Position numbers and translations under genes: made by a program. Of a stretch of 64,000 nt of DNA, positions 1-64,000 are shown in pieces. This stretch comes from Hydractinia symbiolongicarpus (taxonomy: Eukaryota > Cnidaria > Hydrozoa > Anthoathecata > Hydractiniidae): assembly GCF_029227915.1 (NCBI RefSeq), contig NC_079876.1, positions 12,898,001 through 12,962,000 of the forward strand, in the 5' to 3' direction. Every line of letters starts with the position of its first letter. Position 1 is the first letter of the stretch. The notes beneath the pieces were generated by a model. That model searched no databases and was not told where the DNA came from. It saw only the letters and a list, made by a program, of their open reading frames with translations.

Positions 1-1384
1 ATTCCTTGTGAGCATCGAGCCATTAAATATTTAGAGATATATTGCATTAACGAATAGCAACTCCAAGCAGAAGAAAGAGGCTCTTGACAGGTAAGGTTGT
101 TTGTACTATACGTAAATTATACTAAACCTTAAGGCATGAGTATACAAAAAAGGTGTGATATTTTAAGATGCTTTTAATTCACCAAAACTTTATTTTGATA
201 TATTAATGTAGATATTTTTAGAAAGCCTATATGATTACCTATATAATGCTATAAAAATTATTAAGAAAAAATAAAATTTGAAGGTTTAATAGACACGAAA
301 AAAAATGACCCCTCTCCTACAAATGCGATTTCTTTTACAAAACTAATAATTTCTCAAGTTTGCTGTTTGCTTTTTTGTGATCACAAGACATTGATCTAAA
401 AACGCTTTTTTAATTTTTTCTTAATGTTTTTTACTTTTGGAGTTATTTAGTATTAAAATTTTTTCCACAATAACTCGCGTTCTACTCATTCCTCTCCACG
501 CTAAGCGTGCTCTCCACCTCACATTCTTTATAGTTTTGTAAAAGAGATTTAAAACGTAAGTGATACTCTCTTAAAAATTTAACACTGTGAAAAAGAGCTT
601 TTAAGTTTCTCACAGAAATCTTATACTTCTGCATAATAATTGATCACTATGATAACGACCATTTTGTTAACAGGTCTTTTTCACATCTTCTGTTTATGCT
701 GCACGTGTTCGCTCACATTCGCAATTATACACAGTTGAGTATGGGTAAAACAAAAACAAACTGTAGAAACAAAAATCTGTTCGACTAGTGCTAGCTTGGC
801 GATCGGCGGTAGAAACATTTTGCTTTAATCTTCTTTTAGCTGGCAGGTCAAATATTTTTGTTTTGGATTTTCTTCTTTTTTTTGATGATATAAAAGCTTT
901 ATGGCGATAGGACATTTTTATTCGCTGTTAACTTATAAACTGGTTTTGCCATGTTTTTCACAGTAAATTATATTCAGCTTTGGAAGACAAAAAAGAAAAA
1001 GAAAATATTCTTATGGGAAATAGGAGAAAAACTTCAAAATAATCTTAAGGGGATAATAATCTATTCTAAATACATTTTTTTAAAAATATTTTTGCACCAT
1101 TTTAAAGCGCAGATCTTTTTTTATCTAATCACTGAAAAAAAACTTTTTTAGAAAACAAACCATTTTTTTCTTATACTCACGCCTTAAAGACATAAACTAA
1201 AAAAACAATTAAGGTAGATTAAGTTGTTTTTACCTCTTGACTATTTCACTTTTTCCATCAACATGAACACAATTTTTATACCTTAACTCTTTAAAAAAAA
1301 TCATCCCTATACCAAATCATGATAAAAAATAGACAAAATATGGATGTTATTTATTTTAAGGATAATGTAATGCACGTTTCTCAC

Positions 1385-2003
1385 TAGGCACTAAAGCTTT
1401 GTTTCCACTTAGCGGGCACTAACGCTAATGAGTGGTAATGAAATCCGCGGTAACTTTTTTTATAAATAAAAACTGCTTGTTAACAAGTTATTGCTTTCTA
1501 GCGGTAATATTTTCATGATTGGTAATTTTTTATTCAAAATGGAATGAAATGTTGTTATCTGTTGAAAAGTGAAAGTATGAAAAAGAGATTAGACCAATTA
1601 TTAGACCAATGAAAAAAACTTACTTATAATAAAACTTACTTATAAAAATACTCTTTATCACCAAGTCGTAATTCACGAAGAAGATTTAAAAAAACTAGCT
1701 ACTTGTTCTTTTTTTGTAAATGTCACGAACCCGAAATCGTTGATCTCTCTTCTTCTTCTTTCTTCAATCATCATTCATAATCAAAAACTTGGGTTTGCTT
1801 TTATAATGAATAGCTTCTCCTCATCTAAAGAATCCATTCTAAACTGAGAGATAATTTTTATGATTTATATGATTTAAAGTTTTATTTCTCAAGTGGAAAC
1901 ATAAAACGTTACTGCTAGTTAACGCTTGCTAAAATGATACCGCTCATTACCGCTAGTTACCGTGAATCGGAAGCCAAGCTTAATTAACGCTTACTAGGGC
2001 CTA
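1385..2003. repeat. Degenerate inverted-repeat (MITE-like) element
   Basis: The left end (about 1387-1460) reads CACTAGGCACTAAAGCTTTG and continues with several CGGTAA/ACGCTAA-type words. The right end (about 1895-2003) carries the same words inverted: GGAAGCCAAGCTTAATTAACG followed by CGCTTACTAGGGCC. The arms match only partly, so this is an old foldback or MITE copy. I see no coding capacity and no clear target duplication. Confidence 0.4.
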
Positions 2004-2364
2004 ACTAACGATAGACTATTTACTAGATAGCAGGGCTAGTATTGGTAAGGAGACGTAAGTGATTGACTATCTTTGTCCCTTTTGGAGATTTTTGACGGCA
2101 CTATCGGTGATGTATCTCTGTTATATAACGATACAAAAATGTAAACCAAATCATACATACGATCATATTAAGCAATATCTCTGATTGTAGAGCAAATATT
2201 TTAGTTCATTAATACAGTCTATATTTTTATAAAAGGACAAATATATCCCTTTTTTATAATGCGATAGCGTGTTCGGAATAAAATGAAACTGGTGCACTGT
2301 ATAAGGAAATCATGCTGAACAATTCGTGATCTGGCGTACTTTTCTTGCGTAGGTAGACAATAAA

Positions 2365-2640
2365 AACGGAGATTATCAGTATGACACTACATAATTTCGT
2401 GACTACAATATTTTAATCCTGTTTTTCTTTTGTCGTATTAATCTCAGGTAGTTTATACTACTTATTTAATTTAATATCACTTTAGAAAACTTTGCAAAAT
2501 TGGCGATTTGTTTCATGCTTTGGATTTTGATGAAGGAGGATTATCACTATGGCACTACGTATCTTCATTGCGACAATATTATAATCCTATTTTTTGTCTT
2601 AAAATCTCACGTAGGCTTCCACTACTTATGTAATATAATA
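2365..2640. repeat. Direct duplication of ~110 bp
   Basis: Bases about 2365-2475 and 2530-2640 are diverged copies of each other. Shared words include GGATTATCA(C/G)TATG, the CACTAC that follows it, CGACAATATT/CTACAATATT, and TACTACTTAT. No ORF is conserved between the two copies. Confidence 0.55.
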
Positions 2641-3689
2641 TGACTTATAGAAAAAGAGCCTATATGAAATAATCTTTTAGAATAAATAAAGGTGAAGAAT
2701 TCTTTATTTTATTGGACGACCATCAAAATCCTTCAAATAATGTGTACTAACTATACTATGAAAATCATCCTTATATGCCAACAGTATGCATTTTAGTAAT
2801 TGCTATTCTAGTGTTTGAAATCACTTTACACACGCCTAATGCCGTCACACATGGTTATTTTTCTAGTTTTGTAATAAATTTAAATTTTTCAAGTATTACT
2901 GCGGATAGGGCGTCAATTCTTAGTAGATTTATTCACTGGGTAGAAAGATTTATATTTTGTATAAAAAAATAATTTTAATCACTTCATTGGGATTGAAAAT
3001 GACGTCATATTTGTAAGGAAGTTTATTACTGTATCGATAAAGCAAAAAATCTGATTTCCTGAAATATCCATTTGAAGTCATTAAACTTTGCACAAGGTTA
3101 GAATTTATAAATGTTTGAGGTAAGGAAAACAATACTGAGATTAGAAATGACAATATTTTAGTGAAACGATACTCCCTTTAAATCTGTTCTGTATTTTAGC
3201 TTTGTGACCCATATATCTTCTTGGCAACACCTTAGTAACCACCTAGTGATGAACATACATGTAATGAATACTAAATTTAACTAATACAAAATCGTACAAC
3301 ACTCATACATGCAAGTCAGCACATTATAAAATTTACAAAAAATTATACCTGTCCCAAAATTTTGATACCCCGCGAAAAGTATGAAGATTTTTCAAATAGA
3401 ATTTTTTTTTATTACAAGTCCCAATGAAGGTTAGAAAAAGTCACAAAATTTCAGCACATAATCACATGCCAACAAAACTTATGCCCAGTCCAAGAGGCCG
3501 TCAGCATATTGTACCCCCCCCCCCTTCCCCTTTCCTCCTCTCCTTTAGGTGTACCAACGCAATATGTCTGCAACAATGTAATTACGCTAAACAGTGTAAA
3601 AACGAAGTAATCTGTGACAAAATGTGAACGCATTTCAGCACCTATTTTATAACATATATTGTTCTTAGATAAGCAAAGAGAAAAACAAA

Positions 3690-4110
3690 ATGGCCACCAA
3701 GGCAAATTGGGATATTATGATATCCTACCATCATGCGTCTGGCAAGGAGTACATGAAAAGGATTAAAGAGTCATTATTAAAACAGGATTACTCTGTTTGG
3801 ACTGATGAAGATCGAGTGTATGGAGATTTAGGTGCACGGATGGCAGAAGGCGTTGCAGGATCAAAATTGATCATTCTTTTACTTTCAAAGGGATATGAAG
3901 AATCTAAAACCTGTCAGAAAGAATACAACTTGGCCTGTGCGCAACACAAGAAAATTATCTGTGTAATAGTTGAGAAAGGTTATAAACCTCCAGCAGACCA
4001 TGTGCTCAGTTTGATCCTGGGCAATAACATGTACTACCAATTATACAGAGGTGATGAAACAACTTTTCAAAATCTATTAAAAGACATCTCACAACAGCTA
4101 TTAGGAGAAG
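3690..4110 (+). other. Exon 1: TIR domain
   Basis: The exon encodes about 140 aa that begin with WDIMISYHHASGKEY (strand bA) and continue with YSVWTDEDRVYGDLGARM (box 2 / BB-loop region), SKLIILLLSKGY (strand bC) and TCQKEYNLA. Glu78 in TCQKEY sits where plant and SARM1-type TIR domains have their catalytic glutamate (WCLDEL in plants). The exon ends GAAG before GTATGT, leaving one base that the 28-nt exon 2 completes. Confidence 0.85.
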
Positions 4111-7100
4111 GTATGTGCATTTCAGTTGTAGATTTAAAAACTGCAAAACTGTTTTATCGTTGTGTCATCTTGTGTATAGTTTGAAATACTAAAGGTCGTC
4201 GAAACTTTTAGTTGGCAAAACTTTAGAATTTTTTTGTTTACATTTCCCCGTCTTTGTTAGATTAAAGCAAAAAGAAACTACTACATTAGACCAATGTTTG
4301 TTTATTTTAAAAAAAGTTTATTTTTGAAGCAGGGTTTAAATAAATCTGTAGCTGGCCAATCCATAACAACCACAAATTGTGGATATTGTTAATGAGCCCT
4401 CAGTTAACACATGTAAATTCAGTCTATTTTGTTACACTGAATTTGTTGAAATGCTAGATCTTTGCGTTTCTATTGAGTAACAGTGCAAATAATGATTTAG
4501 TTTAGATAGTTTAAATAGGGTTGTTTTAACTTTTTTGCTTTTATTTATTTTCTTATTTTTGATAGCCCCAGTAAAGACTGAGCCCATTTTGAAGTAAGTG
4601 TCACACATTTTACAAAAATTCTACAATGAAAAAAAATATTCTGTTTGTCATGTTTTGTTTTGTTTTGTTTTGTTTTTGTTTTTTTATCTCTACCTATTAA
4701 ACCAGGAAAAATTTCCTAAAAGTATATAAATTTAACAATAACGTCTTTCTTTCGTATTTTTGAAATTTAATTACTAAATCTATTCTTGTTAAAAGTTCTT
4801 GTTACAAGTATGTAGTAAGCAACATCAGTTCTTTATACATCAGTAAAAGATATTTTAAATGGTAAAACATCTTCTTTAAAAATATAATAATAGTAAGAAA
4901 AATGATTTTAGAAAACTGACATTATACTGCCTTATAAATCGGGATAAAAAGACATTAGGCGACCTTATGTAAAGCAGATTATACATTCTCACCTTGTCGC
5001 CGATTGTTTATATCAATGAAATTTTAATTCAGCGGATTTGTTGATGATTCAGTAAAAGATATTTTATATGCTAAAACACGTCCTATAAAAATGTAATAAT
5101 AGTAATAATAATGATTTTACAAGGCTTACTTTATTCTACGCTTATAAAGTCAGTAAAAAAAGATATTAGTTAATTAAAACTAATCATAAACAACTCTTTA
5201 ATTTGCATCTACTTTAAACTACTCGTTGTCTATTATATCATTTATCAGAATTAAAGAGTTTTTTTACCGTTATTACAACAGTAATATAGACTCATGATTA
5301 ATATCATAAAGTGCTAGTTGGTGGTCCGTGGAAAAATCCCCGGGTTCGGTCCTTTTAATACCTAACTGCGTGTGTGTCAATACATGCGGTACCGTTTTGT
5401 CTGACAGACAGACAGACGTATACGGGTATTATAATATAGATACAGAAATATAAAAGTTCGTTGACAAATATTTTAAAATATTAGCTTCCAACTATATTTT
5501 TAATTTTAGTTTTTGGATGTATAAAGACAAAGAAGAAAATATCATTGTTAAGTTTCATAATAAAAACTTAAAAACCGTTCAGAGAATTACTATACAACAG
5601 GACGGTAGTGATACCAAGGTAGAACTGAAAGAATCATCGTACTTTTATGAAGAAATAGGAGACAATAAGCTTGTATTAACAATATATAAGGCAGCTACCC
5701 GGTACATCCTAAAACTTGTCATATCGTTGCTGGACATTGATGGAAATAAAGAGATTTTTGAAGTAGACAGTAAATAGTAACTAATTAGGTTTTTAATTTT
5801 TTTAAAAAAAATTGTCTTAAAAGTTTTATACGTCACTTTCATTACTATTTGTAGATGTCAACATTGCCTGCGCTCACAAGTATTACAACAAAGAAAGTAA
5901 CTTTTCTCTCCATACACATAATAGCGACAAAGTTGCAGCACATATTAAGTCAATTATCAGCACCCCTGTTCTTGAAACTAACATTCAGCTGTTCTGTTGT
6001 GGAGAAGTATATGAAAAAAGTAGAAACGAATACTTAAGATTTTCAAGAAATTATGTTAATGAAAACTGCACATCCAACAATGCCTTTCTAAAAGAAGCTG
6101 TCCAATTTCCACCACCAATGGTAAATGAAGAGATTTCCAGCTTTGCATTTCGACTAAAGTCAATTCTCAGTGAAATTGGGCACGTGTTTGTGATCTTCAC
6201 ACATTACAATGCCACGGAAAATCTGAGACTTCTAAATTTAAATACTTATTGTGATCGTGTTCAAGATTATAAACACAGACTTCTGCTGCTCCATCCATCT
6301 CAAAATACCTTCGTCAACATAAGATACACTAAAACTACTAGTGGGTCAATCATTGAGGAAGAATTTCAAAATGGTGAGGCAGATATCAAACATTTGTTTT
6401 CAATCAATCAACAATTTATCTTGAATAGTACCTCCAGATTTATAAATGTTGTTGCTGCACCAAATTTCCAAACGTTAGAGAACATCGACGTTTGTGCAAA
6501 CTGTCAATTGTTAGATCAGTCTATTTTCTCGGATGACACAAAGGTTCAAAATTTCCTTCTATCTCTTGGATTAACAAGAAAAGACCTTGATCACAAAAGC
6601 AAAGAGCAGTACATGAACATATTGGGTCAAGCAATGTGTTTCATGGCTTGTAGAGAAACTATGAACACTGTTCCAACAATCAAAGATGACATCCATGGGA
6701 AAATATGCAGTGTTCTATTGTCATCTGAACAGTCAAATATTTTGTTTGACGAATCTAAAAAGAAAATTATTGTTGGACCATTAGGAAGTGGTAAATCGGT
6801 TCTTGCTTTATCTCATCTAAAACAACTTTACCAATGTTGTGAAGGAAAATGCACAATATATTATGTCATGTGGAGTGACAAAACAATACTGCTGAAAGGT
6901 ATTGAAAAATTCGTCTCAAAATTTCAATGCAACAAAAATACCACTGTAAAAGTAAAGAATGCAATTGAATTAGCGAAAGAGCTCAATCTCTTTAAACTTC
7001 CAACCTTATCCCAATTATTACTGTTGTTGTTAAAGAAACACGGTGGTATGTCATTTCATTTTATAAGTGACGAAGTTGATGGAGCGATGTTTGACAAACA

Positions 7101-10100
7101 AGAAGCTTTATCGCTGAAGCAGATTTTGGAGAGGGAAGAGGCTTTAAAGAATTCCATGATTGTGTTGTTTCTGCAATCTTTGGAAAAGCACAGGATATTG
7201 GTTTCATCTGGAGAATTAAAAAGCCATGATAAATACAAGTACGAAGAAGCTGGTATGCGTGTGTTTTACCTCAATAAATCAATGCGAACAACGAAGAATA
7301 ATTTTAACTTCTTGGTACAATTTGAGAAGAAAATTTCCGGGATTGAATCAGTTATCAAACATCCTGTTCAGGACAAAAATCATGAAATATCATCAGCAAA
7401 ATCTGGAACGACCAGCTCTACCATTCAACAAAATTCAAAGCAGCGTAAAGTCTTAGAAATAAAGAATTCACAAGTAGAATCAGCCGAAGAAAGTAAAAAG
7501 ATTTTTGAAGAACCAGTGGATATAGAGAAAATTGCAGCTGCCTCACATTATCCAGATGTTTCTGAAGATATCAAAACCCTAACCAAAGTGAAATGCAACT
7601 CTGCGCAAGAAGTTGGACATAACATTGAAGGTACAAAGCCAATACTGATACATCTTAATTATGAAAATGAAACAGAAGAACAAAGTATTGTCATGTTAGC
7701 TCTCTCGTTGGAATACTATCTAGATCTTGTTAATATTAAACGTTTATTTTTTCATAACACTGTGGAACAAATGATCACGTTTCGAAAAGTTTTGGATTTA
7801 ATCAGAAGGGATTATTTTGTTTATAACAAACAAACTGAATGGAGTGTCATCGACCGCTGCAATAAAGTGTGTGATCTTCCTGCAGACGTGGGTTATAATA
7901 TAATAACCGACGTACACGGTAGTAGAGGAACAGACTTTTGTGAAACCGTATGTGCTATTGACGTAAATGACACTATGTTGCGACACAAGACGTTAGAAGG
8001 CATGTCCAGAGTAACTGAACGCCTGATAATTGTTTGCGCGTGTAACATACAGTCTGCTACTACAAATTCATCAACTGGACATATCATTAAAGATCTGTTA
8101 CCGGAGTACCTAAATGAGGTTTCTGTTGAATGCGCAAAAAATTCAAATAAAGACTTACATTACATTGAAATGCAAGTCAGTGACAAAAAATCGATAGGTT
8201 TTGTGAATACAAATTCGCGCAGATACAAAAATCTGATGGAACGGATAAAGAAAATTAAATATGAAAAGGATGAATCAGATGTGCATGATTTCGCGCGAGT
8301 TATACGTAAAAAGTAAATACATCTTTTTATTTATTTGTAGTATAAGCAAATTACCAGCAGGTATAATTTTTAATCAGAACTGCAAAATGTCTTCTAAACT
8401 TGTTTGTAGTACACTTTTATGCCTGCATCTAATTTCTAGTTTCCAGCCTCCAACAATCAACGTGAGCTGCAACTTTTCAAACGACCGTTCCTGTACAATT
8501 AATTGGAATGAGGAAGGATATCGTTACGTAATTAATATGGAGAACGACAGATCACAATGGCAGAACGTAGAGCATGTCATCACGTTTGGTGGATGTGTTA
8601 TCAACAATTTAGTTATTGGAAATAAATACAAGTTTCGTGTTTTGGCTAGTAACGACTTTGGTCAAGCTCAAAGTGTTGTATCGTATCGACATGTGTAAGT
8701 TTTTTTTGTGGTTTTTACTATTGATTTTCTAAAGGTATGGCTATTTTTGTTTCATTAGGTACTCCATTTTTTATTTCTAGAAATAATCTTCCATCAAGTC
8801 GTGCAGATATGTCTGTCACTTTTGAAGGTAAGTTCAATTGCTTGGAAACAGGGCTACAGATAAAATTTGGTAAATTTCAAAAAAAAAATTGTATGCTCTG
8901 TATGCTAATATTAAAAAGGTTTTGATGATGCTAAGTTGAACCAATCATTGAAACCAAAATAATACGTTATATCACGTGATTTGAATATTTGCGTACCAAA
9001 TCTATAAATGTTAATAGTTATTATATTTATTAAAAAAAGTTAAGGCTGGTTGAGGTTGTCCATCTTCTGTTGCAATCCGTTTTAAGCATTTGATGACAGC
9101 AGTGATTGTTTCAGACTTTCGGCTTTATCTTTCGATATCCAGTAAAGATAAAAGTTAGTTTTTGATAACATCAGCATGACCTTTTTGAACAAATTATAGG
9201 GCATTTGTTCTGTACGTTAGCATGTTAGATTGAGTAAGTAACATCTCTTAAACCTTTTCGTATCAGCAACAGTATAACTCTCGCATATTTTTAACCAACC
9301 CTGTTTATTGATTTTAAAAAATAATCACGAAACAGAAATGATATATTTTTGACCTACATCGTAGTCATAGTGCTTGTGAAACATTTTAATTTTTATTAAT
9401 CACCGGGAAACGTGTCCAAAGTAAAATATGAAATTCCTTTATGGTGAAATGTTAACTTTGCTACTATTATTTTCCTTGAGTTGATAGGATATTTTGTATA
9501 TCCAGTGCAGCTTTCTCCTGGTAAACAGAAGCACAAAAAGATTTACATGTTATCAAACTGTAATTGTATTGAAAAATCTTTTTTTTTAATATAATCAAAT
9601 CTCTTTTCTTTGAAATGCTTTGAAAATATAAAATTAAAATAATCAAGCATTACGAAATCAAAGATGCACTAGAGATCCATATTTTATTCTCAAGGTCATT
9701 TTTTTTGGTGAATAAGAATTTTCAATTTTCTCGACAATTATATGTAGTTTAATCGAACTTTAGAAAATTGAACTAAAACGTTACTTCTGAATCAATTACT
9801 ATTGCTGACCTCTACTATAAAGTTGCCTCCCTATACTTTAACAAAAGCAAACGGAAAATAGTCAAGGTATTTTTTAATCCTGTTTGGTTGATAGGCTCCT
9901 TTTTCTCTTCCACATATAGTGTGGCAAATTAAAAAACAGTAAAAAAATGTTTTAATCCAGCATAAAAGAAATTAATAATTTTTCTAATTGCATTTTCAAA
10001 GAGGTAGGAATGAAAATTATTTTTTTGCGTGGTATTAATTAAAATTATTGGGGTAGTAATTGGGATGGCGGCTGGGGTAGTTAAATCGTATAATCGAAGC

Positions 10101-13100
10101 GTATATTTTGTAAATATACATTGTAGATTCAATTTAACTGTAATACTATTTGAATTGGGTGTAAAGTTGTTAAACAAAAGTTTTACCTGTACATTAAGTT
10201 TACAACGCGTAGCTCCGCAATATTTATATGTTGCAGGATAATGCAGATCTTATGCCTTCGCAAAATTTGGCCACCGTGTCAAATTGATCACTATTGAAAA
10301 AAGATGGGCAATGTTGAACAGTTCGGCTCCTATAGGATAGTTAATAAACTTGTCTTCAGGAACTGTTAGGCTTTTTATAGTTGAACGGCCTAGTATAATA
10401 CAAGCCATTATCCATAACCATAAAGGTTTGAGTATACGGGTTGTGAAGTAGTGAAATTCTTATGAAGCTATAGCCTCGTTTCCATACTATTTCAATATTG
10501 TAAAGAGAATTTCATCCGGAGAAAATTTGTCAGCAGGACCGGGGAAAAGCCTCCTTTCCAAGTTATTTATATTTAACCGTAATGGCTGGCCTCGATTCCA
10601 TGTTATTTGGTCATTGACACGAGAACATCATAACCTAAAGATTTGCTGTAAGAGCCTTCTTTTCAAGTTATTAGCAACCTTGCGAAACAAGAACGGGAGC
10701 ATTTGCGACGGAGAAAATACTATTATTTTTTCAAGCATGTACAGATCAGGACAATCCCCCAAAACAAGGTTGACATTTTTCCTTCGATTTGAAAAGAACC
10801 ATTTTGAGCTTGTGGATAGAGCGTCAAGTATTTAAGAAAGTAAAAATGTGATATGGAAATATTATTGATACAGAAACAGCGTATATAAGTTTTTCCCTAA
10901 ATTGTGTCACTTTTTTTGCATTTTTTTGATAGTTGCCATGGTTTTATTTCATATTGTAACTTTCGTTTAACTTTTCTTAAGCAATTATTGGCGCGTTTTG
11001 CGTACAACGGGATTTCATGAAAAGTTATTGTCAACATTGTTGCAGATAGTGCCGTACTTTGTAAAAGTCTCTACTTACACTTGAAAATTATCGCTAATAG
11101 AAACAAGTCAGTGCAAATCTTATGGGAAGGTTTCCATCTGCAAAACTTATCAGTGGCAAAGGAAAGCACATAATGATCTGGTCTGTAGAATAAAACTACC
11201 ACCAAAAACACCACCCTAAACACTACCTCGACTTCATTCTCAGGACCCCTATTTGCTTTCTTATATTGGGACGGCGCAAATAGGAAGGGGTCTTGAGGAC
11301 GAGGTTGGGATACCCCATGTTTTCAAATAACCGATCGCGTGTCAGAGAAACAATCTTTGAAATATTCGTGCAGACGAAATCGAATATATTGAGTACAATT
11401 TGTTCTATTTTTATCACTATATCATACTCAACCAAAACGAATATGTTTCATTCAAGAAATAATGTTGATAAAATGTGTGAGGTTAGAGAAAATTTAATTT
11501 TGATAAAAGCAGTAGCTGGTTCTTATTTACATTTTTTTTCATAAGACACCCGTTTACAAGTAACGGATTATTTACTAAGAGCTGTGTAATTTTAATTTTT
11601 TTTTAGAATTTAAACTGAAAAAACTAACAAACTCTTTTTGCGTGCTTGAGATTATGCTCTGTCTTGATCCTGCAATTTTCTCCATACAATCTGAAAAAAA
11701 TCGAATATATTGAAGTACAGTCATTCTATTTTTATCACTATATCATACTCAACCAAAACGAATATGTTTCATTCAAAAACGAGTTCTTTTAACAACAGGA
11801 TGTGAATAAGGTGAGAAAGGTTTTTCACTAATCGTTAAAAAACTCTCGAAAGTTTCATTTTAAAAATATTTTGTGTAGATTTCTATCGTACAAATTTTTT
11901 AAATTTTTCTGAATGGTAGCTAAATTACTTTCAACGGTGTGAGAAAAAATATCGCTCGTATTTTTTGTTATTATACAATAAATTATTTTTCGACATAAAA
12001 TTTTGTACCGAAGATTTAAATTATCTTATGTCACTAAACTTGTTCTTTTTATGAAACCGTTTTGTGATAAAGAATGTATTAGTTAAACAAAAATGCTGAT
12101 GTCATCATGATTTAGACAATTGATTTTGTGTTTCTAATTTGGTCTCCATTTGCAAATTCATACATGATGACGTCATTAAAATAGTGTTATTACAATTTTA
12201 ATATTTCATCTGTTTATCAATGTTTGTATTAATTTCTATAATCGTTTATTTTCTTCAATAATTTTTTTGTCGCTACGAACAAATTATCTCAAAATATTTT
12301 TTATTTAAGAATTTACACTTGCGCAAATTAATCCGATGGCATCAAAATAATATACTCCAATTTCGTTTGTTCTTATATTTATTTTTGTGTTTTTATAATT
12401 ATTTGTGAATGTTTAATATATTAACATTCTTTTTTCACTATTTTTATGTTTATAAAATTTCCAATCTATTACAATAAGAAGAAACATCTTAAAATCGATG
12501 TCATAAATTTTTCGTTATCATATTTCATTAATTTATAAATTTATAATTTTTGTTCATTTATTATTGTATTTTTAGATATCGAGGAAATTATTGAATCTAA
12601 CGATATCGAGAAACTGAAAAAATTACTATCCATTCATCCAAACATCGTTCACATGAGAGATGAAGATGAACGCACACCATTGATGTGGACAGTACTGTAC
12701 ACCAACAATACATCAATGGTGGAAATACTCATCTCATACGGGAGTGATGTTTGGACGGAAGATAATATATTTAAACAAAACAGTTATCATTACGCTGTAA
12801 TTCATGATCGTCACATAATATTAGATATGTTATGTCGACATGATGTAACAAACATCAACCGTGGAGATGTTGACAACATCACACCATTATATTATGCTGC
12901 AGCGCTTGGTCACATCTCATGTGTTGATGTTTTGTTGCGTCATGAAAATGTTGATGTGACAATCAAAGATGGAGCTGGAAGAACAGCTTATGATCGTGCT
13001 GGAAGATGGAAGAATGAACAAAAGCGGGAAATAATAAGACGAAAAATAAAAGAATACGAAGTGAGTTATTAAGTTGATTTAATAAATTAGAAAAAAGAAT

Positions 13101-13481
13101 AAATTTGTATTTTATTTTAAGTTTGTCATATTAAGACATAAAAATGATTATAATATTTAAATGATAAAAGATAGGAAAAAATAGGAAGGAATGATTGGTT
13201 TGTAAGCAGAGTAAAATATTTTAACAACATTTTTAAAATAATTTAAAATACAATTAGATGTGATAATTTTGGTTTAAGTAGATGAAAAAGATAAAACAAA
13301 ATGTTGAACAAAAACATGTAGTTATAAAAAAATAATTTGAATACTAAGTTAAATAAAACTTCGTACCCAGACCTCTATCAACTAGATGAAACGAGAATAA
13401 ACAATTAAACAGCTAGTTATATGTTACGAGTTTATATTTAAATATTTTTAAATATTTTTTCAGCAAAGAAGGAGGAGATAA
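3690..13481 (+). CDS. TIR / SF1 helicase-like NTPase / FN3 / ankyrin multidomain protein
   Basis: The model has eight exons: 3690-4110, 4566-4593, 5510-5769, 5855-8312, 8440-8694, 8781-8827, 12576-13060 and 13464-13481. Every junction has GT-AG and the phases agree, giving about 1,323 aa. Domains in order: TIR (aa ~5-140), a beta-rich linker (~150-236), an SF1 helicase-like NTPase (~300-1030; Walker A GPLGSGKS ~544, DEVD ~642), one fibronectin III domain (~1060-1140) and three to four ankyrin repeats (~1157-1310). I see no signal peptide or membrane span, so it is probably cytosolic. TIR domains signal by self-assembly or cleave NAD; ankyrin and FN3 domains bind partners. A role as an immune sensor or effector is inferred. 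The start at 3690 has a good context (ACAAAATGGCC). The last splice is uncertain: reading through 13061 would end the protein at 13072 instead. Whether one transcript spans the 3.7-kb intron (8828-12575) is supported only by phase. The tail resembles FANK1. Confidence 0.8.
4640..4685. repeat. (TTTTG)n microsatellite
   Basis: Short run of TTTTG units in intron 2 of the TIR gene, next to the 28-nt exon 2. Confidence 0.8.
4842..5160. repeat. Direct duplication in intron 2
   Basis: About 100 bp at 4842-4945 (starting CAGTAAAAGATATTTTA) recurs at 5049-5155 with the same start and shared AATAATAGTAA and AATGATTTTA words. It is noncoding and lies about 350 bases upstream of exon 3. Confidence 0.55.
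5314..5440 (-). mobile_element. Short non-autonomous Helitron-like element (copy H1)
   Basis: Read on the minus strand, it starts TCTATATTATAATACCCGTA (degraded form of the TCTCT end), contains a CAGA-rich stretch and ends with an imperfect hairpin and then CTAG. It matches copies at 30732-30841 and 57553-58767. The hairpin is mutated (CCGTGGAAAAATCCCCGG), and the 3' flank is C rather than T. Confidence 0.5.
5855..8312 (+). other. Exon 4: SF1 helicase-like NTPase region
   Basis: One 2,458-nt exon, opened by TTTGTAG and closed by AA|GTAAAT. Visible motifs: KKIIVGPLGSGKSVLALSHL (Walker A, motif I), FHFISDEVDG (Walker B, motif II), VFYLNKSMRTT (motif IV-like), ITDVHGSRGTDF (motif V-like) and EGMSRVTERLIIVC (motif VI-like, with an arginine that could be the finger). 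This order matches UvrD/Rep-like superfamily 1 proteins. A charged, low-order segment (about 7370-7620) separates the two RecA-like halves. The N-terminal ~300 codons of the exon are unassigned. Whether it unwinds nucleic acid or only switches by NTP hydrolysis cannot be seen. Confidence 0.7.
8440..8694 (+). other. Exon 5: fibronectin type III domain
   Basis: The 255-nt exon is phase-symmetric (85 codons) and encodes a single FN3-like fold: FQPPTINVSCNFSND at the start, CTINWNEEGYRYVINM (conserved Trp and Tyr), then NNLVIGNKYKFRVLASNDFG, matching the L-x-P-x-Y-x-F-R-V-x-A-x-N core of FN3. A 47-nt linker exon (8781-8827) follows and joins in phase to the ankyrin exon at 12576. Confidence 0.75.
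8828..12575. other. Intron 6 of the TIR gene (3.7 kb)
   Basis: No convincing extra exon is seen between the FN3 linker exon and the ankyrin exon, and the phases of the two flanking exons join directly. The intron contains repeat family R (about 10448-11345). It also holds a short duplication: the AATCGAATATATTGA word with the following TATCACTATATCATACTCAA occurs near 11379-11455 and again near 11698-11775. Confidence 0.55.
10448..11345. repeat. Dispersed repeat family R, uninterrupted copy
   Basis: The sequence starting AGCTATAGCCTCGTTTCCAT (about 10479), and the block GGTTTCCATCTGCAAAACTT with its downstream GATCTGGTCTGTAGAATAAA (about 11127-11193), recur in the same order and strand at 14782-14990 and 16437-16560. 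There the family is split by two younger insertions. I see no coding capacity, and the exact ends are uncertain. Confidence 0.6.
12576..13060 (+). other. Exon 7: ankyrin repeats
   Basis: The exon encodes about 160 aa with ankyrin signatures: DERTPLMWTVLYTNNTSMVE, then LISYGSDVWTED, then NSYHYAVIHDRHIILDML, then DNITPLYYAAALGHISCVDV and LLRHENVDVTIKDGAGRTAY. The protein ends in a basic tail (RRKIKEYE, then QRRRR if the GTGAGT donor at 13061 is used), much as the FANK1 family ends. The preceding acceptor TTTTTAG follows the long intron. Confidence 0.85.
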
Positions 13482-14781
13482 ATGTCCCAGGAAAAAATAA
13501 CAATCCGGTCACCAGGTGAGATAATTTTTAAAATGTTTAAAAATTATGCGGTATTGTAATTTTACCAATCTATTTAAGTTTAAGTAACTTCGAAAATTTT
13601 CACACTTTTTTATGATATTAGAAACTTTTATTTTTTAGATGACGAACAAGTTTGCAGTTAAATTTTTTATTCTATTTATATTAGTCATTTATATATATTA
13701 ATATGTTATACATATATATATTTATTTTAAATATATCTTTTTGTATATATGTCTATAATAAATTATTGCAAATATAAATCCATGTTGCTTTTAGTTTTAT
13801 ATTATTTATTATTTAAAATATATATTTATACTTTATTTATATTAGAACAAATTTATAGGAACAATGAAGCTGGAAGTGGCTGAAAAATAAGAACAAAGGG
13901 AAAGGCTGAAGTTTTAATTTTGTGTTCTTAGCGCAAAAAATGGCAAATTACAGAATAAAATGATTTTAAGCAGTTTATCAGATTGTGTCTGACAGATTTA
14001 TCTGATTTGACAAAAATCTTTTTTGTCGTCACAATCTGAAAAGTTACAACGTTTTAACTTTTTAGATTTTGTCTGAAGAGAATTAACCAATGAAGTTACA
14101 GATTGTTTTATGAAATATTATTGATTTAAAAATTCGTATGATTTCGAAAGAAAGAAACTTCACAAACAGAAATTTTATTGAACTTTTAAAAGGGGAAAAA
14201 GGTCTATGGAACATAAAAACTCCGCCGTACAAAAACAAGGGGTGAGAAGGCGAAGGTAATCGTCCGAATTTGTGGCAAATTAGAAATGAAACAAAATCTT
14301 CTCTTTCCCTGTTTTCGTTGTTTTCGTTGTTAATGTAAAAGACGCCGCTGTCGGATGAACATGTAATTAAAAATCAGCGTGAAGACAAATTTCATCGTTC
14401 TTATAACGCATTTTTTAGCAAAAACATTAGAATTAAATTTAATTTTTACCAATCGTACAATCCCTTTCTTTCACACTGTCTATAGTAAAGGTGATCAGAA
14501 TTTTTATTAGCAGAATTTTCAGCTATTCTCTGACCTTCCTTGTGAATCCACTCATTTATATATAGTATTGTGTTATATCAAGTATATTTATATACCTATT
14601 TATGTATGAGTTCGGGTGAGTTTTATAAAATATATTTGATTTGATTTTGATTTACTGTGGAACAATTTTTGTTCGATTTATTTTCGTATCATGGAAAGAT
14701 ACATGTTCTAAGTCACGTGGTTTTGCTGCATCAAAATTGTCTCGTTCCCAACTAAAAAGGTTTGACTGCTATATTTTACGT
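13482..14781. other. Downstream noncoding region
   Basis: This AT-rich stretch holds the putative 3' UTR of the TIR gene, with TATATA runs near 13690-13850. A spliced UTR is possible (donor CACCAG|GTGAGA at about 13515, acceptor TTTTTTAG at about 13639). I see no gene. A diverged short inverted segment with CAGATT/GTCTGA words lies near 13980-14105. Confidence 0.5.
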
Positions 14782-14991
14782 GGCGTAATGAAACTCTCAC
14801 ATAGCTATAGCCTCGTTTCGATATGATTTCATTATTGCAAAGAAATCTTCATACGGAGAAAATTTCTTTGCCTCCTTTCTAAGTTATTAATCTTTAAAAA
14901 TTAATTGCTCGTCTCGTTTCCATGCTTTTTTCGTAATTATAACCAGAAGATGTGCTGTGGAGAGCTTGCAGAGACGAAGACTTTTTTTGAA

Positions 14992-15927
14992 TTTCCGCGC
15001 CCGAAGGCGTAGGAAATTCTTTAAAACCGTCGTTTTTTTCTTTCGGAGCATTTTTTGAGAAAAAATCGACCCTGGGATTTCACGTTGCCCAGTCACAGAT
15101 GTAAACTTCGTACCCAAGCTCCTTTACTACTGGGAAGTCTCGTATTGACGTTTCAGGCCAAAATTGGTATTTGTTTTCGACAAAATTTGGCACAGTTAAC
15201 AAAAAAAGTATGCTGAACATAATGGTGACATAATAATTTTGATTTTTGTCACCTAAATGTCATTTTAGGCCAAAATTGGTCCAAAAATTAGAACTACTTT
15301 ATTTTCAACAAAATTTGGCACAGTTAACAAATAAAGTATGCTGAACATGATGGTGACATCAAAATTTTGGTTTTTTGCCACCTTAAATGTCATTTTAGGC
15401 CAAAATTGGTCCAACAAAAATTAAAACTACTTCATTTTCAACAAAAATTGGCAAAGTTAACAAAAAAAGTATGCTGAACATAATGGTGACATCAAAATTT
15501 TGATTTTTGTCACCTAAATGCTATTTTAGGCCAAAATTTATCCAAAAATTAAAACTGCTTTATTTTCGATAAAAATTGACACAGTTAATAAAAAAAAGTA
15601 TGCTGAAAATGATGGTCACATCAAAATTTTGATTTTTTGTCAACTAATGCCGTTTAAGACCATAAACGTTTCAATCGCAAGACTTTCAACCATGAATGAT
15701 AGGCTGTATTTTTTGTTAGCAATTTCTTTTAAAATGTTAGTTTAATGACACGTTTCGTTTTGTTTGCGTTTGTTGTAAGATATAATGTCACTGGTGTGCT
15801 TTATTTTCAGAGGTTCATGCACCAAACCCCTTCGAATGTTTGGCACAATAACACAACGAATTAGCAGGTTTTCATCAAATATTTTTGTAGCGCGCGGAAA
15901 TTCTTAGGGCCCCCAGGGCTTCTTGTT
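14992..15927. mobile_element. MITE with internal tandem repeats, copy 1
   Basis: It starts TTTCCGCGCCCGAAGGCG and ends GGGCCCCCAGGGCTTCTTG, with inverted TTTCCGCGC/GCGCGGAAA words near both ends. Inside are four units of about 110-130 bp, each with TAGGCCAAAATTGGTCC (or a variant) and GTATGCTGAACATAATGG (15150-15650). A second copy at 20540-21069 has the same ends and one unit, so unit number varies between copies. No transposase is present. Confidence 0.65.
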
Positions 15928-15957
15928 AAGTATTTGTGTACATATAAAATTATCGCT

Positions 15958-16440
15958 AATATTTATTTATTTATTTATTCATAAGGAATACTTATACAGG
16001 ATTTTTCCATTCAAAATTAGTAAAATATACAAAATATATATAATTACAAAATTTCTGTTCTTCCATGGGTCCTGTTTCCCAGCCCTCCAAAAATAGTAAT
16101 AAAATTTAAAATAATAACTAAAAATGTGTTGGTAAAAATTAATATTTACAAATTAAAAATCTCTTCATATAATTTTTACAAAATCTTCTATTGATGTCGA
16201 AGCACGTATTTTCAGAAGAAGCTCGTTGACAGTTTTTGCGCCATTTAAAAAGAAACTTTTTCTACTTGATTCCAGCTTAATCTTAGGAAGTCGTAGTGAA
16301 TGATTCTTGTGTTGCTTGTCATTTTTTCGAAATAATTTACAAAGGTTTCACACACGTCTCCATGAACACACTTGAAGACTTGAAGGCAAAGACGTTTCCT
16401 TAACAGATCTTGAAAAATAGAAACCATCTTGTCCGAATCT
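15958..16440 (-). mobile_element. 3' fragment of a non-LTR retrotransposon (LINE)
   Basis: On the minus strand an open frame (16245-16457) encodes LRKRLCLQVFKCVHGD, CETFVNYFEKMTSN and VSFLNGAKTVNELLL. This pattern is typical of the C-terminal end of reverse transcriptase ORFs of LINE elements. The 3' end is a run of (AAAT/AATA) units at 15958-15985, the usual tail of such elements. It is 5'-truncated. A short CTAAT at both edges could be the target duplication. Confidence 0.6.
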
Positions 16441-16560
16441 AATGGGACGGTTTCCATCTACAAAACTTGTCAGCGCCAAAGTAGAGCATATAATTATCTG
16501 GTCTGTAAAATAAAACTACCTCCCCAAATACAACTTATTTTTTCAATAACCCGATAAAAA

Positions 16561-17990
16561 CATCCCGCTTAGCCACGATCACGGTACCAGTGTGTTGAGA
16601 AAGAAAGAATGATTCTATTTGTCTTGTTATAGCTTGATGATGTACTTATTGTACGAAAAGTTTAACTTAATAAACAATATCATAAATTAAAAAACCTTAA
16701 GTTATACCATAGCGTACAACTAACGGAAAAACTCTTGTAAAACTAGTAACGATTATTCGCAACGCTTGTGCATTTTTTGTCCAGAATTACTTTAAGCATA
16801 ATTATTTTGTGTCGTTTTTTTATGAAACAAGTCAAAGGTACCGATAAAATCCTGGCTAGCCAAAATCTGTTTCTACTTTCCTGAACAATTTAAAAGCTAG
16901 TACCCAGGTATATTCTTCCGTACGTGTTGACAGAATGCCAGAAAAATGAGTTTAACCCTATTCGGTCCGCGGTTTTTCAAACATACTATGACCTATACTA
17001 TGACTCAATAACTTTTCATAGGGTTGTTCAAATTGAATCAAACTTGGCACACTTATAGTAAGTCATAAAAGGAACAAAATGGCAACAATAAATTTTTGCT
17101 TTCGTAAAGACATTTTCTGTGAAGTCACCAGAAGCTTTAAATTTGTTAAAAATGCCAGTATCTGCATAAAATTGAATTACTTTTGTTCTAGAGCAAATTT
17201 TTATATTCTGTTTGAAGTTTCTGAAAGCTTAATAAAAGTTATTTAACATATATTCGGGTTTTTACATGGATCGCATTAAAAATTGCAAAAAAATGCCCGA
17301 GAATCCGTTTTTTCTGATTTTCGGGTAAAACCCGACAAAATCGGGAAATCGGATTGGTCACGTGTCCGAATTATGAAAAATGATTCTTCTTGATGAAACA
17401 AGGTTGTGTTGCAAGTTTCAAGTTCTAATGATAATCCTAACAGGAGTTATTATATTTTCCCCATTATAAGGATTTTATAGAGATTTTTAGGGGTAGTTTC
17501 GAGTAATGGCCAATATCAAAGCCTCTGAAGGGTATGGGATCTAAATATTTAGCCTGCAAGTGTCTAATAGGTAAATATTGAAACTCAGTAAGTAGCATAG
17601 CCATATAACAAAGCAATAAGGAGTTATTAAAACGTTTTCTGAAAGTTTCCTACTGAATCAATTACCTAAAATGAACACACAAAGTTGAGCGGTCAGTCAA
17701 AAGTTGTCATTATTAAAATGCCCTACTTTGGGTGGCTTTATTCCTGCCCAAAGTCAGGCCAAAAGATTGGCCTTAGGGGTATTTTTCATGAAGCCAATTA
17801 GACGGCGAAATGTGGGGTATAATTTAAAAATGCTCGACTTTAAGCAGGCGCCCTACTTTGTAAGTACGCTTATACTATAGCAACGCATTCACAGGCGAAG
17901 TATTTATAGGCTGTTGCAGGCCTGGATAATGGCTTGACAATGAATGGTGAAATTTCAACTGAACTTCGAACCATGATTACATGTACAAGA
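16561..17990. other. Noncoding stretch with a repeat shared with 54.4-54.7 kb
   Basis: No gene is seen. Bases about 17100-17350, read on the minus strand, resemble 54475-54620: AAAATC(C)AGAAAAAACGGATT, then an AATTTTTAATGCGATCC-like stretch, then AATATGTTAATAACTT/ATATGTTAAATAACTT. Two CCCTACTTTG words near 17722 and 17851 bracket another short repeat. CCCGAC and TCGGG words around 17330 can form a small hairpin. Confidence 0.4.
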
Positions 17991-17994
17991 TAAA

Positions 17995-18300
17995 GTTTTA
18001 CGAATCGTACAGAGTAACACAACCAATCGTAACAGTAACGTTTCACTTTTCTTTGAGCGTAACAGGATTTATCGTAACAGTGACGTTTCACGTTTTGTTC
18101 AGTGTGACACGATGAATCGTAATTTTGGCGCTTCATATTTTATTGAGCGTAACACAATCTATCGTAACAGTGACGTTTTACTTTTTGTTGAATGTGACAC
18201 GATAAATGGTAACAGTGAGGTTTCACGTTTCGTCGGAGTAGCACAACTCGATCAACCGTAACAGATGATCTATCGTAAGTGCGACGTTTTACGTTTCGTC
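17995..18300 (-). repeat. 45-bp tandem repeat starting at the MTG1 stop codon
   Basis: Units that start CGTAACAGTGACGTTTCA begin at about 18028, 18073, 18118, 18163 and 18208 (exact 45-bp steps), and less regularly at about 18257 and 18274. The period is a multiple of three, so the minus strand shows 15-residue peptide repeats (KRHCYDKSCYAQ type) in a frame different from the MTG1 end. The unit at 18274-18300 overlaps the last MTG1 codons, so the array probably arose by duplication of the stop-codon region. Confidence 0.7.
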
Positions 18301-21300
18301 GAGAGTAATACGACCAAACCTTCCATTTCTGAAAGCTTGTATTAACAATATCGAACAACGTCGGTAATCTGGTCGAGAATCTAAAATTAAAACAGTATAG
18401 TTACGTCACCAACGTAAGTAGCGGTTACTTACAACAGTTCATCTAACATTTTTTTAAATTGAATATACTTCGGTCAAAAGCAAAATCATTTTTTTAGCCG
18501 TGCATGTGAAATAGTTTTAGTTAGACTTTTTTGAATTCCCTAGTTAACACTCCCCATTTTAGACACCCCTTATAGGCCTAACACCCTATTTTCAATGTTC
18601 TTCTTCGACATCCGTCCAATTATTAAAATCCCGTCTTTTTTAAGGGGTGTTTATCTGATGATGCCCTAGCTTACACCCACTCAGTGTTTACCTTCGTCAC
18701 AAGACACTTGTACTCAATGAAGACATTTCAGGAATATCAAGTAAGGTAACTAACGTACCCCTTATGAGATCTCTCTGTTCAGCTAGTGAGTATATCACTT
18801 TTTCAAAATCGTCGCACGGTTCTTTTAGCGCACACATCTTTAGATATCTATAAAAAATAAAGTACAAACAGGGAGGTAAGAACAAGAGAAAAAGATTGTT
18901 GACAAATACAAGAAAAAGTGTAATAAATCTTTACATATCTATAAAAAATAAAGTACAAACAGGGGGGTAAAAACAAGAGAAAAAGATTGTTGACAAATAC
19001 AAGAAAAAGTGTAAAAAATCTTTAGATATCTATAAAAAATAAAGTACAAACAGGGAGGTAAGAACAAGAGAAAAAGATTGTTGACAAATACAAGAAAAAG
19101 TGTAATAAATCTTTACATATCTATAAAAAATAAAGTACAAACAGGGGGGTAAAAACAAGAGAAAAAGATTGTTGACAAATACAAGAAAAAGTGTAATAAA
19201 TGTTTAGATATCTATAAAAAATAAAGTACAAACAGGGAGGTAAAAACAAGAGAAAAAGATTGTTGACAAATACAAGAAAAAGTGTAATAAATCTTTAGAT
19301 ATCTATAAAAAATAAAGTACGAACAGGGAGGTAAAAACAAGAGAAAAAGATTGTTGACAAATACAAGAAAAAGTGTAATAAATGTTTAGATATCTATAAA
19401 AAATAAAGTACGAACAGGGAGGTAAAAACAAGAGAAAAAGATTGTTGACAAATACAAGAAAAAGTGTAATAAATCTTTACATATCTATAAAAAATAAAGT
19501 ACAAACAGGGGGGTAAAAACAAGAGAAAAAGATTGTTGACAAATACAAGAAAAAGTGTAATAAATCTTTACATATCTATAAAAAATAAAGTACAAACAGG
19601 GAGGTAAAAACAAGAGAAAAAGATTGTTGACAAATACAAGAAAAAGTGTAATAAATCTTTACATATCTATAAAAAATAAAGTACAAACAGGGGGGTAAAA
19701 ACAAGAGAAAAAGATTGTTGACAAATACAAGAAAAAGTGTAATAAATGTTTAGATATCTATAAAAAATAAAGTACAAACAGGGGGGTAAAAACAAGAGAA
19801 AAAGATTGTTGACAAATACAAGAAAAAGTGTAATAAATCTTTACATATCTATAAAAAATAAAGTACAAACAGGGGGGTAAAAACAAGAGAAAAAGATTGT
19901 TGACAAATACAAGAAAAAGTGTAAAAAATCTTTAGATATCTATAAAAAATAAAGTACAAACAGGGAGGTAAAAACAAGAGAAAAAGATTGTTGACAAATA
20001 CAAGAAAAAGTGTAATAAATCTTTACATATCTATAAAAAATAAAGTACAAACAGGGGGGTAAAAACAAGAGAAAAAGATTGTTGACAAATACAAGAAAAA
20101 GTGTAATAAATCTTTACATATCTATAAAAAATAAAGTACAAACAGGGGGGTAAAAACAAGAGAAAAAGATTGTTGACAAATACAAGAAAAAGTGTAAAAA
20201 ATCTTTAGATATCTATAAAAAATAAAGTACAAACAGGGAGGTAAAAACAAGAGAAAAAGATTGTTGACAAATACAAGAAAAAGTGTAATAAATGTTTAGA
20301 TATCTATAAAAAATAAAGTACAAACAGGGAGGTAAAAACAAGAGAAAAAAGATTGTTGACAAATACAAGAAAAAGTGTAATAAATTAAGTCATGCCGCAT
20401 ATTAATTCGTTATAAACCAACAAATTCCAACTTAAGTTCTTTCATACTCAACATATTAGCATTGAAGTTAACATGATGTTTTTGAAGTTCCTTTACCGAT
20501 TATCGATATATGGTTTTAGACTAACCAGATGTTATTGACTTTCCGCGCCCGAAGGCGTAGGAAATTCTTTAAAATCGTCGTTTTTTTCTTTTGGAGCATT
20601 TTTTGAGAAAAAATCGACCCTGGAATTTCACGTTCCTCTGATTTTTTGTTACCTAAATGTCATTTTAGGCCAAAATTGGTCCAAAAATTAAAACTACTTT
20701 ATTTTTGACAAAAAATTGCCACAGTTAATAAAAAAGGTATGCTGAACATGATGGTGGCATCAAAATTTTGATTTTTTGTCAACTAAATGCCGTTTAAGAC
20801 CATAAACATTTCAATAGCAAGACTTTCAACCATGAATGATAGGCTATATTTTTTTTTAGCATTTTCTTTTAAAATATGAGTTTATTATGACACGTTTCGT
20901 TTTGTTTGCGTTTGTTGTAAGATATGATGTCACTTGTGTGCTTTATCTTCAGAGCTTCATGCACCAAACCTCTTCGAATGTTTGGCACAATAACACAACG
21001 AATTAGCAGGTTGTCATCAAATATTTTTGTAGCGAGCGGAAATTCTTAGAGCCCCCAGGGCTTCTTGTTTAAGTTGGTTTATCCTGTGGTCAATATTACT
21101 ATATTAACATAAACCGATGACTAGTATCAAGGCTAACCTGGTGTTCTTTTGTTTGTTGAGCGCATAAAGCAAGTAGTCAGCAATTACTTCTTCTCCAATC
21201 ACGTGATCGGGAAATGTTCCTGGAGAAATAAGTTATTCAATGCCACAGAAGTAAAACTTACATACCATTTACCTAGTTTTTTTAATCTTATCTTGTTCAA

Positions 21301-24300
21301 TGTTATTTCGTGTGAATTGACTAACTAAAATCATAGTCATAAGAAAAAGAGTTAGTCTGGTAATTAAGGGCCGTCCTATTGTTCACAAGCAGATATGTTT
21401 CCTAAATCAAGGTGGCCGATTCAAGACTGCACAGAATTATCAATAAAGGCTGCTATTGGGGAGTATTACTTTGTTGAATATGATTTTGATGCAATCTTGG
21501 CTGTTATTGATGAAGATTTATTAGAGAAAAATAGTGATTTAACTAAAGAATTATCCGAAATTGTTGAAGAAATAGTTGACGACCCTTCTGAAAGTAGTTT
21601 TTCCTGTGATATATGCTTCAAAACATGCAAAACAAAACGGGGAATCACAAGACACCGAAAATGCGAAACATCGTCAGCCACAAAACCAGTTAAATGACGA
21701 CAGCCTCACTACTGCTGAAACCAAGCTCCAACCGTTATACTTCAAAAAGTACACCCAATTAAGTGCAAGTAAACTTTCTAAAGAATGTGAGAAGACCAGA
21801 AATGAATTGTGTCAATTATGTTATTACAAACGACGATACAAACTTTTCCTATAGTTTTATCAGAGATGTGATTGGTAGTTTTAAAGGTGATGCTGAAAAG
21901 TCTTACCCGGTCTTCTACAAATCTGTGTTTGAAAATATTGTTTTCAGAAATTCATCAAATCGAAGCTCTATTCTCCTTGGTTTTGAAGTGGTTAATAACG
22001 TACTTGCTCGTCTCACTAATTTAACTGTAAAAGAAAACATTGTAGAATTTTCTTTCCATGTGAATTTTTCACCCAAAAAAAGAAACATAATTTAATATTA
22101 TTGAAGATATTATTTCGGTTTGTCTGTTCAGTATTCATATTACTGTGGAAAGTTTATCATTTCTTAAACAAGATAGTTTAGTAGGCGACGTTTCGGGAGA
22201 TCCTTCTCCCATCAACGGGCAAAGTAAAATGATGTTGCGCATGTATTTATATAATTGCAGAGGATCAAAATTCATAAAAAAATTAACCAATCAGAAATGA
22301 GCTGATAATTACAGTTAATTACAGTAACTAACATTTTCGGACCTAGATGTAGGTAACTACTTTTTCTGTAGGGCTGGTAACCAAATCTCAGGAAGTTGAT
22401 ACGAGATGCTGTTTATGTGTTTGTTACGTTCTACACTGTTGATACTTTCTTTAATCTTCCTGGCAGTTGTTCTGGATTCTCTGTCAATGATTTTCTTCTC
22501 ATCTCAATTAAACTGATGACTTCTGCTCCAGCTGTGGTCCGCAATTTCGTTTTTCTTCACATCTCCGTTTCTCACTGCGCGCATATGTTCTTGTACTCGT
22601 TGCTTAAACTTTCTTTTTGTTTCGCCTATATACACTGCATCACAATCTTTAGACGGGATTTCGTAAACAACATTGCTTTGTCCTTCCAGGTTTATTTTGT
22701 CTTTTGGTTTAGACAAAGTGCTTCTTAGGGTGTCTTTGAGGTAAGAATGCATTTGATCTTGTGTTGCCTTAAAACTCGACGAAGGATCTCGCTGGTACCT
22801 GGTACGAAGGGTAGGAATGTTGATGCGATAAATTCCTCTGATGTTTCCTTGTTGTCTCCGTTGCATCTTCTCTTCATTTTATTTTCTACTGGTATGTAAG
22901 TGGTTATGTATTTAGTACCCTATATCGTCACATTAGGAGATCAAAAAAAAAATCAAGAAGTATGCTTGGAGTTCAAAGTTTGGACATCTTATTAGCTGGA
23001 AAATCGTGTCTTGTGGAAGACGATAAAAATTCCGATTTAGTAAATATCAAGGAGGGTTATGGTCAGTAACCGATGATCATGATTTTTTGTTGTGCAGAAC
23101 TTGAAGTTCGTGCTGCGACAATTGATAGCAATAAAATTGTTTCAGACCTGCTTGAGAACCCTGTTGTGGTTTGTAATTACAACAAAAAAACATCATACTC
23201 AACTGAAAAAGTCACAAAAGAATTAGCAATGCACTTACTTGAGCATTTCATCATGCTTTATGTTCGTGTTCGTGTTTTTTCATTTGTGAAAGATAAATGT
23301 GAGCTCCACAAAATTGCATCAAAACAGAAAAAAGCTCGATCTCTACGCACTGAAATCAAGAAATTTTCAAGCAATCTTTCAGATAGACATTGACACTAAG
23401 AGTCCAGAACAGTGACTATAAACCTGTTGAAACTGCTATTGTTATAGCAACAAATTTTAAAACAATATTATTTTGGCACATGGTATAATAAATAATTATA
23501 GACGTCTACAAAAAGGTCCAGGTAGTGTATATAGGTTTTAAGGTATTTTAAAATATTTTTTATTAATGTTTGTGTTAAGCAGATAAAAGCCTTAAAATGA
23601 TATTACCTGTCATCATTTGAAATACAGTGCTTGTTCTTGCTTATTAAGCCAATTTAATGTTTTTTATAAATGTGTGGCTATAAAAATAACCGTTTTCAGT
23701 TTCTTTTTTCTTCCAAGTGTGTTTAATTGCTCTTACGGCATGGCACTGTTTCAGTATCAATTTCGTGACAGTTACCAGCTATGGGTCGGAACATTTTTGT
23801 GTTTTAATTTTGTTGTCATTATGACCAAAATCACGGGTTATCTTTTCTATGACCAATTGCACGTTGACGACCAAAGTAGTTTTCAAGGGGATCTTGACAA
23901 AATCTTTCTGTCAGTACATATGGAACTCCATTATTAATTAAATACTGGATTAATTCAACAGTAGAATGGACAGTGATTTTAATTCCTTGGTAGGTTTTCC
24001 ATGAGATAAACATATTTGCTCTAACATTATCTGTAAAATTACCAGGCCTATCAGCAATTACCAGGCCATGTTTTGAATTATCCAAGAAATGTTTCGGTCA
24101 ACCATAAGAATCTTTCATCATCAACAGATGTGTACGGTTTAAGAAATGCTTTACGTTTAATTGCTGCTTCTTTGGTATTCTTGACGTTGAGACAGTCAAA
24201 AAATTGGTCGAACATATTACAATATTTGGCAGTTGCTTTAGCTTTTGGTGGTCTATACAATTGAAGAGGGTTAAAGACAGATTCGCTTAACACTTGTGCT

Positions 24301-27300
24301 GCCAGACGTACATTCATGACTAAATATGGTGTGAGTTTGATGTGGTCATTTGTTATTTCAGGAACAAGATGTATTCCACAGTCTAAGTCATCAAGGAATA
24401 ACTTTGAAATATGGTTACAGGTGGTATAACATCCATCATTTCACATATTTCTGGTACATCTTCCTGCAAGAGAATTACTCAGGCAATTCCGGGCTGTTTT
24501 AATTAAGTGTGGTGGATCTGAGATGAAGTAGATGTACCGTTGTTCATCCGCCATAACATTGTGTGGTGTGGTATGTTACGTCAACTTCTGCATTAATGTC
24601 AGCTACACGGGTCATGTTTAGGCACATGGTACATTCATCGGTCCGTCACTTCTGACACCAACAACTTTTATGTCACAGTTATCCTCCAGTATGCCAACCG
24701 CTTTCTAAAAAAGAAGAAACAATTGAATTGATGTGATATTGGTAGTAGCAAAATTTGCAAATGAAAATTTAAAGGATTTACAGTGCTTCTCACGAGAAAA
24801 ACATGATATGCAATTTCATCAATCTTTTCCAACGCAACATAATTTAGATCAATATCACGAAGGTCAACAAAACCGATAAGATCACCATTATGCTTATCCC
24901 ACACAAGACTTTCTTGAATTTTCATTTCATCCATTAATAATATTGCATATTTCTCATGTGGTTGTAATTTGAAGACCATATTACACAATTCCTGGATAAC
25001 GTCTTTGTTAAAGCCCTGTTTTGGACAAATATAGTTCTTATAGTCCCTTAAACGACGTCTACTAGGAAGAACCAAGAAACCACTGTCTTTTTTATCATCA
25101 ACACAAATATCATCATAAAAGGCAGGGGATTTTGCAGCTAAACCCAAGCAGTAACGAATGATCATAGGATGATAGCGAACATCAGTTTTCGATGATGATA
25201 AATATTTCTGCTGGTCTTCCCAAAAACATTTCATGAATGGTGATATCTTGCGACTAGTTGTTGACATAATTTTTATGAAATCTTCACCAAGACGTTTTTT
25301 GACTGGAACTGCACAAGTGGAAATTTCATCTTGCATTTTATTTAACTCTTCATTAATTCTTTATTTTCCAACCGATGACTTTGAAGGGTTTTTATGATTC
25401 GTTCTGGAAAAGTCATGGAAATTGGTGCTTTAAGTTTGGCAGGTGAAATTAAATTGTCCCTTTTCCTTTTCAAACTTAGGCTTTCTTTTGATTCCGACCT
25501 AACACATTTCAATCATTTTTCAGAAGAAGGTGGAATAAGAACTATGCAATTTGGAGATCGATACCATTTGCTTTGATGAAGAGGTGCACTAGTGCTATCC
25601 TTGATGTTAAATACTTTAGGAACACAGTGCTCAAGACAGCTACGAGCAAAGTGGTCAAACCTGGGCATAATTTTAAATCCATAATTAATCTTGTTAAATA
25701 TGTAATTGTATTAAGTTTCAGTGAATGAGAATGTCATGTTTAGCAGGAACGGACGGTAAAAAAACACGAACAGTGAAAACAAGATTATTACCAACATATA
25801 TCTCAAACTTTGGAACTGAGTGGATAGCATCATGACAGGCAAGAAAAGCACAATCACCTGTAGACTAATTTCAACAACTGAGTTTTAGAAATAAAATCTG
25901 TAAATGACTTGTACCGATCAGTAATGACATTTTCCAATGGTTCAATTTTTTTCTGCAAAATAGATTGTGCTGATTGACGAGGCTTAGAAGATGTGGAGGA
26001 TGAAGGAAAACTTTTGATAGGAAGGTTTATTGTAGGGATAGTAGAGTTCTGCTAGAGTGATTACGATTCATTTGATTTTCGCTGAGTTGCTTTTCACAAA
26101 TATATATTTTCTTTCTTTGAGTTCTATCCCTTAGAGCATGATCAACTTCCCTATCTTTTATCACAACAGCAACTAACTTTTCTCTCCACGACTTGTCAAA
26201 TTGATTCTCACCAGCAGGAACTTTAAAAATAGATAGACCTATATATTTAGCTCTTTGTGAAACTGTGCAACCGTATATAGAGCAATTTTTGCCAGTCATG
26301 TTAAAGATAATTCTGTTTAAATGTTTGTTAATCCTATGCTTACAGTAACTAACCAGCGTGCAGTCAAAGCACTGGGTACTAGGTATATTCTGCTAACAAA
26401 AACATAAACAATAGAGCCACGCGATTCACCAGACTCTTTTTCTTATGACTATGCTAAGATATAAAATTTCAGGCCAGCCTTTCCCGCGGGTAACAATAGT
26501 ATCGGTCAATTATTACTTGCGGAGAAGGTAAGCCTAAAATTGTCTATGCAAATTTGAATCCTTACAAATTTACCTCCATAAAAATGCAAGCAAAAAGTTT
26601 TTTTCACTGTATGTAAAATCAAGTTTGTCAAACTTGTCTGAAAGTGTTTTGTTATACAATAGCTAACATACCGGTTAATGCCAACTTGATTCCGGTCATA
26701 CTTTCTTGTACTTCCGGATATGACATACCTACATAACACAAAATAACATTGATATAAACATTTATTCTGCGATGAAATCAGTTCTTCCAGCATTAAAAAC
26801 GTTGCATAGAAAAACTATTCTTAATAATACCTGGAGTGTCGAGCAATAAAATTCTGGGAGATTGAGACATCTAGAATTAACAAAAGTATTAAGTATTACC
26901 ATAAAAGTTAGTTTAATGCACGTTAAGATAGTGGTCTCATAGATTCAAAAAAAAAAAAACAAGTACAAATACCACTAAAAACCTGCAGTACATCAAACAA
27001 ACCATATATCAAACAGGAAAAACAACTTACTTTTATAGATTGCATGACAGATCGTGTTACACCAGGCTTTTTACCAACGGGAGTAGCTTTTCCTCCTGCA
27101 TGTGGAAAAAAGCATATTACATAGTAAAGAGTGGTTAAAATTGTTTCTGCAAACCCTTTTACGCTTTCCAAGATGCAAATTATAAGGTTATCTAACCTCG
27201 CTTTGTTAAGCTTGTAAATAAAAAAGAGAACATTTGTTTTCAACAGTAACATAAACAGTAACATCTGAACACCATTTACTCTGAACAAAATATACTCTAA

Positions 27301-30300
27301 ACAACATTTGCTCTGAACAACATTTGGTCTGAACAACATTTACTCTGAACACCATTTACTCTGAACACCATTTACTCTGAACACCATTTACTCTGAACAC
27401 CATTTACTCTGAACAACATTTACTCTGAACAACATTTACTCTGAACACCATTTACTCTGAACAACATTTACTCTAAACAACATTCGCTATGAACAACATT
27501 CGCTATGAACAACATTCGCTATGAACAACATTCGCTATGAACAACATTCGCTATGAACAACATTCGCTATAAACAACATTTACCCTGAACACTATTTACT
27601 ATGAACAACATTTACTCTGAACAACATTTACTCTGAACAACATTTACTCTGAACAACATTTACTCTGAACAAAATATACTCTGAACACCATTTACTCTGA
27701 ACACCATTTACTCTGAACACCATTTACTCTGAACAAAATATACTCTGAACACCATTTACTCTGAACAACATTTACTCTGAACAACATTTACCCTGAACAC
27801 TATTTACTATGAACAACATTTACTCTGAACAACATTTACTCTGAACAAAATATACTCTAAACAACATTCGCTATGACCAACATTTGCTCTGAACAAAATA
27901 TACTCTGAACACCATTTACTCTGAACAACATTTACTCTGAACAACATTTACTCTGAACAACATTTACTCTGAACAACATTTACTCTGAACAACATTTACT
28001 ATGAACAACATTCGCTATTAACAACATTCGCTATGAACAACATTCGCCATGAACAACACTTGTTATGAACAACATTTGCTATGAACAACATTTTTGCTAT
28101 GAACAAAATTCGCTATGAACAACATTCACTATGAACAACATTAGTTATGAACAACATACGCTCTCAATAACATTCGCTCTAAATGACATTCGCTATGAAC
28201 AACATTTGCCAGGAACAACATTCGCTATGAACAACATTCACTATGAACAACATTTTGGCTATGAACAACATTTGATATAAACCTTTTTTGATATATCAGA
28301 GGGATTAAAGAAAGATTCTAAAGTCATTTTATTTTACTCCTATACGATAATTGTAACCTGTTCTAAACTTTGGACATCAACTTAAGGTAAAAAAAAGACT
28401 TGTTTTTTTATAGCTTGGTTACAAATGATGCTTTTTTTCTCTAAATTATTTTACCCGTTTTAACAATTACAAAGTAAATTAACATTATCAATATCAGTGC
28501 GGTGGCCAGATAATTTACCACATCAGATTAAAAACCGAAATTCAGCGCAATCTTAAACGTATTTCAAGAAGAATAAAAGAAACAAATCCAAGTGACCAGT
28601 AGTTAGACATTATGTAATGTTGTAATTGACCATTTCGGACATAGATAATGACAAGTTGTGAACCAGCACCACACTCTCAGGATAGTAAATAGTGTTGGAA
28701 ATATGTAAATAAGAATTATTTTCACCAAATAGCTTTACAGGTGTATTTGCATTGACATAAAAGCTTCACCAATTAAAGTAAGCTAGCTGGGTAACCCCAC
28801 GGTGAACCACATGTTGAGTGCTAAAGTGAAAGTAAAACATTCCGTACATATAGGTAGTGTGTAAGTATGAGTGTTGTTTTAAATAAAAATCCCTGTCGTT
28901 AACAATCTAGTTAAAACTATCACCCACCATTTTTATTATGTGGAATAAGTTGTTGTGAAAGCCCCAAAAATAACTCGCAGTAAAAGTATCACAGGCTGGT
29001 GCATTACGACCTAAATAATGCCTGTTATTGTATCAATTAGACCTTCATCCAACTTTAACACAATGTTCAAAGTATAACTAAGTATATTAAACATACAAAA
29101 GCATTAATTAACCATCTGAAATGTTTGTTGCAGCCAACCTATAACCAATTTTACTTTTTAGCTGAGCAGCTGGCCAAAATAATTAAGAATTATCAACATA
29201 GCTAGAAAGTATGATTATGTAATTATTGTGACATGCAAAAGGTCAACAAAAGGGGCCTCTAAAGCTTAACACCATAATGATTAATGATTGGTTATTTGTA
29301 ACAATCAGGGCTCATGAGTGGCTTACTACGCGTGAGCAATTCCAAAAGTTGGAAAATATATAGCATTTGTTATTTGTGGTTTTAACATTTCCCGTCTGAT
29401 TCGCATGACATCCTTTTGACTGATAGACAGAATACGGAAATATTAATATGGGGACTATGTAACGAGCACTATTATTGGTAAAATTCATTTTGTGCGAACT
29501 TTTTTTGCCAATTTTACTTTTAATTGTTTTACTTAAACTTATATATACAATAAGCGTTTTATGTGAAATATTTACGCCAAGGATAACACAAAACATTGTG
29601 ATAAGAAATTTTTACCTTTTGACATAAAATGGCGTCTCGCAGAGTTTATAAATGATGACTTTCCAACATTAGGAATTCCACAAACAATTACTTTATACTG
29701 TCGTTCATGCAATCCTTTCACAGGTGTCTCACACTATAAAGACATTGGATATATATCAAATTTTAGTGGCTGAAATAGCAACAATCCCTTCACACGTGTC
29801 TCACATTATAACAACAAGATAGAAAATTTGGGGAAGATGTAATCTATTTTATATAAGAAACAAGAATTTTCACTTTAACCAAAGATTATAATTTTACGTG
29901 TGGTGTCTGCTCTCATTTTGTACTGATATTTTGACCACTTTTTTTATTATTTTAATGTGCGTTATAAATTAAAAAGTATAGTACAAAGCCATTGCTGGGA
30001 CTATTTGCCTTTTCTTAAATTCAGCCTTAAATTGTTTTAATAAAACAAGGTGTATTAAAGCAACTGAGATATATATAACAATTACCTGTTCAGATTTGAC
30101 TCTATTTTGTTCTGTAAAAATCTGCTTTAACACTGGCATAACCTGAAAATAAAATAAATGCAATAACTTTCTAAACAAAGGTAAAACAAGACTACGTCAA
30201 AACAAAAACATTTTTAACTTTCTAAATTATTATTTTAAATTACTATTCTAAATTGGGCACCACCTTTCACATCGATGTCAGGTTTTCAATTTTTATAATA

Positions 30301-32655
30301 TCTAGTCTTAAATAAAGTGCATGAAATAGAAACAAAGACCTAGCTAACAACAGAGCATCAGCTTAACTTATTCACTACTGCAGCAACTGTGAGCGAGAGC
30401 AACATTGTACCTGTTTAATAGCATGATTAAATCGAGCGTTGCAGTTACTAAACAATACTGCATCAGCATCATCATCCTTCAATATTTTATTTGAAATTTC
30501 CTAAACAAATTTAAAAAATAAAACAAGTATATTTGTAATTAAGAAGGTACCAGGACACTATAAGCCGCAAATTTTAATTATTGATGTGTACATATATAAA
30601 AAAATTAAAATCTACAGGCTGTGAATATAAATTGCCAGTATAATGTGTGTTAATGTTGTTCCTTATTTTTAAGGTAAAGAAATGATGGCGGAATAGCCTC
30701 ATACAGACACAGTTAGCATATTATTATAAAACTAGTCGTTAGCTCGTGGAAAAATCCACGGGTTCGCCCGTCGCAGCTAGGCTACCATTTTGCGTGACAG
30801 ACAGATGGACGAACAGACGTATACAGGCATTATAACAGAGATTTTTAAATCAAATTTGTTTCTGTGTCTGTATTTTTGATGAGCTCTGTAAGTTTATTTA
30901 GTAGGCCTTTTGAATGTGAAAAAACAACTGATACCTTTTCCACTTGACATAATATGCAAAGATGTAAATGACTTTGGTACAGTGAGGCGCACAAACCAAT
31001 TAATTTAGCTTATGAACTAGTTTTGATAATCCAGTTTTGTTTCAATGTTTTTCACACATCAGTGCAGTTTTTTAATCAAAAACATATCACAGTGATTTCA
31101 ACAGCTACTTTCCCTTGCACCCTTTCATATTGGATTTATTAATATTTAAAAATATGCGTACACAAACCTTTGTCTTCTTTTCATCAGCAATATCTATTTT
31201 GTTCATTAGTATTATTCTGGGTTTATTTGCATACAAATCCTCAAATTGTGGATTGGTGCTGGAAAATGGAACCTAAAGAAAACACCAACCTAATTGCAGT
31301 TGTCCCTGGAGTTATTCTATTCACTATATAGTCAGAAAATCTTGAACCCTGTCCCTTGCTCTACAGCCTTTTGGAACTGATTGCAGGTCACAAGCGCAAA
31401 ATTGTAGATGACACTTTTGTTTGGAAGGTATAAAGGCAGGTTTACACCTGTTCCATTTTTCCCAATCAAACAGTTTATCTTTGCCAGAGCGAAAAAACTT
31501 CTATTCAGGTGTTTTATTTTGCCAATTGGGTAAAAATCCCTGAAAAGCATTGCTAAAAGGTGGAATCACTCTTGTCGGACCGAATTTATTTCCCTTAACA
31601 TTCCCCAACTTCACAAATGTTTACTCTAAAGAACGATTTTAATACTCTTTTAAACATCTTTTTATATTATTTGTTCATTTATGTGACATTATCACTTACT
31701 ATTATTATTACAAACAATATCACAAACATTATCACAAAAATTACCACAAACAATATTTGTTTGCTTCGCTGGTACAAATTAAACACAGGATATAACAACA
31801 ACTTATAGTTTCAGGATGAATACCTTTGCATGTTTTAAGACAGAGAGAAAGGTAAAAAATGACGTTAACGCGATGTCTTTTCCAAGGAAGAATCGTGCTG
31901 ATCCTTTTGACAAGAGAATACAAAACACTAAAACTAAAAATATAAACTTACTCTAGCATCTCGTATTTCAATAACACAATCACAATTATTAACAATGCCC
32001 CTCATTGCTCGCATGCCTAAATAAGAAATAAAGAAAGAAAATAATAGCTTGCAATTTGCAAACCAACATGTACATCCGAAATTGTTGAATGATCAAGAAA
32101 CACTTACAGTCAGCCATTAAAGTTTATTTCACGCTCCTTTTTTTTAGCTGTCATTGCATCATATTTAAAAATAACACGAAAGATATCCTTTTATTGTATT
32201 ACAAATTAAACTTAAAGTTATAAACGTCTGCTAAATTAGTGTAATATTCAACAAACACTGACCAGTTTGATGTTGCAATACAAAACTAAAAATCAAAAGT
32301 ACAGCTTTTTGCTTACTTGCATTCTACATTACAAAATCATTTATTATCTGACTACATCCCGTCTAAAATATAACAACACATTTGCTTGGGAACTTACTTT
32401 TGTATTTCAGGATAGTTCAAAATTGAATGGAATTCAGTTTTGTCACACTATTTAAATAATGGCTTTCCAAACCAGTTAGTATGAGTCCATAAAAAACCCT
32501 GTTATAATAAGGCACAAACGAATTAATTTTTTTGTATCAGTTAGGTAATATTTAATAATAGCATTATTACCTTTCGCCATATGGAATGGAAGAACTCTGT
32601 GGAAAATATCTGGTAAGAAATAGATTGGAAACTTGAATGAAGGTCTGCTTGCCAT
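18289..32655 (-). CDS. MTG1: Mitochondrial ribosome-associated GTPase 1 (RbgA/YlqF family)
   Basis: Twelve exons on the minus strand join in phase to 310 aa (human MTG1: 334): 32655-32571, 32016-31952, 31272-31168, 30500-30411, 30142-30086, 29733-29616, 27095-27031, 26870-26831, 26728-26672, 21219-21138, 18847-18759, 18368-18289. The GTPase motifs are in circularly permuted order, as known for the YlqF/RbgA family: G4 MNKID (exon 3), G1 GIPNVGKSS (exon 6), G2 region PGVTRSVM (exon 7), G3 LLLDTPG (exons 8-9). Other conserved stretches are FHMAKG (exon 1), CVIEIRDAR (exon 2), GIKLALTG (exon 9), DHVIGEEVIADYLLYALNK (exon 10) and FRNGRFGRITLD (last exon). MTG1 acts in mitochondria on assembly of the large ribosomal subunit. 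The introns are loaded with repeats and a P-like transposon, yet I see no broken exon, so the gene looks functional. Confidence 0.93.
18838..20385 (-). repeat. 91-bp tandem array, about 17 copies, in MTG1 intron 10
   Basis: Units of 91 bp repeat from 18838 to 20385 (about 17.0 copies) and are nearly identical. Variants are TTAGATATC versus TTACATATC, GGGAGG versus GGGGGG, and AATCTTT versus AATGTTT. On the gene strand each unit contains CTTTATTTTTTATAG followed by ATATCTAAAGAT. This is exactly the polypyrimidine tract, AG and first bases of MTG1 exon 11. The last unit carries the true acceptor at 18848. The unit must have been amplified from the intron-exon junction. Confidence 0.9.
20540..21069. 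mobile_element. MITE, copy 2 (one internal unit)
   Basis: It shares both ends and the flanking blocks with 14992-15927 (for example CGCGCCCGAAGGCGTAGGAA and AACACAACGAATTAGCAGG), but has one internal unit instead of four. It lies in MTG1 intron 10 between the 91-bp array and exon 10. Confidence 0.65.
21395..23393 (+). pseudogene. Transposon-borne C2H2 zinc-finger protein, broken
   Basis: The first open part (21395-21697, about 100 aa) is acidic (EELSEIVEEIVDDP type) and ends with one C2H2 finger, FSCDICFKTCKTKRGITRHR. The frame then shifts twice (near 21660 and 21830) into segments with KYTQLSASKLSKEC, FIRDVIGSFKGDAEKSYP and SILLGFEVVNNVLARLT. The Penelope fragment interrupts it (about 22100-22925). 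The C-terminal block follows at 23073-23393 (LAMHLLEHFIMLYVRVRVFS, KARSLRTEIKKFSSN). I recall this protein type as a repeated, multi-copy gene of cnidarians. It runs opposite to the transposase inside the same terminal repeats. Function unknown. Confidence 0.65.
22100..22925 (-). mobile_element. Penelope-like retroelement 3' fragment with GIY-YIG domain
   Basis: The minus-strand ORF 22866-22504 encodes NVVYEIPSKDCDAVYIGET, then KRKFKQRVQEHMRAV and a final H-rich end: the GIY-YIG endonuclease that closes Penelope-like ORFs. The upstream reverse transcriptase is absent, so it is 5'-truncated. Downstream on the same strand (22220-22181) lies GTTGATGGGAGAAGGATCTC then CCGAAACGTCGCC. This resembles a decayed hammerhead ribozyme core as found in Penelope-like terminal repeats (inference). 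It is inserted in the C2H2 ORF of the P-like transposon. Confidence 0.75.
23831..26299 (-). pseudogene. P-element-like transposase, decayed
   Basis: The THAP region is at 26299-26027 (start MTGKNCSIYGC). The final zinc ligand pair of the C2CH module reads CEKQ where the family has CxxH, so one ligand is lost. The central Tnp_P region is at 25336-24668 (YAILLMDEMKIQESLVWDKH, DLIGFVDL). The C-terminal part is at about 24430-23831 (ITNDHIKLTPYLVMNVRLAA, then GVPYVLTERFCQDPLENYFG and RQRAIGHRKDNP). A frameshift near 24083, plus gaps between the blocks, break it. The domain order and the QDPLENYFG motif are typical of THAP9/P-element transposases. It is not expected to be active. Confidence 0.85.
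27270..28275. repeat. 16-bp minisatellite, about 60 copies, in MTG1 intron 6
   Basis: Units such as ACTCTGAACACCATTT, ACTCTGAACAACATTT and GCTATGAACAACATTC repeat with a 16-bp step over about 1 kb. The subtypes are clustered: CTCTGAACACC at the left, CGCTATGAACAAC around 27480-27570 and again from 28005. This shows local spreading of variants. It is noncoding. Confidence 0.9.
30732..30841 (-). mobile_element. Short non-autonomous Helitron (copy H2) in MTG1 intron 3
   Basis: On the minus strand it starts TCTCTGTTATAATGCC after A and ends with CGTGGATTTTTCCACG hairpin arms, a short spacer and CTAG before T. The termini (5' TCTCT, 3' hairpin then CTRR) and insertion between A and T fit Helitrons. 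The element is only 110 bp long, with CAGACAGA-type words inside. Confidence 0.7.
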
Positions 32656-34524
32656 TATGCGTGTTAAATTTAATTTTCTCTCTATAATATTGTTATATAT
32701 TTAAAACCAGTACTCAAACTTAACTAGATTTTAAAGGCAATTTTTATTTTAAATAAGTCAAAGTATATTAATAATTTTATTTTGACACAAAGCAAGTCTA
32801 AAATATGGGTACAATAAACCATTTAGTGGAATGAAAATAAAATTAAAAATGTATCTCATGCCTTAATTTCTCATTATTTATACTGGAAAAAAAATAAAGT
32901 GTGAGGAAGTAAATGGCATAAAAATACACAACAAGGTATATGCATAATTATAAGTGAAGAAGGTTTTTGTGTCATGCGTTGGTTTTCAAGATTAAAATAC
33001 GTTGTTCTTTGTTTGGTAAAAATAAATGTTACAAAACTATGGAAATATCACAGTGGGTGACTTAGTTTATTTGTTCAGCAATTATTTGCCACAGTAAATC
33101 TTTTCAAAAACAAAAATTTGCATTTGTGTTTGTAAAAATTTGTTGTCAAAATGTTTTTGATGTCTATTATTCTCTAAATAAATAAGTAAATACTGAATTA
33201 AGAAAAAAGTATTTATTTATTTTTTGGGCACACATCACAGACAATTATAAAGGACAAATTAGCAATAAATAACAACAAACAATAAATTTTTTGCCTTTCT
33301 TTAAAAATACAAAAATTTAGAAAAAATGTAAAAAAGAAAATTTTGGAAAGATATATATACAATACAAAAATAATCACATCTTTTACATTTCATCTGATCA
33401 GTTTATATGTAAACATTGACATATTGTCAAAACAACATGGCGGAGGTGACATATTTACACTTTAATAATTGTTAACACAAAGATCTTAATATTATTTACA
33501 AAAGATAACTAAGAACTCTTCCTTCAAATACAAACACAACAAAAAAAGTAATGTTTGCAGGCATACCATAAATTGTTGTGATTCAACATAAATAATATAA
33601 AAACAGCATACAAAATAACCAAATGTCATATTTTTTTGAGGAGATTTGAGAAGAAAACCTAAATTTAAAAAATAATTGAGGACATTTGAGATGTGAGGAG
33701 TTATGAGGAGGCGTGGTAACCCTGTACAAACACTCATAAAAAATAAATTAATCAGGAAAATTAAAAATAAAATAAAGACATATGTTAAGATTTATATACC
33801 CTGCCTTATACATAAAAATATATTTTTTCAGATGTAACATATGATTAAGAGCTGGAAAAGATGTGTATGATTTGTTTTGTTTTTAATCTTCATAACAAGC
33901 TTTGATAAACCTACTAATTAATGTATGCCACTGTGTGTTAAAATAAATAAAGCACTGTTTTAGGGGTTTAACAAGGTATATGATGATGTAAATATGTTTT
34001 AACCTATCCAGTTTATTATTCTCAGTAATGTTTCGAATAAACGCCCCCTTCTATGAAACACCCCCATCGAATAGACGCCCCTCCTTTTCAGTCATTTTTT
34101 AAATAAACGCCCCCATCGAATAGACGCCCCTTCCTCATAGGCAATAGTGAAAGTATACTTACTTAATCACTTTTTTCCTAAATCTTAGGTTTAAGGTTGG
34201 AAGCATTATGGTATTACTTATTTACCCTGATTATCATTTATACAAGCAATTCTTTCTGAGTATCTAAATTCTGCATAAGTATTTAAACTGTAAAGACTTA
34301 TATCTGGGAAAACAACAACAAAAATTTAAAATAATAAAAAGATTTATATAACTTTTTAAGCTCCTTTATATGAAATCAACAAGCCGTTTGTTTTATGATG
34401 ATTGAGCATTATGATGATTAGTCAATATTTCATTCATTTATGTATTATTTACAAAATTGTTTGAATAAAACATTACATATTTATTTTAATAGTTTAAAGT
34501 TAATTGAAAAATATATAAATTATG
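32656..34524. other. Intergenic region between MTG1 start and STRA6-like 3' end
   Basis: No gene is seen. It is AT-rich. A short G/C-rich duplication at 34037-34130 repeats AATAAACGCCCCC and CATCGAATAGACGCCCCT about 60 bp apart. AATAAA words on the minus strand (TTTATT on the plus) are frequent enough to serve as poly(A) signals for the STRA6-like gene, but none stands out. Confidence 0.5.
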
Positions 34525-36309
34525 TCAACACACTATCGTTGGTAACCTTGGTTTCACTATCTTGAATCTTTCCTTAACCAAACTTGGATTGTTTATCAAG
34601 GTGTATGCTAAAAACCATCGATTAAAAGCAACTGAGTTAACAATGTGTTGTCTGCGAACAATACATCTTGAATCAGTGAACAAACAATAACCGTCTTCTA
34701 AAATAGTTGAATCGCTCTTGCAAGATTCATTTAATAAAATTTGACAAAAATATCTCATAATTGGGTTTTTATATGAAGCTTGAACATGCAAGAAACCAAT
34801 GTATGCTAAAAAACCACTATCAAATTTTTGGAAAAACTTGGAAATCATTGCGGTATGGTCAATTCGTCCAAGAAACAAAATGCTGACCAAAAATGCTTTG
34901 AAAGATCTGGATAAGCATGATACAGCACCAATAACGATATTGAAGAAAAAGAAAAAGTACATGGCAATATGGTAAATTTTCAAATTTCTTACATAGATCG
35001 CAATTGTTGATAAGGGCTTCACAGTGAAAACTTTGTATGCCAGCAGTAATTGCAGGAGATAAATTATCAAAGGCATAAGCAAGTATGATGCAAGGTACCT
35101 TATAAGATTTTCCGCAACTTCTTGAACAGATGGAAAATCAACTGCCAAAACAATAAATCCATATATCAGGAAGAACAAAATGAAAAATACAATGAAAAAA
35201 ACAATCATCCCCCAGGTCATGTATGCAACCAAATAACCAGGAAAGAATAAATTGTAATAAACCATTAATCGATAGTTAACAAGTTTGGAAATATCAGTTT
35301 TTTTGCCAGCATACAGAGTTAACACATTTGCACGGTGTGAATAGATAAAGTGAAGCAGTAGCAGACCATACACTATTCCAGTTACAGCAAAGGAAACATA
35401 AAATGAAATGTAAAAACCTTCCATTGTTTTCTTAAGTGTTGGGTATATGTTTTCGGTTGAATTGATATTAGACTCCAGTGAAGTAAGAAGAATCCCATTT
35501 GCTTTACTGAAACCATATATGGATAAAACAGCCAGATAATAATACACAATCACGATAACCACGATAGATGATAAAAACACAGTAGAAAACTTAAACCAAG
35601 GCTTGCTGTATCTGCTGTACAATCTTTTGAGGAAGTTGCTGCTATAAAAATCTACAACGTCTCTTGAAAGGACATTAAGCGCTTTCTTCACATAAGTAAT
35701 TTGATAGTCGTTCACTAGTTTATGCTCCAGTAACGGTCTGCAGTACACTCCTTGCTTCAAATTTATGTAACAATTTTTAACAAATATTCCAAAAAGAGCC
35801 AACATGCTTAAAATGCTGGGTAAGTTTTCCATAACATTTACCAAAATAAGTTCCGTAACATTAAAGGAGCAGGAGTAATAACAAGACTGTAACAACACAA
35901 AAATTAATTTCCACAATGTAAACAATGCACCAAAAACATACGCCATGACAACATATGAAGAATTAATACAAGCAAATAACGGAAAGTTTATCAGTCCAAT
36001 CTCTATAATATAAATAGTACCACAAAAAGCCTGCCCAATAACCCCAGGCAGAAACACAAGAACAGTGGAACTGTTCATTAAAAGATGCACAATATCTCCA
36101 ATCATTGATGCAAAAGCAAGTATTACCATGAAGCGATTCTTATCATTGTCCAGTAGAAACAGAAATGGAGCAATAACTTTAACTTGTCTAGTTTTATAAT
36201 ATTCGTAAGCATAAAGTACAAAGATTATCAGCAATGAAGGTATAATAGTATAATGCTGCAGCATAGCTATACTTAACACTGGTTGACATGTTGCATTTGT
36301 TGAGCTCAT
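34525..36309 (-). CDS. STRA6: STRA6-like multi-pass membrane receptor
   Basis: A single intronless ORF of 594 aa, close to the length of vertebrate STRA6 (about 670). Nine or so hydrophobic segments can be seen, starting with HYTIIPSLLIIFVLYAYEYY. The C-terminal half is diagnostic: RNLKIYHIAMYFFFFFNI, then LSRSFKAFLVSILFLGRIDH, then FLAYIGFLHVQASYKNPIM, then FNRWFLAYTLINNPSLVKE, which correspond to the STRA6 stretches with YTLLHNPTL. STRA6 binds the retinol-binding protein and moves retinol across the plasma membrane. In invertebrates, without that carrier, the ligand is unknown. A 3' splice site (TTTATTTAG) lies 17 bases upstream of the ATG, so a separate 5' UTR exon or trans-spliced leader is likely. 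Confidence 0.85.
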   Translation of the reverse strand: MSSTNATCQPVLSIAMLQHYTIIPSLLIIFVLYAYEYYKTRQVKVIAPFLFLLDNDKNRFMVILAFASMIGDIVHLLMNSSTVLVFLPGVIGQAFCGTIYIIEIGLINFPLFACINSSYVVMAYVFGALFTLWKLIFVLLQSCYYSCSFNVTELILVNVMENLPSILSMLALFGIFVKNCYINLKQGVYCRPLLEHKLVNDYQITYVKKALNVLSRDVVDFYSSNFLKRLYSRYSKPWFKFSTVFLSSIVVIVIVYYYLAVLSIYGFSKANGILLTSLESNINSTENIYPTLKKTMEGFYISFYVSFAVTGIVYGLLLLHFIYSHRANVLTLYAGKKTDISKLVNYRLMVYYNLFFPGYLVAYMTWGMIVFFIVFFILFFLIYGFIVLAVDFPSVQEVAENLIRYLASYLLMPLIIYLLQLLLAYKVFTVKPLSTIAIYVRNLKIYHIAMYFFFFFNIVIGAVSCLSRSFKAFLVSILFLGRIDHTAMISKFFQKFDSGFLAYIGFLHVQASYKNPIMRYFCQILLNESCKSDSTILEDGYCLFTDSRCIVRRQHIVNSVAFNRWFLAYTLINNPSLVKERFKIVKPRLPTIVC

Positions 36310-36326
36310 CTTGTTTAGTTGCTTTT

Positions 36327-38593
36327 CTAAATAAAAGAAAAAATAAACTTTTAATAAAAGCTATTTCACTTTCCTGATTTCTTTTTAAATTTATGGAACG
36401 GATTAGCTAAAAATATACAATTTCACATTTAATAGGCACTTTAGTCAGGTGACTAGAATGTCTCAAATTTGATAGCAGGATTTAGGCTGCTCTTATAATT
36501 TATATAAAATTGATAAATTCTCATATAAAACAAAAAGAAATATATCTTCATTTGGGCAGATATCAATGCTGAAATTTTAATAATCTGGATGATAATATAT
36601 AATACTAGTCGATAAAGAAAATCCACTCAGACAGGATAACAAGTGTCATGTGAATTTTAATGACGTCACCATCTACAAAAGAAATTAATTTAGAAACTTG
36701 TTTTCACGTTGCCTCCATTGTGTGGAGCTTAAAGAGATAAAAAGGTTTAAACATTTTGCTGAGGTCAGCAACGTCCCCACAGAGTACAATTTTTTTTTTA
36801 TAAATTTGTATATCAGTTATCATATAGATCTTGAAACGCTGATAAAAAATGTATAGGATGTGCTTTTGACAAAGGGTTGCAGAGAAAAATATAGATTTTT
36901 CCACAGGCCTTATCACAAGGCAAACGGAAAGACAATGGGAAAGATCTGTCATATAAATTTTATTGACATCAGCAAATATTTTAGTATATTGCACATTGCC
37001 CTTTACCAAAAAAAATAAATCTAAAAATGTCAAAAAGTAGGTGTGCAAGAAGTAATTCCTAAGTTAACACAGATGTTAAAAAAATCTTATTACAAAATGT
37101 AAAGAAAAACAGCTTGAAATTCTAGTTGATCACAAAGCAACAGTAACCAAGTTACAATAACTGACAGTCACAACATCTTATGTGATTATGTTAAAAACCT
37201 TCAATATTTTAATCTGAAGTGACAAAAAGAAAGGCCTGCAAGAGTAAGCACATATCTATGAAAATAAGTTTTTTACACATTTTAAACAAAATGCTTATAC
37301 AACAATATCAAAAAGCCATAGTTTGGAAAACATCAAATTTAAATCTCGAAAAATCATTTATTCAGTTGCATACAATCTTCTCCCGTAAAAATATACACAA
37401 AATGTAAAAATTAACTGGTTAATTTTTGTCTGATGATCCGTACTGCCCTTTACTAAACATTTTAAACTGAAATGTCAAAGAGGCAGGGAGCAAGGAGTAA
37501 ATTTGGAATAGACAAATATCATTGTTTGTTTTTAAAGAAACAAAAAAAAATCAGTTCATTCAGCATGTTGTATATTGCCATTACCCATAGAAGGTTATGA
37601 AACACATCAAATTATAGAAAAATCAGTCATTTCAGTGCATACAGTCCTTGGCCAACAAAAACAGTTTCAGTGAGAAAATTTAGTAATTTTATTATCATCA
37701 CGAAACAATTATTATATTATATATATATATATACTACAAAATTTTGTAAAATTATCAACAAAAACATGAAACCATGAAATTTTCTTCTAGTAAAAATGAG
37801 ATCACATACTTTTTCCCAACAAAAGTTTACAATTCGAAATATAAACAGACATTAGCTTCACAACAGCTTACAATGAAAGTAATTCTACAAAAATTTGTTC
37901 TCCCAGTATGTTGCATGTGAATGCTTGTACACTTAGGACCATTTGATTTTCAAATTAAATTGAAAATCAAAATTATTCACAAATTTTGATTTTTGATTTT
38001 CAATTTATATAGTTGAAAATCAAATGGGTCTAATGGTACACGCATTCATGTGGTCTATTTCCATAAAAGTTTACACAAAATTTCAAAAAACAGCACTTTG
38101 CAAGCCAAAAATATAAACTGACAACCATCGTCTCATAATTTTTTTTTAAGCTAAAGTCATAAACCCACATAAATTTCCAATCTAATGTCAATAACCCCTG
38201 TAAAAATAACTTGGCATTTTGCACGTAGGCTGACAAAAGTTTATCAGGATGAGGAAACAAAACAATAAAAAATAACTTAACACACACACTTTAAATTCAA
38301 TAAAATTTGTTCCACTTGTCATATTGTGGTCCCCTTGTAAAGTTTACAGGTAATATGAAAAAAAATGATACTCGATGGACATAAACAATGAGTAACACTC
38401 CTAAAAGTTCAAGAAAGATTTTTTAGCTAGCTAGCGTGTTACATCCTAAGAAGAGAAGTTTCACTACTAAGGTACCTATAAATACCTAAAAAAAAGAGGG
38501 AGCCTTGAAGCTAACATTAGCTAGCTAACAAAACATTAGCTAAGACACTCAGTTATAAATACTGGGCTGGGAAGACTTAGCTACGTCTATAGC
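36327..38593. other. Noncoding region upstream of the STRA6-like gene
   Basis: No gene is seen; the open frames here are short and lack motifs. Loosely repeated A-rich blocks (AAATTT, CACAAAATTT, CAGTTT words) fill 36.7-38.3 kb, suggesting an old degenerate tandem or insertion. A long inverted repeat sits at 37915-38053. GCTAGCTAGC-type words cluster at 38420-38560. Confidence 0.4.
37915..38053. repeat. Long inverted repeat (hairpin, arms ~65 bp)
   Basis: The left arm (GCATGTGAATGCTTGTACAC and on through GACCATTTGATTTTCAA) is the inverse of the right arm (TTGAAAATCAAATGGGTC on through GTACACGCATTCATG), with a very short loop near 37981. Pairing is imperfect at several positions. It may be a foldback element. 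No coding capacity. Confidence 0.7.
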
Positions 38594-39063
38594 ACGAGGG
38601 TGCCGATAAGCCGCATACGCCGTAAAAAGTGCGGGCGTTTTCGGGCGAGTTCGGCGTTTTTAAAAAAATATAAGGATTCGCCCGAAAGAACCTGCATAGG
38701 CCCGAATAATGCCCGAAAAAGAAAAAAAAACCAGACACTAATGTGATTCAAAAAATCTATAAAAATTAAAATAAACTTACTATGTGGTAGTGAAGTTCTT
38801 AAAAGAACTGTTTTTGATGGTTTTTGATAAAGTTTACTTTATAAATAACTTATATATAAACTATATTAACTCCTTTCTCTTCAAGCGCCTTCTTCCCAAA
38901 TATCGTCCGCATGGTTTGTTACAAGGAATTGCATTTTGGGAATGTTCCGGGCGATTTCGGGAAAGTGCGGCCGATTTCGGGGGGCAAACGCCAATTTTAT
39001 TCGAAAAGTCGCCTGAACTCGCCCGTATATATGCGGGCGTTTGCGGCTTATCGGCACCCTCTT
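38594..39063. mobile_element. hAT-type MITE, 470 bp, with 8-bp target duplication
   Basis: The terminal inverted repeats match from GAGGGTGCCGATAAGCCGCA (38597) to TGCGGCTTATCGGCACCCTC (39042-39061). The flanks on both sides are TCTATAGC (38586-38593 and 39064-39071), a perfect 8-bp target duplication, which is the hAT signature. The interior is GC-richer, with CCCGAA and CGGGCG words in both orientations. It encodes no transposase. Confidence 0.85.
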
Positions 39064-39071
39064 TCTATAGC

Positions 39072-41026
39072 TAGCCATAGTAAAAAACATATAAAGGAAA
39101 ACAATAAAAATTATGACATTCGCAGTTAGTTTAACAAACCAAAACTTTCTATTTCGCTGGAATAATTGTTTGGTAGCCAGCTAACAGCTTTATGCAGCAT
39201 TTTGAATTTTAAGACAAATATATTAGTTATGCACCAGTGGATACATAATTATGCAAAAAAATGTAAACAAATGCTAGCTTTTTTATAAAAAACGCGATAA
39301 AATATAAAACTCCAATGCAATTGGATTTGAGAATGTGATTTTCCTTGACAATTTTTAGTGTGCTACATATAAAAACGGAACGTCTAAAAATATCAAAATT
39401 CTTACTTTTCTCAATTCCAATTCACTTGAAACTTCAGCATTCATTTTGTACTTTTAACTTTACTACTTCTAGCTCCACTCTTTACTTCCGAAGTAACTTT
39501 TTGTGGCTTTCAACTTAACTTTTCTTCACTTGGACTTTTCTTTCATTTTCATATCTTCGTTTTTGAAACACTTTACTTTTTGCATTTTCCTTTTTGTTGT
39601 TTTGTGTCGATGGTAACCCTCTTCCAAATTATATGTTTTTTAATCCACTCTACTTCTCCACTTTGACTTTTCTTGCTCTTAATATCTGCACTTTTTAATG
39701 ACTCAGGGATCGTCAAAAATGAGAAATTATTTATCCGCTTCTTTAGTTTGCCTTTTGTCAAGAACTTTGTCGATTAAATTTTATGTTTGTTTGTTTTTAC
39801 GCTAAGGGAACTTTCTATTTGAATGCTGTCCCGTTCAAAAATGTGTATTTGAGCGAACCACATTGCTTATTTTTATCACGTGGTTTCTAACCGTTGCGAG
39901 ACAAATGCACACAAAACAAAAAAACTTGAAAAACTCCCGCATTCAGGTGGGAAAAAATATTGCGTTTGCAAAAGTGACAGACACACACATGGAACTGGCG
40001 TATTATTATAGAGCTGGTTCTGCCATAGCAGAAAAAAATTATTTTCAAACTTTAATTTGTAAGAATTGTGTAAGGAAAGGTAACAAACCAGTACTATTGT
40101 GATAGAAGGAACAATTTGAATAATTGCTTCCAGAGAAAAAAGTAGAGGAAGGAGACCTCATTCTCAAGACAATTGAAAAACATTTCAAACAACCAAGCTC
40201 GGAATATGTCAACACTTTACACAGAAATATAAAAGTAAAAAACTGGTGAAGCAAAAAAATTTGATTTAAATTAGCCAAATTAGGGAGTATCCAAAGATGC
40301 GCTGCGTCATATGTAAATATTGCCAAAAATAACTATTGTGATAAACTGACATGTATAAAATTTGGTCACCCAGAACCAGATTCCACTACAAACTCTCAAC
40401 TAAGACAGGTTAAAGGACAAATTGCCACCCGGGACAGCTTAAGAACACAAACTTTCAACAAAAAATGCTTAAAAACACAAACTGTCAACAAGAACAGCTT
40501 AAAAACACAAACTTTCAACAAAGACAGCTTACAAACACAAAATATTCTTAATAAACAAGGAAAATGGTTATCATTTGAAAAATATAAAGAAATCGAACCT
40601 AGCGGCAAAAACGTGGTAAAAAAAAGACACCTGTAAATGCCTGAATAACTTGCCAAGCGGCTACAAATAAAACTTTTGTAACGTATATGGACAAAAGTCA
40701 TTTATAGACGTAAACTAAAATGTTTATCTATATTTCTCTGTATTTATACTAACAAATGTTAGGATCTAAAGAACTAACTATCAATATAAAATATATACTA
40801 GAATGTCATTGTCATTACTTTCCAGTAAGAAATAACATATACAACCTGCAAAACAGCAGCAAAGGAAACTATCATGAATTATATACAACCTGCCAATCGA
40901 CAACAAATAAAATAACCCTTCTGACAGATTCACGGAATCAGACAGAAGACCTGACTCAAATTATCATAAAGAGTTGGTGGGTCGGGAAAACCTGATACCT
41001 TGCAGCAACCTGCAAAGAAAAAGGAT
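39072..41026. other. Noncoding stretch with a short tandem repeat
   Basis: No gene is recognised. A tandem repeat of about 33-bp units with AAAAACACAAACTTTCAACA covers about 40437-40545 (roughly four units). The rest is unassigned AT-rich DNA. Confidence 0.45.
39404..39445 (-). other. Possible short 5' exon (minus strand)
   Basis: On the minus strand an ATG with good context (TACAAAATGAATGCTG) is followed by about 13 codons (MNAEVSSELELRK) and then a consensus donor AA|GTAAGA. It could be the 5' exon of the STRA6-like gene, in which case it would act as a short upstream ORF because the frame stops in the next exon. It could also belong to another gene. There is no other support. Confidence 0.25.
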
Positions 41027-41039
41027 AAGTGTAAACATA

Positions 41040-41460
41040 CATGTTTCATCATTTTCTTATGGCCTGTGTAAGAAGTGTTATGTTGTACGGTAGTGAGACA
41101 TGGGCAGTAAAGCAGGAAGATCTTGACCGTTTAGAAAGGAATGATATGAGAATGGTTAGGTGGATGTGTAACGCCAGTCTGAGAGACAGAAAGAGTTCAG
41201 ATGAGCTAAGAAGCAGGCTAAGTCTCCGTAGAATTAAAGATGTTATCCAGATAAGAAGATTGAACTGGCTGGGGCACTTGGAAAGAATGGAGGAGGATAA
41301 TTGGGTAAGAAAGTGTAGAGACTTGATAGTTCCTGGGGCTTGAGTGTAGATCTAACACAGTCTAGATCAGATTGGAAGAGGGTCATTAATATACCCCGTC
41401 CAACCCATGCTAGCATGGAAAACGGATGTTAAGGCGAGAATGATGATGATGATGATCATC
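41040..41460 (+). mobile_element. 5'-truncated LINE with 13-bp target duplication
   Basis: The open frame (41041-41343) encodes MACVRSVMLYGSETWAVK, then RLERNDMRMVRWMC, then IRRLNWLGHLERME: the extreme C-terminus of a LINE reverse transcriptase protein. It ends early, with the usual proline/lysine-rich linker missing. The 3' end is a (GAT)n run. The 13 bases AAGTGTAAACATA occur at both borders (41027-41039 and 41461-41473), proving target-primed insertion of a truncated copy. Confidence 0.9.
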
Positions 41461-41473
41461 AAGTGTAAACATA

Positions 41474-41864
41474 ATAATTTTTTTTTGAAAAAAGAGCCTT
41501 TTGCACAAAAATTGCAGATGTATCAAAACAAACATGACAGTGGAGTAGTGATGCAGGGTCGGAGCCACCTAAATCATGTCTGTATGCAATAGCTAGAGTT
41601 AGTAAACTTAACTATTGTTATAAATATCTGAGAAGTTTTAAATGTTAGAATAAAAGTGTAAGCTGGTGGGAAAAAAGAGTGTTTGCCTGGTATAGGAGCC
41701 TTCTGGTACATGCTATGAGCCTTCTTACTCTTGTTTAAATAGCGATTGTTTCTTTTCTTACCTACAATGATGGTCAAATAGTATTTATATTGCTGTGATT
41801 GTTCGCAAACACCGAAATTTCTAATATAAAGTTGGACCGGCATCCGTAAATTGAGTTAGAACAT
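41474..41864. other. Short gap without gene
   Basis: AT-rich DNA between the LINE fragment and family X copy B. I see nothing coding in it. Confidence 0.4.
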
Positions 41865-44800
41865 AGCAAAGCGGAGCCCATTTTCTCCTTATATAAGGCA
41901 AATATATGTGAAAAGAAAGCACGGTGGATAGTATATAGGATTTCTATACAATTTCCGAGCCTCGTCCCCCTATACATTAAAAATATCAAAAATTCCGCCG
42001 TTTTGGGTCAGTTTCCAAGCGATATAATATAGTCATTCTTAAGTATATTTTTTAGTGAGCGAGTCAACATGTTTTCAGCACGGCGATGAAGTTTTTGTTG
42101 TTTTTTAAATATGGTTTAAATATGAACCGTTAACCGTTAAAGATGGCGGCACGAAAACATAAACAAGAAACTGAAAGTAATTAATTAGTAAACACATCTA
42201 CGCGAAACTTGTGTTAAGACACGAAACGGGTTTCAAAAGATTAACAAATTAATAATCACTTACTTCTTGACATTGTTGACTGCTGTTTAAACTGAAATTC
42301 ATGGTATAATTGACACACGGCTTACATCCAACACAACGCTGAAAAGACTTTACGCAATTAAAGATTTGTTTTGTTTAAAGATTTGCTTTAAAAGGGCACC
42401 CTCCTCATCGGGGACCTCTTAGGTAAGCCAGTAAACTTAAAATTTATTCTTATCTGACAGTTGGTGTTTGCAAAGAGTGTTTGGTATCAAATTTAAGATT
42501 TAAAGAAGGCGCATTATAAAGGCACCCTCCTTATCGGGGTTCTTTGAGTTAGGAGAGAAATTAGTTTTAGTGTATTTGTTTTGCGTCTATCGATTGTACT
42601 GAAACAGCATGGATGGAATGATTAAACGACTATTTTATAATGATCAACCACCACCACAAGACAATGATTCTGAGGAAAGAAAAACAAGTTTGGGTGAAAA
42701 TTCTATGGTTGAAAAAGGAAATCAATCTTCTGGAAACACTGCTATACCCAACACAAAATGGTTTGAAAACTACAATTGCACGCATTGTGAGAAGAAATGC
42801 AAGAGTTCCTCTGGACTTAAATTGCATTTAAAAGCCTGTAAACATAACCTGGTGATAAAAAACCCAGAAAATACAAGGAAAATTAAAGAAGTCATTGCAG
42901 GTGTGTCTTTAACGGAAACTTCAAAAAAGGAAAACATAAAATTGAAGTCAACAACACAAAGCTCAGGTGTCAAAACTTTGGAAAATCATTACGAAACCAC
43001 TGTTATAAATAGAAATCAAGCACAAATCAAGATTTGGGGTGATCATACGTTAGATGACGTCATACAAATCTTCAATGCCACGTACGACGAAGTTGTGCAC
43101 TGGAGAAGAAACTTGTTTTTACTACCAACAGGTGCAGAAGAGAAGAGAGATATATTACTGAAACAATAAGACTCACAGAGATCTTGAACCAACAAGTAGA
43201 TTTATTAAAGGGGATTTCTATCAAAGCAGTTATGACGATGCCGATGCTTCTACTACAAAAACCATCATTACAAGTCCAAAGCGAAGGATCACTCTGAATG
43301 TCTTAACCGTAGATTAAATCTCTGGGTGGAAGGAAGATTCGATGATTTGATGAGAGAATCGAGGACTATACAATCTAAAATCCCAAAACCAAATTCCCTG
43401 AATACTCCAGAGCAGTGCGCTAAAAATTTCGCAAAACTAATGCTTCAAGGAAAGATACATGCTGCACTAAGATTATTGGATGATAAGATGTCTGGTGGAG
43501 TACTGGATCTAACTGATGAGACAGTCCAAGAACTGAGGTTGAAACATCCAAATCCTGTTGACGCTGATGAATCTGTGCTTCTCAAAGGGGAAATCCCATT
43601 TATCGATCCTGCTATTTACAACAACATAGATGAAACAACAATATTGAAAGCCGCACTTTGTACAAAAGGTTCAGCAGGACCGTCAGGAATGAATTCAGAT
43701 GGCTGGAGACGTATATTAGTGTCAAAAAATTTTGGAAAGATCGGCGTGGAATTGAGATCATCTTTGGCTCGGTTTGCGAAAAATCTTTGTACAACTGCAT
43801 TTGATCACACAGAAGGCAATTCACAGGAAGCATACATCGCTTGTAGGTTAATATCACTAGATAAGAAACCTGGTGTGCGGCCTATTGGTGTGGGGGAGGT
43901 TCTTCGAAGGGTGATTGGAAAGTCCATAATATCAGTAATCAAACCGGAAATACTTGAAAACGCTGGTTCTCTCCAATTATGTGCTGGTCTACCTTCTGGA
44001 TGTGAGGCAGCTGCTCATGCCATGACAACAATTTTTGAAGAAGAAGGAACAGACGCATTACTTTTAGTAGATGCTACGAATGCTTTTAACTCACTTAATC
44101 GGAAAGTGCTACTTCATAATATCCGATACATATGTCCAGCTATGTCTACGTATATACAAAATTGTTATAGCTCACCATCGAGGCTGTTTGTTATGGGTGG
44201 GAAAGAAATATTATCGGCAGAAGGAACAACTCAAGGTGACCCGTTCGCTATGCCAGCTTATGCAGTTGGAATTGTTCCTCTTCTCCCGCTGTTGAAGAAT
44301 GACGTGGAAGATAGAAAGTTGAACATAACTCACTGCGCTTATGCTGATGATCTGGGAGGTGCCGGAAAAATATTTGAATTAAGAAAATGGTGGGATAAAG
44401 TTGAGCATTATGGTCCATTATTCGGCTATTATCCTAAGGCATCAAAATCATGGTTAATAGTAAAGGATGAACATAAATTAGTAGCTGATGATGTCTTCAG
44501 TGACACGGAGATAAACATCACTACAGTTGGAAATAAATATCTTGGCAGCTTTATAGGTACACAAGATGAGAAAGAAAAGTACATCATTGGGCTAATAAAT
44601 GAATGGATTGTTCAGATAAAGAAGTTAGCTAAAATTGCACTTTTTCAACCACACGCTGCCTATGCTGCTTACATAAGTGGATTCCAACACAAATTTAACT
44701 ATTTTATCCGGACAGTACATCAAAGTACTGGACGATGTTATCGACAATACATTGATCCCAGCATTGACAGAGGGACATAAATGTACCGAAAACGAGAGAA

Positions 44801-47340
44801 TATTACTGAGTTTACCAATTCGCTATGGTGGTATGGGAATTGTGATATTAGTCGAATCATCAAAGAGAGAACATGAAAATTCTGTTGAAATGACAAAACA
44901 ACTAGCAGAAAGAATTAAACTACAGCAAACGTCTTATAAATTTGACAAACAGTTACACAATAATATCAAAAGCAAAATCCTTAAACAGAAACAAATGTTG
45001 CATAACGAAAAGCTGAACGAAATTCGCCAATGCATGACGAATGAGCAATTACGAGCAAATGATTTGGCGACAATGAAAGGTGCTTCAAGTTGGTTGTCAG
45101 CACTCCCAATAAAATCTGAGGATTATGCACTCAACAGAAGAGAGTTTTATAATGCCATACGAATGAGATATCGGTGGGATTTGAAGTTCCTACCAACAAT
45201 TTGTGTCTGTGGAAAACGCTTCACGATTGACCATGCTATGTCATGTGTCAAGGGTGGCTATATTCATCAACGTCACGATGAATTAAGAGATACTTTGGCA
45301 AAAACATCTGAAGAGATTTCCAATGATGTAGAAACAGAACCGCATTTACAACAGCTGACTGGAGAAAAATTAAGCAATTCTGCAAACTCCACAGATGAAG
45401 CTAGACTCGACATTAGCGTTAGAGGATTCTGGCAACGAGGTCAACAAGCATTTTTTGACGTAAGGGTATTTAAGGGGCTATTTCTTTCATACCTGAGATT
45501 CAAATCTGTATGCTCCAACTGCTCCGGTGACCAAAGAAACAACACGGAACCGAATCCAAGTGCTCCGACATTTTTATGTGGTTTAAAAATATAGCTTATA
45601 TTTTTGCATATGTAAGAAACCACGGCTCATTTGTAAACAAATATGGCTGTTTCAAAAGCGAAAGCGCTAGCGATTTTAGCCTTCACTTACATTTGAAGCT
45701 GTCCTGTTTGTTTATTTTTGCGGAGAGAAGCGGAGTGCGCGTCAGCGCACGGAGCGTAGCGGAGCCTATTTCCTCATTATATAAGCCAAATATAAAGGAA
45801 ATGTAAGTACGGTGGAGAGTATATAGGATTTCGTCCCTATACATCCAAATCATCATGGTTACTATGGAAATATTAAAATTTCGTCCAAAGGATCACAGTA
45901 ATCCAGCAATTTAATATCGTCATTCTCTAGTACATTTTTTAGTAAGCGAGACAACTTGTTTATAGCACGGCGAAGGAGTGTTTGTTGTTTGTTAAAACTC
46001 AAACTTTCGTTAATCTAAAGCTATATCGTATTGTTCAAGAAAAGGAAGAAAGGCTAACTATTTTTTACATGTAACGAACCCTTTCTTATTCTCACTTACA
46101 CCTAAGGCTAGCTAGCATAAAACTACCGACTGAGCTGAAATAATAATAGAACTTAAATAGATTTAAAGATTTTTAAGACTTTTCAAGCTAGCTGGCATAA
46201 AATAGAGCAAACATATAACATATACAGCTAGCATAAAACTAGCTACAAAGCTAGCATAAAATTAGCTACTTTACCTATAAAATCAGCTACACAAGCTAGC
46301 ATAGAAAATTATTTTCGACATATTTTCTATCAGGTAGCTACCATACACTACCTATACTATGACACAGTAAGTGATATAATTCTACTTCTTATTAGGAATG
46401 TCCCATTACATAGCTTGTTCTAGCCACAATCCACAATCGTCCAATTTTAGACAAAAATGTTTAGCGAAATCAGCAAAAGTACATACCTCTATATTCTAAC
46501 AGATTCACTTGCGATCAATGTTTTATAGAGGTCAAGTTGGGAACTTTATAACATTGAATGTCATAGTAGAAGGGGTGAGAGCCATATTTTTGTGGATGAT
46601 TGTAGCTATATATAATGTTGGAACATCACAAAAAAAGTGGTTTATTAGACATTGCCACATTGTAGGGCAGAAAATCAACTTTTTTTAACCCTGTCGGTGA
46701 GCATCACCAGTGTGGATTAAGTGACAAATGGAAATTATTACTATATTGACATCTATATTTTTTATTAAGCCATTTTAAATTCTGACAAGTGGTTCTTGTG
46801 CAATCGTCAACATGTATTGAAAATCTTTAAATATCTAAATATATATCGCATTCATTTTTTGACAGAAATTATTTCTATATCAAATATATAACCTTTTTTT
46901 ACATCAACGTCTACATTTTCTGTTACAGGGAGCGTTCACATATTACGTAATCAAGTAGGGGGGAGGGGGGTCAACTAAAATCAGCCAAAGTGGTTTAATA
47001 ACATAAGCAAATCAAAAAAAATTAACAGCATATTTTATCAAGAGTGTGAAACATATCAATTATATCTAAAACGTTTGTATTGGCCTTATTCTATATCTTA
47101 AATGTAAAATATAAAAGTAAAATATAAAACTGTAAATATTTAAAACTTTTGTAGGGTCTGGTATAAATACTAGCATCTGTTTTAAGACAAACAGTATTTG
47201 TTTTCATTCATAAACTAATTCTTTACGGATTTTTTTTAGGGGGGGTTAAGTAGATGATGACGTAATTTTGGGAGGGGGGTCAACCAAATGATTACGACTG
47301 ATTACATGGGGGTGGGAGGAGTAGAAAATAGGCAAAAAAT

Positions 47341-48460
47341 TGAAGTTGTGCTAAAGTTATTTTCAAAGGGTTTGTTTACCTATACTAATGGCACACCACA
47401 GATTAAAGTACATATATATTTTAAGTTTTACCGGGAACATTCTGTGAAACAGTTTTCGCTATGACATGGCACAATATGTAAATTGTGTTTCTATTCAAGC
47501 TAAAGTTGAAGGAAGTATATATTTTGTGAATCTGAAAAATATAATTACACACCCGACACACCTTTAATGTTGTGTGTCTCACTCGATTTATGATATACTG
47601 CACACCTGTACTAAAGCGAGCCAACTGAATGTGTGGTACAGTTTAAAATTTGTATTAATTGTTCCATCAAGTGTTTAACGCCAGGTAACATGAAAACTTG
47701 TTTGCAAACAAAACATATACTGCTATTTGATTTTTAGCTGCACAGGCTAACAACAGGCTGTTTCCGCTGTGTTTTTTTAAACCGAAGTTGCAGTAAAGGT
47801 TTTTTTTAAAATGTATTACGGCTGTCCGATTTTATGATTAATTTTTGAAACTTTTCCCATAAAATATTGCAGGATTCTTTAGGAGCTTAAAAACAGGTTT
47901 TGAACAGTGTTTTTATTTTTAAATGATACAAAAACTTTTCCGCAAAATAAAATTGCTGAATGATTGTTTTAGCTGTGTAGGATAACAACAGGGTGTTTAC
48001 TGTCTGTTTATGTGAACCAAGGTTTTTTCGGATGTGCGCCACAGTATATTTGTACTAATCACTCAGCCTAGTGTTAACGACAAGCTGTTACCTGTGTTTC
48101 TATTTAACAGAAGTTGTGCTAAAGTTATTTTCAAAGGGTTTGTTTACCTATACTAATGGCACACCACAGATTAAAGTACATATATATTTTAAGTTTTACC
48201 GGGAACATTTTGTGAAACAGTTTTCGCTATGACATGGCACAATATGTAAATTGTGTTTCTATTCAAGCTAAAGTTGAAGGAAGTATATATTTTGTGAATC
48301 TGAAAAATATAATTGCACACCCGACACACCTTTAATGTTGTGTGTCTCACTCGATTTATGATATACTGCACACCTGTACTAAAGCGAGCCAACTGAATGT
48401 GTGGTACAGTTTAAAATTTGTATTAATTGTTCCATCAAGCGTTTAACGCCAGGTAACACA
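47341..48460. repeat. 350-bp segment duplicated 768 bp apart
   Basis: 47341-47691 and 48109-48460 are nearly identical, with only a few changes (for example CATTCTGTG versus CATTTTGTG and AATTACACA versus AATTGCACA). The 67-codon minus-strand frame inside both copies (MARFSTGVQYIINR start) is the same. The third copy, in family X copy B, is diverged and does not keep that frame, so it is probably not a real gene. Confidence 0.85.
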
Positions 48461-48542
48461 GTTACTTGTGGCTTAACCAGCGTAAATTCCTAAGTGTATA
48501 TAATACTCACCTGTAAAGTTTTGTATATATATTTATGTTTAT

Positions 48543-48610
48543 GCCCTGCTGGTCTAATGGCTATGACACTCATGCTAATGAGAGATCCAGGTTCAAATCC
48601 TGGACAGGGC
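48543..48610 (+). repeat. tRNA-like (tRNA-derived) sequence, copy A
   Basis: The acceptor stem arms GCCCTG/CAGGGC, an A box (TGGTCTAATGG), a D stem (GTC/GAC), a CTCAT/ATGAG stem, a T arm CCAGG-TTCAAAT-CCTGG and a B box (GGTTCAAATCC) are all present. The anticodon loop is too short (four to six bases), and the total is 68 nt rather than 72-73, so it is more likely a tRNA-derived repeat than a working tRNA gene. Pol III promoter boxes look intact. It is followed by repeat sequence rather than a T run. Confidence 0.65.
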
Positions 48611-50033
48611 TAGGAAAAACATAATTATCTTGCACCTACAACAACCAGGTTTTCATATAATAGGTAATCTTTGAGTAGGACTTCTCTGATTATTTCTATA
48701 TCTTGACTTTTTAATGTTGTTGTCATTGGAACCAAGTTAATCTCAGATTTATCAAAAAATGATATGTCGTTATGACCGATTGTTTAAATACTTGTAATGG
48801 CACATAATTCTGCTATGATTCACTGTATATTGACCTGAGATAAATTTGAGACTTTTTTTTGAGATATTGAATTTGAAACATTTGCACCTTAATATTTTCT
48901 ATACTCCTGGACTAATATGATACTTAACTTAGACATATTAAGTATACGCAATCTTTGAGTTGTAAGGTGGAGATTTTCTACTAAAGTCATGCACCCCTGC
49001 CTTGCCGTTCCATTGCCTTGCCAGCACTGACCGTGCCTTTCTTTGCCTACCCTTCCTATGCCTTTTCTGGTGCCTGCCTACTATGTCCTTGCCTGTGGCT
49101 CCCATGCCTTGCCTACCCCTGCCTTCCTGATTCCTCTTCCTATTTCCTTGCCTGCCTTTGCCCTTTCCTTGCCATGCTTAATACCTTTGCCTTGGCAACC
49201 TCTCCGCAACACTTTCTATATTGATTCCGTATAATTAAGTTCTGTCTCCCGTGGTTTTTTAATTTATGTAAAGTATTCAAAATGGTTTTTCACTGCAAGA
49301 GTTTCACTAGCGAAAAAATGTGCGCCAAAGAAATGGGTTTTCGGAGTAAGAAGGCTTTGATCGTAGCAAGTCAAATTATTAGTTCTGAGTGCTCTAAATG
49401 CTCCAAGTGATCTGCTCCTCGAGAAGTTCATCCAGATTCGATTCTGAATGCCCCAAATTACCAAAGAAATGATAGTTGGAGCACTTGGAGCATTTAGAAC
49501 CGATTCTTGTGTGCGAAAGAAATAGCCCCTAACCCATTCGCTTTGACATACCTCAATCAGAAACTGCCTAATGCATTCAAATCGAATGAAAACATCAAGA
49601 AACGTGCATATGGACAAAGAGTGCTAGAAGTAGAACACGGATCATTTACACCGCTGATTTTCACACCATATGGGGGATCCAGTCGAGAGACAGAACATTT
49701 TATCTCCACTCTGTCGCATAAAGTAGCGGAAAAAAGAAATCTAGAACAAAGTACCGTTACAAACTGGCTTCGGACGAAATTATCATTTTGTTTACTGCGT
49801 TCAGCAATACTCTGTATTCAAGGAACAAGAAATACAAAACGAAGGTTGATAAAAGTAGATGTTGATTGTCTCGAGATATCAAATGCAACGAGCCAACTTG
49901 TCAACTGAGAGATTTTTTACTACGCACAATCGACTGTACTATATCAGTCTGAGAAACGGAGAACTTTGTTTTGCTGTTTAGCTAGCTATTTTCTTGTCAC
50001 TTGTAAAGTTTATAATTATTTAATATAAGATAT

Positions 50034-50069
<36 letters not shown>

Positions 50070-52254
50070 AAATATGGTACCAAGCGTAAATAGTGCCGTT
50101 TCAAGTTTAGGTCAAATCTGCCTACACTTTTTAGCCACGTGATACATAAAACACTTTTACTAACATCACATGACCTTTTCTCGGACACATAGCGCCTCAA
50201 ACTCAATCTAAGCCATATCGCAACTGACAGTAGGGCTTGTTATGTTAAAGAAAACGAAGAAAGAAAGGGAAAATGTTAATCTAGCTAGTATATCACTACT
50301 TTTTTACATGTAATGAACCCTTTCTTATTCTCACTCACACCTAAGGCTAGTAGCATAAAACTACTGACTGAGCTGGAATAATAATAGAACTTAAATAGCT
50401 ATAGCTAGCTACTTGAATTGAAGAGTTAGCTAGCAATAGCATAAAAAATATCAAACAGTAGCATAATGGCTAGTATAAAACTAGCTACAAAGAAATAGAT
50501 TTTCTGGCTCTAGCTAGCTAGCTTTACATATACTACACAGTGAGTGAGATAATACACTCAATCACTGTGTCATGTTTTTTTGCGTGCGCAGAAATGGAGG
50601 TAAAAGGTCCGCTTGGTTTGTTTATATTTTTACCTCCATTTCTGCAAGTAAATATCGGGACTGTGATTCCATGTATTCTACTTTGTAAGAATGTCCCATC
50701 ACGTATATAGCTTGTTCTAGCTAGCTAGCTAGCTACAATCACCCACAAAATGTGTTGCCCCTGGCAATTTTATACCACAGACTAAGAACCAAAAAGTTTA
50801 GCAAAGTCTGGAAATGAACATAGCTGGCCAGATATTTTGCAGATAGTACGTTCCGTTATTACCCATGATCAATGTTTATAAAGATATGTCACATGTAATC
50901 GGTTATGTTGCTTAGCCACAAAGAGCAGTTTTTAACATTGAGGGGGGGGATAGAGAGCCATATTCTTTGTAGCGGTTGTAGCTATATATATATATTGTAC
51001 ACACGTTAGGGAATAAACTTTTTTAACCCTGCTGCTGAGCACACACCAGTGTGGCTCAAGTTACAGAAACTAAAATTATTTCAATATACATAACATATAT
51101 ATAGCTAGGGAAATTCTTTCAACATCATTTCTTATTACTGAGGCTTTTTAAATTCCGATAAGCGGTTCTCATGCAACCGTCAACATATATTAAAAGTCTT
51201 TAATTATATAATTATTTCCTATTTAATTTCCCAAGATGTACAAATAATGTTCCTAACTTCTGTTTCTGTAACTTGACCTGATCTTACATCAACAGGGCTC
51301 TAGCAACGTTTTTGTTCAGTTTGGAATAAGAGCTTTTTATCCTACTGTCATAAAAACCTGTTTGCAAAATAAACATATATATACTGCTGTTTGTTTTTTA
51401 GCTGGACAGGGTAACAATGGGCTGTTTCCGCTGTATTTTTTTAAACTGAATTGCAATAAAGGTTTTTTGGAAAATGTGTTTAAGCCTATCAGATGTCACG
51501 ATTAATTTTGATCTTTCACAGAAACTTTTCCCATAAAATATTGCAGTTTTTTTACTTTGAGAGGGTAAAAACAGGTTATAAACTGTATTTTTATTTTTAA
51601 ATGTTACAAAATTTTCCAGATAGTAAAATTGTTTTAGGAGCGTAGGATAATAACAGGTTGTTAACTGTCTGTTTGTTTGAACCGACGTTAGGATAGGTTT
51701 TATGCCGAAACGTATGTGCGAAACAGTATATCTGTACAAATCACTAAGCCCAGTGTTAACAACAAGCTGTTACCTGTGTTTCTATTTAACAGAAGTTGCG
51801 CTAATATTTTATTTGAAATCTTATTAAACATATATGGATGTGCAACATTGTTTACCTATACTAAGCGCTTACCCTGAATTGAAATTCACTTTTTAAGTTT
51901 TGCGAGAAACATTTTGAGAAATTCGCTAAGATGGGCACAACATATAAACCGTATTTTTGAAGAAAAGTTATTATTTGAAAAATATATTACACCTGAAACA
52001 TCTTACTGTTGTGTGTGCTTCACATAATTTATGATATACTGCATACTTGTACTTAAGCGATCCACATAAATGTGTGGCACAGTTTACAAAACTTATTAAT
52101 CTCTCTACACCAGACGTTTAACGCCTGGTGTTGGAGTTACTTGTGACTAAACCAGACATTTCAATGCCAGGTCCCCCTGTCTAGTTACTAAAAAGACTAT
52201 GTGAACATATATAAGATGCACATGTAAATTTTTTTTATATATATGTATATTCAT

Positions 52255-52322
52255 GCCCTGTTGGTCTAATATCTATGATACTCATACAAATGAGAGATCC
52301 AGGTTTAAATCCTGGACAGGGC
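52255..52322 (+). repeat. tRNA-like sequence, copy B (degenerate)
   Basis: Same position in family X copy B as the copy at 48543. The acceptor and T arms still pair, but the D arm (AATATCTATGATA) and B box (GGTTTAAATCC) have changed, so promoter function is doubtful. Confidence 0.6.
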
Positions 52323-53178
52323 TAGGAAAAATATAATTATCTTGCATCTACAACAGGCAGGTATTCATAAGTGTATGATATTAGCTATATTGAGTATAAT
52401 AGGTAATTATTGAGTTGCGGAGGGCGGAATTGCGTACATTCATCACTTTCATTTATAGAGCCCAAAAATGCTTTGTTTTTGTAATAGATCTATCACTTTA
52501 TGGTAAAAAGTTTTGTGTTGATAAACCTGCTAGGCACAAGAAACCAAAAAGGCGTTTTTTTACACTTTTTTTGCCTTTCTCGTGGACTTCTCTGATTATT
52601 TCCAATTCTTGACTTTTTAATGTTGTTGTCATTGGAACCAAGTTAATTTTTAATCTCAGGTTTATCAAAAAATGATAGTTTTTTCAGCGTTATGACCGAT
52701 TGTTTAAATATTTGTACTGGCACATAATTCTGCTAACATGATTCACTGTATATTGACCTGATATAAATTTGAGACCTTTTTTATGAGCCATTGAATTTGA
52801 AATATTTGCACCTCAATATGTTCTATACTCCTGCCCTAATATGATACATAGCTTAGACATATTGAGTATACACATTCTTTGAGTTGTAGGGGCAGATTTT
52901 CTTTTAAGGTGCCTGCCTCTGCCTTGCCGTTTCCTGGCCTTGCCAGCGCTGACTGTTTCTTTGCCTACTCTTCCTATGCCTTTTCTGGTGCCTGCCTACT
53001 ATGCCTTGCCTGAGCCTTCCATGCCTTGCCTAGCCTGCTTTGCCTACCCCTACCTTGCCTACCCCTGCCTTTCTGATTCCTCTTCCTGTTTCCTTGCCTG
53101 GCTTTGGCCATACCCTTTCCTTGGCCATGCTTAATGCCTTTGCCTTGGCAACCTCTCCGCAACACTTTCTATATTGAT

Positions 53179-54364
53179 TGTTAACAAGATTTCTGGGTTT
53201 TCTAAAGGCATGCATCCCACGGGAATTACAAATAAATGTCTAGGTAGCTATATAGCTAGCCATGGCTAGCTAACGTAGTTACTTAGCTACTTAGAGCTAA
53301 CATAAAAAATAATAAAAATTAAAAACACGTGAAAGTTGCGGAACAGAAACTATAAAATGCGAAGTACGTACAGTAGAATTGATAACTTACGAAATGATCA
53401 CTTTGTTTCGATTTGTTCGCCACCCAACCCAATGAAGCCAGGTTCGAAGAAATTAATTCTCCATCGTAGGCTTTCTGTACGCGAGAAAAGCAATACTTAG
53501 AACCCTGCACCTGAATCGGGGTCCAGAACTGCAGTTCGAAAACGTTTCTTTCGCAAGATCGTCCTCAGAGGCTTTTCCTCTTTTGGCATCAAAGCCTGCA
53601 GTTTACATCCAAAATAGATAATTTATTTGCGCGTCATAATATATGCAACGATTTAGGTTGGATAGGAGGATGAACCAGACTCATCCTCGTCTCTAGGGTT
53701 TGTTGCCTATTCCAGGGCCGCTAGCGCTTACTCAGACCTTGACCTTTCGGATCATGTTCATCAGTAATGAATTTACCATGCTAAAGCACATTATATTGCT
53801 GTTTAAACGCCAGCATGCTTCTGTAAAAACATTTATTTGCTAGCTTAGAGAAGGGATTGTAGTGTATTGTAGCGTAGGCATAAAGACTGGAGGTTGCTAA
53901 TTTTGACCCAATTTTAAACCTATCATTAATCTGGGTTGCTAATAAAAAATTATTAAGCCAGCATTTATAAGATATTGAAAACTTATTTTATACCTAGCTA
54001 GCAAACATCTAAGCTAGCTTTCATCTTGTTTCCTTTATTTATTATTTATATGCCGTCCCGTTATGAAAAAAGAGACAAAGAGTCCTGTGATCGAGGTGTA
54101 ATGGTGTAAAGAAAGCCTAAAAAGCCTATGTTTAAAGTATCCGAGAGATGAGCATTTTTATTTGCAGTGAAAGGGAAATTATGTTTGCTCGGAGATCATT
54201 CTTACTCAAAACATTAAAGAGGAAGGGATTTCCTAATAATGATCACGTAAGGAAATACAATTGAAATACCCAGTAAAAAAGCGCAGTCAGTACCGTTATC
54301 CGATTAAGCTCGTAGCACTTAAAAGCACCCTCCACGATTAAGTGCCCGTGCAAAAATTCAAAAA
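53179..54364. other. Noncoding stretch, one possible exon
   Basis: GCTAGC words cluster at 53245-53290. No gene is established. On the minus strand about 53391-53530 is open and ends at a consensus donor (see the separate entry). The rest (53600-54360) shows no feature. Confidence 0.35.
53391..53530 (-). other. Possible orphan coding exon
   Basis: The minus-strand frame reads NVFELQFWTPIQVQGSKYCF, then SRVQKAYDGELISSNLASLG, and on to SKQSDHF directly before a perfect GTAAGT donor. The amino-acid composition looks protein-like and the local GC content is higher than the surroundings. No start codon, matching downstream exon or family was found. Confidence 0.25.
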
Positions 54365-54720
54365 CTAGTCGGTTGCCCGTGGAAAAATCCACGGGTTCGC
54401 CCGGCCTTTTTATACAGCATTAAGGGGGATCTTTCTGAGAATTTTGTTCACGCGTTTAATCCTATTTTTTATCCGAAAATCCAGAAAAAACGGATTTGGG
54501 GACAATTTTTGGTTTTTATTTATGCGGACAATATGTTAATAACTTCTACTTTGTCAGGAACTATGAATAGAATGTAAAAATTTGCACAAGTGCTGACATC
54601 AGCAAAAATTCATCTCTGCTATTTTGTTTTATTCACGACGTGTATGCACAGATTAATTCAATCTCGACAACCGACTTTTTCTGATACTGCGAAACTCCGC
54701 ATAAAATCGCCATTACTTAA
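54365..54720 (-). mobile_element. Helitron-like 3' end (copy H3), other end not found
   Basis: On the minus strand it ends with the perfect hairpin CCCGTGGATTTTTCCACGGG, then CAACCGACTAG before T, the same terminus as copies H2 and H4. The region beyond (about 54440-54640) matches 17100-17350 on its minus strand. I could not find a TCTCT start, so the right border given is a guess. Confidence 0.55.
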
Positions 54721-55929
54721 AATTGATAGAAAATAGCACATTAGAAAGGAATTATTATATTGAAAATGTACACTAACGTTACAATAAACGCATGAAAAAA
54801 TATACCTTTAAAAATTCTACATGCAACTTTGTCACAATCTTCTACAGATAAAATAAGACTTTAGATAAAATGACGCAAATAAAAAATAGATTTAAAAATT
54901 CTACATGCAAGAATGTCACAATCTATAAATGCAGTTTAAATATTACTTGTGCAAATTACAATATAAGTCCTCATAAAATCAAATAAAAATAGATTTAACA
55001 TAACTACAAACAAGTCTGCTACTGCAGTTACAAGAAGACTTAAATCACGTAAAAAAGTGAAACATAATATACCATGCTACACCTGAACAACAATTCCCTA
55101 TACCATGCTTATGCAGTTTTAAACACGTGAAACATTTGTAACAATGCGTTGTAGGATCATTGCTAACATGATTTTTAAATGGAAATATCTGGTGAGTAGG
55201 CACAAAGATATTTGATTTTATCATTAATGTGTCATTGCTTCTGTACAAAATTAAAAATATGCTAACAAAAGCTTAAATAAACCTCTTCGTAGTTTTAGTT
55301 TACACATTCTGTTACCCCTCTTTGTTATTAAGAACTACAACCCTCGAAAATACATATTGGGAATTTCATTTTGAGCTCACCCTTCCCCCCATAGTCAAGA
55401 TGGTATTTGCCTAGCTGATTTATTCAGAAGTAGTCCAGGAACCGCAGACGTAAATAACATTGACTTTTTGAGGGAAAGGGGGACAGTTGAAAGACATTAT
55501 GACAAAATACAAGGAAAGAAGGCCTAATTGGCCATTTATCACCTTTTTTACCAAATATTTTTTCAGAGGTTGTCTGAATTTTGAAAATTTAAAAAAATTC
55601 ATAACTTTAGAATTACTGGTCTTTTGACTTTAATATTTTGCATATTCAACTAACAGGTAACAAGTTTTACGTATGTGTTGTTATTATTTGAGAAATCAAT
55701 AATGGCGGATATGAGCTGCAATATTTGTGATTTTCATGATTAGTCTGAAAAATTTAGAGTTTACCTAATATGTGTTATATTTTTAGCTATAAAAATGAAA
55801 TATCAAAAATTGAGAAAATCCCATGCTGTACACATTTATGTCTTTCACAAAGACAAAGGGGTTAAGAGATCCGCGATATACGAAAGAGATATAAACACTA
55901 CTCTAAATCCTCCGTATATAGACACACAA
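54721..55929. other. Noncoding stretch with small duplication
   Basis: TTTAAAAATTCTACATGCAA, followed by a TGTCACAATCT word, occurs twice (near 54808 and 54891). A minus-strand cysteine-rich frame (55248-55045, HCYKCFTCLKLHKHGIGNCC) is open but has no splice or family support. No gene is called. Confidence 0.35.
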
Positions 55930-56775
55930 AACTGATATTGCACAGAATCTCATGACAGAAGACATGCAAATGCTGGAAGGCCAAAATCGTTAACAGTACA
56001 AGATAAACGAAATTAGGGAATTACACTGGCTACAGGAGGAAGAAGGCACCTTTGCGTCAAATCATCTAGGGGTCTGTGCTAATGCAACTTATGTCACAAA
56101 AATGCACAGTTCGTAACCATCAGAAAAAGGCAGGATTAACTACCAACAGACGAGAAAAAAGGAGAGAATGTCCATCAATGATTTGTTTAAAAGGTGGATG
56201 TTTTGTGCAAAAGTGCAAAAAGATTATGCAGATGTTTGGAAACAAGGGATTTCATTTCATTTGGATTGCAAAAGTTTTTAACATAAGAAGAATCCAAGGG
56301 ACCAAGCCAGAGCCTATCATAGCCAGGAATGGAGAAGGAAAAGTGAGGGATTAAGCCAAGGTTGTACTGCAAAGACCAGAAATGTGGAAAGTGGTGGCAA
56401 GATGGCACAGTTCGTTGTGGCCATTGCGTACGATAAATAATATGTGAAAGATATGATAAAATGAACGGCAAGTATTTTCAGATTTTATTGCGCAAAATTT
56501 TGATTTTATGTTTTCGTAATGTGAAGCGAAAGATGATTCTTGTGCTGTTATAGAAAAGGTTAGGGCTAAGATATTTAAGATATCTCCTCGCAGTTCGGAT
56601 TTAAATCCTGATGAGTATTTTTTTAACATTATAACAGAACAGTTGGAGAGTGATGCGATAACACATGGGAAACATTACACATGAGAATTTTGAGGCTTTT
56701 GTTCAACAAGTCCATAATACAATGCTGAATTAATCTTTTAAAAAACGTAACAAAATTATAGACAGCATGCCTAAT
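55930..56775 (+). pseudogene. Tc1/mariner-type transposase remnant
   Basis: Fragments of a DDE transposase remain in shifting frames. The best is near 56570-56640: KIFKISPRSSDLNPDEYFF, the box around the second aspartate in mariner-like proteins, followed by NIITEQLESDAI. The N-terminal half (about 55990-56180) has weak helix-turn-helix-like pieces. Many stops and shifts; the terminal repeats were not located. Confidence 0.6.
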
Positions 56776-56989
56776 CGAACAAAACAAACAAGTTTATTTA
56801 AAATATTAACAAAGTTTTTCATGTTATTGCTGGAAATATAACGGTTAACCGAATGACAAAACCCGGCTTATGAGAGTTTGCAAACATTTTTCAAGCCTAA
56901 AACACTAAATTATTGCTTTTATGTTTAATTTAAGGAAATACCAACGGTTAACCCAACTGTTCCTTAAAAATATTATATAATCATTATAC

Positions 56990-57378
56990 AACGGGGAATG
57001 CCTTGCCACTAATATTGTTTACAAGGTCGAAGTCAACACCAACGAACGGAGAGCCAACTATTATTGCACATCGGAAAGCGAATTTAAAAATAGATTCAAC
57101 AACCACACCAAATCGTTACAGCACCAGAAGTACAAAAAGGAGACTGAGCTTTTGAAGTTTATTTGGAAGTTAAAGCATGAAGAAAAAGAATTCACCATTA
57201 ACTAGTCTATAGCCACGCGTGCAAGACATACAAAGGTGGTACCAATTGTTGTGACTTCTGTTTCACAGAAAAACTGTGTATTTTGAGAGCTGACTCTAAA
57301 AATCTGTTAAACAAAAGGAACAAGCTCATCAGCAAATGTTGTCATAGAAACAAATATGTAGTTAACAATGTAAAATAA
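56990..57378 (+). pseudogene. GIY-YIG-type retroelement fragment
   Basis: The frame reads NIVYKVEVNTNERRANYYC, then SEFKNRFNNHTKSLQHQKYK, then LLKFIWKLKHEEKEFTI. After frameshifts it continues to LLNKRNKLISKCCHRNKY. This is the C-terminal GIY-YIG-like module that closes many invertebrate retroelement proteins (Penelope-like or related; exact clade not decided). Truncated and broken. Confidence 0.55.
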
Positions 57379-57552
57379 AGTCACAATTGTAAATCCCTTG
57401 GTCAACTGTAATTTTGTAATTTTATAAAACAATTTCACATTTTGTAGTCACTTGTAGTTTGAGAATTGTTGAGAAACATGAAACTCAGAGTTGGCACTAA
57501 ATTTTATGTGGTTACTTAGTTTTACTTTAACATATATATTATTATGTAATTA

Positions 57553-58767
57553 CTAGCCGGGAAACCCGGTGTCGAAACGCCCTGAGGGGTGCTTAATAAG
57601 AGTCGTAAACTGTGCCACACGGTCAGGTGGGTCCTTTAGTACAGGTATGCAGTATGCCGTAAATCAAGCAAAGCGCATACACCATTATAGTGTTGCAACT
57701 GTCACATATTTTTCAAAAAAGAACTTTCCCACAACAAAAGCTGAAATAAAAACAGAGTTTACAAACCGTTGTTACTCCGTCATAGCAAAAACAATTAGTC
57801 AATATTATTTTATTTTGCGGAATCAGTTTCAGTAAACGTTAAAAAATTAATCGTGACATCGGGCTAAGCGTTTAGTACAGTTAAACAGAGTTGAAGAGGC
57901 GTGAAGGGACAATACCCTTTTGAAAAAACTTTCTCGCAGACTCTGTTTAAATAAAAACACAAGAAACAGTCCATTACCAACACAGGGTTGAGTGGTTAGT
58001 CCAGGTAAACAGTGTTGCACACCCGTACATACGGGATATGCACACCCGTACAGACAGGATAGGTACATAGCACAGGTACTCTGTGTCTCATTAATAAACT
58101 TTTGACTTTTGCTAAATTTACCTACCTCTACCTCTAGCTAAAACTTTTACATTTTAGCTAGAGGTAGCTAACCACAGCTCACAACCAAGTAAAGTTAACA
58201 CAAAAATCAGAAATGTTAGCTAACATCTACGTTGGTAGCCAGAATCTTAAAATTGGTTTTGTTTAAGATTAATAAATGGCTAGAGAACGTGACAGTAAGA
58301 GGCAAATAAAAATAATACAAATCTTTAGGTGGCTGAATAGGTAGCTTAGCTAGTAGCTAGCTAGCTTACTATAAAGTAAAGGTGAATAAAAATGTAAACA
58401 AAAAAAAATACCCGAAAGTAAAAGAAACTGCAATCTTGTTAGAATACAAATAGAAGTATCAGAAAGAAAAATTAAAGCAAACAGTTAAGAAGCTTTTCTT
58501 TCTCCAGCAATGAGTTGGTTCAATCTGCTTGCCAATTTCGGACCGATAACATAAAAATCGTTGCTAAGAAATATGAAGAGCTTTAGTTTCTGATTGGTCA
58601 TTTATATAAAACTCCGCCCCTGATTGGACCTTTATTTTAGCGGCAATTGTCCCTGTGCCAGTGGGGGCCCAACGGTTTCTCGCCCTGTATATTTTGTATT
58701 TCGTGCGTGGTTAACACAAGTCGCTTTTGACGCACAAACAGACAGACGACGGCTATTATTATAGAGA
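57553..58767 (-). mobile_element. Non-autonomous Helitron, 1.2 kb (copy H4)
   Basis: On the minus strand it starts TCTCTATAATAATAGCCGTC after A, with GTCTGTCTG words close behind, and ends with a CCGGG-TTT-CCCGG hairpin and CTAG before T. The ends match H1-H3. Inside, 57600-57830 resembles the inverse of the 350-bp segment of family X at 47421-47640 (for example the frame SFSTGMQYAVNQAKR versus RFSTGVQYIINRVRH), so it shares or captured that sequence. GCTAGCTAGC words lie at 58330-58365. Confidence 0.7.
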
Positions 58768-61700
58768 TATATTTATATTTTTATTAAAAAATTAGGGTCC
58801 TTAAAAAATTTGCCGTTTACTGTTTTCCAGCCTACCATTGCATTTTCTTGCTGACCACAAAAAGTTTGATCCTTTAATATTCTTTTATTTTCCCAGTATT
58901 TCGCTGATTTCCGACACAAAAATGGTTAAATTACTGACGTAAATCAATTCTTCATAAGTATAAGCATAGTTAAATAAAAATATAGCAAACAAATCGCTAA
59001 GCAAATGAATAATCAAAACAAAAGAGTACCTTATGTATTTACGCTGACATGTTTCAAGTTAGTTAAGATGGTGCCGACGTTTGCTGTGACTGCTGTGGAG
59101 CACTCAGCTATGGAGAACATTGGTTCTTTCCATAAACAAGCTATTAAAGCTTGACAAAGAGCAAACTTTTTAAGGTATATTGATGTCAACATTTCCCGGT
59201 TTAGAACATCCTGAAGTAACGATTGAACTGGACAACAACACCTGATAATAGCAGTCCATGCTGGGGACTAAGAACAACAACAAACAGCAATTCTGAAGTG
59301 CAACGATTGTTTTCCTGGAGGTACAAAAAATAGACCCAGCATTATACAGTAAAGCAAGGGTCACGAAGAGACTGAAGTAGAAAAAATGACTTTTTTTGTT
59401 TGACGAAAAGGAAAAAATAAATAATCTGCCACCCGACCGACTTAAGGGCAGCCTAACCTTTTATTGGCACTTAATTTTAATGTTATAGATGGTATATAGT
59501 GCTTATCACTTGTGGCTTTCTGGTCCCACATGAACAAAAGTTTCCTTGTTAGGCAAGATAAATTTATGTTGCTGTGGCATAATTTCGAAAATAAACAATA
59601 GATTCTTATCACAAGAATCAATATAAACTTATCACAAAAATTTCAGCTTCTAAGTGACATTTGTGACCAAAAAAGCGTTTTGAATTCACAAACAACAGAA
59701 TTTCTTTAAACATACAACGTCAAATAACATATTAAAGGTACACATTGCTCGAAGAAAGATAAGGAAAAAACCTAACAAAATATTTGAATTAACGCACAAA
59801 TACACGCTGGTTAAGGCATTGAAAGAGCCTTTTTACCAAAATAGGTTTGTTATTTTTAGGAGACTATACAAAAGTTATTGACAGTTTAAGCAAAGAAATC
59901 TCTTAAACAATTTTGGAAGTGATCCTAGAATTGCAGATATCAAAACAGCCTATTTAGACTATGTTTACACATTGCGGATAGATGTCGTTGCGAAATGATT
60001 GTTGCAGGTAGGCCTCGCATTCACACGGTTTGAAAGCTATCTGATACGCAAAACGGAATGATTCCGTTGCACTATAAATAATGAAATCCAAAACAAAACA
60101 ATTCCGGAATGAAACCTATCTGCAATGTGTGAAAAAAACCTTCAAGTTATGACAGCGTTTAAAATAACGGCCAGTCAACGGTCACTGACTGACAAATTTT
60201 GTTGATCGACTGTCAGGATCATTTTAGGAGAGGTCAGACAGATGGACAATCATTTCCATGCTTCGTGAAAAAAATATTTACTATTATAATGTATATTAAT
60301 AATTAATATACATTATTATCTACTGTTAAGAATAGATAATAATCTAAATATCTCCCTTCACTTTTATTTCCCATTGATTCATATACATTTTTTTGATTTT
60401 TTTACCTTTTGTTTTACTGTAAATAGCTAGCTAAAATGCTACCATTTTGACTACAAATAAAAGGTTTCGCCGTTTGTTTATTTATTTTTTAATAGAGAGA
60501 AAAGTTTGAACCCAGGGCTTTTTAACTTTCTTACATCTGGATAGAATTAAATTTCATGATTGAAACTGGCAGTCGTCAAATATTTATTTAAAGTGGTGTT
60601 ATGCATCATAAACTTGTTGGTTCTGATTTTAAGTAGGTGATGTTTGGGTAACATGGATTTTATTCCGCATGGGGTCAAGGAAGTCTTCCATAACCCTGAT
60701 GTATTTAGTGGTGTTTAGTAATGTTATATGTTAGAAAAATTATCTTTTATTTAAAAATTCTTGATAAACATCCTCTTGCGAATACATAACGTCCTCTTCT
60801 ATTGCAAGTTCAAATTAAAATAAAATTAATTTATTTGAAATTATTTATATATTTAGAAGAATTATTAAAGGTATAAGGTATAAAATTGTCATTTACTATA
60901 ATGACAATCTGCCAAAAACAAAGAATACTCAAATGGAAGTAACAAGAAAGCAGCCGATACAGATGGATCCATTGTGAATACAAAACATCTATCAAAATCA
61001 AATATTTTAAAAGGTTGAAAATGACCAATCAATGTTTGTTAAACCGTTGGAGAATTTTGATGTCGATAGTTAAGTGTCAATACCAAAAGTCAATTTGCCT
61101 GAAAACACATTAGTTGTTGTTAATCTGATCAAAATTTTACCAAGCACTGATGGAATAGATATCTATTATGAAGATATAGCTGTGGTTGGGCAATCACTGA
61201 AAAGTAAAAAAGAGCATGTACCAGGTATGATTTGAATGAAGACGAAATGCTGTTTTACAACCCGCGTACGCAGGTAAGTAGTATATTAAGTTAGATACAT
61301 ATATTGGAGTTATAGTCTTAAGAAATGATGAACCACCCCAACAATATTAAACTATGGTGTTACTGGTGTTACATACGACATGTGAGGACATACAAGGGTA
61401 AACTGAAGTTTTTGGTGGAACGACCTGTAACATATTACTTTGACAATGAAAGAAATGGTGGTGCTGATGGAAAAGATACCTTGTATTATCATTATATCAT
61501 CATTATTATCATCATATCATTGTATTATCATTCCGAATTTCATTAGAGATAAAGTTTTCATTAAAATCTTTCAAGTTTTTTACGAATATATATAGCTGTA
61601 GAGTGCATTGATGAATGGATTTAACTAAAATGGAAGAATGTATTGTGTCCGACATGAAGAGAAGGAAATGAAGAAGGCAAGGTTTAAAAATCCATAAAAG

Positions 61701-62818
61701 TTATGATGGAAATTATGCATTACGTTTTAGATAATAGATGCAAGGATTGTGTGTTTTTGTACCATAAAAGAATTTAATGATGAAATTAAAAAAAAATTAA
61801 GAGACCTAAGAATGCTGGAAAATCTCTTTATTATGTGGCTAATGACAAATCACAAAAAGCACCATTGAGTTGTCTGCTTTGTCATACGGCAAGGCAGTTT
61901 TATCAATAGAATGTACAATTACAAAGAAATACTTAAACACTTGATAGAGAATGCAATCTTTAACATGCTACACACTAAAAAATCAGCAGACAAGGAATTT
62001 TGCACTGTATAACTTAATTCTGATATGCAAAATGTCACGAAAAATCATCAAAGAAACTGGCAATGTTCCTATCAGTGTTTTTTTCAATCTCAAAATTGAC
62101 TTTTAAACTCAATCTTATAAAATGAAAAATATTTGAAGTAAAAAATCCTACTTGATACAATTTTTAAATAAAAAAGTCTGTAAAAACAGAAAAATAAAAC
62201 ATTCAGATAAAAAAGGTTAAATGATGGATAAAAACAAAATGAAAACATCAAAACAAGGTATATTATAGAAAAATATTGCTTATTACTGTTGTTTTTATTC
62301 GAAAGTGGCTGTGAATTGCGTGTGTCTGCTGAGATCTACAATGCAAAGTCATTAGAAAGGCTGTTTTATACTTAAGTTTACATAAAACAGTAGTACCTTT
62401 AAATCCTGGAATAATCTAGCAATGGAATATAAAGGTGAGCAATAAAGTTCAAAAACATAATGTACACCATTCTTTGTTATAATGCCTATTTGCAAGTTTT
62501 AAATTAGATTTTAGACCTAAGAATTTTGGAAACAAGGTTTTTGCTAAATTAGGATTATTATAACGTAACATATGTCTGTATTTTTGAATGATTAAGGCAT
62601 TGGCACAGAATTCGGATTGTAAATAAGAAAAATATACCTAACAAAGACATGGAATGGGAATGACACCTTACGAGAGGGTAAAAAAATTAAATTGTTAGCA
62701 ATGGTGACTACAATTATTGAAGCACTTGGATTTTTTTAAGCATAAGCGAGTAATGGTGTCATATGCAGCATAACATACAAATAAAAATATAACACTAATC
62801 TTCTAAAAACCTGTACTT
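58768..62818. other. Noncoding region with decayed elements
   Basis: No intact gene is seen. It holds a small inverted-repeat element (59963-60135), a perfect palindrome around TATATTAATAATTAATATA (about 60284-60318), a (TCAT/TTAT)n run at 61487-61545 and weak coding-like pieces. These are a basic frame at 59746-59870 (ARRKIRKKPNKIFELTHKY) and 61020-61240 (LPENTLVVVNLIKILPSTDG), which might be transposase debris, possibly of the piggyBac type (weak). Confidence 0.4.
59963..60135. mobile_element. Small inverted-repeat element (MITE-like)
   Basis: TTTACACATTGCGGATAGAT at the left is the inverse of ACCTATCTGCAATGTGTGAA at the right, with three mismatches. A third related word (TTCACACGGTTTGAAAGC) lies inside, and TTCCG/CGGAA words lie between. 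About 170 bp, no ORF. Confidence 0.6.
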
Positions 62819-64000
62819 CTAAACTTGATTTTGCTCAACCCATCCCCATGCAATAATTGAAATACGACCCTCTGAATGATATTTTTCTGGTGGTACCTAA
62901 AGACAAAGAGCAAAAAGTTTTAAAACAAATTTTATGAGAGGAGAATTAGTATGTCATAATTTGATACTGACATACAGAAACACCTTCCATACCTGCAGAA
63001 TACCATGCCTCCAAATCACATTTACATCTTTGGAAAATACATATATTGTACCATTTGGTTGTGGCATTGAAATAACTGTTTTTGTAGTTGCATGCTCAAA
63101 TGCTGCTTCTCTCTCGGCTCCAAATGAGACAGCAACTGTAAAATTTTGTGTTTTAGCTTTATCAGGTTTAATAGCTGCAGCATCATGATGAAAAGGCTTC
63201 CACTCTTTCGAATCACGATACCAATTTAAACGTGTCGCTATAAAAAACAAATGAATTTATTAAAGGTTGCAAAAGTTGTCTAAAAATTATTTTTCTGAAC
63301 CATCCTTATACACGGTTCAGTTTCAGCCTACAATTGTTTAAATAAATCTTTTTATCTTGTTAAAATGCTCTTATAGATGATTTCTGCCATTTACAATTCC
63401 AGCGGCAAGCTCTTTCGGCTCAGGCATCTCTTGTGGCAGGAAAAAAATATTGGGCTCTAGGTGAAGCAAGATTATTTTAGTACATTTCTTTACACAAAGG
63501 GATTTGTTAGGACGCTGAAATTCATCTTTTGAGAATTGAAGGAAGGAAAATTGTTATGAATTAAGAAGGCTTTGACCGTGAAGAGTGAAATAAGTGAAAT
63601 AATTTTTTTGGGAAATTTTGTGAAAAAAGTTTACAAATCCTTCATATGTGTCTTAAGTACTGTTACCAAGCAATCAATTTTTTCATATTTGTTTTTCACA
63701 CTTCAAGATTATATAGATTATATTATATATTTAAACAATGGTTAGCTGAAACTGTGAACTTGTGTATTTAGCTAGTCTTTACCTTTAATATCCATGTCAA
63801 AATAATCACTGATCTTATTTAGGACCATGTGAAATGTGGGACAAGACTCCTTCCACTTTTTCTTATCATCTGCAATTACATGGCTGTCCCCATGCCACAA
63901 CTGCCATAAGTCTGTTTCCTCAATGCCAGATTGTCGTATTTCCCCCAATAACTTGTTATAAATTGTCAAATCATTTGGCTCACAAAACAAATCATGCACA
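62819..64000 (-). CDS. AlkB-like 2-oxoglutarate/Fe(II) dioxygenase (C-terminal exons, partial)
   Basis: Three minus-strand exons join in phase: 63783 to beyond 64000, 63237-62993, and 62896-62819 (stop TAG). The reading starts outside the window. Residues for iron and 2-oxoglutarate binding are visible: HHD in WKPFHHDAAAIKPDKA (the HxD pair), RHG in NVIWRHGILQ (distal histidine) and the arginine of EGRISIIAWGW. Upstream are WQLWHGDSHVIADDKKKW and FHMVLNKISDYFDMDIK, then ATRLNWYRDSKEW. The layout (substrate lid, HxD, H, R) fits the AlkB-like 2OG-Fe(II) oxygenase fold. The substrate is unknown; alkylated nucleic acid is the classical one but is not shown. Most of the N-terminus is missing from view. 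Confidence 0.8.

Follow-up and report, generated by a model that had tools for sequence, protein, structure and literature searches.

A predicted eight-exon gene in the window

The window, by which we mean the whole stretch of 64,000 nt that was analysed (Hydractinia symbiolongicarpus, GCF_029227915.1, NC_079876.1, 12,898,001-12,962,000, forward strand), contains a gene at 3690..13481 on the plus strand. Its 8 exons join in frame into a 1,323-aa product with one terminal stop, all seven introns are GT..AG, and the phases agree across every junction. The preliminary description had proposed such an eight-exon gene of about 1,323 aa in a single frame, and every exon was found in place. The features are:

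3690..4110, plus strand: exon 1, TIR domain (Pfam TIR_2) with putative catalytic Glu78 (codon at 3921)
4566..4593, plus strand: exon 2, linker of 28 nt (GT-AG, phase match)
5510..5769, plus strand: exon 3, domain of ~87 aa, beta-rich by eye
5855..6711, plus strand: exon 4a, predicted Schlafen-linker-like domain
6712..8312, plus strand: exon 4b, SF1 (Schlafen/UvrD-like) NTPase, from motif places, conservation and predicted-fold matches
8440..8694, plus strand: exon 5, FN3-like domain (Pfam fn3 below the cut-off)
8781..8827, plus strand: exon 6, linker of 47 nt (GT-AG, phase match)
11000..13500, plus strand: divergent tract surrounding the ankyrin exon (reference: the copy at C2:13738904)
12576..13060, plus strand: exon 7, ankyrin domain, hypervariable (Pfam Ank_2)
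13464..13481, plus strand: exon 8, C-terminal QRRRR and stop (GT-AG, phase match)

Pfam placed TIR_2 at aa 9-130 (E 6.5e-16) and Ank_2 at aa 1192-1288 (E 6.6e-23). The fn3 match at aa 1059-1131 (E 0.0031) lies under the family cut-off, which the protein P0013 barely passes (25.3 vs 25 bits); across 8 copies the FN3 exon has a dN of 0.0247 and a dS of 0.0752. Exon 3 gave nothing above the cut-off in Pfam, and its domain lies upstream of each of the 13 other close NTPase copies that were inspected. A small extra exon at 8341-8360 was considered by hand and rejected, since it would break the phase into the FN3 exon and the direct junction preserves it.

The order of TIR, NTPase, FN3 and ankyrin repeats recurs in three H. 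symbiolongicarpus paralogs, so that chance agreement is unlikely and the order first described for this gene stands. These paralogs are P0001 (1,321 aa, 95% identity over the searched region), P0003 (1,323 aa, 89%) and P0004 (1,320 aa, 86%), each listed with TIR and ankyrin domains. The junction residues of the window protein are the same, by eye, in full-length P0001 and P0003, as is the C-terminal ending, and the residues of exon 2 are identical or similar in both; P0004 can be aligned with the window protein across all six domains. A reading of the locus as separate genes is disfavoured because the paralogs keep the same domain order. P0013 has HEPN, NTPase, FN3 and ankyrin parts in a single uninterrupted frame on a 4,575-base contig, and this frame appears to be the nearest RNA-like evidence for a multi-domain single protein.

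A predicted Schlafen-like motor between effector and repeats

Exon 4b contains what we take to be the SF1 motifs Q (aa 525-529), I (544-551), II (640-644), a III-like motif (675-683), IV (710-716), V (921-931) and VI (950-958). Motifs Q, I, II, IV, V and VI are conserved and stand in the SF1 order; the match to motif III is loose. The AlphaFold model of exon 4, which is of good quality, has the two-lobe SF1 fold and in Foldseek matches human SLFN11 and SLFN14 as well as UvrD. Schlafens were the top match of the complete exon, and again when its first 285 residues were folded separately. Because the whole exon and the first 285 residues both match Schlafens best, exon 4 is predicted to comprise a Schlafen-like linker, a domain characteristic of Schlafens, and helicase, without the Schlafen nuclease. 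No Pfam match to the Schlafen core nuclease was found in the window protein or in the 7 relatives scanned, most of which have TIR or HEPN in front, and no SWxx[DE]L, the SWAVDL-like motif, occurs among 14 aligned copies or 28 proteins. An active nuclease within the linker-like domain was considered and set aside: the domain has weaker matches to PD-(D/E)XK enzymes, but an invariant N-x-R lies near the positions where, on our own reading of that motif, the active site would be expected.

In Pfam, the NTPase region of the window protein gave nothing above a cut-off, and no UvrD domains were listed for the protein or for the 14 copies; the best E value of a profile search against PDB sequences was 0.42, and PADLOC and NCBIfam each returned 0 families for the window copy, with 2 and 6 weak ones, respectively, over 14 copies. 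In a viral fold library the motor model matched helicases (best E 2.0e-12). A prokaryotic or viral origin was not borne out by profile scans of genome contigs and viral contigs, which, at limited sensitivity, gave 61 and 95 pattern matches and 0 relatives.

If the NTPase were instead a divergent STAND/NACHT domain, the gene would be an ordinary TIR-NLR. A sub-threshold NPHP3_N match points that way (E 0.09 in the window protein; 5 of 14 copies, best E 0.0066; 3.8e-4 in P0027, also below the cut-off). However, all these matches fall under the cut-off and cover just the part from Walker A to B, whereas SF1 helicases match the greater part of the model and motifs IV, V and VI are all found in position. 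No NACHT or NB-ARC match rose above the cut-off in the proteins scanned, the predicted fold being SF1 instead, and we regard the STAND reading as very improbable. The earlier assignment to SF1 rather than STAND is thus borne out by conserved motifs and predicted fold, and the check for a known STAND family among profile matches gave nothing above the cut-off. As to the UvrD/Rep-like label, the SF1 class was right, but the motor looks Schlafen-like and not like a generic UvrD.

The TIR domain and its exchange for HEPN

The nearest solved sequences to exon 1 are the TIRs of RPP1 and SARM1, and other near TIRs are named NAD hydrolase or cyclase. Glu78, the putative catalytic Glu, aligns with the Glu in the SSWCLDE stretch of RPP1, and the residue is kept in 6/6 further TIR copies; in the SARM1 alignments shown it faces an Asp. 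The TIR exon has a dN/dS of 0.29 (7 copies), and the ThsB_TIR (Thoeris) profile scored 19.3 bits against the window protein, under its cut-off of 21.2. In the preferred reading, the TIR would cleave NAD+ as its output. It might alternatively be a scaffold without enzymatic activity, as in MyD88 and TLRs: the SARM1 alignments do not pair Glu78 with a Glu, and scaffold assemblies, such as those of MAL and MyD88, are described alongside enzyme ones in PMC8635717. The enzymatic names of the nearest TIRs and the retained RPP1-aligned Glu argue against a scaffold, which we hold to be rather unlikely.

Matches to the NTPase (at least 72) collapsed to 55 loci, a lower bound. Among the matches listed, a HEPN exon lies upstream of the NTPase at 36 of the 55, and a TIR exon lies upstream at 7 of 14 close NTPase loci. 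Sister genes carry HEPN where the window gene has TIR, on a common chassis. A death-fold N-terminal part of P0017, suggested by eye, was not confirmed.

Positive selection on the ankyrin groove

The most unusual part of the gene is the ankyrin exon, whose hypervariability the preliminary description had missed. Its dN/dS is 2.4-2.8, versus about 0.3-0.5 in the other domains (0.34 for the NTPase over 8 copies; the beta-domain figure is based on 20 of 28 pairs and one identical pair), and by maximum likelihood omega is 2.58 for the ankyrin exon versus 0.41 for the NTPase. The hypervariable positions are 2, 3, 5, 13 and 14 of four repeats, and 18 of the 22 most variable sites fall on those positions of the repeat at which designed ankyrin binders chiefly differ from one another; the best-scoring solved relatives of the domain are DARPins. 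The ankyrin set comprised 19 rows including one double (P0001 = L045), and proteins with an already-included ankyrin stretch were omitted. On domain averages, positive selection shows only in the ankyrin exon, and there mainly at groove positions. This predicted binding groove differs strongly between otherwise closely alike gene copies.

Compared with the copy at C2:13738904, the window is 99.8% identical over 3.3-9.8 kb (6.5 kb). Mismatches per 250-nt bin number 0-5 from 8.3 to 11.0 kb, 5-53 from 11.0 to 13.5 kb, and then 0-1; the peak bin (53) is intronic, and the main bin of the ankyrin exon has 33. The cross-class comparison covered 12 copies: 7 close paralogs of the TIR class (a TIR exon is present in 6, whereas for L050 no such exon lies within 2.6 kb) and 5 others (4 with an upstream HEPN exon; L056 has none within 15 kb). 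L049, whose ankyrin exon is cut by the sequence end, and L052, with no ankyrin exon in 5.5 kb, were left out. The ankyrin exon is near-identical between TIR and HEPN genes, and in their NTPases silent changes have reached saturation (27 of the 35 cross-group pairs allowed an exon-4 dS to be computed). A DGR-like, A-biased mutator was considered: at 7 of 20 groove positions, one of which hardly varies, the third base does not differ among the 12 copies. However, each of the four bases is seen at codon positions 1-2, and the constancy of the third base can be explained by a low silent rate together with selection.

Could the variability be an artefact or relaxed constraint, produced by assembly error, pseudogenes or misaligned repeats? 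The assembly contains a near-copy at a distance of 835 kb, its flanks being 94-98% identical, and recombination can inflate dN/dS. Yet the copies compared have no stops, dN is far above dS and not equal to it, the changes cluster at groove positions with the scaffold conserved, and the pattern is seen on several contigs. An artefact is therefore hard to credit.

Comparison with known systems

Group III Schlafens (SLFN11, SLFN14, SLFN5) share the predicted linker and SF1 helicase-type domain; the window protein differs in the missing core and SWAVDL-like motif, and its family in having TIR or HEPN ahead and FN3 and ankyrin repeats behind. An immune role of SLFN11 is described in PMC11615386. 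With cnidarian and fungal NLRs and STAND receptors resembling them, the family shares an exchangeable N-terminal effector, a central NTPase and C-terminal repeats, but here the NTPase is SF1, not NACHT/NB-ARC. In cnidarians, HEPN_DZIP3 and TIR occur with NACHT (PMC8260672), and in fungal NLRs the concave surface of ANK repeats is under positive selection (PMC4986451). Within a fungal gene the repeats closely resemble one another and differ in number, whereas here it is the copies of a single exon in different genes that diverge. The naturally variable positions mainly coincide with those differing between printed DARPin repeats; DARPins, however, are engineered, and the window's ankyrin domain is natural, germline-encoded and on a receptor. 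SARM1 and the plant TIR NADases differ in sensor and regulatory domains, the activity of the window TIR being putative.

Helicase fusions have been described for TRADD-N proteins of cnidarians and brachiopods (with HEPN, DDX60, Mov10 and RLR-like parts; PMC8195603) and for bacterial HEPN (with UvrD helicase, or with TIR and an ATPase; PMC3710099), but they lack the order of TIR/HEPN, Schlafen-like motor, FN3 and ankyrin repeats seen here. UvrD/Rep and GajB of Gabija match the motor model in SF1 fold, though the window protein has no UvrD Pfam match. A design of TIR, Schlafen-like motor and ankyrin repeats was not found in the literature searched, which cannot prove absence; within that limit, the literature agrees with the earlier remark that TIR with SF1 is unusual in animals.

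A proposed intracellular immune receptor

Because the predicted groove differs so strongly between closely alike copies, the gene is likely a rapidly diversifying immune sensor. We infer, as had the preliminary description, a role in immunity, and the case for it gains from the exchange of TIR for HEPN, from the size of the family and from the positive selection on the ankyrin groove. The gene probably encodes an NLR-like intracellular immune receptor in which the hypervariable ankyrin groove likely selects the ligand and the Schlafen-type SF1 NTPase likely serves as the switch. The ligand may be a pathogen protein or one from a non-self cell. Its binding would put the NTPase into a different state, perhaps while nucleic acid is bound there as in SLFN11, whereupon the TIR domains would cluster and hydrolyse NAD+, leading to cell death or signalling. 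HEPN sisters would cut RNA instead, the same kind of output as that of Schlafens.

Two other functions would use the same parts differently. As a sensor of nucleic acid like SLFN11, the protein would recognise foreign DNA or RNA through its SF1/linker part, with the ankyrin domain merely docking a variable partner or regulator. The Schlafen-like fold predicted for linker and helicase is in its favour, but positive selection acts on the ankyrin exon and not on the NTPase average, which suggests a groove facing a changing partner, and we consider such a sensor rather unlikely. Hydractinia is a colonial animal with allorecognition, and the groove might read a polymorphic partner in self/non-self recognition between colonies rather than in pathogen defence. 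Two copies that differ in the ankyrin tract within otherwise almost identical sequence fit this idea, as do ANK repeats under positive selection in fungal NLRs linked to non-self recognition (PMC4986451). An ankyrin exon of the same kind on C6, C10 and C11 speaks against it, and we judge colony recognition distinctly unlikely.

A more far-reaching reading is offered tentatively, as a possibility on the doubtful side: Hydractinia would carry a germline library of natural DARPin-like receptors, in which an ankyrin cassette is copied among dozens of TIR- or HEPN-armed Schlafen-like chassis. The groove would be kept variable by a dedicated process of diversification, perhaps a mutator that targets the initial two bases of paratope codons, with the scaffold homogenised. 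If the preferred reading, an NLR-like receptor, is true, an animal would have an NLR-like receptor family built on a Schlafen-type motor, and the sensor half of Schlafens would be separable from its nuclease and could be coupled to NADase or RNase outputs. Whether groove diversification comes from selection alone or from a targeted mechanism would become directly testable. The family would also be nature's equivalent of the engineered ankyrin binders, namely a repertoire of receptors whose paratope can be read, in a species that serves for laboratory work.

Gene model and relatives

The preliminary description had joined eight exons with agreeing phases into one frame of about 1,323 aa. Our splice model, rebuilt from the raw sequence, gave the same product: 1,323 aa with a single terminal stop, encoded by eight exons at 3690-13481 with GT..AG introns. 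Among the domains named earlier, TIR and ankyrin were borne out by Pfam (TIR_2 and ankyrin repeats), while the fn3 match fell below the cut-off; for the long exon between the TIR and ankyrin parts, Pfam returned no family above the cut-off. A protein search, which detects relatives only if they have short words in common, identified 20 relatives of the window protein. P0001, P0003 and P0004 (1,320-1,323 aa) are annotated as uncharacterized Hydractinia symbiolongicarpus proteins with TIR and ankyrin listed, and by eye the exon junctions of the window protein read through identically in P0001 and P0003. All copies compared come from a single assembly and some may be alleles; the gene is known here from genomic sequence and predicted structures.

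The window also contains the following features:
22507-22878, minus strand: weak GIY-YIG match (E 1.5e-4, just under the cut-off), perhaps from a retroelement
24671-26392, minus strand: transposase-like piece with a TNP-like RNase H domain (E 5.7e-12); by eye, an adjoining frame resembles THAP, and Pfam gave no match for it
34531-36360, minus strand: RBP_receptor (retinol-binding-protein receptor) frame of 610 aa, strong match (E 3e-52)
42603-45591, plus strand: likely retroelement; of three adjacent frames, one matches reverse transcriptase (E 1.1e-7)

A family with exchanged N-terminal effectors

Exon 4, which encodes the linker-like and NTPase parts, had at least 72 matches in the organism's own genome; merging these left 55 loci, including 40 on contig C2. 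HEPN_DZIP3 exons had 108 matches in this genome, and 36 of the 55 NTPase loci had one on their own strand at a distance of 1.5-6.8 kb upstream, where uniform placing expects about 0.09. The motif RNxxxH was found in all eight examined proteins with PF18738 listed, as well as in two for which no match is listed. At the 14 close loci, the beta exon was always present and a TIR exon lay within 2.6 kb in seven (the window gene plus six of the 13 other loci retrieved). Seven close paralogs (L033, L038-L043) keep the beta exon with no TIR exon inside 2.6 kb; they are possibly effector-less receptors, or their TIR exon may be more distant. P0017 carries a third N-terminal type on the same predicted Schlafen-like chassis (residues 1-200, helical by eye, without a family match). 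The window TIR is closest to RPP1 (E 6.9e-4) and SARM1 (E 1.1e-3), and in the alignment its Glu78 pairs with the Glu of RPP1, but with Asp in SARM1.

Diversification of the ankyrin groove

The ankyrin part was 76-83% identical to those of P0001-P0004, compared with 86-98% for the other domains present. Against P0005-P0007 it reached 79-81%, not below the remaining domains, and against the HEPN protein P0012 it reached 81%, compared with 34% for the linker and 43% for the helicase. Among seven copies (NG86), dN of the ankyrin exon was 0.122 and dS 0.043, with dN exceeding dS in 21/21 pairs; dN/dS was 0.29 for TIR, 0.52 for beta, 0.41 for the linker and 0.34 for the helicase. The FN3 value was 0.33. 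With 12 copies, ankyrin dN and dS were 0.125 and 0.053, and their difference ranged from 0.041 to 0.101 in the bootstrap; maximum-likelihood omega was 2.58 for ankyrin versus 0.49 for TIR and 0.41 for exon 4.

Across 19 ankyrin rows, one of them a double, entropy was at least 1.9 at 22 sites. Eighteen of these fell on the 20 positions of the predicted binding groove, namely residues 2, 3, 5, 13 and 14 of four repeats, in the numbering of the ankyrin consensus; the registers were assigned by eye after the site entropies had been seen, and the third repeat has a one-residue insertion. Three further high-entropy sites were repeat residue 10, and two groove positions (98 and 144 of the ankyrin domain) varied little. 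Mean entropy was 2.28 in the groove versus 0.41 in the scaffold; none of 20,000 random sets was as high, and slid masks reached at most 1.13. Over 66 pairs, the groove codons had a dN of 0.81 and a dS of 0.13, and the remaining codons 0.064 and 0.044. At codon positions 1, 2 and 3, pi was 0.52, 0.53 and 0.20 in the groove and 0.077, 0.056 and 0.040 elsewhere. This pattern fits amino-acid selection where silent change is slow; a mutator directed at the groove codons is also conceivable. In DARPins, the randomised paratope comprises defined surface positions of the repeats (PMC8683736); the DARPin repeats compared here mostly differ where the Hydractinia ankyrin varies, but also at residue 6 and the repeat border.

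A probable shared pool of ankyrin exons

When close paralogs were paired with the five loci of the other, mostly HEPN-bearing group, ankyrin exons were 89.8% identical in nucleotides (dS 0.056; 35 pairs), while exon 4 was 53.8% identical (dS 2.67, computable in 27 of the 35 pairs). The shared tract around the ankyrin exon covers 0.68-0.80 kb in these five loci, together with a repeated piece of intron lying upstream. The four-gamete test, applied to 23 two-state scaffold sites, failed for 113 of the 253 site pairs, as recombination or recurrent change would produce. These observations would be accounted for if the genes had copied ankyrin exons from one another while selection strongly diversified the groove. 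A short repeated element in the intron preceding the ankyrin exon (11325-11779) is matched piecewise before other ankyrin exons, and might promote exchange.

A second copy of the gene lies about 835 kb away (window 3256-14256 versus G000:C2:13736304-13747357). The two are 99.8% identical across 3.3-9.8 kb of the window, diverge at 11.0-13.5 kb, and return to near identity beyond. Since their wider flanks are 94-98% identical, the copy (C2:13738904) may be a retained haplotype or allele, or a segmental duplication. In 250-nt bins of the divergent tract, the maximum, 53 mismatches (with gaps), was intronic; the ankyrin exon's main bin had 33 and others 5-17. The simplest reading is that the tract surrounding the ankyrin exon was replaced.

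Discussion

The preliminary description considered TIR with an SF1 motor unusual in animals. This view holds for the literature searched, which mostly lay outside subscription papers and preprints: no description was found there of an animal TIR or HEPN fused to a Schlafen-like SF1 motor. HEPN_DZIP3 and TIR are reported to occur with NACHT in cnidarians (PMC8260672); a 2013 list includes, besides DZIP3-type HEPN fused with ankyrin and NACHT, fusions of bacterial HEPN to UvrD helicase or to TIR and ATPase (PMC3710099); and TRADD-N proteins of cnidarians and brachiopods bear HEPN, DDX60, Mov10 and RLR-like parts (PMC8195603). Fungal NLRs are nearest to the Hydractinia family in style of evolution, and Schlafens in motor. 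Thus, the effector-NTPase-repeat receptor plan is known, while its motor class and diversification pattern here appear undescribed in the literature searched.

Further papers state that enzyme TIRs function through clustering (PMC8635717), that ssDNA binding by the helicase part of SLFN11 is linked to its nuclease (PMC9482658, PMC11615386), and that ankyrin positions under positive selection in fungal NLRs sit on the concave binding surface (PMC4986451). Together, these make a receptor the best reading of the window protein: the ankyrin groove would bind a ligand, the NTPase would then switch, and the TIR would then act.
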